Position numbers and translations under genes: made by a program. Shown in pieces: positions 1-39,095 of a stretch of DNA of 39,095 bases. The stretch covers positions 1 through 39,095 of the forward strand of contig JAAZOQ010000187.1 in assembly GCA_012797695.1 (NCBI GenBank). The letters run 5' to 3'. The notes under the pieces are model-generated. The model saw nothing but the letters and a program-made list of their open reading frames with translations. It did not search any database and was not told the DNA's origin. How positions within the stretch are numbered: the stretch's first letter is position 1; every line of letters starts with the position of its first letter. This stretch comes from Anaerolineaceae bacterium (GTDB taxonomy: Bacteria > Chloroflexota > Anaerolineae > Anaerolineales > Anaerolineaceae).

Positions 1-780
1 ACGGTTAATCAAGCGGGAGACGGCACTGCCTACAACAACAGCATCCGCTTTGACAATCGAAATTACCTGCTTCACGTGCTCCGGTTTGGTCAAGCCAAAG
101 CCCACCAGAACGGGTGTATCGCGTTGGATCGTCTTCTGGACGGCTTTTACCCGTGCCACTGCCTGGGTCAAATACTCGACAGCCACTTCTCCAGTACCGC
201 CAGTTACCCCAGCCGTTGCTGTCATGAACAGGAAGCCGTGAGCGTCTTTAAGAATGTTGGTCAGGAGTTCAAACTCAGACGTGCCCTCTTTGGATAAGCT
301 GATGCCATCGATAAAATTCACGTTCCACATGTTGTTATCACGCATCTTCTTGTGAAAACCAACCGGGTCACCCGCTTTAATGGAGGGATAATCAGGCAGC
401 TCAAAACCATCAACATCCGCTGCCTTGGCCAAAGCGACGAAGTTATCCACACCAATCCCGACCACCGAAGACACGTAACCCATCGGCATGACTGGTAACT
501 GTGGATAGCGTGCGCGAACCAGAGCAGCCAGTTCAAAAGCGCGTTCTGTGTTGATACCGGCTTCCCGATCCGTCAGATGATGCATCTGCATTGGAGCTCC
601 ATCCAGCCACGGAGAAACTCCTGGAATGCACAATTCGATCATATCGACACCACCTTCAACGAAGGCGTCGATAATTTCCATCGAATAGCGGTAGTTGGCA
701 CCACTTTGAGGAAGGTAGCACATCAGTGCGCCCTGGTTCTTTTCTTTCAACTTGCTGAACATCACATCTACACGATTCAT
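1..780 (-). CDS. TrpA-like TIM-barrel protein (paralogue 1), 3' end truncated by window edge
   Basis: Manual translation from ATG at 780: MNRVDVMFSKLKEKNQGALMCYLPQSGANYRYSMEIIDAFVEGGVDMIELCIPGVSPWLDGAPMQ...TATAGVTGG...VLVGFGLTKPEHV...ADAVVVGSAVSRLINR, open to position 1. TrpA motifs E-L-x-I-P...D-G, AGVTG, GFG, GSA present. Not in the ORF track because it has no stop in the window. Confidence 0.85.
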   Translation of the reverse strand, partial: MNRVDVMFSKLKEKNQGALMCYLPQSGANYRYSMEIIDAFVEGGVDMIELCIPGVSPWLDGAPMQMHHLTDREAGINTERAFELAALVRARYPQLPVMPMGYVSSVVGIGVDNFVALAKAADVDGFELPDYPSIKAGDPVGFHKKMRDNNMWNVNFIDGISLSKEGTSEFELLTNILKDAHGFLFMTATAGVTGGTGEVAVEYLTQAVARVKAVQKTIQRDTPVLVGFGLTKPEHVKQVISIVKADAVVVGSAVSRLINR

Positions 781-787
781 CTCACCC

Positions 788-1639
788 TCACAGCCTGGTT
801 GCATCTTTTAGTGACTTCACAAAAGGTTCAACCTTCTCAATGGATTCACCGGCCTGTAATCGTTTGGAAACTGCACTTCCCAGCATGACCCCATCTGCCC
901 CTACCAAACGCAGGGAATCATGTACCTGCTCAGGAGTAGAAATGCCGCAAACAATGATGATCGGGGTAGAAACGCCAAATTTTTCTTCGATCCGACGGAT
1001 ACGCTCGCAAGCCGGAGCCAGTTCATCCGCAGGGAGTTTGTCTTTCGCACCTGAAATTCCACCCGCCTGGGCAATCAGGAACAGGAAACCCGAAGACAGT
1101 TTGATCAGTTTTTCCAGTAAAGCGTATTTAGGAGAACCTTCTGGAGCCGTTGCAACATCCATGGTGATATCCACAATGAAATGGGCACCGTGATCCAGCA
1201 GATCGCGGCCAAATTTTTCCTGGTCATCACCCACCACGTAGGGATAATCCGGTACATCTGCGCCGACGATACCAGCCTTTTGGCAGGATTCAGCGTATTT
1301 ATGAGTCCCATAGCGGAATACCGGCCCCATGAAGTTGATCGTTACCAGCGGGAGATCAGGATGCATTTTGTGCGCCGCTTCCATCAAGCCAAAGGAATCG
1401 GCAGTATGCACTTCATCCCGAATTGCATCCAGCTGATGGATCTGCATATTCTTGCCTTCCATCCACGGATAACGGGTAGGAATAGCGATCTCGACAATAT
1501 CGGAACCCACTCGATTGAACATATCGACCAGTTCGAGCGAGAAGGAATAAGGCGCCTTATCGCCAGGAGACAACGGGATCAGTGCTCCCTCTTTGCGGCT
1601 GCGTAAAGCAGCGAAAACTTCATCCATTTTGTTTTGCAT
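788..1639 (-). CDS. TrpA-like TIM-barrel protein (paralogue 2)
   Basis: ORF 788..1663; likely start MQNKMDEVF at 1639. GSDIVEIAIPTRYPWMEG, AQAGGISGA, VCGISTPEQVHDSLRLVGADGVMLGSAVSKRL. Confidence 0.85.
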   Translation of the reverse strand: MQNKMDEVFAALRSRKEGALIPLSPGDKAPYSFSLELVDMFNRVGSDIVEIAIPTRYPWMEGKNMQIHQLDAIRDEVHTADSFGLMEAAHKMHPDLPLVTINFMGPVFRYGTHKYAESCQKAGIVGADVPDYPYVVGDDQEKFGRDLLDHGAHFIVDITMDVATAPEGSPKYALLEKLIKLSSGFLFLIAQAGGISGAKDKLPADELAPACERIRRIEEKFGVSTPIIIVCGISTPEQVHDSLRLVGADGVMLGSAVSKRLQAGESIEKVEPFVKSLKDATRL

Positions 1640-1641
1640 GG

Positions 1642-2571
1642 TTACTCCTCCACCACCACACAAACAACGCTGGAATCCCCTTTCGCAAATTCATTGATCG
1701 GTGCCACTGTTTCAACTCGCTTGATAGAGCCAGCTTCCCAGGCATGGACGATTTCGGGGCTGAGCACAAATTCCTTTTTGCCAACCGTCGTAACAGCGGT
1801 ATAAGTCCCAAGGTAGCAATCTTCGCGCTGAGAATCCGCTTTGGGTTCATAAGAAGACAATTGCATTCCATTGCCCTTTGCACCAAGCAACCCAGCCAGG
1901 GTTAAACCAGAAACTGCGGGAGCAGCAAAAGCCAACTTCTTGCCGGCAAATTTCTTTTCAGCTGCAGCAATCATTTTCTTGGCAGCCAGAGAAGCGAAGA
2001 AACTGGTGATCGCCGGGAAAGGCGCCGGGCCAGAATGAGTATGAACTGGCATCCACATATACTTCATCGGATTGGCAATGTATTTCTGGAAAGAATACAT
2101 GTCCGGGTCATCGAACAATTCGCGGCACTGAGCGGTATTGACTGCCGCCCCAGAATCCGACAGCAACTTAACCAACGCTTCGTTCGACCCGGTTTTGACA
2201 TCCAGCCAGATGGAAAGAGACAGCCCCAATTTGTGGCAGAAATCAGAGATCAGTTTGGCTTCTTCGGCGTCATAAGCCCCTGCCACCACTTCGCGGGCGG
2301 TTTCCTTGGCCAGCAGAGCATATCCAGCAGCAATCTCGCGGCGAACGGGAGACTGCATTGAGAATACATGCTGCGACTGTGTGGAAGCGAAAGATTCAGC
2401 AGACACTTCTACCTCTGCCAACTCATCCACCTTCTTCGCAAACGAAGGATCCATTACCCACTTGCTGGCACTCGCAGTTAACTCATCGAGCGCAGGGGTC
2501 ATTGGATCCGGCACAAAGAACCCACCCCACTTGCCAAAATAGGATTGCAACACCTTGCTTGATTCAGCCAT
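1642..2571 (-). CDS. TrpB-like protein, probable non-PLP pseudoenzyme
   Basis: Start MAESSKVLQSYFGKWGGFFVPDPMTPALDEL resembles TrpB N-terminus (YFGxFGGxYVPxxLMPALxxLE); ALLAK and HSGPAPFPAI blocks align with TrpB ALLAK and AGPHPYPTI. Start at 2571 preferred over the 2658 ORF-track start. Confidence 0.7.
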   Translation of the reverse strand: MAESSKVLQSYFGKWGGFFVPDPMTPALDELTASASKWVMDPSFAKKVDELAEVEVSAESFASTQSQHVFSMQSPVRREIAAGYALLAKETAREVVAGAYDAEEAKLISDFCHKLGLSLSIWLDVKTGSNEALVKLLSDSGAAVNTAQCRELFDDPDMYSFQKYIANPMKYMWMPVHTHSGPAPFPAITSFFASLAAKKMIAAAEKKFAGKKLAFAAPAVSGLTLAGLLGAKGNGMQLSSYEPKADSQREDCYLGTYTAVTTVGKKEFVLSPEIVHAWEAGSIKRVETVAPINEFAKGDSSVVCVVVEE

Positions 2572-2605
2572 TTCTACTTTTCCTTTCCTTTTCAATCTTG
2601 AGATT

Positions 2606-3088
2606 TTATAAACACTGATTGAGGAAGTCAGCCAATGCCTGCTGATCGTGAATGTCAAGGATTTTTTGCATCAGATCGGGTTTACTTAAAAGGCCCATCA
2701 GCTTTTTCAGCCAGGTTACCTGAAAAGCCGGCTCTTTCATTGCCAGCATGAAAACGATACGGACCTCGAGGATTTCATCCGGGTCGGCCATGTTGTGAAA
2801 TTTGACCGGCTCAGGGAGCACACACACCACCATTGCGGAACGCAGCACATAAGCAGCATCGGTATGCGGAATCGCCGCAGCAATCTCGCCAATCGGTAAT
2901 CCAGTTGGATACTCTTTTTCGCGTTTTAGAATTGCCTCAATGAAGCCTGTTTTCACCCAGCCACGATCGACCAGTTGCTGCCCCATCGTGCGAATTAATT
3001 CTTCGTTGGAATTTACCTTCAGGTCCAAAAACATCAGGTCTGATTCGATAACCGGATTATTTGAGTTTGCAATGTTATTCGGCGTCAT
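2606..3088 (-). CDS. PTS EIIA protein (fructose/galactitol-type EIIA_2 fold)
   Basis: VKTGFIEAILKREKEYPTGLPIGEIAAAIPHTDAAYVLRSAMVV: EIIA_2 active-site His in IPHTD; start MTPNN at 3088 lies 8 nt after the stop of the upstream regulator. Confidence 0.85.
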   Translation of the reverse strand: MTPNNIANSNNPVIESDLMFLDLKVNSNEELIRTMGQQLVDRGWVKTGFIEAILKREKEYPTGLPIGEIAAAIPHTDAAYVLRSAMVVCVLPEPVKFHNMADPDEILEVRIVFMLAMKEPAFQVTWLKKLMGLLSKPDLMQKILDIHDQQALADFLNQCL

Positions 3089-3095
3089 TTCCACA

Positions 3096-4655
3096 CTAAT
3101 TTCTCCCGGAGTAAAATTCAAATTCCTGTTTGATCTTCTTAACATCTTTCTCGGTCAACAAAGGATTGACCGTGATCGATTTGATGTTGCGAGCACTTAC
3201 TTGTGCTGAACTGATGATGGCATCCACCTCGTTCGGATCTACGTTGTTGATGTCGCGCAGCGAGATCACTTCTTTGATCTCGATCTCAGGCAACTCCACG
3301 CGCAGCCGCGATACCAGCATCCAGACTGTTACCCCGCCGCTGGGGCAAGCCACCACTACCCGAGGTACGGAAACCTTTTTCTTTACGTTCTTATTCAATT
3401 CAAGCGCCAGGGCCACGTACATGGTAATGTAGGCAATTTCATCCATTGGCAGCGGCGGACCCGCCTCATCCCACACTTCATCAATCGCCTTAGAAGTCGC
3501 CTGCCACAACAAGGGATAAGCCTTGCGGGTTTCTTCAGTGAGATTATTTTGGATAGGCAAGTCGAATTTCATGCGGATGACCACCCGCGAAAGATGGTCC
3601 GCCAGTTGCGAGACCACCATCGAATTGGTCAAATCAGAACCCAGATAGTCGCCAATTTTTTTGAACAGTTCAAGAGCAAGCTGTCGGGTCTTTTCTTGAG
3701 GATTGATGACGCTCTGAGTTTCATCAAGGTTGGTAAATGTGCCGCGAGCCGTCATCACTTCCAAAGTGAACTGAGCCAGTTCAGGTTCAGAAAAATGAAT
3801 GCTTTTTTTCTCAAGCAGGCGGCAGATAATATCCTGCACCACCTTATATTCAGGGCGAGTCGAAAGATAATGAATTCGTTCATCTGAAATTTGAATGAAG
3901 TGTTTTTCTTTGATACGTTGATTGGCAATGACCCAATACAGCGTCAGGGTCAAATGATCGCCATCCGCAAACTTGGCATTCAGTTCATTTTCGATCAATG
4001 AAATGAAATTCCAGCCATCATTCAAGCCCCATTCCATCATGCGCGAAAGAATGTAATCAGAAGCCTGCGGCAGGTCATACCGGGGCTCTCCATCGCCCTT
4101 CACCTCCCACAATGCCAGCTTGATCAATTCCGCCTCGAGATCTGATTCATAGAACAACGAGATCAAAGCGTGGCGAATATCATTTTCGCGGCCTTGAATC
4201 ACCACTCCGACTCGCGGGCGCCGTGAAAGAAAGATGTCTCGCTGGTTCAGCCAGTCTTCCACGCGATTCAGATCGTGAGTCATGGTCGACTTGGAAATTT
4301 GCAAACGGTAACGGATCTGACTTTCAGAAAACTGGTCAACCTGGCTAAGCAGATCAAAAAGGATCAACCGCTGTCGATCCTTTAATGTGTATAGTGTCTC
4401 TTTTTGAAAAGACTGGAATGCAGCAACAATCTGCTGTTTGGCCTCTGCCGGACAAACCAGCAACAGCCCAAATTTGGGTTTGCAATCAATTTCGACCTGA
4501 TAACTCTTGAGCCAGCTATTGATTGCCGGAATATTCTGTCGAATCACCCGCGCGGAAACCCCAATGGAATTACCAATCACTTCCGCCGAAACTGGGCTGG
4601 ATGCGTCGAGCAGATATTGGAGGATTGCCAATTGTCTCGAGTTAAGTATGTCCAT
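3096..4655 (-). CDS. BglG/MtlR-type transcriptional regulator (HTH, PRD, EIIB-like domain)
   Basis: MDILNSRQLAILQYLLDASSPVSAEVIGNSIGVSARVIRQNI N-terminal HTH, PRD-like central region, C-terminal EIIB-like VVVACPSGGVTVWMLVSRL with Cys. Confidence 0.8.
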   Translation of the reverse strand: MDILNSRQLAILQYLLDASSPVSAEVIGNSIGVSARVIRQNIPAINSWLKSYQVEIDCKPKFGLLLVCPAEAKQQIVAAFQSFQKETLYTLKDRQRLILFDLLSQVDQFSESQIRYRLQISKSTMTHDLNRVEDWLNQRDIFLSRRPRVGVVIQGRENDIRHALISLFYESDLEAELIKLALWEVKGDGEPRYDLPQASDYILSRMMEWGLNDGWNFISLIENELNAKFADGDHLTLTLYWVIANQRIKEKHFIQISDERIHYLSTRPEYKVVQDIICRLLEKKSIHFSEPELAQFTLEVMTARGTFTNLDETQSVINPQEKTRQLALELFKKIGDYLGSDLTNSMVVSQLADHLSRVVIRMKFDLPIQNNLTEETRKAYPLLWQATSKAIDEVWDEAGPPLPMDEIAYITMYVALALELNKNVKKKVSVPRVVVACPSGGVTVWMLVSRLRVELPEIEIKEVISLRDINNVDPNEVDAIISSAQVSARNIKSITVNPLLTEKDVKKIKQEFEFYSGRN

Positions 4656-4856
4656 GAGTCTTCTCACTTTCATTATAGAAATTAGATTTACTGGTGCTAA
4701 TTGCTCCAGGCTAGCTTTGTAACAATCAGCAAAGGGCATTCTTACAATTTATGCTTTTGAGTACAAATTAGGGAACGTTTATCATTTAAACGTCTTATTT
4801 GATTGTAAATTGTTTTTCTTCACAAAAAAACGGGGGAATGAGAAAAAAGCGCTGAT

Positions 4857-4885
4857 TTGACACAAGTTTTTTCTTCAGGTAGACT
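4857..4885 (+). promoter_or_regulatory. sigma70-type promoter TTGACA-17 bp-TAGACT
   Basis: TTGACA at 4857-4862, TAGACT at 4880-4885, 17-bp spacer, upstream of the 4959 start. Confidence 0.65.
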
Positions 4886-4958
4886 GGTAGAAACAACAAT
4901 GACCATTCTTATCCGAAATAGATTACTGCCTTTCAGGAGGTTATACCGGAGAAAATAG

Positions 4959-6752
4959 ATGCAAAAACAAAAAACTGATTATCTAAGCATTCTTGAAAAC
5001 CAAATTAATATTTCGCGTGTTCCCTTTAGTGACCGTGGCTCTCGTTTACTGCTGATGCAGTATCCCCAAAAAAGTAGTCTCTACATCAAGCTCGCAGAAA
5101 GGCTTACCCAGCTTGACGCGAACAATGAGGCTTACTTGAAAAGATCTCCTTTTATTCACAATCTTGAATTGATCGCTCAGGATAGCCAGCCGCTAGAATT
5201 TTCTATCACGACTCGCCCGGATATTTTGAAACTGCATACTCGCATCGGAGATTACGAGATCGTTTTTCTGGATCAGCAGACAATCGCGCTGGGTTTGCCC
5301 TCCAATCAAACCTGCGGCATTCGTTTCCGCGCTTTTCCCCAATACTGGCACAATACAGAACACGGGGGAAAATTTCTCTCGATCCGCAACCTTTCCTACA
5401 ACACTACCGGAACCATTGTCTCGAACCAGATTACCCCAGTCGAAGGCGGCTATGAGGTTGAATTTCTTATAAACAGTGGCGAAGACTGCACGCTTGCCAT
5501 TGATATCTACCCGGCTGAACGCAGCGCAAGCTCTTTGCAGCCCTTCTCAGTGTTACGCAGCGAAGCAGAACAACGATGGCGTTCCTGGTTTGAACGTGTT
5601 CCCAAAGTAAAAGAAAAATATGTCCGCAAATATGCTTATGCCTGGTGGGTAATGGCCAATAACCTGGTCAGCCCACAGGGAAAACTGATCTATGAAGCGA
5701 TGACCCCATCGAAACTGGGATATGTCGGATTGTGGCTCTGGGATAGCGCTTTGCACGCACTCGCCTATCGCTACGTTGATCCAGTTCTGGCTCGCAATCA
5801 AATTCGTTCCATGTTAGCTCACCAATTGCCCAATGGCATGGTCCCGGATGCTGTTTTCGATGACGGAATTGTTTCCACCATCGACCATCCCATATTTGGG
5901 GAAGTCACCAAACCCCCAATCCTAGCATGGGCAGCCATTAAACTGCACGAAGCTCACCCCGATCTCACTTTTCTCTCAGAAATTTACGTACCTCTGGTAC
6001 GTTTGAATGCCTGGTGGCTTTCAATGAATGACGATGATGGTGATGGGCTGGCACAATATAACCATCCTTATTCCTCTGGTCTCGACAACAGCCCACTGTG
6101 GGATGAGGGAATGCCGGTCGAGTCACCTGATTTGAATACCTATCTTTGTATCCAAATGACCTCTCTGGCACAAATTGCAGAGGCACTAAATATGACCGAC
6201 GAGGCTGCTATGTGGCGCCGCCGCGCCACAGCGCTGGCTGCTCAAATGATCAAACATTTTTGGGATGCTGAAGCCGGTTATTTTTGGGTACTGAAAGAAC
6301 ATCAACCCATCAAAACCATTACCCCCTTCAATCTCTATCCACTCTGGACAGGTCAATTACCAGCCGAGGTCAGCCAAAGGCTGCTCGAACATTTGAGAGA
6401 CCCCAAACTGTTCTGGGGAAAGTTCATGCTGCCCACCGTGGCCAAAAACGATCCGCACTATGACCCTGAGTCAATGTGGCGCGGCCCCATTTGGGCAAAC
6501 ATCAATTATTTTTTTATCGAGGCGCTGCAAAATCTAGGCGAAAACCAGATGGCCAATGAATTGCGTGAACGTACACTCGAGTTGATTCAATCGCAAGAAG
6601 ATATGTACGAGTATTACAACTCACAAACAGGAAAACCACCAGCCAGTGCTGTAAATCTCTTCGGCTGGACGGCAGCAATTTTCATCGATCTGGCCGTACA
6701 AGCCAGTCGGAAACACATTAGCCCGAAGAAAGTCGAGAATCATGAAGAATGA
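4959..6752 (+). CDS. GH63-like (alpha/alpha)6 glycoside hydrolase (trehalase/glucosylglycerate hydrolase-like)
   Basis: YVGLWLWDSALHALAYRYVDP, NPYSSGLDNSPLWDEG-like segment (HPYSSGLDNSPLWDEG), MWRGPIWANINYFFIEAL; AGGAGG upstream. Confidence 0.75.
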   Translation: MQKQKTDYLSILENQINISRVPFSDRGSRLLLMQYPQKSSLYIKLAERLTQLDANNEAYLKRSPFIHNLELIAQDSQPLEFSITTRPDILKLHTRIGDYEIVFLDQQTIALGLPSNQTCGIRFRAFPQYWHNTEHGGKFLSIRNLSYNTTGTIVSNQITPVEGGYEVEFLINSGEDCTLAIDIYPAERSASSLQPFSVLRSEAEQRWRSWFERVPKVKEKYVRKYAYAWWVMANNLVSPQGKLIYEAMTPSKLGYVGLWLWDSALHALAYRYVDPVLARNQIRSMLAHQLPNGMVPDAVFDDGIVSTIDHPIFGEVTKPPILAWAAIKLHEAHPDLTFLSEIYVPLVRLNAWWLSMNDDDGDGLAQYNHPYSSGLDNSPLWDEGMPVESPDLNTYLCIQMTSLAQIAEALNMTDEAAMWRRRATALAAQMIKHFWDAEAGYFWVLKEHQPIKTITPFNLYPLWTGQLPAEVSQRLLEHLRDPKLFWGKFMLPTVAKNDPHYDPESMWRGPIWANINYFFIEALQNLGENQMANELRERTLELIQSQEDMYEYYNSQTGKPPASAVNLFGWTAAIFIDLAVQASRKHISPKKVENHEE

Positions 6753-8280
6753 AAATGAAAAGGAACAAAATACCGATCAACCTTGTGGTGTAACAGACCC
6801 GCCGGCTTTACTCAATGGGCGGCCGCTAACGATTGTCTCCAATCGCGGGCCCATTGGCTTTTCTTGTAGCGAAGAGGGTGAATTACAGATTCAACGCAGC
6901 AGTGGGGGGTTGGTCACCGCGCTGCTTGGACTGGCGCAAAATATCAATGTGACCTGGATCGCCTCCGCGATCAACGATCTGGAAAATGAATACGGCCACG
7001 GTCAATACAGCTTAAATGAAAATGGCCGCGCCATCAACCTGGAACTGGTTCCCCTGGAGCCAGATGTTTATGAGGGATTTTATAACGTTATTTCTAATCC
7101 TTTACTCTGGTTTCTCCAACACTCGATGTGGGATGTGGTGAATAGCCCAACCATCACCCGTGCCACCTGGCAGGCCTGGCAGAATGGATATGTGGTAGCC
7201 AATCAAAGATTTGCTGAAGCAGTCGCTCACAACGTGCGTTCCACCCCAGGACGTTCAATCGTGATGGTACAAGATTATCATCTGTATCTGTTACCCAGAA
7301 TGCTGCGAAAAATTCTCCATCTTAACCGGAAGAATGATCAATTGTCCCTGACCCACTTTGTTCACATTCCCTGGCCGGGAGCCGAAGAATTGCGCATTCT
7401 TCCTCCAGAAATGCGGCTATCCATTTTAGAGGGGATGACCGCAGTCGATGTACTGGGGTTCCAGACCTACGAAGATAGTATTAACTTTCTACAAGCCGTA
7501 ATTGCCAATTTACCCGGGGCCTCAGTAAGCTATAAAAATCGACGCATCTGGTATCGTAACCGCGCCACAATTGTGCGAGATTTTCCCATTTCTATTGATG
7601 TGGCTGCTCTGAAAGAGCGCGCCCTTACAGAAGAAGTAAAGCAACAAAGAGAAGCTCTCGAACAAAGTACCCAAGAAATGCAAGTGATCCTGCGCGTGGA
7701 TCGTACCGAGCCCAGTAAGAATATTGTGCGCGGGTTTGAAGCTCTCGCAGAAATGCTGGAAACTTATCCTGAACATATTGGGAAAGTAAAGTTCATTGCT
7801 CTTCTCGTCCCTTCGCGTCTGGATGTCGATGAATATCGGGATTACCACGATAAATTAATGGCCGCAGCCGGATGGGTAAATTCCAAATTCGGTACCAGCG
7901 ATTGGGAGCCCATTCGCATCATCCTGGGGGATAACTATGACCGTGCCATTGCCGGGCTGCAGCTCTACGACGTATTACTGGTCAACTCCATTGCAGATGG
8001 CATGAATCTGGTGGCGAAAGAAGGTCCCATCGTCAATCAAAAGAATGGCGTGCTGGTACTCTCAGAGCGAACCGGGGTGTCTCAGCAACTAAGTGAAGGG
8101 GCACTGACTATTTCGCCCTGTGATATCGTCGATACTGCCAACGCATTACACCAAGCGTTGGTCATGCCCGAAGAAGACCGGGCACGCCGAGCTCGAATTT
8201 TACGAACTCAGGTCGAACAGAACGATATCAATGCCTGGTTCTGTGATCAAATCAATGAAATTACTCGACTCGGGTATTAA
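6742..8280 (+). CDS. OtsA-like GT20 glycosyltransferase (trehalose-6-phosphate synthase family)
   Basis: TIVSNRGPIGF, RSSGGLVTALLGL, VQDYHLYLLPRMLR, HIPWPGAEELRILP, DGMNLVAKEGPIVN; overlaps the preceding gene by 11 nt. Confidence 0.85.
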   Translation: MKNENEKEQNTDQPCGVTDPPALLNGRPLTIVSNRGPIGFSCSEEGELQIQRSSGGLVTALLGLAQNINVTWIASAINDLENEYGHGQYSLNENGRAINLELVPLEPDVYEGFYNVISNPLLWFLQHSMWDVVNSPTITRATWQAWQNGYVVANQRFAEAVAHNVRSTPGRSIVMVQDYHLYLLPRMLRKILHLNRKNDQLSLTHFVHIPWPGAEELRILPPEMRLSILEGMTAVDVLGFQTYEDSINFLQAVIANLPGASVSYKNRRIWYRNRATIVRDFPISIDVAALKERALTEEVKQQREALEQSTQEMQVILRVDRTEPSKNIVRGFEALAEMLETYPEHIGKVKFIALLVPSRLDVDEYRDYHDKLMAAAGWVNSKFGTSDWEPIRIILGDNYDRAIAGLQLYDVLLVNSIADGMNLVAKEGPIVNQKNGVLVLSERTGVSQQLSEGALTISPCDIVDTANALHQALVMPEEDRARRARILRTQVEQNDINAWFCDQINEITRLGY

Positions 8281-8329
8281 TCAATTTTAACTCTCAAGAC
8301 TTTCAGGAGAGCAAATAGAAAGAATTCTG

Positions 8330-9562
8330 ATGAAAACAGCCTTTCTCCATTATTCCGTTCCCCCAGTAATCGGGGGAGTGGAATCGGTCATCAAAGCGCA
8401 AGTAAACCAGTTCATTCAGGCGAAACTGCCCGTTAAAGTCATCACTGGACAGGGAGCCGCCAGCAGTCTGCCAACCAAAGCAGAATTCGTACAGATCGAC
8501 CTTCTCAGTTCTCAGCAGCCTGAAATTGCTGCCGTTACCGCACAATTAAATGATGGCATTCTGCCTGCCACCTTTGAAGATCTGGTGAATCAAATTCAGG
8601 TTCAACTGCGTCCAGTACTAGAAGACGTTCACACCGTAATCATCCACAATGTGCTTACCAAACATTTCAATCTGCCTTTGACAGCAGCTTTGTGCCGAAT
8701 GATCACCAGCGGAGAAATCAAAAATGCTCTTGCCTGGTGCCATGACCTTTCCTGGACCAGCGCCCATTCCCAAAACAAAGTCTATCCAAAGTACCCATGG
8801 ACACTGCTGAAACAACCGCTTAAAAACACAACCTACATCGCCATTTCAGAAAAAAGGCAACAAGAAATTGCCAGCAGCTTTGGATTACCCTTGAAAAATA
8901 TCCCGGTAATCCACAACGGGGTCAATCCCCAAACTTTATTTGGGTTATCCACAGAAGTGATAGAGCTAATCAGTCGGCTGGAACTCTTTAGCGCCGATCT
9001 ATTGATGCTGATGCCCGTGCGCGTGACGCAGGCCAAGAATATCGAACTGGCTCTTTCATTGACAAAAGCACTATGCAAACAAGGGTGTCGAGTAAAAACA
9101 ATCGTGACCGGTCCACCAGATCCCCACGATGCCCGAAGCATGGAGTATTATGCCAAATTGCTGGTGTTACGCAAAAAGCTTAATCTGGAAAAACATTTCT
9201 ACTTCATTTACGGTTCCGGGCAAGATCGTCAAACAGGATACGTGATTAACCAGAACATGGTCGCGCAGCTCTATCGAATTGCCGACGTTCTATTCATGCC
9301 CTCTCATCGCGAAGGATTTGGCATGCCCATTTTGGAAGCCGGGTTACTGGGAAAGCCGATCATTGCAACCAATGTTCCTGCTATCCAAGATTTGCATCTG
9401 AAAGAACCCCTGCTCTTTGAACCAAATAGTGTACCAGAACAACTTGCAATTACGATCTTAAACTGGCTGAAAGAAAAGCCTGAGATCCAATTACGCAAAA
9501 AGATGCGTCAGGAATTCACCTGGCAATCTATCTTCGACAAAGAAATCCGCCCATTACTATAG
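8330..9562 (+). CDS. GT4-family glycosyltransferase
   Basis: PPVIGGVESVI N-terminus, IPVIHNGVNPQTLFG, MPVRVTQAKNIELAL, FMPSHREGFGMPILEAGLLGKPIIATNVPAIQDL. Confidence 0.85.
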   Translation: MKTAFLHYSVPPVIGGVESVIKAQVNQFIQAKLPVKVITGQGAASSLPTKAEFVQIDLLSSQQPEIAAVTAQLNDGILPATFEDLVNQIQVQLRPVLEDVHTVIIHNVLTKHFNLPLTAALCRMITSGEIKNALAWCHDLSWTSAHSQNKVYPKYPWTLLKQPLKNTTYIAISEKRQQEIASSFGLPLKNIPVIHNGVNPQTLFGLSTEVIELISRLELFSADLLMLMPVRVTQAKNIELALSLTKALCKQGCRVKTIVTGPPDPHDARSMEYYAKLLVLRKKLNLEKHFYFIYGSGQDRQTGYVINQNMVAQLYRIADVLFMPSHREGFGMPILEAGLLGKPIIATNVPAIQDLHLKEPLLFEPNSVPEQLAITILNWLKEKPEIQLRKKMRQEFTWQSIFDKEIRPLL

Positions 9563-9565
9563 ATC

Positions 9566-10357
9566 ATGAATACTCAACAAACGACCTTCATGGAATTCTT
9601 AAATAGACAAGCCTGTCTGCGCTTCTTTTTTGATTATGATGGCACTCTGGCAAATTTCGCGCCCAGCCCAGATATTCTCCTCCCCAACCTGCAGCTCATT
9701 ACGCTGCTCAGTGAATTAACAAATTCAACGGGGATCCTCACCAGCATAATTAGTGGACGTCGGCTGGCAGATTTGCAAAAACTGCTTCCGGTTCCAGGTA
9801 TGCTTCTAGCAGGGACTTATGGCATCGAAGCCCAGCTTGCCAATGGAGAATTATTCCAGCGGCTTTCTTACGAGAAAATTCGTCCAGAAATCAAAAAAAT
9901 AATTCCGCTGTGGGAAAAACTAATCCAAGGACGCACCGATGCGCTTTTGGAAGATAAGGGTTGGGCCATTGCCCTTCATGGAAGTCGCACTTCAGCAAAT
10001 GTTACAGCCGAAGTCATCGGCCCCGCTCGAGAGATTATCCAGAACCTTGAATTGCCCAATGACCTGCATATTGTTGGGGATGAATTCTTTCTGGAACTCT
10101 TGCCCACCCAGGCACAAAAAGCGGCCACGGTTAAGTGGGTACTGAATACATTCACTCCCAACGGATGCCTCCCCATTTACTTTGGAGATGACAAAAATGA
10201 TGAGGAAGCTTTTCTTCCTGTTCTCAAAGCCGGGGGGTATGCATTTCGCATCTCTGCCAAGCAAATTCGCTCACAAGCGCAATACCAACTCACCTCCCCA
10301 GCAGAAGTTCTCGAATGGATCCAAAGGTTTCTCCAAATACGCCAGCATTCTGTTTAA
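9566..10357 (+). CDS. otsB: Trehalose-phosphatase-like HAD phosphatase
   Basis: FFDYDGTLANFAPSPD (HAD motif I), IISGRRLADLQKLLPVPGMLLAGTYGIE, YFGDDKNDEEAF. Confidence 0.85.
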   Translation: MNTQQTTFMEFLNRQACLRFFFDYDGTLANFAPSPDILLPNLQLITLLSELTNSTGILTSIISGRRLADLQKLLPVPGMLLAGTYGIEAQLANGELFQRLSYEKIRPEIKKIIPLWEKLIQGRTDALLEDKGWAIALHGSRTSANVTAEVIGPAREIIQNLELPNDLHIVGDEFFLELLPTQAQKAATVKWVLNTFTPNGCLPIYFGDDKNDEEAFLPVLKAGGYAFRISAKQIRSQAQYQLTSPAEVLEWIQRFLQIRQHSV

Positions 10358-10366
10358 CCTGTTAAA

Positions 10367-10391
10367 TGGGCGAATCCCCTTCACTCGCCCA
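10367..10391. terminator. Possible bidirectional terminator hairpin between convergent genes
   Basis: TGGGCGA (10367-10373) / TCGCCCA (10385-10391), 11-nt loop; T-run is weak. Confidence 0.35.
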
Positions 10392-10425
10392 GAAATAGTT
10401 TTCCGTAATTCAGTGAGTTTGTAAC

Positions 10426-11001
10426 TCAGATGCCGCGATCAAGAAAACTAAAATGCTTGCCGCGATTGCCATCACTGGCCGTAAAAGAACCAACCGCCAC
10501 CCGGCGCAAAAACTCATCGTTATTCTGCCAGGTCCCCAACGGTTCAAAAAAAGCCCGGCACTTTGCATAAATATAGGCTTCATCATCCAGATCAGCGCCC
10601 ACCACAGAGATTTGCATCGGTACAGAATCTGAAACCATGCGATGGAATTCATTGCGCTGCTGCTGTAGGATCGATCGCACCAGCGCCTGTTGATCCCCCG
10701 GGAAGCGCAGCGGATGTTCCAGCATTACCACCAGCCCCAAAACTTTAATCGGCGCAACAGCAGGAACCGAAGGCACGTTCACCGCTGGAATCGGCTGAGG
10801 TTTGGGCTCTGGCAGCACTCGATAAAGCAATTCCAACAGGCCATAAAGTACCACCGCTCCACCGCAAAAAAGGAAACCCGCTTTGGCTTTTTCAACGGAA
10901 TGAGAGAATAAATTGATAATCGCCCCCAACAGACATAATCCCCCCAGGATAAGGGCATAAAACTTTATTTTATCGATGAATTCTTTGATTTTCTGTATCA
11001 T
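10426..11001 (-). CDS. Hypothetical membrane protein with two predicted TM segments
   Basis: ORF 10426..11025, likely start MIQKIKEF at 11001; hydrophobic FYALILGGLCLLGAIINLF and AGFLFCGGAVVLYGLLELLY followed by a soluble domain. Confidence 0.6.
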   Translation of the reverse strand: MIQKIKEFIDKIKFYALILGGLCLLGAIINLFSHSVEKAKAGFLFCGGAVVLYGLLELLYRVLPEPKPQPIPAVNVPSVPAVAPIKVLGLVVMLEHPLRFPGDQQALVRSILQQQRNEFHRMVSDSVPMQISVVGADLDDEAYIYAKCRAFFEPLGTWQNNDEFLRRVAVGSFTASDGNRGKHFSFLDRGI

Positions 11002-11115
11002 GCCATTTCCCTTCATTGAATCCAAAATAAGATTGAAAACTTCAACTCATTTTAATGGCGAGGAGAATGACATGGGTGTGCCGACTGCACACATTGCCGC
11101 AAATTTACAGTTTCT

Positions 11116-12723
11116 TTACTGGAAAACAATCGCAAATTTCGCCTTGCCAGAAATCTCATCAGTAGCAGAGCGCATATCTTCACTGACTTCCAAAGTTTCC
11201 AACCGATCCATTCCAAGTAAAGGGGAAAAATCACGTACCGCTGTCTGCGATAAAGCAATGGTTTCAAGAGAGGTAAGCGTCTGGATATCCTTCAGCGATT
11301 GAATGGATCCCCGGCGCAGATACAACGACTGCACAGAGTTCAGCCCGCTGAATGCCGCCGCGGATTCAATGGGAGTCATGCCAATATCCAGCATGTTTAA
11401 ATGACGACAGGCACTTAACTTTGTCAGATCGGTTACCTGGGTATCAAACAAAATCAGCGCCGATAGGCGTTCCAACGCCGAAAATGAAGAAACGTCTGCA
11501 ATCGGGTTATGCCGTAAATCGATGTATTCCAGATCTGCAAGCCTGGCAAGAGGGGTCACATCTTCAATATTTTGGTACACCAGTGAAATGTGTTTCAAAT
11601 TGGGCATCTTTTCAAGATCAGCCAGTGAAACGATTTCTCCACGAAGGATCGTGCCATCGTTGGTAACGAAACTGTTGCCATACTGCTGAAACTCGTCCTC
11701 TGTTTTAGCGGCATGATTCCCGAAAATAAGAAGCTCTTGAACTGACGCCAATTCTTGCTCAGTAATCGGCTCACTTGCATCCAACCCCAGCGAAGCCCGT
11801 ACAGCACTTTCGATCATAGGTTCCTGAAAATGAACCCCGGTCAACGCCGTCCAAAGGGTCTGAACGGGTTTGACCAGCGCAAAAATAGCGACCAGCGTCA
11901 GAAGCAAAGAAGCAAACGAAACCAGCAACCCTGTACGCAAAGTCTTTCCCGTTAATGCGTCTTTCGCCTGCCGGGCTGATTGATAACGCGCCTCTGGTGA
12001 AAAAGCCGTGCATTTTTCCACCACTCGGGCAAGATGATGGTTTTGGATCTGTTTGGGACCTTCTTTAAGATCAACTGTTCCGGTAAACATCCAGCACATC
12101 AAAACGCCCAGAGAAAAAATATCCGTACGGGGATCCGTTTGGGCAAAGCCATATTGTTCAGGAGCAGCATAATAACGAGTGCCAAAGCACAGCGTATCCG
12201 CCTGTTCGTCTGCCTTAAAACGTCGGGAACTGCCAAAATCGATGAGGGTGACCTGCCCGGAATCGTCAAGGATCACATTCTGCGGTTTGATGTCACGGTG
12301 AATCACCGGAGGATTTTGCTGATGCAAATAGGTCAAAATGTCACAAAGCTGGCAGATGATGTCAATCACCTGTGCCTGAGAAAACGCCTGTTCCAGGGCA
12401 AATTCAGACAAGGGACGCCCCGGCGCATAAGTACGCACCACGCACAACATCTGGTCATTCTGAAATTCGCCCACCAGAGCAGGAATCCCCTTGTGGTGAA
12501 CGCCACGCATGACTTCATTCTCAGTTCCTTCTGGCAAGCGGGCAAGATCCAGATAAACCTTCGCGACCAAATCAACGCGGGTATGCCGGTCTTTAACCAG
12601 GAACGTCTCGCCGAAATCGTTATGGGCAAGGCATTCGATCATTTCATACTGCTGCAGAAACTCCTCAGGGTATCCCGGGTTCTGATATTCGGCCAAGAAT
12701 TCTGCGACTACATTCGATCCCAA
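11116..12723 (-). CDS. Ser/Thr protein kinase with TM helix and C-terminal leucine-rich repeats
   Basis: VIHRDIKPQNVILD, LIDFGSSRRF, GTRYYAAPEQYG; TM GLLVSFASLLLTLVAIFALV; LRR run NLKHISLVYQNIEDVTPLARLADLEYIDLRHNPIADVSSFSALERLSALILFDTQVTDLTKLSACRHLNMLDIG. Confidence 0.88.
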   Translation of the reverse strand: MGSNVVAEFLAEYQNPGYPEEFLQQYEMIECLAHNDFGETFLVKDRHTRVDLVAKVYLDLARLPEGTENEVMRGVHHKGIPALVGEFQNDQMLCVVRTYAPGRPLSEFALEQAFSQAQVIDIICQLCDILTYLHQQNPPVIHRDIKPQNVILDDSGQVTLIDFGSSRRFKADEQADTLCFGTRYYAAPEQYGFAQTDPRTDIFSLGVLMCWMFTGTVDLKEGPKQIQNHHLARVVEKCTAFSPEARYQSARQAKDALTGKTLRTGLLVSFASLLLTLVAIFALVKPVQTLWTALTGVHFQEPMIESAVRASLGLDASEPITEQELASVQELLIFGNHAAKTEDEFQQYGNSFVTNDGTILRGEIVSLADLEKMPNLKHISLVYQNIEDVTPLARLADLEYIDLRHNPIADVSSFSALERLSALILFDTQVTDLTKLSACRHLNMLDIGMTPIESAAAFSGLNSVQSLYLRRGSIQSLKDIQTLTSLETIALSQTAVRDFSPLLGMDRLETLEVSEDMRSATDEISGKAKFAIVFQ

Positions 12724-12725
12724 AG

Positions 12726-13172
12726 CTACTCGCCCCCCAAAATCGTCAATCCCAGCCCTTCCAGCAAGCTTTGCGTCTCAAAAATGTCCTTTTCATGGCT
12801 CAAACAAAAAATAATCGCAGAATCACGCTCGGCTTTGGGGTAAAGTGCATTTTTGTGAGCGATTTTAAGCAAATCCTGACAGCCTTCAAAGCCCAGCCTG
12901 AAGCCAATCGCCAGCTGAATTACCTTATCGCGAGAAGGTTTTCGGCGGCCATTGAATAATTGATGTCCATAGGTTCTTTCAATCCCTGCCTTTTTGATTA
13001 CCTGTTCTGGGATCATTTCCAGTTCATCACACAGTTTCTTGAGGTAATCCCGTAGCTTGGGCATTCCCAAGGCACCAGCATTTTTCTGGGTGTATTCCTT
13101 ATAATCTGTAGCCTTGGTCAGCTCATTGATCAGGAATGTTGTGCTCTTTACTTCAGCCGTTCTTTCGTTCAT
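12726..13172 (-). CDS. HTH (XRE-like) regulatory protein
   Basis: 148-aa ORF ending next to the kinase start; LCDELEMIPEQVIKKAGIERTYGHQLFNGRRKPSRDKVIQLAIGFRLGFE resembles an XRE-like helix-turn-helix. Confidence 0.6.
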   Translation of the reverse strand: MNERTAEVKSTTFLINELTKATDYKEYTQKNAGALGMPKLRDYLKKLCDELEMIPEQVIKKAGIERTYGHQLFNGRRKPSRDKVIQLAIGFRLGFEGCQDLLKIAHKNALYPKAERDSAIIFCLSHEKDIFETQSLLEGLGLTILGGE

Positions 13173-13230
13173 TTCTCTCTCCGATTCAAATAACCAGTGA
13201 AAGTGAATTCAAGTAAGCCTGTCGTTAATC

Positions 13231-13303
13231 GCAAAAAGCGCAATCAACTCATTAATTTTGTCTACGGATAAATGGATAAGTTAATAATAATTGCAAAAAG
13301 CGC
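13231..13303. repeat. Two direct copies of GCAAAAAGCGC upstream of the HTH/kinase operon
   Basis: GCAAAAAGCGC at 13231-13241 and 13293-13303, offset 62 bp; flanks also similar (AATCGCAAAAAGCGCAATCA / AATTGCAAAAAGCGCGAATCA). Confidence 0.6.
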
Positions 13304-13358
13304 GAATCACAAGCGAAACAAGAGAATTTTTATGAAAAATATAGCCCGTCCAACAAAA

Positions 13359-14660
13359 TTACCCTTCAACGATCCTGATCGTTCTTTTCACAGCCGCAAT
13401 TGGGAGCGCCGGAGTAGCGCTGACATTGATTGCAAGGGAAAGTAAATGGGAGGCCAAACCACTCTGGATCGCGGGAATCTTGCCAATCGCTTGCCGGATC
13501 TGATCTGAAAATCTGGTCGGAAGCTGCCCCACCGTGAAAATCTCTATCAACAATCTCTGTAATGCCCCCTGCCGCGAAATCTGCGCCGAAAAGTTATCGA
13601 CGGCGGTTATCTTGAAAAGCGCATCATCCAGATCAGCAATGGTGAAGAAGGAGTCCCCCACGAAAACACGGCCAGAACGCCGATAACGCACAGGCTCGAG
13701 CCGCTTCAAAACTGTCCCGCACGCACAGCGGCCCGGCAGAAAACGGCTGATATCCCCAGTGCGATAACGCAGCAGCGGCATCCCGGTACGCGTCAAAGTT
13801 GTGAAGGCCACTTCGCCGTATTCCCCCTCTGGCACAGGGTGACCAGAACCAGGGTCAATGATTTCAAACAACATATCTGCTTCACGCAAGTGGTAACCGT
13901 TATGAGCCTGACATTCCACTCCACCGCCCAACCCCATCTCGGTCATGCCATAATGGTTATACACTTGGCAATGCCAGCCGGTTTCAATTGCACGCGCAAT
14001 CGGATCTGGTACATGATCTGTCGAAAGCAGCACGCTTTTAATCTGTAGAGGCCGGCTGCGTCGCACCAATCCCAGCACCTGCAGAGGAATCCCGACCACC
14101 CCATCAACGTGCTCTGACTCGAGTAAAGCCAGAGTTTGTGCATAATCGCGCACAATGCCCTGGCGTAATGGATATGCCCCTCCCCGTTCCAGTGCCGTCG
14201 CCAACAAATCACCTACACTGCCTTCGCGCTCACAGGGCAAGAGGATCAGTACCCGGTCACCAGGCGCGGTGAAAGTAGACATCCCGACCTCAAAGAAATC
14301 GAGAGTTAATTGTTGATCTGACTCAGTAAAGTAGATGCGCTTGGGGGCCCCTGTCGTTCCGGAAGTATCCAGGGTCACCACCCGATTGATCTCATCCTGC
14401 GAAGTGCATAGAAATTGCAGCCCCTGTTCGCAAAGATCCTCAGCGGTGGTGAACGGAAATTGCGCCCAGTCAGCCAGGCTGCCAATCTGCGCTGGCATTC
14501 CCTGAAAACGACTCTGATAAAAAACGCTCTTTTGATTCACCTGAGCAAGCAAGTCATTCAGCCTGGCAAGCTGATACACCTCCAGAGCGGCACGATCAAG
14601 CCCTCCCTCGTGCCCAATCTTGCGACTAATCCAATCCTCTAGAGGCGTAATCAGCATCAT
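13359..14660 (-). CDS. AMP-dependent CoA ligase (phenylacetate-CoA ligase-like, DVU_1553-type)
   Basis: TLDTSGTTGAPKRIYFTESD, YNHYGMTEMGLGGGVEC, LLRYRTGDISRFLPGRCACGTVLKRLEPV. Start MMLITPLEDW near 14660 preferred. Confidence 0.8.
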   Translation of the reverse strand: MMLITPLEDWISRKIGHEGGLDRAALEVYQLARLNDLLAQVNQKSVFYQSRFQGMPAQIGSLADWAQFPFTTAEDLCEQGLQFLCTSQDEINRVVTLDTSGTTGAPKRIYFTESDQQLTLDFFEVGMSTFTAPGDRVLILLPCEREGSVGDLLATALERGGAYPLRQGIVRDYAQTLALLESEHVDGVVGIPLQVLGLVRRSRPLQIKSVLLSTDHVPDPIARAIETGWHCQVYNHYGMTEMGLGGGVECQAHNGYHLREADMLFEIIDPGSGHPVPEGEYGEVAFTTLTRTGMPLLRYRTGDISRFLPGRCACGTVLKRLEPVRYRRSGRVFVGDSFFTIADLDDALFKITAVDNFSAQISRQGALQRLLIEIFTVGQLPTRFSDQIRQAIGKIPAIQSGLASHLLSLAINVSATPALPIAAVKRTIRIVEG

Positions 14661-14668
14661 TCCCTGGC

Positions 14669-15424
14669 TCAAGAGAAAATCTTGGCCTTCGCGGTATCGC
14701 ACATCATGCTCACGCGTTCCACCCCAGCCAGTTGACGTTGCGAAGCACCCTGACTAACGCTGTTCAACAGCGCCACCCGATCTGTAATCACGGAACCAGC
14801 TAACACATCCACGCCCAAGTCAAAGAGAACCGGGCTCAAGGGAGTGGTCGGCCCAATCATGACCACCAGAGCATGCGGCGGGAAGAGTTTTGCCAGATCG
14901 TCGAACGTGCCATTAAGCAAAGTCGTTGCGGTCAGGCCAATGATATCCGCCTGCGGAATCAACTCAGCCGCTTTCTCAGCCGGTTCATCCCCAGGTTTGG
15001 GATCCAGCTCCAGCACCCAGGTCTGTGCAGAAACCTTACGCAGCGGCCCGGTAAAAGGGAAATGCCCCACCGTAACGATCTTCTTCCCCTTGCCGGCCTG
15101 CAGTAATACTTCACGTGCGTTCATTTCCACATAAGACTCAGAGCACACCGGGATCAGAGAATTCAGCGTGGCCAGCCCAATGCTCACCTCAAGAGGGTTT
15201 GTCGACCGAATAAAAGAAACCAGTTCTTTGGCAGACTTTTCATGGGCATGCCCAATCCAATCTAGATGTTCAGCCTCACAGCACGAAGCGCCACTCATCG
15301 TAGCAGCCAGGCCCACTTCCAGACTTTGAACAGCGGTGTAATAAAGCCCAACCCGCACATCGATTACCGGGTCAGGAACGGCACAAAAATCAATCGATTG
15401 GAGAATCTGATCCAGAGCTAAAAT
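14669..15424 (-). CDS. DUF364/DUF4213-like protein (putative metal-binding), possible ATT start
   Basis: ORF 14669..15358 (GTG). Upstream in-frame codons encode [31 protein letters not shown], resembling a DUF4213 N-terminus; GGAGG 6 nt before an ATT codon at 15424-15422. Confidence 0.65.
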
Positions 15425-15685
15425 AGTACACCTCCAAAATTAAGTTTTTAATCGTGCTGCAAAAGCATTATACATTTAGCTGGGTTATAATAGACAAAGA
15501 ATAATAGAGTGATAAGAAAAAGTTTGCTAGTCTGAACATAAGCTATTTTGTGAAGAAAGTGCTCACCGTGAATTCTCAGGCGAAAAGTGGCTCTTTCGAA
15601 AAGATTGTAACCGGTCTTTGTCGTTGAGGTATAAGCGAACGGCAACCCTGTCTAAACCGATTCTGGTAAATCAAACCAAGGACCA

Positions 15686-15940
15686 TTGCTTATGATCATT
15701 CCCGACGAAACAGATCCTTGCTGGATCAAAGCAATTTCTGGTGAAGACTCTCCTAAATACGAACTCCTGGCAACCAAGATCATCTTGGGACGTTTGAATT
15801 TAATTTATGAAATGGATCCTTCTCCTGAAACTGCGCAAAAGTGCGTATCCGAATTACGCTCATTTTTTATCTGGAATAAAGACCTTCCCAAAGCCCAGAC
15901 AGATTTGGAGAAAATCTTAGGCAAGGCGGTGAATCATTGA
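15686..15940 (+). CDS. Hypothetical small acidic protein (84 aa)
   Basis: Complete ORF whose stop overlaps the next gene's start (TTGA). Confidence 0.5.
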   Translation: MLMIIPDETDPCWIKAISGEDSPKYELLATKIILGRLNLIYEMDPSPETAQKCVSELRSFFIWNKDLPKAQTDLEKILGKAVNH

Positions 15941-16920
15941 AACAGGTACTTTTTGAGAAAGAAGATGTCATCAAAATGATCTCAGCCGGGAAGCGATTGG
16001 TCCTGGCTGGAGATGAAAAAAATTTGCTTGACCTGCCCGCCGGTCAATGGATTGGGGGAACCATCCCCTTCTTTATGGGTGAAAATGGCGGTATCTATAC
16101 TACTGAAAAGATCTTCGTGACCGAGATTCCTGACTATGTCAAAAATGCTACCGTCAAAGTTTATGATGAAAACAATGTCAGTCAGGTCTACAACGAAGCT
16201 CCTCGTCATGGGTTCAGCATTATCATCATCCCGGCCTGGAGTGCCACCCATCAGACCTTTGCCCTGAATGCACCAGATTTTCCGGGCTTTGCCAATCGTC
16301 CCTTAATTGGCTGGATTGCGGGAACGGCGATCGAAAATGGGCAAAAACCCAAAATCTTTGATGGCACACGCAGCCTTCCTCTGGAGAACGGCGCCGTGGT
16401 CATGCATGTAGATCTGCCTGCCAATAAAACAGCTGAAATCGACATCATCAACATCTTCGAGCAGGGGAAAGGTGACACTATCACCTTCCCTGAGAACGGC
16501 TTCAGCGTCACGACTGCCTGCATTAACGGACAGCCGCAAAATTTTGCGGAATACCTGCACGAGAAATCCATTGATACCCGGCTTTTGCTGATCACCGACC
16601 TTTACGGTGCCAAAATCAACATCAGCTTCAAGAACATCGACTTCGAAAAGAAACAGGTCAATTTTTACGCTCCGGTCTTTGCCGGCTATCGTTACAAAAT
16701 CGCCAGCCCAGTCGAAGATTATTTTGGCAGTTTTCTGAATCTGGTTCCCCAAGATTCCGGAGAAAGAGCATTCTTCGCCTGCAACTGTATTTTAAACTTC
16801 CTCTACGCTGGTCTGGAAGGAAGAAAATTCGGCAACTTCACCGGCCCCATTACTTTTGGCGAAATCGCTTACCAATTATTGAATCAGACTCTGGTCTACT
16901 TAACCATCGAAGACGTCTGA
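15937..16920 (+). CDS. Conserved hypothetical protein of unknown function (327 aa)
   Basis: Long ORF, TTG start coupled to preceding stop; MKQVLFEKEDVIKMISAGKRLVLAGDEKNLLDLPAGQWIGGTIPFFMGENGG; ends GPITFGEIAYQLLNQTLVYLTIEDV. Confidence 0.7.
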   Translation: MKQVLFEKEDVIKMISAGKRLVLAGDEKNLLDLPAGQWIGGTIPFFMGENGGIYTTEKIFVTEIPDYVKNATVKVYDENNVSQVYNEAPRHGFSIIIIPAWSATHQTFALNAPDFPGFANRPLIGWIAGTAIENGQKPKIFDGTRSLPLENGAVVMHVDLPANKTAEIDIINIFEQGKGDTITFPENGFSVTTACINGQPQNFAEYLHEKSIDTRLLLITDLYGAKINISFKNIDFEKKQVNFYAPVFAGYRYKIASPVEDYFGSFLNLVPQDSGERAFFACNCILNFLYAGLEGRKFGNFTGPITFGEIAYQLLNQTLVYLTIEDV

Positions 16921-16954
16921 CCCGTTTATTTGTAGGATCGCTCATACCGAGTAA

Positions 16955-18751
16955 GTGGAAAATATGCGCAAGCCAACCGAACCGGAACGAACAGAATCCA
17001 TTCTCTGCCCTATCGATCAGTTCAATAATTCCTGTGACCCTGTCTCCTGCTTTACTCAACGTCACGCCAATGAAATCGAAACCTTGCTGAGCATTCAACA
17101 GGCGATTACCAGCCAGTTGAACCTGAATGATGTCTTGCAAATGATCGCGGATGAAGCACGTCGTTTAACCTCAGCAAAAATCAGCTTTCTCTACGTGCTT
17201 GATGATGATTTTCTCTCTCTAGCCGCAGTTTCTGGGGTCAAAAGGGACGACAAACTACATAACCTGCGCGTTCCGGTTGCTCAATCCATTGCGGGGGAAT
17301 CGATCCTGACGCATCGGTCGATCATGATCGATGATGTCGAAGAAAATGACGCCCGCATTTACAAAGAAGCCATCAAGCCTTTTGGAAAGATCAGTTGTTA
17401 CCTGACCGTCCCCTTGATCTACCGCGACCATTCAATTGGAGTCATTGCGGTTGCCGACCAATGCAACACGCAGCTTGGAGATGACAGTTTGCGCATCCTG
17501 AGCATGCTGGCCCCCAGCGCTGTGATCGGCATCGAAAATGCACGCATGTACCAGGAACAGCAAGAAAGACGCATCGAGGCCGAAAGTCGGCATCAAATGT
17601 CAGAAAGCATGCGCGTCATGCTGGCCATTCTGAATTCCAATCGTTCCCTGCCTGATATTCTCAAATACATCGTCACGCACGTTAGCAGCCGTCTGCTTGA
17701 ATGCCAGGGTACGGCCATTTTTACGGTACAACCAAAAGACCACTCCCTGATCATCCAGGCCGCGCATGGTCTGCCTTTTGATCTGGTAGATGCTCAATTC
17801 CTGCCCGGCTACGATACCGCGAAAAAAGTGGTGCGCACTGGGTTGCCCATGACGGTCACCTCCGCCCATACCGGTGGAGCAGATGATGATGCCAATTTTG
17901 ATGCCATTTCAGTCGAATGGGCCATGGTCAATCAAATGATCGTCAATTACCAATCCTGGATGGCGGTTCCCCTGGTGATTAAGGGAGAAACTTATGGCGC
18001 TATTTTGATGTATTACAGCGACCCCCATGAGTTCACCAGTGAAGAAATCAACCTGGCTTTGATGTTCAGCGATCAGGTAGCCCTGGCCATCGAAAACGCC
18101 CGTCTGCGCTCCGAAGCTGAAAAGGCTGCTGTCATTGCAGAACGAAACCGACTGGCCCGGGAGCTGCACGACGCCGTCAGCCAAACCCTGTTTTCGGCCA
18201 ATATCATCGCCGAAGTACTTCCGCGCCTGTGGGATCGCAATCAGCCTGAAGCGCGCAAGCGCCTGCTTGAACTGCAGCAATTAACCCACGGCGCGCTGGC
18301 CGAAATGCGCACCCTGCTCTATGAATTACGTCCCTCTGTCTTCAAAGAGGCTAAACTGGGTGAACTGCTCAAACAACTCATCCAGGGCATCTCGGTGCGC
18401 GCTCAAATTCCGATTGATCTCGTCGTGGAAGGAGATGGTCTTCTCCCGGCTGAAGTGCAGATCGTTTTCTATCGCATCACCCAGGAAGCGCTGAATAATG
18501 TTATCAAGCATGCCAACCCCAATCACGTCGAAGTCAAGTTGCAGTATTACCCAGAAAGCGTTTCTCTCACCATCCGTGATGATGGCTGCGGTTTTGATCC
18601 GGAACAGGTCTCACCAGAACATTTTGGCTTGAGTATTATGCAAGAAAGGGCCACCACCATCAACGCAAAATTAAAACTATCCTCCCAACCCGGTAAAGGG
18701 ACGCAAGTTATGGTAACATGGATTCAAGCACCCCTAAAGGAGAAAGTATGA
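16955..18751 (+). CDS. GAF-GAF sensor histidine kinase (HisKA_3/NarX-DesK type)
   Basis: Two GAF-like domains, ERNRLARELHDAVSQTLFSANIIAEVLPRL phosphoacceptor box, HATPase RDDGCGFDPEQVSPEHFGLSIMQERA. Confidence 0.9.
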   Translation: MENMRKPTEPERTESILCPIDQFNNSCDPVSCFTQRHANEIETLLSIQQAITSQLNLNDVLQMIADEARRLTSAKISFLYVLDDDFLSLAAVSGVKRDDKLHNLRVPVAQSIAGESILTHRSIMIDDVEENDARIYKEAIKPFGKISCYLTVPLIYRDHSIGVIAVADQCNTQLGDDSLRILSMLAPSAVIGIENARMYQEQQERRIEAESRHQMSESMRVMLAILNSNRSLPDILKYIVTHVSSRLLECQGTAIFTVQPKDHSLIIQAAHGLPFDLVDAQFLPGYDTAKKVVRTGLPMTVTSAHTGGADDDANFDAISVEWAMVNQMIVNYQSWMAVPLVIKGETYGAILMYYSDPHEFTSEEINLALMFSDQVALAIENARLRSEAEKAAVIAERNRLARELHDAVSQTLFSANIIAEVLPRLWDRNQPEARKRLLELQQLTHGALAEMRTLLYELRPSVFKEAKLGELLKQLIQGISVRAQIPIDLVVEGDGLLPAEVQIVFYRITQEALNNVIKHANPNHVEVKLQYYPESVSLTIRDDGCGFDPEQVSPEHFGLSIMQERATTINAKLKLSSQPGKGTQVMVTWIQAPLKEKV

Positions 18752-19389
18752 CATCCAGTGGCCCGATTCATGTGATGGTAGTCGATGATCATGCTGTAGT
18801 TAGAAGCGGCATGGAAGCCTTTCTCGACTCTTACGAAGATCTGGAAATGACCGGGTATGCGCGTACCGGTGAAGAAGCCATTGAGAAATGCATCGAGCTA
18901 AAGCCTGATGTCGTATTAATGGATTTGTTGATGCCGGGGATGGATGGAGCGGCTGCGACCAAAGTACTGCGGCAAAAATGTCCCAAAACTCAGGTCATTG
19001 TGCTGACGAGTTCCAAGGAAGCAACCATGATCCAGAAGGCCATTCAGGCTGGCGCTATTGGATATCTGCTGAAAGACGTACAGGCGGATGAAATTGCCGA
19101 AGCCATCCGTCTGGCCCATTCAGGGAAGTCCATCCTGTCGCCCGAAGCAGCGCAGGCTTTGATACGTGCCTCCAGCCAGCCTAACCCACTGGGATATGAC
19201 CTGAGTGACCGAGAACGTGAAGTACTGGCACTAATGGTGAAGGGGCTAAACAATACCGAGATCGCTGCCAAGCTGATCGTTTCACTTTCCACGGTGAAAC
19301 ACCACGTCAGTCACATCCTCTCAAAGCTGGACGCGACCAATCGAGCAGAAGCGGTAGCGCTGGCAGTACAGCACCGCCTTATCAACTAA
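18748..19389 (+). CDS. NarL/LuxR-family response regulator
   Basis: MVVDDHAVVRSGMEAFL, DVVLMDLLMPGMDG, LSDREREVLALMVKGLNNTEIAAKLIVSLSTVKHHVSHILSKL; ATG at 18748 overlaps kinase stop (ATGA), AAGGAG upstream. Confidence 0.92.
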   Translation: MTSSGPIHVMVVDDHAVVRSGMEAFLDSYEDLEMTGYARTGEEAIEKCIELKPDVVLMDLLMPGMDGAAATKVLRQKCPKTQVIVLTSSKEATMIQKAIQAGAIGYLLKDVQADEIAEAIRLAHSGKSILSPEAAQALIRASSQPNPLGYDLSDREREVLALMVKGLNNTEIAAKLIVSLSTVKHHVSHILSKLDATNRAEAVALAVQHRLIN

Positions 19390-19393
19390 CCCA

Positions 19394-20794
19394 TTACGTG
19401 TTCAGAAATTGCGACTGCGGGCGATAAAGAGAAAGCCCAAGCTGATTCGTCAGATTGTAGGCACAGAACGGAATCAGCTTTCCTTCACGGCTAACGTGAA
19501 TGATATAGCACTCCCGCAAACGTTCAAGATCCAGATTCCAGGCATCTTGAAAGGCCATTCCCGAAATACTAAATGAATAAGTGTTAACGCGCTCCAGAAA
19601 GTCATCCCAACTGCCCAAAATCTGCTTAGGCTCTGAGGTGACCGGCGGTCTGGCAACTGTCCAATGCTTGGCGGTCACCAGACGAGACTTGCGCGAACCA
19701 TCCTGAATTGGGGTGGAGGTCGAGCAGCAGCTACTCGTTTCACGCCGGGTCAAAGGGCGCAGCTCACCCTCCGGCATAAGGACGAAATTGGCATGAAAAG
19801 AGCAATGAGCATTTTCTCCCCCCGGCGGCAAGAAAGATTCGCGCTGAATCCGCCCCTGAGTTTGTTCTGTGATCGCTCGAATCACCTCAGGCAATGTAAT
19901 GCGTTCAGCGTCTGAAGGAGCTTGTGGGTAGCGGCCAAAATAGCTGACCGGCTGAAAATGCACTCCGCGTACCGTTGGGGCGTGAGCCAATGCCAGATCG
20001 ATGATGCGGCCGATTTCATCCGTGTTGATCCCTGGCACCAATGTTGGCACCAAAACTACTCCTATCCCCAAATCGGCACAGTTCCGAATCGCCTGCATCT
20101 TTTGTGCAAAGATTGCCCGGCCGCGCATACGCGAATAAATTTCATCATTTGTTCCATCAAATTGTAGGTAGACGGTACAAAGACCTGCATCTTTCATCTT
20201 CGCCAGATAAGCCACGTCGCGCGAAATGCGCAGTCCATTGGTATTCAATTGAAAAAAAGTGAAGCCCAGGCTTCTCCCTAATGTGATGATCTCAGGGAGG
20301 TCATCACTCATGCACGGTTCCCCACCTGAGAGTTGAATGTTGAATGGGCCGCCAGCCTGCAGCAAACGCCTGTACCATCCCTCTATTTTTTTCAGCGAGG
20401 GTTCACTTGAAGAATCTTTCTTGCCGGCACTGGCAAAACAAAATTTGCATTTCAGATCACAGCGTTCGGTGACATCAAAAAGAACGCAGCAAGGTTCCTG
20501 ACGATGATCGGCACAAAGTCCGCAATCAAACGGGCAACCCTTGTCGATCGAAGTAAAAGGCTGTTGAGGGAAAACAGGTACTTTGGGCCTGGCCCACTCA
20601 GTAAAACCGGGGGTTCCACGCCAGATCACGGTGCGGTAAAACCCATGCTGTGGGCATTCTTTTTCGAGATAAACATCTTCTCCATACCGGACGCGATTTG
20701 CCGGTAAACGTTTCAGACAAACCGGGCATACACTCTCCGTGGATGAAAGCAAAGTCCCCTCGGCAAAAATATCTTGATTTATCATTCCAGTCAC
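19394..20794 (-). CDS. Radical SAM protein, TrsS-like
   Basis: CDLKCKFC (CxxxCxxC), IQLSGGEPCMSDDLPEI, Cys-rich flanks GCPFDCGLCADHRQEPCC, C-terminal LIPFCAYNLTNQLG. Confidence 0.8.
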   Translation of the reverse strand: MTGMINQDIFAEGTLLSSTESVCPVCLKRLPANRVRYGEDVYLEKECPQHGFYRTVIWRGTPGFTEWARPKVPVFPQQPFTSIDKGCPFDCGLCADHRQEPCCVLFDVTERCDLKCKFCFASAGKKDSSSEPSLKKIEGWYRRLLQAGGPFNIQLSGGEPCMSDDLPEIITLGRSLGFTFFQLNTNGLRISRDVAYLAKMKDAGLCTVYLQFDGTNDEIYSRMRGRAIFAQKMQAIRNCADLGIGVVLVPTLVPGINTDEIGRIIDLALAHAPTVRGVHFQPVSYFGRYPQAPSDAERITLPEVIRAITEQTQGRIQRESFLPPGGENAHCSFHANFVLMPEGELRPLTRRETSSCCSTSTPIQDGSRKSRLVTAKHWTVARPPVTSEPKQILGSWDDFLERVNTYSFSISGMAFQDAWNLDLERLRECYIIHVSREGKLIPFCAYNLTNQLGLSLYRPQSQFLNT

Positions 20795-20812
20795 TTCTAT
20801 TTTAGGATTCCC

Positions 20813-21256
20813 CTAACGATCACTTGCAGAAAGGTCAAAGCCATTTTCAACCAGTAATTCCTTGGCGCGCTGATAAGTTGCCGCGATCAAATTTGGACAA
20901 ATTTCGGCTACCTTCTTCCGATCTTGCCCCACCAGGTTCTCGCAGTGGATTCCTCCGCAAGGCACACCATATTCCTGCTTAAACCACTTGAGCAGATCTT
21001 CGATCATAAACATCAGCCGTGGCTCGTCCTCTTCTTCGGGAAGACCACGGCCAGCATAAAGCCCCAGCATGCAAACCGCACCGGTCAGGGCCCCACAGAC
21101 ATCACCGGTATACCCCAGGCCTCCTGCCAGCCCCTGCATTGCCCGAATCAGATCGGGGTTCTCCTTCCCCTGCATCTCCAGAGCCATTTTCAGTATGACT
21201 TGGCTGCAGGAAAAACCCTGCGCCTTAAATTCCATCATTTGTTCGAGGTCATCCAT
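20813..21256 (-). CDS. C_GCAxxG_C_C family protein
   Basis: GFSCSQVIL, GDVCGALTGAVCMLGLYAG, GVPCGGIHCENLV, AEICPNLI. Confidence 0.85.
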   Translation of the reverse strand: MDDLEQMMEFKAQGFSCSQVILKMALEMQGKENPDLIRAMQGLAGGLGYTGDVCGALTGAVCMLGLYAGRGLPEEEDEPRLMFMIEDLLKWFKQEYGVPCGGIHCENLVGQDRKKVAEICPNLIAATYQRAKELLVENGFDLSASDR

Positions 21257-21289
21257 AATAAGACTCCTTTAATGACGAGTTCTGTCGTC

Positions 21290-22024
21290 TCATTTGCCAT
21301 TCCTCTTCTTTTTCTGCGCAACGCACAAAAAATAACTGATCTTCGCTCGAGAAACCGCCAGCACCAGATCAAAGGGATCCAGCGATAAGTTCTCCGGGTT
21401 GATCAGTGTATTCAAATCGGCTCCAGCACAAAAAGCGGAAAGTGCTTCTGCATGATCTTCCCAAACCGCCAGAGAGAAACCAGATCGCTGCAGTATGTCC
21501 CAGAGTTCTTTTTGTGCGAAGGCATTTGCCAGACAGCTATTGGGAACCAATCTGCGAATTTCTGATAACTGGTCAGGGACGCGCGCATAAAGGTCCGTCA
21601 AGATCAGCACACCCGTTTGCTGAAGAACGCGATGAATTTCTATCAGTACCCCAGACAAATCCTGAAACACGGATAAACTGCATTCACAAATCACCGCTTC
21701 TAAAGAAGAAGTTTGAATCGGCAAATGCAGGGCATCCCCCTGTATGCCCGGAAATGTCCGCGAGTTTGCAAGTTCTGGCTGGAGCAAAGTTCGTGAAAAA
21801 TCCAGCCCGAAAGCCGGGTATCCCAGACCACGCAAATAGCGAACTGTTCGACCCGTTCCACAGCCCAGATCCAAAACATGATCTCCTGGGCCAAGCGAGC
21901 CAAGTTCTACCGCGCGTCGGGTCAATTCACTCCCGCCCGGATGAAGAGTTCCCCCCATCATCGGGCTGCAGGTTGTTTTCTCATAGAGACTCACCGATGC
22001 AGGCGGCATCTGCGCTGTCGTCAC
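21290..22024 (-). CDS. Class I SAM-dependent methyltransferase (TrsM/DVU_1556-like)
   Basis: GSLGPGDHVLDLGCGTGRTVRYLRGLGYPAFGLDFS, ALHLPIQTSSLEAVICECSLSVFQDL. Confidence 0.8.
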   Translation of the reverse strand: MTTAQMPPASVSLYEKTTCSPMMGGTLHPGGSELTRRAVELGSLGPGDHVLDLGCGTGRTVRYLRGLGYPAFGLDFSRTLLQPELANSRTFPGIQGDALHLPIQTSSLEAVICECSLSVFQDLSGVLIEIHRVLQQTGVLILTDLYARVPDQLSEIRRLVPNSCLANAFAQKELWDILQRSGFSLAVWEDHAEALSAFCAGADLNTLINPENLSLDPFDLVLAVSRAKISYFLCVAQKKKRNGK

Positions 22025-22033
22025 AGGCTGCTC

Positions 22034-22246
22034 CTATTTATCTTCCACTGCTCTTTCGACTTCAGCCATCTTCCCAAGTGCCAGATCTTCAGGTACCAGC
22101 ACCAATCCACACTTGGGGCAGCGCAGAAGATCTACCGGGTAAGAATTCCCCAGGTAAGATACCATCACCTTTCCCGGTTCAAGTGGAACATGACATTTCG
22201 AGCAGGTCCAGTGGCCCTGAGCAATGGCTTGAACTACTTCGCTCAT
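22034..22246 (-). CDS. Small zinc-ribbon/redox protein (DVU_1557-like)
   Basis: GHWTCSKCHVPLEPGKVMVSYLGNSYPVDLLRCPKCGLVLVPEDLALGKMAEVERAVEDK: two CxxC motifs; overlaps next gene by 4 nt. Confidence 0.75.
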   Translation of the reverse strand: MSEVVQAIAQGHWTCSKCHVPLEPGKVMVSYLGNSYPVDLLRCPKCGLVLVPEDLALGKMAEVERAVEDK

Positions 22247-24540
22247 GATCTGCCTCCTTCGAGAAGTTCCATGCGATGACTATAGGCATTGTGAATCACG
22301 TAGTGATCCTCCTCGACTGAGTAATCTACCCAGTAGGTCACCCGAGTGGGTTTGTAATGTGCCAGGAAATGACCATTCTCCTGCTGCAAAAATTTACTCT
22401 GGGTACGTTCAGCATATTCGATCACTTTTTGGAGATCCTCGGTCAAGATCAAGCGATCTTCAAGAAGTTGCTTTACCTCATCAGAAAAAACCAATTGAAT
22501 CGACTCATAATTTTCGTGGTCAGGCATCGTTTCACTCCAGATTTCTTTGAGCATCTGCTCTTTGAGACGGGCACGATTCTCATGCCGCTGCGAGAACCCT
22601 GGCCCCTTACGTTCGGCACGGGTACGCAAATCACTGGCATAGAAAAGATCCAGCAAATGCAAAGTGGATTTGCCATGATTGGCAAAGAAATCGCGGCACA
22701 TGGAACAATAAGTCAAATAATCATTGGCGCTCTCATGAATCCGCCGCTCAATGATCTGCTGCGATAACGGAGGGTTCGCCAACCAGGTTTGCCCGCCGAA
22801 ACTGCAGCAAGTCGTCTTTTCGCGATTGAGCGGTAATTCTTCAATACGATAACCCATTTTTTGTGCCAGACTGCGTACGCTCGTATGAATTTGTGATTCA
22901 TAGCGGGTAGAACATGGGTCATGAATGGAAACAACCCCACCTTTTTTAGAAACCGCCCCTTCCGGCAATCCATATTGATCAAAGATCTCCCACAATGACA
23001 CAATGGGTAAATCAGGCAAATTGTTCTTGAACACCTGATAGCAGCTGGAACAGGCCAGAACTACCTTCGGTTTACCCAATTCTGCATAGTGAGCCTTGAA
23101 TTCCTCCAGCGCTGCCTGGAATATCTCTCGCTCGCCGGCCCAATCTGCCGGTGCCCCGCAGCAGCCCAGCATCAAACCTACCTGTGGCAAATGGTCCTCT
23201 AAATAAGCATATACCTGCTTCACCTGCTCCGGGGCCGAAGCACTGAGCTGGCAGCCCGGGAAGAAAACATATTGGCTTGAATCCGTGCCCGGCTGATTAC
23301 GGGTCAATGAAAAATGCGGACTGTTGCTAAATGCCATGTCGCGCAAGGCAAAGTCGTGCGCTGAGGGAGGCATGTGGCCCTGTTCCACCATCGTCTGGCG
23401 GGCTTCCTTACACAACGCGCCCATATCCAGGTGCGTGGGGCAAACCTCTTTGCATTGGCCGCACAAACTGCACGAATTGATCATTTTATTGAACAATCGT
23501 GTCCCCATCACAATCGAGAGGTTGTTATAGATCTGTCTGACGTATTTCTTCGGATAGCCGCCGTAGAAGGAGAGATACTCGCAATCCTTAACGCATTCCA
23601 TACACTCACATTGCAAGCAGCGGGCAGCCTCACTTTTTGCCTCCTCTGCCGTGTACCCCTTGCCGCGCATGTGAGTTACTGGCTGCCGCGATTCCCCAGC
23701 CATGTTCGTGTACAGACAGCTCTCATAAGGCCCTTCATTGACCCGGGATGCCGTCAACGAAACCTTTTGGATCGAGCGATCCATAGAAACCGCGGCGATG
23801 CGGCCATCTGACATAGCCGTAATGAAAGGCAACTCTTTTTGACTGCCAACCTCACTACCAGCAAAAACCCCAGGCAAAGCAGTGCTGCGCGTCACCGGAT
23901 CGATGGCACCCAGTACAGATTCGCGGCCCGCCCCGACCGCCACATAGACCGCATCGAACTCGTGCTGCAACTGTCCCAGAGTGATCCGGTTGGAATCCGC
24001 ATTAAAGCTAACCGCTGTATTAAGATGCACCTCAATGCCCAGCTGCAGCAAAGCTTCGATCTCTTTTTCCAACACAGCATGAGGTAAACAGTCCTCAGCA
24101 AACGAGCGCAGCCTTCCCCCGAGTACGCCAGATGCTTCATAGATCACAACCGTATAGCGTTTGTGAGCCAGATCGTAAGCCGCAGTCAGCCCACTGATCC
24201 CACCACCCACAATCGCCACACGCTGTTTACGGCGTGTGAGCGAGGAAGCCTTTTCTTCTGCCGGGCTGCCCAATTCGACGCAAACACGTTCCAGGTCAGC
24301 CACAGCAATGGGCTCATGGCGCAGGCACACCTCACGGCAAGGCTGTTCACAGATACGACACGTCAGCGTCGCAAAAGGCAATGCCTTTTTGAGAGTTTGC
24401 AGTCCAGCAGTGAAATTCCCTTGCTGCACATTCGCGCACAGCGTCCGCACATCCACGTGCATCGGACAGCTCGCAACGCAAGCCGGGGCGCATTCTTGAA
24501 TACACTGTGTTTCCAGATCGTGCAAATGATTTTGATCCAT
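22243..24540 (-). CDS. FAD-dependent GltD-like oxidoreductase fused to Fe-S and HdrB/CCG domains
   Basis: ETQCIQECAPACVASCP and CRICEQPCREVC clusters; RVAIVGGGISGLTAAYDLA; CSLCGQCKEVCPTHL; CCG-like FFPGCQLSA..MLGCCGAPADWAGE and DPCSTRY..TTCCSFGGQ..CSMC. Confidence 0.85.
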   Translation of the reverse strand: MDQNHLHDLETQCIQECAPACVASCPMHVDVRTLCANVQQGNFTAGLQTLKKALPFATLTCRICEQPCREVCLRHEPIAVADLERVCVELGSPAEEKASSLTRRKQRVAIVGGGISGLTAAYDLAHKRYTVVIYEASGVLGGRLRSFAEDCLPHAVLEKEIEALLQLGIEVHLNTAVSFNADSNRITLGQLQHEFDAVYVAVGAGRESVLGAIDPVTRSTALPGVFAGSEVGSQKELPFITAMSDGRIAAVSMDRSIQKVSLTASRVNEGPYESCLYTNMAGESRQPVTHMRGKGYTAEEAKSEAARCLQCECMECVKDCEYLSFYGGYPKKYVRQIYNNLSIVMGTRLFNKMINSCSLCGQCKEVCPTHLDMGALCKEARQTMVEQGHMPPSAHDFALRDMAFSNSPHFSLTRNQPGTDSSQYVFFPGCQLSASAPEQVKQVYAYLEDHLPQVGLMLGCCGAPADWAGEREIFQAALEEFKAHYAELGKPKVVLACSSCYQVFKNNLPDLPIVSLWEIFDQYGLPEGAVSKKGGVVSIHDPCSTRYESQIHTSVRSLAQKMGYRIEELPLNREKTTCCSFGGQTWLANPPLSQQIIERRIHESANDYLTYCSMCRDFFANHGKSTLHLLDLFYASDLRTRAERKGPGFSQRHENRARLKEQMLKEIWSETMPDHENYESIQLVFSDEVKQLLEDRLILTEDLQKVIEYAERTQSKFLQQENGHFLAHYKPTRVTYWVDYSVEEDHYVIHNAYSHRMELLEGGRS

Positions 24541-24664
24541 AACGAATCCTGTTGACCCTTTTCACGAAAACGAAGTATTCAGTTTTGCTAATTTTTCTTC
24601 TCTCAGTATAGAGAGAATATTCTACAGGAACAACCGTCAAGAGTAGCGTTTTGGCATCGGTCAA

Positions 24665-24687
24665 CTGACCCATTTTAAATGGGTCAG
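24665..24687. promoter_or_regulatory. 23-bp perfect palindrome, candidate operator between divergent operons
   Basis: CTGACCCATTT-T-AAATGGGTCAG: 11-bp arms, 1-nt centre. Confidence 0.7.
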
Positions 24688-24844
24688 GCGGCCAGTGCTG
24701 AATTATCCGAGTGCACGTTTTCACCGGGCCATAAACCTTCTATGATGAAGATGATACCAAGCAAAGCGGAAAAGTTTCAACTGAATATCTTTCGTAGTTC
24801 CTGAAACCATCCAAATTCAACAAAAATTTATTAAGGAGGTAAGG

Positions 24845-27601
24845 ATGCAAAAGAAAACATTTGTAGTCAATGGCGTTCCCCAAACAGTCGAAATTGACGA
24901 CGAAACGTCATTGGGAGATGTTTTGCGCGAGAAGCTGATGCTTACCGGCACAAAACTCTCCTGTAGACAGGGACACTGTGGCGCTTGCTCCGTTCTTATT
25001 GACGGCAAGCTGACCCTGTCTTGTGTCACCCGGGCCAAGCGTGTACCCGATGGCGCGAAGATCACCACAGTAGAAGGAATTGGCACACCTGAGAAAATGC
25101 ACCCCATCCAAATTGCATTTATTGCTCATGGCGCCGCCCAATGCGGTTTCTGTACCCCCGGTATGATCGTTTCATCGAAAGCTTTGCTAGATAAAGACCC
25201 CAATCCCTCTCGCGAAGAGGTACGGGAATGGCTGACCAAGCATCACAACGTCTGCCGCTGCACCGGTTACAAACCCATCGTGGATGCCATCATGGATGCA
25301 GCCAAAGTCATGCGTGGTGAAATGAGCCAGGCTGAACTCGAATTCAAGATGCCCGCCGATGGGCACATCTGGGGCACCAAGTTCCCGCGCCCGACCGCCA
25401 AAGCCAAAGTTACGGGTACACTCGACTTTGGTCAGGATCAAGCGCTCAAAATGCCTGCCAACACCCTGCGCTTAGCTCTGGTCCAGGCAAAAGTTCCCCA
25501 TGCCAACATCCTTTCTATCGATACCTCCGAAGCTGAAAAGATGCCCGGCGTTTTCAAAGTGGTCACTTCTAAAGACGTCAAGGGCAAAAACCGCATCACC
25601 GGTTTGATCACCTTCCCGACGAATAAAGGGGATGGCTGGGATCGCCCCATTCTGTGCGATACCAAGATCTTCCAGATTGGTGATGCTATCGCCATCGTCT
25701 GCGCGGATACTGAAGCACACGCTCGTGCAGCTGCCGATAAAGTCAAGGTTGAACTGGAAGTGTTGCCCGCTTACATGAATGCGATCGATGCCATGGAAGA
25801 AGATGCCATCGAAATCCATCCGGGAACCCCGAATATTTACTTCGAACAGCCCATTGTCAAAGGCGATGACACCAAATCCATTATGGAAACTGCCCCCTAC
25901 GTTGCAGAAGACAGCTACTATACTCAGCGCCAGCCGCATCTTTCCATCGAAACGGATACCGGTTTCGCTTACTTCGACAAAGAAGGGCGTTTGACCATTC
26001 ACTCCAAGAGTATCGGTCTGTATCTGCACTTGCTCATGATCGCCCCTGGAATTGGTCTGCCCCCCGAGAAGATCCGCATGGTGCAAACTTACGCCGGCGG
26101 TACTTTCGGCTACAAATTCTCCCCGACCATGGAAGCCCTGTTGGGCGTTGCCTGTATGGCAACCGGCCGCCCGGTTTCACTGACCTATGACTACACCCAA
26201 TACATGCAGTACACCGGCAAGCGCTCCCCATTCTTCACCACCGTGAAGATGGCCGCTGATGAAAAAGGCAAGCTCGTAGCCATGGAAACGGATTGGACCT
26301 GCGATCATGGTCCCTATTCCGAATTCGGCGATCTGCTGACCCTGCGCGGTGCCCAATACATCGGTGCCGGTTACAACATTCCCAACATTCGTGGTCTCGG
26401 CCGCACCGTCTGCACGAACCACGTCTGGGGTGCTGCCTTCCGTGGTTATGGCGCTCCTGAGAGTGAATTCCCCTCCGAGAGTCTGATCGATGAGCTGGCC
26501 GAGAAGGTTGGCATGGACCCGTTGGAATTCCGCTACATCAACGTCTACCGCCCAGGGGATACCACCCCCACCGGTCAGGATCCCGATGTCTACTCCCTGC
26601 CCGAGATGATCGACAAACTGCGCCCACGCTATCAGGCTGCCCTCGAGAAAGCCAAACGCGAATCCACCCCCGAGAAGAAGAAGGGTGTCGGCGTGGCAAT
26701 CGGTATCTACGGCTGCGGTCTGGATGGTGTGGATAGCGCCGAGATGGAAATCGAACTCACCAAGACCGGTGTAACCGTTTTTGCTAACTGGCACGATCAT
26801 GGCCAGGGTGCAGATATGGGCACCCTGGGAACCGCCCACGAAGCCCTGCGCCCACTGGGTCTGAAACCCGAACAGATCAAACTGGTAATGAACGACACCG
26901 CGTTCACCCTCAATGGTGGCCCTGCCGGCGGTAGCCGCAGCCAGGTGTTCGTTGGCAATGCCATCAAGAACGGCTGCGAGAATTTGCTGGCTGCCATGCA
27001 GAAAGGCCCGAACAAATATCGTACTTACGATGAGATGGTTGCCGAAGGTTTGCCGTTGAAATACAAAGGCAGTTGGGCTTCTTCCATGGCCACGAACTGC
27101 GATGCCGAAACCGGCCAGGGAAAACCATTCGCTGTCTACATGTATGGTGTGTTCATGGCTGAGGTCGAGGTCGAGGTCAAGAGCGGCAAGACCAAGGTCG
27201 AAGCACTCACGCTGGTTGCTGATATCGGTAAGATCAACAACAAACTGGTCGTAGATGGTCAAATCTATGGCGGTCTTGCCCAGGGCGTGGGTCTGGCTCT
27301 CTCAGAAGACTTCGAAGACTACTCCATCCACTCTACCTTACTCGGTGCAGGCGTTCCGTATGCCACCGATATTCCGGATAAGATCGACATCATTTACGTC
27401 GAGACTCCCCGCGAATACGGTCCTTTCGGCGCTGCTGGTGTGGGCGAATTGCCGTTGTGCGCTCCCCATCCTGCCATCATCAATGCGATCAAGAATGCGA
27501 CAGGCGCTCGTGTGACCAATTTGCCTGCCCGCCCGCCAAAAGTGGTGACCAGCATCAAGCTGAAAGAGAAGGCGGACGCCACTGTTTCGCTGATTTCCTA
27601 A
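24845..27601 (+). CDS. mop: Molybdopterin aldehyde oxidoreductase (MOP-like, xanthine oxidase family, no FAD domain)
   Basis: CRQGHCGACSVLIDGK, AAQCGFCTPGMIV, NVCRCTGYKPIVDAI two [2Fe-2S] domains fused to Mo domains; AFRGYGAPESEFPSE, GPAGGSRSQVFVGNA, FGAAGVGELPLCAPHPAI with catalytic Glu. RBS AAGGAGG. Confidence 0.93.
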   Translation: MQKKTFVVNGVPQTVEIDDETSLGDVLREKLMLTGTKLSCRQGHCGACSVLIDGKLTLSCVTRAKRVPDGAKITTVEGIGTPEKMHPIQIAFIAHGAAQCGFCTPGMIVSSKALLDKDPNPSREEVREWLTKHHNVCRCTGYKPIVDAIMDAAKVMRGEMSQAELEFKMPADGHIWGTKFPRPTAKAKVTGTLDFGQDQALKMPANTLRLALVQAKVPHANILSIDTSEAEKMPGVFKVVTSKDVKGKNRITGLITFPTNKGDGWDRPILCDTKIFQIGDAIAIVCADTEAHARAAADKVKVELEVLPAYMNAIDAMEEDAIEIHPGTPNIYFEQPIVKGDDTKSIMETAPYVAEDSYYTQRQPHLSIETDTGFAYFDKEGRLTIHSKSIGLYLHLLMIAPGIGLPPEKIRMVQTYAGGTFGYKFSPTMEALLGVACMATGRPVSLTYDYTQYMQYTGKRSPFFTTVKMAADEKGKLVAMETDWTCDHGPYSEFGDLLTLRGAQYIGAGYNIPNIRGLGRTVCTNHVWGAAFRGYGAPESEFPSESLIDELAEKVGMDPLEFRYINVYRPGDTTPTGQDPDVYSLPEMIDKLRPRYQAALEKAKRESTPEKKKGVGVAIGIYGCGLDGVDSAEMEIELTKTGVTVFANWHDHGQGADMGTLGTAHEALRPLGLKPEQIKLVMNDTAFTLNGGPAGGSRSQVFVGNAIKNGCENLLAAMQKGPNKYRTYDEMVAEGLPLKYKGSWASSMATNCDAETGQGKPFAVYMYGVFMAEVEVEVKSGKTKVEALTLVADIGKINNKLVVDGQIYGGLAQGVGLALSEDFEDYSIHSTLLGAGVPYATDIPDKIDIIYVETPREYGPFGAAGVGELPLCAPHPAIINAIKNATGARVTNLPARPPKVVTSIKLKEKADATVSLIS

Positions 27602-27631
27602 TTTCTGTTTACTCGCACCGCAAAGGAGTTA

Positions 27632-28120
27632 ATGATTATGGCAAAAATGATAATGGTTCATCCCGATCGTTGCGTGGGTTGCAAGAGCTGTGTTGCGGCC
27701 TGTGCCTTTGAACATGAAGGGAGCCAGCGTCTCGAAGCATCTCGGGTGCACGTTTTCAACTTTGACTTTGAAGGTGTCAACGTGCCGATGATGTGCCAGC
27801 ACTGCAGTGATGCAGCCTGTGTCACCGTCTGCCCCACGGGTGCTATGCACCGCAACCCTGAAACATCCGTCATCGAATACGATGCCTCCCGCTGCATCCG
27901 CTGCCGTATGTGCACCATGGCCTGCCCGTTTGGCAATTCAGTCTATGACGCTCTGACTGACACCATTTTGAAATGCGATCTTTGCAATGGTGATCCCGCC
28001 TGCGTGAAAGTTTGCCCGTCTGATGCACTCGAATACGTCGACGACACCGTCTCTACATTCTCCCGCCAAAAGAACTTCGCTGCAAAACTAAAAGAAACAA
28101 TCCAGGAATTTCCTGGCTAG
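27632..28120 (+). CDS. 4x[4Fe-4S] ferredoxin (HycB/CooF-like)
   Basis: CVGCKSCVAAC, CQHCSDAACVTVCPTGA, CIRCRMCTMACPFG, CDLCNGDPACVKVCPSDAL. Confidence 0.9.
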   Translation: MIMAKMIMVHPDRCVGCKSCVAACAFEHEGSQRLEASRVHVFNFDFEGVNVPMMCQHCSDAACVTVCPTGAMHRNPETSVIEYDASRCIRCRMCTMACPFGNSVYDALTDTILKCDLCNGDPACVKVCPSDALEYVDDTVSTFSRQKNFAAKLKETIQEFPG

Positions 28121-28134
28121 ACTTTATCCCACTT

Positions 28135-28167
28135 CTGCGCCAGTCGGGCCATCCCCGGCTGGCGTAG
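28135..28167 (+). other. Intra-operon RNA hairpin, 14-bp stem
   Basis: CUGCGCCAGUCGGG (28135-28148) / CCCGGCUGGCGUAG (28154-28167), 5-nt loop, two G-U pairs; no U-tract. Confidence 0.65.
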
Positions 28168-28185
28168 ATTTATCAGGAGGAGCTT

Positions 28186-30039
28186 GTGAACCAACTCGTC
28201 GTATTGCCTCTGGAGGCTCTCGGCGTCGGTATTTTGTTGCAAGTTATACTGAGCCGAGTTCTTTCTCCTAAATGGAAAGGCTGGCTGGCTTTTCTGGCTG
28301 GCGTCACTGCACTGATAGCTATTTTGGCACTGCTTCCTACGATCATTCAGGGTTCAACAGTTAACCGGACCCTCTTTTCTTGGGATCAAAATATTTCCTT
28401 GCAATACCATGTGGATGGGTTGAGCTTAATCTTTGCTCTGATGGCTACCGGAATCGGTTCTGCTATTTTGCTTTATTGCATTCAGTACATTGCCCATGAG
28501 CCAGAAGGCATCACCCGCTTCTACGTTTTGATGCTCACCTTTATCGCCGGACTCGTCAATCTGGTCTTTTCAGCCAATCTCTTACTGGTTTATCTGAGCT
28601 GGGAAGTCATTGGCTTATGCTCTTACTTTCTGGTGGGCTTCTGGTACAAAGAAACTGTGGCCGTCAACGGCGCGCGAAAAGTGCTGGTCATGACCCATAT
28701 TCCCGGCTATGGATTGCTCGCCGGCATCTTGCTGCTCTACCATCAGAGCGGTACTTTCGTCTGGACAGATCCTTCCATCAGCGCGGCTTTCACTACCGGC
28801 ATTTTCGTACTTATGCTGGTCGGTGCAATGGCTAAATCAGTCATGTTCCCGCTGCATACCTGGATCCCCGAGGCCATGAATGCCCCGACGCCAGTTTCAG
28901 CGCTGCTGCATTCCGCCTGCTACGTCAAAGCGGGCGTGTACCTGATAGCACGTATGTACTCGTTGGCCCATTGGCCGCATGCCTGGAATATCGTTGTGAT
29001 CACTTTGGGCTGCGTCACCATCTTTGTGGGAGCCATTTTTGCTCTGGCCCAAACCGATATGAAACGTCTGCTGGCCTACTCGACCATCAGCCAGCTTGGT
29101 TACATCATCACCGGTCTGGGGTTAGGCACCAATCTGGGCATCGCTGCCGGTCTGTTCTACTGCTTGAGCCACGGCCTCTTCAAAGGGACTCTGTTCCTGT
29201 GTGCCGGCGCCGTGCAGCATTCCACGGGTACCCGTGATATGCGTCGTCTCGGCGGCCTTGCCGCCAAAATGCCCTGGACAGCACGTATCTGGCTGATCGC
29301 GACCGCTGCCATCGTCGGCGTGCCCCTTACCAATGGGTTTGTCGCCAAATGGCTGCTGTTGGATGCCGCTCTGGACGCAAACATGACCATCGTGGTCATC
29401 GTTGCCTGGGTCGTCAGTGTAATCACAGCAATCTACATGCTCAAGGCAACCGTCAGCGTCTTCTACGGCGAAATGCCGGCCTGGTTGAAAGAAAGCCACG
29501 TCCACGATGCCGAACCTTCCATGTTAGGCGGGATGGGCATCTTGGGTTTTCTGTGCCTGCTCTTTGGCCTGGCCCCACAAATTCTCTTCAAAGGCCTGGT
29601 CAACCCGGCAGTCACTGCCCTCGGTTTCGACTGGAAAATCACCCTTACCTGGTTCGGTCTGCAAACCAGCTCCGCTGGCGTACAGGTCACGTTGGGCGCC
29701 GCGATCGCTCTGGTCGCGTTGCTCTTCGGTGCATTGATCTTTGCCATGACCCGCAAGAGTCGTGTGGTCGCCAATAATGTGGCCGTCTTCACCGGTGGTG
29801 AACCGCTCACCGACAACGCCGGAATGCGCGCCGTGGACTTCACCGTCGTGGCAGAATCCAATCTAGCCCCAGTTTACAAGATCACCGACCCAGACCCCAT
29901 CTATTTTGGCCTTTGGAATGGAATCAAGAAGCTGGCCAACGGGTTTGCTGTTGTCATGGATCCGATCAGCGAGAAATTCCCAATTTGGGCTTCTGCTCTG
30001 CTGATCGTGGTTGTCTTTGTGATTGTCTGGTTCATTTAA
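28186..30039 (+). CDS. NuoL/HyfB-like antiporter-type membrane subunit, group 4 hydrogenase
   Basis: GTG start after AGGAGG; LLVYLSWEVIGLCSYFLVGFWYKE, VMFPLHTWIPEAMNAPTPVSALLHSACYVKAGVYLIAR, DMKRLLAYSTISQLGYI. Confidence 0.92.
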   Translation: MNQLVVLPLEALGVGILLQVILSRVLSPKWKGWLAFLAGVTALIAILALLPTIIQGSTVNRTLFSWDQNISLQYHVDGLSLIFALMATGIGSAILLYCIQYIAHEPEGITRFYVLMLTFIAGLVNLVFSANLLLVYLSWEVIGLCSYFLVGFWYKETVAVNGARKVLVMTHIPGYGLLAGILLLYHQSGTFVWTDPSISAAFTTGIFVLMLVGAMAKSVMFPLHTWIPEAMNAPTPVSALLHSACYVKAGVYLIARMYSLAHWPHAWNIVVITLGCVTIFVGAIFALAQTDMKRLLAYSTISQLGYIITGLGLGTNLGIAAGLFYCLSHGLFKGTLFLCAGAVQHSTGTRDMRRLGGLAAKMPWTARIWLIATAAIVGVPLTNGFVAKWLLLDAALDANMTIVVIVAWVVSVITAIYMLKATVSVFYGEMPAWLKESHVHDAEPSMLGGMGILGFLCLLFGLAPQILFKGLVNPAVTALGFDWKITLTWFGLQTSSAGVQVTLGAAIALVALLFGALIFAMTRKSRVVANNVAVFTGGEPLTDNAGMRAVDFTVVAESNLAPVYKITDPDPIYFGLWNGIKKLANGFAVVMDPISEKFPIWASALLIVVVFVIVWFI

Positions 30040-30054
30040 ACGGATGAGGTTACG

Positions 30055-31245
30055 ATGAATTCACTCTTTTTTCAAACAGTAACTTCAACGAGCAGTGAGC
30101 TCTGGGATTGGGTCTTTGCTGGCGCTTTCCTGGTATTGATGATCGTCATTGGCCTGTATTCGGCTGCCATTCCCCAGGGAAAACGCAGCTGGAGTATCCT
30201 GGCCGCCCTCATCGGAATACTGGCGATCGCCGGCCTGGTTGTCGGTGAAGGCTGGGCACGGATTGCCCTGCTGGATGCCGCCGCTTTCGTTGCCGTAGCG
30301 CTGGTCTGGAATCAAGGAACGCCGGCCGCTAAATCCGCCGCCAAGACCTATCTGATCTTGATGATCATCGCTGTTGCCTTTCTGGGCGCAGGGATGGCAC
30401 TGGTCGGGGAAGGCAATGAGCTGCCCGTTTTCCCGCTGGATAAGATCGCTGCCGGACTGCTAATCGCTGGCTTTGCGGTGAAACTGGCCCTGGTGCCGTT
30501 CTATTTCTGGCTGCCCAAGGTAACCGAACATTCCAGCCCCATGACATCCGCGCTGATCATCTCCATTGTCGACATCGCTGCCTTTTGCGAGATGGCCCAC
30601 CTGCGCATCACAGCCGCCTGGGTCTTTACTGATTACGCAATTCTCTGGTTGGTACTGGCATTGCTGTCCATGTTCGGAGGAGCCCTGTTAGCTCTGGCCC
30701 AAAAGAACATCAAACGCATGCTTGCTTTTTCAACCATTGATGACATGGGCTATCTGGTGCTGGGAACGTTGGTCGGCACCCAATATGGTTTGAACGGTGC
30801 TATTCTGGCCGCTTTAAGCCACGCCTTCTTCAAGGTGCTTCTCTTTGGCGCAGTAGGCGTAGCTGAAAAACAACTCGGCCACGATCTTACGCTTGAGGAT
30901 CATGGCGTCGCCGCCCGAAACCCCTACAACGCTGGCGTCTTTATTTTGAGCGCCATCGGCATGATCGGCGTCCCTCCCTTCTTTGGTTTCATCGGCCGCT
31001 GGCGGCTGTACCTTTCCGGCCTGGAATATGGCGGAGTGGCTCTGGTGCTCACCATGGCTGCCGCTACCGCGCTGGCTTTGCTTTACTACGTCCGAGTCAT
31101 TCACCGGGTATGGTTGGGGAAACCTGCAGAAGAAACTGCCTCCACCCCCGCGCCGAAACTGGCAGTGATCGTTCTGGTCATCCTTTTGCTCGGCATGCTG
31201 GCAGTGGGGCTTTACCCCAACTGGCTCTCCACCCTGATCGGGTGA
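30055..31245 (+). CDS. NuoN/HyfF/MrpD-like membrane subunit (short, 396 aa)
   Basis: LVPFYFWLPKVTEHSSPMTSALIISIVDIAAF, KNIKRMLAFSTIDDMGYLVLG, ALSHAFFKVLLFGAVG. Confidence 0.88.
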   Translation: MNSLFFQTVTSTSSELWDWVFAGAFLVLMIVIGLYSAAIPQGKRSWSILAALIGILAIAGLVVGEGWARIALLDAAAFVAVALVWNQGTPAAKSAAKTYLILMIIAVAFLGAGMALVGEGNELPVFPLDKIAAGLLIAGFAVKLALVPFYFWLPKVTEHSSPMTSALIISIVDIAAFCEMAHLRITAAWVFTDYAILWLVLALLSMFGGALLALAQKNIKRMLAFSTIDDMGYLVLGTLVGTQYGLNGAILAALSHAFFKVLLFGAVGVAEKQLGHDLTLEDHGVAARNPYNAGVFILSAIGMIGVPPFFGFIGRWRLYLSGLEYGGVALVLTMAAATALALLYYVRVIHRVWLGKPAEETASTPAPKLAVIVLVILLLGMLAVGLYPNWLSTLIG

Positions 31246-31260
31246 AATCTTTGATAGGGT

Positions 31261-31731
31261 ATGCATATGAATCCATTTAAGAAACTCATGCAAATCTCCC
31301 GCGGCAAATCTCCCTGGATCTATTGCCTGAATACCGGTGCCTGCAACGGCTGCGACATCGAGATTGCCGCCAGCCTGACCCCACGTTACGATGCCGAGCA
31401 ACTTGGCGTCCGCCGTGAAGGCAGCCCCAAACACGCTGACATTCTGGTAGTTTCAGGCCCAGTAACGCTGCGGACTCGTGATGCTCTGCTCAATATCTAC
31501 GAACAAATGCCCAACCCCAAAGCCGTGGTCGCCGTAGGCTCATGCCCGGCTTCCGGGAACGTTTTTGCTGGCAGCCCCACTATTTTTGGCGCAGTCGACC
31601 AGTTCATCCCGGTGGATGTCTACGTGGCCGGCTGTCCTCCCCGCCCGCAGGCAATTCTGCAAGGAATTGCTGAAGCAGCCGGAATTCTGGCTGCCGGGAA
31701 GCAAAAAAATCTTATGGAGGCGAAGAAATGA
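31261..31731 (+). CDS. [NiFe] hydrogenase small subunit (HycG/NuoB-like)
   Basis: NTGACNGCDIEI, VAVGSCPASGNVF, VAGCPPRPQAIL: four cysteines of the proximal cluster. Confidence 0.92.
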   Translation: MHMNPFKKLMQISRGKSPWIYCLNTGACNGCDIEIAASLTPRYDAEQLGVRREGSPKHADILVVSGPVTLRTRDALLNIYEQMPNPKAVVAVGSCPASGNVFAGSPTIFGAVDQFIPVDVYVAGCPPRPQAILQGIAEAAGILAAGKQKNLMEAKK

Positions 31732-32636
31732 ATCTCTGGCTCGCCTATTTGATCGCTTTGCTGTTATGGCCTGGCCTGATCGGTGCCACTTTGCTCGGAT
31801 GGTTGTACATGTGGTTCATCCGTAAACTGTCGGCACGCTTTCAGGGCCGACAAGGGCCGCCTTTTTACCAGCCTTTCTTCGATTTCATCAAATTGCTGGG
31901 AAAAGAAAACATTGTCCCGGCTGGGATCAATCGAGTGCTTTACTATGGGCTGCCCATTTTATCGCTGGTCTCGATCGTCTTTGCCCTGGCCCTGATTCCA
32001 GTACCAGGGAACCCGATCCAATCTTTCCCGGGAGATCTCATCGTTTTCATCTATTTACTTGAGACACCAGCCCTGTGTGAAATTCTGGCCGGGTTCAGCA
32101 CACGCTCTCCCTATGGTCAGGTGGGAGCCTCTCGTGAAGCCATGATGAGCCTGGGATACAACGTGCCTTTCCTGGCCGCCGTGATTGCTGTAGCCGTCCA
32201 TGCCGGCAGCTATAACCTGAACGTGTTAGCCAAAACGCCGCTTTCATGGGTCAGTCTGGCTGCTGCAGTAGCCTTCTTCCTCTCTCTGCCCGCTCGCTTG
32301 AAGAGCAATCCGTTCTCGATTGCCAATGCCGAACAGGAAGTGGTGGCAGGGGCTCACACCGAATACAGCGGTATCGCTTTGGCCCTCTTTGAGCTGAGCC
32401 ATACGCTGGAACTGGTAGCCATGATCAACCTGTTCGCCGTGCTTTTCCTCTCACCGATCACCTCAGGTTGGGTGACCGGGGTGGCATACCTGCTGCTCAG
32501 CGTCCTTCTGATCGTGTTGATTACCCTCATCGGCAACGCAACTGCCCGTCTCAAACTCAACCAGGCTTTCCGCTTTTACTGGCGTTGGGGAGCAGCAGCA
32601 GCCGCAGTAGCCATCGTTTTCGCGTTCATTTTCTAA
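31728..32636 (+). CDS. HycD/NuoH-like membrane subunit
   Basis: SARFQGRQGPPFYQPFFDFIKLLGKENIVP, YGQVGASREAMMSLGYNVPF; ATGA overlap with upstream gene. Confidence 0.92.
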   Translation: MNLWLAYLIALLLWPGLIGATLLGWLYMWFIRKLSARFQGRQGPPFYQPFFDFIKLLGKENIVPAGINRVLYYGLPILSLVSIVFALALIPVPGNPIQSFPGDLIVFIYLLETPALCEILAGFSTRSPYGQVGASREAMMSLGYNVPFLAAVIAVAVHAGSYNLNVLAKTPLSWVSLAAAVAFFLSLPARLKSNPFSIANAEQEVVAGAHTEYSGIALALFELSHTLELVAMINLFAVLFLSPITSGWVTGVAYLLLSVLLIVLITLIGNATARLKLNQAFRFYWRWGAAAAAVAIVFAFIF

Positions 32637-32642
32637 AAAGGA

Positions 32643-33179
32643 GTGAAAATGAACATTCTTCATATCTTGTCTCAAAATTTCAATCACGGCTCACGTACTC
32701 GTCGGCCTGAAGATGCAGTTCCCTACCCGAAAGACTTCAGAGGCAGGCTGCTGCACAACACCAATTTGTGTACAGCCTGCGGCACCTGTGTGTACGCCTG
32801 CTCTCCTGGGGCCATCACCATCGACACCAGTGAAGGCAACGTTGCGAACTGGGATTACACCGAAGATCGCTGTACTTTTTGTGGTTTTTGTGTGCAGTAT
32901 TGCCCCACTCACGCTCTAAGTTTCGAACAGGTTTCTCCGAAGCCCATCAATGAACGGGTGGAACATTATCTCTTTCATGAGATCGAACTGCAGCCATGCC
33001 GCCAATGCGGTAAACCTGTGCAGATGATCCCCCTGGAAACTCTGGAACAGCTCTATGGTCATCCCCTGCCGGCCGAAATCGCAGAAACGCAAGGTCTATG
33101 CGAAAACTGCCGCCAGCAATTGATCAGCAAACGTTTCCTCAATGCTCTGGTTGTCAAAGGAGACCGTAAAGATGACTGA
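32643..33179 (+). CDS. HyfH/NuoI-like 2x[4Fe-4S] subunit with extra C-terminal Cys motif
   Basis: LCTACGTCVYACSPGAI, RCTFCGFCVQYCPTHAL, then PCRQCGKP...GLCENCRQQL. Confidence 0.9.
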   Translation: MKMNILHILSQNFNHGSRTRRPEDAVPYPKDFRGRLLHNTNLCTACGTCVYACSPGAITIDTSEGNVANWDYTEDRCTFCGFCVQYCPTHALSFEQVSPKPINERVEHYLFHEIELQPCRQCGKPVQMIPLETLEQLYGHPLPAEIAETQGLCENCRQQLISKRFLNALVVKGDRKDD

Positions 33180-33597
33180 CTATAACAACCTGCTCCAACA
33201 ACTCCCGGGAGCCACCTCTCTGGTACAAAAGAAAGACGGCTGGTGGATGATCGCGCCACGGCTGGATGTGCTGGAAATGGCCCAAAAGATGAAAGAATGG
33301 GGAGCCCGCTTCAGTACTATGACCGGAAGAATGATCTCGGAAGAAGAAACCGCAGTCATTTACCACTATTGTCTGGAAAATGTTGCTTACAACATCAAAG
33401 TGAACACGCAAGGCAATAAACTTCCCTCGATCAGCGTCATTCTGCCCGCAGCAGATTGGATCGAACGTGAGATTCAAGACCTCTTCAAGGTCGAATTCAC
33501 CGGTCACCCGCATCCCGAGCGATTGTTACGACCCCTGCAACTGGAACCCGGTCTCTTCCGTGAAATTGGCGGTGCGAAAGAAAAGAAGGAGAACTAA
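33172..33597 (+). CDS. NuoC-like (HycE N-terminal type) subunit
   Basis: Start MTDYNNLLQQ at 33172; ISVILPAADWIEREIQDLFKVEFTGHPHPERLLRP. Confidence 0.88.
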   Translation: MTDYNNLLQQLPGATSLVQKKDGWWMIAPRLDVLEMAQKMKEWGARFSTMTGRMISEEETAVIYHYCLENVAYNIKVNTQGNKLPSISVILPAADWIEREIQDLFKVEFTGHPHPERLLRPLQLEPGLFREIGGAKEKKEN

Positions 33598-33599
33598 TT

Positions 33600-34679
33600 A
33601 TGCCTTACACCATTCCGATTGGCCCTTACCACCCTGCTCTGGAAGAACCCTACAAGATCAACGTCACCTGCCAGGGAGAAAACGTCCAAGACGTTGATAT
33701 CGCCATTGGGTTCAACTTTCGCGCCATCGAATTGCTGGCCCAACGGCGCAACTACCTGCAAGACGTCACCCTGGTCGAACGCGTCTGCGGTATTTGCTCG
33801 AACGTGCATACCATGACCTACTGTATGGCGGCTGAATCCATCGCGGGAATCGAATTGCCGCGACGGGCTGCCTACATCCGCGTGATCATCGCCGAACTGG
33901 AACGTTTGCACTCTCACCTGCTCTGGTCCGGCGTCGCCGCCGAACTGATTGGCTACCAAACCATGTTCATGGAAATCTTTGCCCTGCGCGAGCTGGTCAT
34001 GGATGTGCTCGAAGCCATTTCGGGGAACCGCGTCAATTACGCCATGAATGTCATTGGCGGCGTCAATCGCGACATCAATGATCCCGACGATATTCTGGCG
34101 GCCGTACGCAAAATCAAAGCCACCGTCGAAAAAGTCGTGATCCCGATTTTCACCACAGACGCCACGGTAAAAGCACGTACTGCCGGCGTGGGTATCCTCA
34201 CCCGTGAAGATGCCCTGGCCTACGGCACAGTGGGGCCCACCGCCCGGGCTTCTGGTCTGGAGCTGGACCTCCGCTGTGATCTGCCTTATGCAGCTTATGG
34301 AGAGCTCGGCGTCAATCGTGTAGTACAAACTTCCGGAGATGTCTTTGCCCGTGTTGTTGTCCGCGCTCTGGAAATTCTCGAAAGCATTCGCCTGATCGAA
34401 AAAGCGCTGCAAAACTTGCCCAAAGGTCCCATCCGCATCGAGGATCTGTTCCCCGTCATCCCGGCCGGCGAAGCAACCGCCCGTGCTGAAGCGCCACGCG
34501 GAGAAGTGTTTTACTACATTGCCTCAGACGGCAGTGACATTCCGTTACGGGTGAAAATTCGCACGCCAACCTATGCCAACATGCCGTCTGTTCGCGCGAT
34601 GAGCCAGGGTCAACAACTGGCAGATATGCCATTGATCCAGGCTTCGATCGACCCCTGTTATTCCTGCACTGACCGATAA
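33600..34679 (+). CDS. Group 4 [NiFe] hydrogenase large subunit (NuoD/HycE-like)
   Basis: N-terminal ERVCGICSNVHT and C-terminal DPCYSCTDR: all four Ni-ligand cysteines present; ends exactly at DPCYSCTDR. Confidence 0.93.
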   Translation: MPYTIPIGPYHPALEEPYKINVTCQGENVQDVDIAIGFNFRAIELLAQRRNYLQDVTLVERVCGICSNVHTMTYCMAAESIAGIELPRRAAYIRVIIAELERLHSHLLWSGVAAELIGYQTMFMEIFALRELVMDVLEAISGNRVNYAMNVIGGVNRDINDPDDILAAVRKIKATVEKVVIPIFTTDATVKARTAGVGILTREDALAYGTVGPTARASGLELDLRCDLPYAAYGELGVNRVVQTSGDVFARVVVRALEILESIRLIEKALQNLPKGPIRIEDLFPVIPAGEATARAEAPRGEVFYYIASDGSDIPLRVKIRTPTYANMPSVRAMSQGQQLADMPLIQASIDPCYSCTDR

Positions 34680-34740
34680 AGGAAGATGTCATTTATTGGT
34701 GATTACCAAAACCTTTTATTGGGGTAATTGAATCGTCTTC

Positions 34741-34895
34741 GAGGAGAGATATCGGTCGTTTACTGTTGCCCGGTGACCCTTTACTGTCAGTCCTCCTACA
34801 CCGAGCAAATGCGGGTGTCAAGGCGCAAACCACTCAGCAAGAAATCAGGCTTCTCCTGGATGGGAGCCCTGAGCATGTCTTAAGTGGTTTGCGCC
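34741..34895 (+). ncRNA. Putative structured RNA/leader element between hydrogenase and xdhC
   Basis: Perfect 13-bp inverted repeat GGCGCAAACCACT (34822-34834) / AGTGGTTTGCGCC (34883-34895) enclosing a nested hairpin; adjacent ACACC/GGTGT hairpin (34798-34818); possible GAGGA/TCCTC pairing (34741-34745 / 34791-34795). Confidence 0.5.
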
Positions 34896-35007
34896 GCGAC
34901 AATTAATGAGAAATGTAATTTTAAAATGAAGAAGAATAACCTTCTTCTCACTCAATAAAGCCGTAAAATACTAATAGACGAATCCCTTTAGCAAAGGAAA
35001 AGAGATC

Positions 35008-36063
35008 ATGCGAGAAGTCATAGCTGAAATCAAAAACTGGCAAAAAGATGGAAAACCTGTTGCGATAGCAACCAATGTGAAACGCAATGGCATGTCGCTG
35101 CGCCCCTTGGGAGCCAAGATGGCCATGACTGATCAGATGGATATTGCCGGGTCAGTCACAGGCGGCTGCATCGAAGGAACAGTCTATGAGGAAGCCCAAA
35201 AGGTGCTCCACACGCACCAACCCCACCTGCTACATTATGGCGTCACCGGCGACGAAAAACCCTGGGACATTGGTTTGAGCTGCGGCACCTCATTGGACGT
35301 TTTCGTTGAAGATCTGAACTCCGCTGCCTGGCAAACTCTCTTCCCCTCTGTTCAAGAAGCATTGCGAAAGAATCAACTGGCTGCGGTCGCGACGGTAATC
35401 GTTGGTACCGGATTGGGCAATAAAATGATGGTTTATTCCGATGGACAGTGTCTGGGTGATCTTGGAAATACCCAATTAAATGAAGAAGCCAAGGCCTGGA
35501 TCAAGGAATTATTCACTACCCAAGAAGTCAACTGGAAAGAATTTACAATCGCGGGCGAAGCTGTAGAAATCTTCGCCGATCTGCTTATCCCAGATGCCCG
35601 GATGATCATTATTGGTGCTGCCCACATTGCCATTCCGCTGGTGGAAATGGCCAAAGTCATGGGTTTCTACACCATCGTCATCGATCCGCGCGAAGCCTTT
35701 GCCAACCGTGATCGGCTCCCCAGCGTAGACGAGTTGATCGTGGATTGGCCCTCCACAACGCTTGAAAAATTGAATCTGGACGAATCAAGCTACGTCGCCG
35801 TCATCAGTCACGATGAAAAGCTGGATAACCCTGCCCTGGCAGTAGCACTCACTCGCCCTACCCGTTACGTGGGCGTGTTAGGGACCAAAAAAAATGTTGC
35901 CAAGCGGTTAGAAACTTTACGTGAGCTAGGTGTCAGCGAAGAACAACTCAAAAAACTACACGCTCCAATTGGGCTGCACATTGGGGCCGAAACCCCTGAA
36001 GAGATCGCCCTATCGATTCTGGCAGAAATGGTGACTGCCAGACACGGAATTTCGAAAGCCTGA
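35008..36063 (+). CDS. xdhC: XdhC/CoxF-family Mo-hydroxylase maturation protein
   Basis: MREVIAEIKNWQKDGKPVAIATNVKRNGMSLRPLGAKMAM, GSVTGGCIEGTVYEEA, GLSCGTSLDVFVE; Rossmann IIGAAHIAIPLVEMAKVMGFYTIVIDPREAFANRDRLP; GLHIGAETPEEIALSILAEMV. Confidence 0.92.
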   Translation: MREVIAEIKNWQKDGKPVAIATNVKRNGMSLRPLGAKMAMTDQMDIAGSVTGGCIEGTVYEEAQKVLHTHQPHLLHYGVTGDEKPWDIGLSCGTSLDVFVEDLNSAAWQTLFPSVQEALRKNQLAAVATVIVGTGLGNKMMVYSDGQCLGDLGNTQLNEEAKAWIKELFTTQEVNWKEFTIAGEAVEIFADLLIPDARMIIIGAAHIAIPLVEMAKVMGFYTIVIDPREAFANRDRLPSVDELIVDWPSTTLEKLNLDESSYVAVISHDEKLDNPALAVALTRPTRYVGVLGTKKNVAKRLETLRELGVSEEQLKKLHAPIGLHIGAETPEEIALSILAEMVTARHGISKA

Positions 36064-36071
36064 ACTGACTC

Positions 36072-36113
36072 AAGGATTCACCGCAGATCTATCTCGGTGA
36101 ATCCTTTTTCTTT
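36072..36113 (+). terminator. Rho-independent terminator after xdhC
   Basis: AAGGATTCACCG (36072-36083) / CGGTGAATCCTT (36095-36106), perfect 12-bp stem followed by T-rich tract. Confidence 0.85.
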
Positions 36114-36114
36114 G

Positions 36115-36120
36115 TATAAT
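36115..36120 (+). promoter_or_regulatory. Possible -10 element TATAAT for the MocA-like gene
   Basis: TATAAT 28 nt upstream of ATG 36148; no clear -35. Confidence 0.35.
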
Positions 36121-36147
36121 GGAAATCTGTGGAGAAATAAGAACACA

Positions 36148-36750
36148 ATGGATCAATGCACTGACAATCAAATCGCCGGGATCATTCTGGCTGCTGGAGC
36201 CTCTTCTCGAATGGGGCAGCCCAAAGTACTTTTAGAATGGCAGGGAGAAACCCTGATCCATCGGGTCGCCCGCACTGCATTATCGGCGCGTCTGGGGCCC
36301 GTTATTGTTGTCGCCGGCGCGCTCTCTCCCCAGATCGAGCAAGCTCTCCCCCACCTGGATATCCAACTCGTGGCCAACCCCAATTGGTCAGCCGGGCAAA
36401 GTACCTCTGTCCGCGCCGGTATCCAGGCGCTGCCGCAAGACACTCAAGCCGTCGTCTTTCTGCTTGGGGATCAGCCATTCGTTACAGTGGAATTAATTCA
36501 GAAACTAATAGAAACTTACCAGAAAACTCGGCCTGAGATTCTGGCCCCCTTTGTCAACCAGAAACGCATCAACCCGGTGATCTTTGATCGATCCGTCTTT
36601 CCGCACTTACTTGAGCTGCAGGGAGACGCTGGGGCACGCAGCCTGTTCGCTCAATTCCCTCCAGCGGTCATGCCCTGGAATGATGAAAGAGCAGGCTTTG
36701 ACATCGATACACCAGAAGATTATGAGAAACTAATCCATACTGCGGAATGA
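36148..36750 (+). CDS. MocA/MobA-like nucleotidyltransferase (molybdenum cofactor; DVU_1551-like)
   Basis: IAGIILAAGASSRMGQPKVLLEWQGETLIHR, VFLLGDQPFVT, LQGDAGARSLF, DIDTPEDYEKL; ATG 36148 preferred over 36097. Confidence 0.88.
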   Translation: MDQCTDNQIAGIILAAGASSRMGQPKVLLEWQGETLIHRVARTALSARLGPVIVVAGALSPQIEQALPHLDIQLVANPNWSAGQSTSVRAGIQALPQDTQAVVFLLGDQPFVTVELIQKLIETYQKTRPEILAPFVNQKRINPVIFDRSVFPHLLELQGDAGARSLFAQFPPAVMPWNDERAGFDIDTPEDYEKLIHTAE

Positions 36751-36765
36751 TGTTCAAACATTGGG

Positions 36766-39095
36766 TTACTCTTCCGCTGTGCGCACCGGCAAACTGAAAT
36801 AGAAAGTGGCCCCCTCCCCCACCTGGCCAACCGCCCAGGTCTTCCCCCCGTGGCGGGTGATCACGCGATTTACATTGGCCAAACCAATGCCCGTACCCTC
36901 GAATTCATCCGCGCGGTGCAAACGTTGAAAGACCTTGAAAAGCCGGCCCACGAACTTCATGTCAAACCCGACCCCGTTATCCCGAACCCAAAAGACAACC
37001 TGGCTTTCTTGGGTGGGATCTGAACCTATTTCAATTCTGGTAACCTCTCGTTGCTGAGAAAATTTTAGCGCATTCGAAATCAAATTGGTAATTACGATTC
37101 GCAACAAAGCCGGGTCACCAATCACATTCGGCAATTCTTGAACGATCCACTCAACCTGACGGGTCTGAATATCCGGTTGAAACTCAGTAATTACAGCTTC
37201 TACCAGATCATGCATATTGACTTCTTGAAAATTCATCTCGATTCTGCCCATCCGCGAGAAAGAGAGAATCCCATCGATCAGATCATCCATCAGATTGGCA
37301 GACTGCGTGATAATGTCCATAAAACGCAAAGAATCTGCATCCATCTTTTGCGAAGTATGTTCCCGTAATAACTGGATATAGCCATTAATGTGCCGCAAAG
37401 GAGCCCGCAAATCGTGAGAAACTGAGTAAGCAAAAGACTCAAGCTCACTATTGGCATTTTCCAGCTCTTTTGTGCGCGCATAAACCCGCGCCTCGAGCTC
37501 CTGATTCAAGAGATGCAATTGTTCTTCGGCTCGCTTACGCTCAGCAATATCCCACGCCAGATCAGCGATACGCGTAATCGTCGCTACATCTGCCTGATCG
37601 TAATCTGATAACTTATTCCCTACCCCAAGGACCGCAACCACTTTTTCTCCGCGGATCACCGGCACCACTACTTCACGGATCACGTCAGCATGGTATTCCG
37701 GGAACCCCTTGCGACCAGGGAGCGATTTAAAATCATTGTGAATTTCTGCTTGCTGCGAATAAAAACAATTGACCCACACTCCCGCCTGTTCAATAGGATA
37801 ATGCATTCCTATGCCCTTCGCCCCACATTGGGCCTGAGTATTCGTAGACCAATTCTCTAGAGCTACCTTTCCCTGATCTTCCTCAATAAAGTGGAAAAAG
37901 CCTAACTGACTTTTGGTCAATTTTTCAATTTCGTTGATTGTTTCTTCAAGCAATTCGCTGAGAGAATGTGTCAAGGAGTATTCAATTAAGTGAAGCCGAG
38001 AAGCGTTAATGGCTGCGCTCATTTTCTGCTGGGTAATATCATGAGCAACAGTTGAAATACCAGTGATCTTCCCTGTCGCATCCAGGATTGGGGAAACTAC
38101 CAAACCCACGTCAATGATTCTGCCATCTTTGCGACGTCGCTTGGCTTCATAATGATAAATACTCTTCCCGGCCCGGATATCTGAAAGTATTTGGATTACA
38201 CTTTCCCGATCCTCTTCTGGCACTACTACTGTGATTGATTTGCCAATGATCTCTTCGCTTGAATAGCCATAGATCAGCTCCGCGCCCTTGTTCCAGCTCG
38301 TGACCACACCCTCCAGTGTTTTGCCAATGATCGCTTCATCTGAAGATGCCACAATCGAAGCAAGCAGATTTGTCTTTTCTTGCAGTTTCTTTTGTTCAGT
38401 AATGTCCTGAATTACCCCTTCAATTGCGACAGGGTTCCCCTTTTCATCTTTTTTCAACTCAGCAATCGAATGAATAATCCTGGCAGGCTGACCATTTTTC
38501 GGGAGTATCTCGAATTCAAGAGCATAAGGTTTTTCGTGTTCAATCAGATCGATCAAAGCCTGATGTACTTCTATGCGATTCGGAATACAGCTTTCGACTT
38601 CCTTTACTGAAAATCTCTCTGAAGCCGGGTCAAAGCCATAAATCCGTTTCGCTTCTTCTGAACCCCAAAACTGATCATTGTGAATATCGTATTCCCAGTT
38701 GCCAACGTGGCCCAGTGCCTGCGCACGGCGGAAGCGCTCGTCATTAATCCGTAACGAATGTTCAGTTTCTTTCTCATGAGATAAATCACGCACAGAAACG
38801 ATAACGTTGTTCACCTGCCCCAGTAAATCACGCAAAACAAGGGCATTCACCAGCACTGGTACCGACGCACCATCTTTTGTTTTCAGGTCAAGCGGGAACT
38901 CACTCAACATGCCCTCATTGAAAATCACCTGGCATACCTGTTCAGCAAGATTCGACAAGAGAAAACAAAACTGAAATTCTTTATCAATCAATTCTTCGCG
39001 AGTAAACTGGCTAATCTTTGTAAAAGCGGGGTTAACATCAAAAATTCGTCTTTCACTATTCAGCAAGAATAATGGCTCAGTATGAGCATGGATCA
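36766..39095 (-). CDS. PAS/PAC-GAF sensor histidine kinase, N-terminus truncated by window edge
   Basis: PAS repeats (FDVNPAFTKISQFTREELI; VTSWNKGAELIYGYSSEEIIGKSI), GAF region, SYSVSHDLRAPLRHINGYIQLL, GTGIGLANVNRVITRHGG. Frame stays open upstream to 39095 (IHAHTEPLFLLNSERRIF). Confidence 0.9.
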   Translation of the reverse strand, partial: IHAHTEPLFLLNSERRIFDVNPAFTKISQFTREELIDKEFQFCFLLSNLAEQVCQVIFNEGMLSEFPLDLKTKDGASVPVLVNALVLRDLLGQVNNVIVSVRDLSHEKETEHSLRINDERFRRAQALGHVGNWEYDIHNDQFWGSEEAKRIYGFDPASERFSVKEVESCIPNRIEVHQALIDLIEHEKPYALEFEILPKNGQPARIIHSIAELKKDEKGNPVAIEGVIQDITEQKKLQEKTNLLASIVASSDEAIIGKTLEGVVTSWNKGAELIYGYSSEEIIGKSITVVVPEEDRESVIQILSDIRAGKSIYHYEAKRRRKDGRIIDVGLVVSPILDATGKITGISTVAHDITQQKMSAAINASRLHLIEYSLTHSLSELLEETINEIEKLTKSQLGFFHFIEEDQGKVALENWSTNTQAQCGAKGIGMHYPIEQAGVWVNCFYSQQAEIHNDFKSLPGRKGFPEYHADVIREVVVPVIRGEKVVAVLGVGNKLSDYDQADVATITRIADLAWDIAERKRAEEQLHLLNQELEARVYARTKELENANSELESFAYSVSHDLRAPLRHINGYIQLLREHTSQKMDADSLRFMDIITQSANLMDDLIDGILSFSRMGRIEMNFQEVNMHDLVEAVITEFQPDIQTRQVEWIVQELPNVIGDPALLRIVITNLISNALKFSQQREVTRIEIGSDPTQESQVVFWVRDNGVGFDMKFVGRLFKVFQRLHRADEFEGTGIGLANVNRVITRHGGKTWAVGQVGEGATFYFSLPVRTAEE

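Follow-up and report, generated by a model that had tools for sequence, protein, structure and literature searches.

Formate hydrogenlyase (FHL; FdhF, HycB and HycCDEFG) combines a soluble molybdenum enzyme with a four-cluster ferredoxin and a group 4 membrane hydrogenase, and the CO-dependent hydrogenase (of the CooF, CooS and CooMKLXUH type) follows the same logic with a Ni-CO dehydrogenase (CODH). For aldehydes, a chain leading from the molybdenum aldehyde oxidoreductase (MOP) of D. gigas via flavodoxin and cytochrome c3 to hydrogenase and H2 has been demonstrated in vitro (PMC10223205). It consists of four separate soluble proteins with neither a dedicated operon nor a membrane ion-pump module, and after decades of structural work the partners of MOP are still called putative (PMC10223205). 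In contrast, the window analysed here (the whole stretch, 39,095 nucleotides of contig JAAZOQ010000187.1 from an Anaerolineaceae bacterium) encodes a proposed aldehyde chain of the same enzyme family and the same net reaction, whose genes lie together with those of a membrane hydrogenase. Nine plus-strand genes at 24845-34679, all present exactly where the original prediction had placed them, encode MOP, a polyferredoxin (Fd4) and seven hydrogenase subunits, and we consider it probable that they build an 'aldehyde:hydrogen lyase', an aldehyde:H+ oxidoreductase. In the open-access literature (subscription journals were outside the scope) we found no description of MOP- or AOR-linked group 4 hydrogenases, AOR being the tungsten aldehyde oxidoreductase, and no characterised complex of such composition, which agrees with the original prediction.

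The first gene (24845..27601, +) encodes a FAD-less MOP of the D. gigas type. It matches the equivalog profile NF045668 with 1624 bits (cut-off 1100), scores far under the cut-offs for xanthine dehydrogenase and Mo-CO dehydrogenase, and contains the Pfam domains Fer2, Fer2_2, MoCoBD_1/2 and Ald_Xan_dh_C, so that the class features of two [2Fe-2S] domains and two Mo-binding domains are present. A FAD domain was found neither by Pfam nor by profile search, as expected for the predicted FAD-less Mo-hydroxylase. The D. gigas enzyme (1sij) aligns colinearly with 1392 bits, and the residues F425, F494, L497, Y535 and L626, which we take to line its substrate pocket, are all identical in the window MOP. 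E868 corresponds to the identical catalytic E869 of D. gigas, a residue also given in PMC10223205. Judged from these similarities the enzyme should oxidise aldehydes.

The polyferredoxin Fd4 (27632..28120, +) has four [4Fe-4S] sites with 16 cysteines, which are invariant in 19/19 relatives. The predicted four clusters are therefore there, but the predicted likeness to HycB has to be revised: the best PDB matches are 9mqx_E (156 bits), 8c0z_C (128 bits, annotated in the PDB as aldehyde oxidoreductase subunit) and 6x6u_B (105 bits), compared to 79 bits for HycB (7z0s_B). By sequence Fd4 is closest to the partner subunits of tungsten AORs (AorA/WOR5-small-subunit-like) and not to HycB, and the polyferredoxin subunits of A. 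aromaticum AorABC and P. furiosus WOR5 group with it. The catalytic subunits of those two enzymes are tungsten AORs, whereas the polyferredoxin in the window is paired with a Mo-hydroxylase. We propose that MOP is the electron-donating catalytic module and Fd4 the electron wire.

The seven remaining plus-strand genes encode a NuoL/MrpA-like antiporter subunit (28186..30039; PF00361, PF00662) with E140, K217 and K388 among the residues invariant in 18/18 sequences, a shortened NuoN-like antiporter subunit (30055..31245; PF00361, 126 bits) that is kept in MOP-type and AOR-type loci, a NuoB/MbhJ-like small hydrogenase subunit (31261..31731; 172 bits to 6cfw_J), a NuoH-like membrane subunit (31728..32636; PF00146; 6cfw_M and 7z0s_D among the top PDB matches), a NuoI/HycF-like 2x[4Fe-4S] subunit (32643..33179), a NuoC-like subunit (33142..33597; PF00329), and the NuoD-like large subunit (33600..34679). 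Because the NuoC-like reading frame overlaps NuoI, its true start is probably downstream of 33142. The NuoB-like cysteines C28, C31, C95 and C125 are invariant in 19/19 sequences, and the proximal [4Fe-4S] site of this subunit together with the NuoH-/NuoL-like membrane subunits places the hydrogenase in group 4. The large subunit ends with DPCYSCTDR, without a C-terminal extension, and scores 305 bits against P. furiosus MBH (6cfw_L), 255 against E. coli FHL (7z0s_E) and 200 against complex I. Its Ni-binding cysteines C63/C66 (VCGIC) and C353/C356 (DPCYSC) are invariant in 19/19 relatives. The original prediction of a full group 4 hydrogenase with all Ni cysteines was thus correct, and since all four cysteines are kept, the enzyme is neither a complex I nor an Ehr.

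Compared to FHL, the window contains an additional NuoN-like subunit, NuoC and NuoD are separate, the large subunit is nearer to MBH than to HycE, and Fd4 is nearer to the AOR partners than to HycB. The operon does not belong to FHL, because it contains no FdhF-type molybdopterin oxidoreductase and MOP is found in its position. The CO-dependent hydrogenases include the nearest hydrogenase relatives found that have another known donor. In CODH-linked loci of the same class the large subunits are 68% identical to that of the window and a CooF-like ferredoxin adjoins the catalytic gene, but the catalyst of the window is a Mo-hydroxylase and not a Ni-CODH, that CooF shares only about 35% identity with Fd4, and the NuoL-like subunit has 617 residues compared to 1009-1024. 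Membership in Coo was also rejected, as the CooS CODH gene is absent from the MOP-type operon. Operons of AOR, Fd4, MoaD and hydrogenase occur in ten genomes of Chloroflexota as well as on plasmids of Azospirillum. Their Fd4 is an orthologue of that in the window, and the seven hydrogenase genes are all present without a change of order, but a tungsten AOR is found where the window has MOP.

The strongest evidence for our reading is this exchange of the catalytic module. The MOP-Fd4-NuoL/N/B/H/I/C/D order is kept in three genera of the Anaerolineaceae, one of them represented by the isolate Longilinea arvoryzae KOME-1, so that the linkage, whose absence from relatives would have spoken against the original prediction, is conserved; the identical order in an isolate genome also means that the locus is not a chimera of a metagenome-assembled genome. 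The MOP-type hydrogenases form a clade with 100/100 support, and the hydrogenase-linked MOPs likewise form one clade among 17 family MOPs in the tree. In the sister hydrogenase clade Fd4, a tungsten AOR and MoaD lie 5' of the same seven hydrogenase genes, and in a deeper clade CooF and CODH occupy the catalytic position (L054, L157). The prediction that MOP takes the place of FdhF or CODH is therefore supported, and the reading of MOP as donor module gains independent support because related hydrogenases carry W-AOR or CODH there. The maturation genes follow the catalyst: MOP is accompanied by an XdhC-family maturation factor (35008..36063, +; Pfam XdhC domains; NF045664 with 220 bits, under the cut-off of 350; same position in Longilinea) and a MocA-like molybdenum cofactor cytidylyltransferase (36097..36750, +; TIGR03310 with 177 bits, narrowly missing the cut-off of 186), whereas AOR is accompanied by MoaD-type maturation and, in one genome (G819), also by a W-maturase-like radical SAM protein. 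Constant across the swaps are Fd4, the hydrogenase and partly a DUF6976-kinase-regulator set, which the G819 AOR-type operon also shares with the window.

Several genomes, among them Longilinea arvoryzae KOME-1, have both the W and the Mo version, and the choice between them is possibly made by metal supply. The genome of the window itself contains an Fd4-AOR-NuoL locus on another contig (C434), to which the tree row L045 probably belongs. An ancestral AOR and a later MOP are favoured by the nesting (support 94/90) but not proven, as the AU test against AOR monophyly gave p = 0.157 with the larger taxon set and L045 placed in the AOR group. A value of p = 5e-6 is an artefact of L045 standing outside the AOR group. 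A contig scan with one query sequence returned Longilinea only, so that further phyla were sampled solely via plasmids; on plasmids, no close MOP relative above 34% was found.

The following scheme builds on what was observed: the genes present, the conservation of their order and of the regulatory site, the full set of metal-site cysteines, and the MOP/AOR/CODH exchange. MOP would oxidise the aldehyde at its Mo-pterin-cytosine-dinucleotide site, electrons would pass from its two [2Fe-2S] clusters through the four [4Fe-4S] clusters of Fd4 to the NuoI-like and NuoB-like subunits, and H2 would be formed from protons at the [NiFe] site, giving the net reaction aldehyde + H2O -> carboxylate + H2 + H+. 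The NuoH/L/N membrane arm would probably store part of the free energy as an ion gradient, although the shortened NuoN-like subunit may affect the pumping stoichiometry. We infer that electrons run from MOP via Fd4 to the hydrogenase, that the proteins form a complex, and that H2 is evolved and ions are pumped; the substrate used in the cell is inferred as well. In D. gigas MOP the [2Fe-2S] clusters have potentials near -260 to -285 mV, and H2 evolution may therefore need a low H2 pressure as in a syntrophic setting. The aldehyde couples themselves are low enough for H2, with benzoate/benzaldehyde at -505 mV compared to -414 mV for H+/H2 (PMC9295118).

Short intergenic distances suggest co-transcription from MOP to the hydrogenase, as does the finding that only MOP is preceded by a conserved palindrome and a -10-like box. 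The palindrome GGTCAACTGACC (24659..24670, on neither strand in particular), a candidate operator of the MOP operon, is present 5' of MOP in all three genomes, either exact or as S-variant, and has one match each in G000 and G051. The -10-like CTATGAT (24740..24746, +) is invariant in the three upstream regions. A stem-loop without U-tract (28134..28168, +) lies between the catalytic and the hydrogenase module in the gap between Fd4 and NuoL, with RNA-fold z-scores of -4.2 in the window, -3.9 in Longilinea, and -3.5 in one AOR-type locus, and the transcript levels of the two modules may therefore differ.

It could also be that MOP and hydrogenase are just co-regulated neighbours, clustered through a common growth condition, with the hydrogenase drawing on the general pool of reduced ferredoxin, to which Fd4 would belong as one carrier, and the MOP electrons going elsewhere, e.g. 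to a flavodoxin or to the MOP-associated NF045663 flavin/NAD and Fe-S dicluster protein. The gene of the latter is divergently adjacent to MOP in the window (22243..24540, -; 1026 bits, cut-off 530). Since 15/18 MOPs of the family have no adjoining hydrogenase, another acceptor must be usable by MOP, and an NF045663 gene or fragment adjoins 14 of these 15, in most cases directly 3' of MOP. Ferredoxin is commonly used by group 4 hydrogenases, and a search for a docking-face pattern for Fd4 on the hydrogenase-linked MOPs gave 14 specific positions of 908, which are unclustered. However, Fd4 sits between MOP and hydrogenase, its homologues include dedicated subunits of AORs, and co-regulation alone hardly explains why MOP, AOR and CODH are swapped at one position while the type of ferredoxin and hydrogenase beside it stays constant. 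We therefore regard missing coupling as unlikely.

A hydrogenlyase for a purine, an N-heterocycle or CO seems very improbable. Family membership alone leaves the substrate free and the clade is uncharacterised, but the profile scores are far above the cut-off for aldehyde oxidoreductases and far under those for the xanthine and CO enzymes, all six pocket positions compared carry the D. gigas residue, and the equivalent slot in the sister operons is filled by AOR, an aldehyde enzyme family. There is also hardly any likelihood that the system runs in reverse, with H2 and/or the ion gradient driving carboxylate to aldehyde (towards alcohols) or with disposal of H2-derived electrons. Group 4 hydrogenases are reversible, but we know of no reduction of unactivated acids by Mo-hydroxylases of the xanthine oxidase family, so that MOP would be the wrong catalyst. 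In addition, no alcohol dehydrogenase gene was found in the conserved block. The W-AOR of Aromatoleum does reduce acids with H2 (PMC9295118), and the AOR-type sisters might do likewise.

Taking the window operon as an aldehyde:hydrogen lyase, the best reading is that it extends the formate and CO hydrogenlyases by an aldehyde version with a new catalyst. There is an even chance that all belong to a plug-in hydrogenlyase family, in which one core of ferredoxin, hydrogenase and ion pump is served by unrelated oxidoreductases, W-AOR and Mo-MOP being interchangeable aldehyde heads of an energy-conserving anaerobic 'aldehyde-proton respiration'. If the proposal is true, a dedicated membrane hydrogenlyase would exist for aldehydes besides formate and CO, drawing on two unrelated metal enzymes, MOP would have an energy-conserving role, and there would be an explanation of how certain syntrophic Anaerolineaceae living in digesters and sediments dispose of aldehydes as acid and H2.

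Synteny with Longilinea extends over 13359-36750 and breaks off at both ends, which together with the recurrence of the gene order in three genera speaks against a chance arrangement. The upstream end of the block is a DVU_1553-family AMP-dependent CoA ligase (13359..14702, -; NF045666 with 463 bits, cut-off 300), followed by a DUF364/DUF4213 putative heavy-metal chelation protein (14669..15358, -) and the DUF6976 protein (15937..16920, +; PF22396 with 436 bits). The latter travels with a GAF-GAF histidine kinase (16955..18751, +) and its partner, a NarL-type response regulator (18718..19389, +), an arrangement that recurs both in the MOP-type locus of Longilinea and in the AOR-type locus of G819. 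Homologues of the response regulator adjoin MOP-, AOR- and CODH-type operons, and it is likely the regulator of the operon. Further MOP-associated genes encode the radical SAM protein TrsS (19394..20794, -; NF045646 with 662 bits, cut-off 490), a DVU_1555-family C-GCAxxG-C-C protein (20813..21256, -; NF045669 with 169 bits, cut-off 103), and a DVU_1556-family methyltransferase (21290..22024, -; NF045667 with 186 bits, cut-off 155). A strong stem-loop (34822..34895, +; z -5.6) lies 3' of the large-subunit gene and is not a dispersed repeat, as it has one match in the genome (G000). HypF is encoded in the host, split across two contigs.

The nine plus-strand genes have the coordinates and belong to the families of the original prediction. 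The first (24845-27601) was expected to encode a FAD-less molybdenum hydroxylase, and its product is indeed an aldehyde oxidoreductase (MOP) of the D. gigas type, matching NF045668 with 1624 bits (cut-off 1100) and PDB 1sij with 1392 bits in a full-length colinear alignment. The residues equivalent to D. gigas F425, F494, L497, Y535, L626, and the catalytic E869 are all identical. Glu869 of the D. gigas enzyme is given in PMC10223205. The seven NuoL- to NuoD-like genes (28186-34679, plus strand) encode the complete group 4 [NiFe] hydrogenase that had been proposed, with all Ni cysteines present (C63, C66, C353, C356), four invariant cysteines in the NuoB-like subunit, and invariant E140, K217, and K388 in the NuoL-like subunit. 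Its nearest solved structures are P. furiosus MBH and E. coli FHL, while complex I is less near. The large-subunit gene terminates exactly at ...DPCYSCTDR, and a C-terminal extension is absent.

The window represents the entire contig C351 of a 3.2 Mb genome in 440 contigs, which is placed in the Anaerolineaceae by relatives such as Longilinea arvoryzae KOME-1. The linkage of MOP to the hydrogenase is retained in relatives, because the order MOP-Fd4-NuoL-N-B-H-I-C-D (Fd4 being the polyferredoxin gene) recurs in the isolate Longilinea and in the related genome G051, in which the run is split across contigs C500 and C344 and the middle part of NuoN is missing. Each gene between 13359 and 36750 of the window has a Longilinea partner in the same order, and the unit therefore exceeds the nine genes; for the ORFs outside this range no partners were found in the compared Longilinea flanks. 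The unit includes XdhC and MocA behind the hydrogenase genes, the MOP-associated TrsS, DVU_1555-type C-GCAxxG, DVU_1556-type methyltransferase, NF045663, and DVU_1553-type ligase genes on the opposite strand, and DUF6976, a GAF histidine kinase, and a NarL-type regulator. The DUF6976 protein (15937-16920) adjoins the kinase/regulator pair at both MOP-type and AOR-type loci and perhaps has a role in signal sensing.

Among 147 family genomes, 17 encode 18 MOPs above the curated cut-off, and in three cases the Fd4 and hydrogenase genes come next. Of the others, fourteen adjoin an NF045663 gene (or a contig-end fragment of it) but lack a hydrogenase, and the last has neither neighbour. In the tree, the hydrogenase-linked MOPs group as a single clade (support 100/100). 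Therefore, within the sampling, the joining of MOP and hydrogenase was one event that has been retained in three genera.

Orthologous Fd4 and the equivalent seven hydrogenase genes are also found with catalysts other than MOP. Ten Chloroflexota genomes have the order Fd4-AOR-MoaD-NuoL...NuoD, among them Longilinea and the genome of the window itself, whose AOR-type locus is on contig C434 (contig C277 is probably part of it). The AORs of these Chloroflexota loci have both AFOR domains. An identical Fd4-AOR-MoaD-hydrogenase order is found at five loci on plasmids of four Azospirillum strains (L177-L181), which are complete operons with hypA nearby in most cases; RefSeq annotates aldehyde ferredoxin oxidoreductase and MoaD/ThiS there. 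Their hosts are plant-associated or soil strains and the plasmids are large. The Azospirillum operon has apparently not been described as a unit, and the AOR-type is probably more widespread than its MOP-type sister form. A more distantly related hydrogenase, whose NuoL is long, is preceded in G051 and G801 by genes for a CooF-like protein and a CODH (TIGR01702 with 749 bits in G051, cut-off 478). A phylogeny built on four hydrogenase subunits recovers the MOP-type as a clade (100/100) placed next to the AOR-type; the CODH-type branches outside the two. The maturation genes vary with the catalyst, MoaD accompanying AOR, and XdhC and MocA accompanying MOP; the AOR-type locus of the related genome G819 encodes an additional W-maturase-like radical SAM protein. 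Fd4 and the hydrogenase stay constant, in G819 together with the DUF6976-kinase-regulator set. That three unrelated oxidoreductases occupy this slot, of which two belong to aldehyde-oxidising families, is strong circumstantial evidence that the slot serves to feed electrons through Fd4 into the hydrogenase. Such comparative evidence, which lay outside the reach of the original prediction, supports the proposed coupling of Mo-hydroxylase and hydrogenase. The MOP-Fd4-hydrogenase operon is read as a putative hydrogenlyase of a new type, distinguished by its catalyst. No description of a MOP-type hydrogenlyase was found in the open-access literature searched, which is weaker than claiming that none exists.

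The 16 cysteines of Fd4 (27632-28120, plus strand) make up four CxxCxxC-type sites and are invariant in 19 relatives. These sites agree with the four clusters predicted for a HycB/CooF-like ferredoxin, but the HycB label does not hold, as tungsten-enzyme partner subunits are closer in sequence (9mqx_E, 8c0z_C, 6x6u_B/6x1o_B) and HycB follows only after these. 8c0z_C is annotated as a potential aldehyde oxidoreductase subunit, and 6x6u_B/6x1o_B presumably represent P. furiosus WOR5. This likeness would fit an origin from an AOR-type operon. AOR may have preceded MOP as catalyst: the AOR-type hydrogenase of G819 is the sister of the MOP-type (support 95/94, and 94/90 with Azospirillum added), but the AU test does not reject a monophyletic AOR-type (p-AU 0.157).

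In the proposed mechanism, aldehyde and water would be converted to the acid at the Mo site, and electrons would pass through the two [2Fe-2S] clusters of MOP to Fd4 and on to the NuoI-like and NuoB-like subunits. H2 would be formed at the [NiFe] site, and the NuoH/L/N arm would translocate ions. The [2Fe-2S] potentials of MOP are about -0.27 V, and thus low H2 pressure, as in syntrophy, may be needed. The acetaldehyde couple is lower than that of benzoate/benzaldehyde. Aldehyde oxidation with H2 formation is exergonic because the potential of benzoate/benzaldehyde is -505 mV versus -414 mV for H+/H2 (PMC9295118). D. gigas proteins have been used to rebuild in vitro a chain that leads from aldehyde via MOP to H2 (PMC10223205), and in Sulfurospirillum producing H2 by a group 4 hydrogenase a D. 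gigas-like Mo aldehyde oxidoreductase is strongly up, which is a correlation only (PMC6242987).

The intergenic gaps in the nine-gene run do not exceed 65 bp. Upstream of MOP, the three genomes with the MOP-type operon share the palindrome GGTCAASTGACCC followed by CTATGAT about 70-80 bp further. The 13-base palindrome occurs once each in the window's genome and G051, always at this position, whereas Longilinea has three copies. Lying in the gap that separates MOP from the divergent accessory operon, the palindrome could act on both. A stem-loop without U-tract is predicted at the Fd4/NuoL boundary in the window (z -4.2) and Longilinea (z -3.9), and one follows AOR in the AOR-type locus examined (z -3.5). 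We infer that the Fd4/NuoL stem-loop is a processing or stability element permitting unequal module amounts and not a terminator. Another strong stem-loop without U-tract (34822-34895, z -5.6) lies between the hydrogenase and XdhC genes and is single-copy in the genome.

The CODH-linked operons of Chloroflexota (locus L157, 6620-10861; locus L054, 2818-5892) encode unusually long NuoL proteins of 1009-1024 aa, and that of L157 also cytidylate-kinase-like and HbpS-like proteins. At locus L049 (3818-8366), the gene for an XDH-like Mo-hydroxylase, whose FAD subunit has its own gene, closely precedes in the same orientation the genes of another group 4 hydrogenase, of the Mrp type. The spacing is alike in six species of one genus (G140, G141, G142, G144, G145, G146), and it is possible that this pair represents a second, independent Mo-hydroxylase/hydrogenase linkage. 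Elsewhere in the window, a trehalose-like cluster (4959-10357, plus strand) encodes an MGH1/GH63-like hydrolase, a GT20, a GT4 glycosyltransferase, and a trehalose-phosphatase. A TrpA-like protein (100 bits) adjoins a weakly TrpB-like one at 788-2658, possibly as a divergent, non-tryptophan pair. At 11116-12723, a protein kinase is fused to leucine-rich repeats, a eukaryote-like architecture in a bacterial host.
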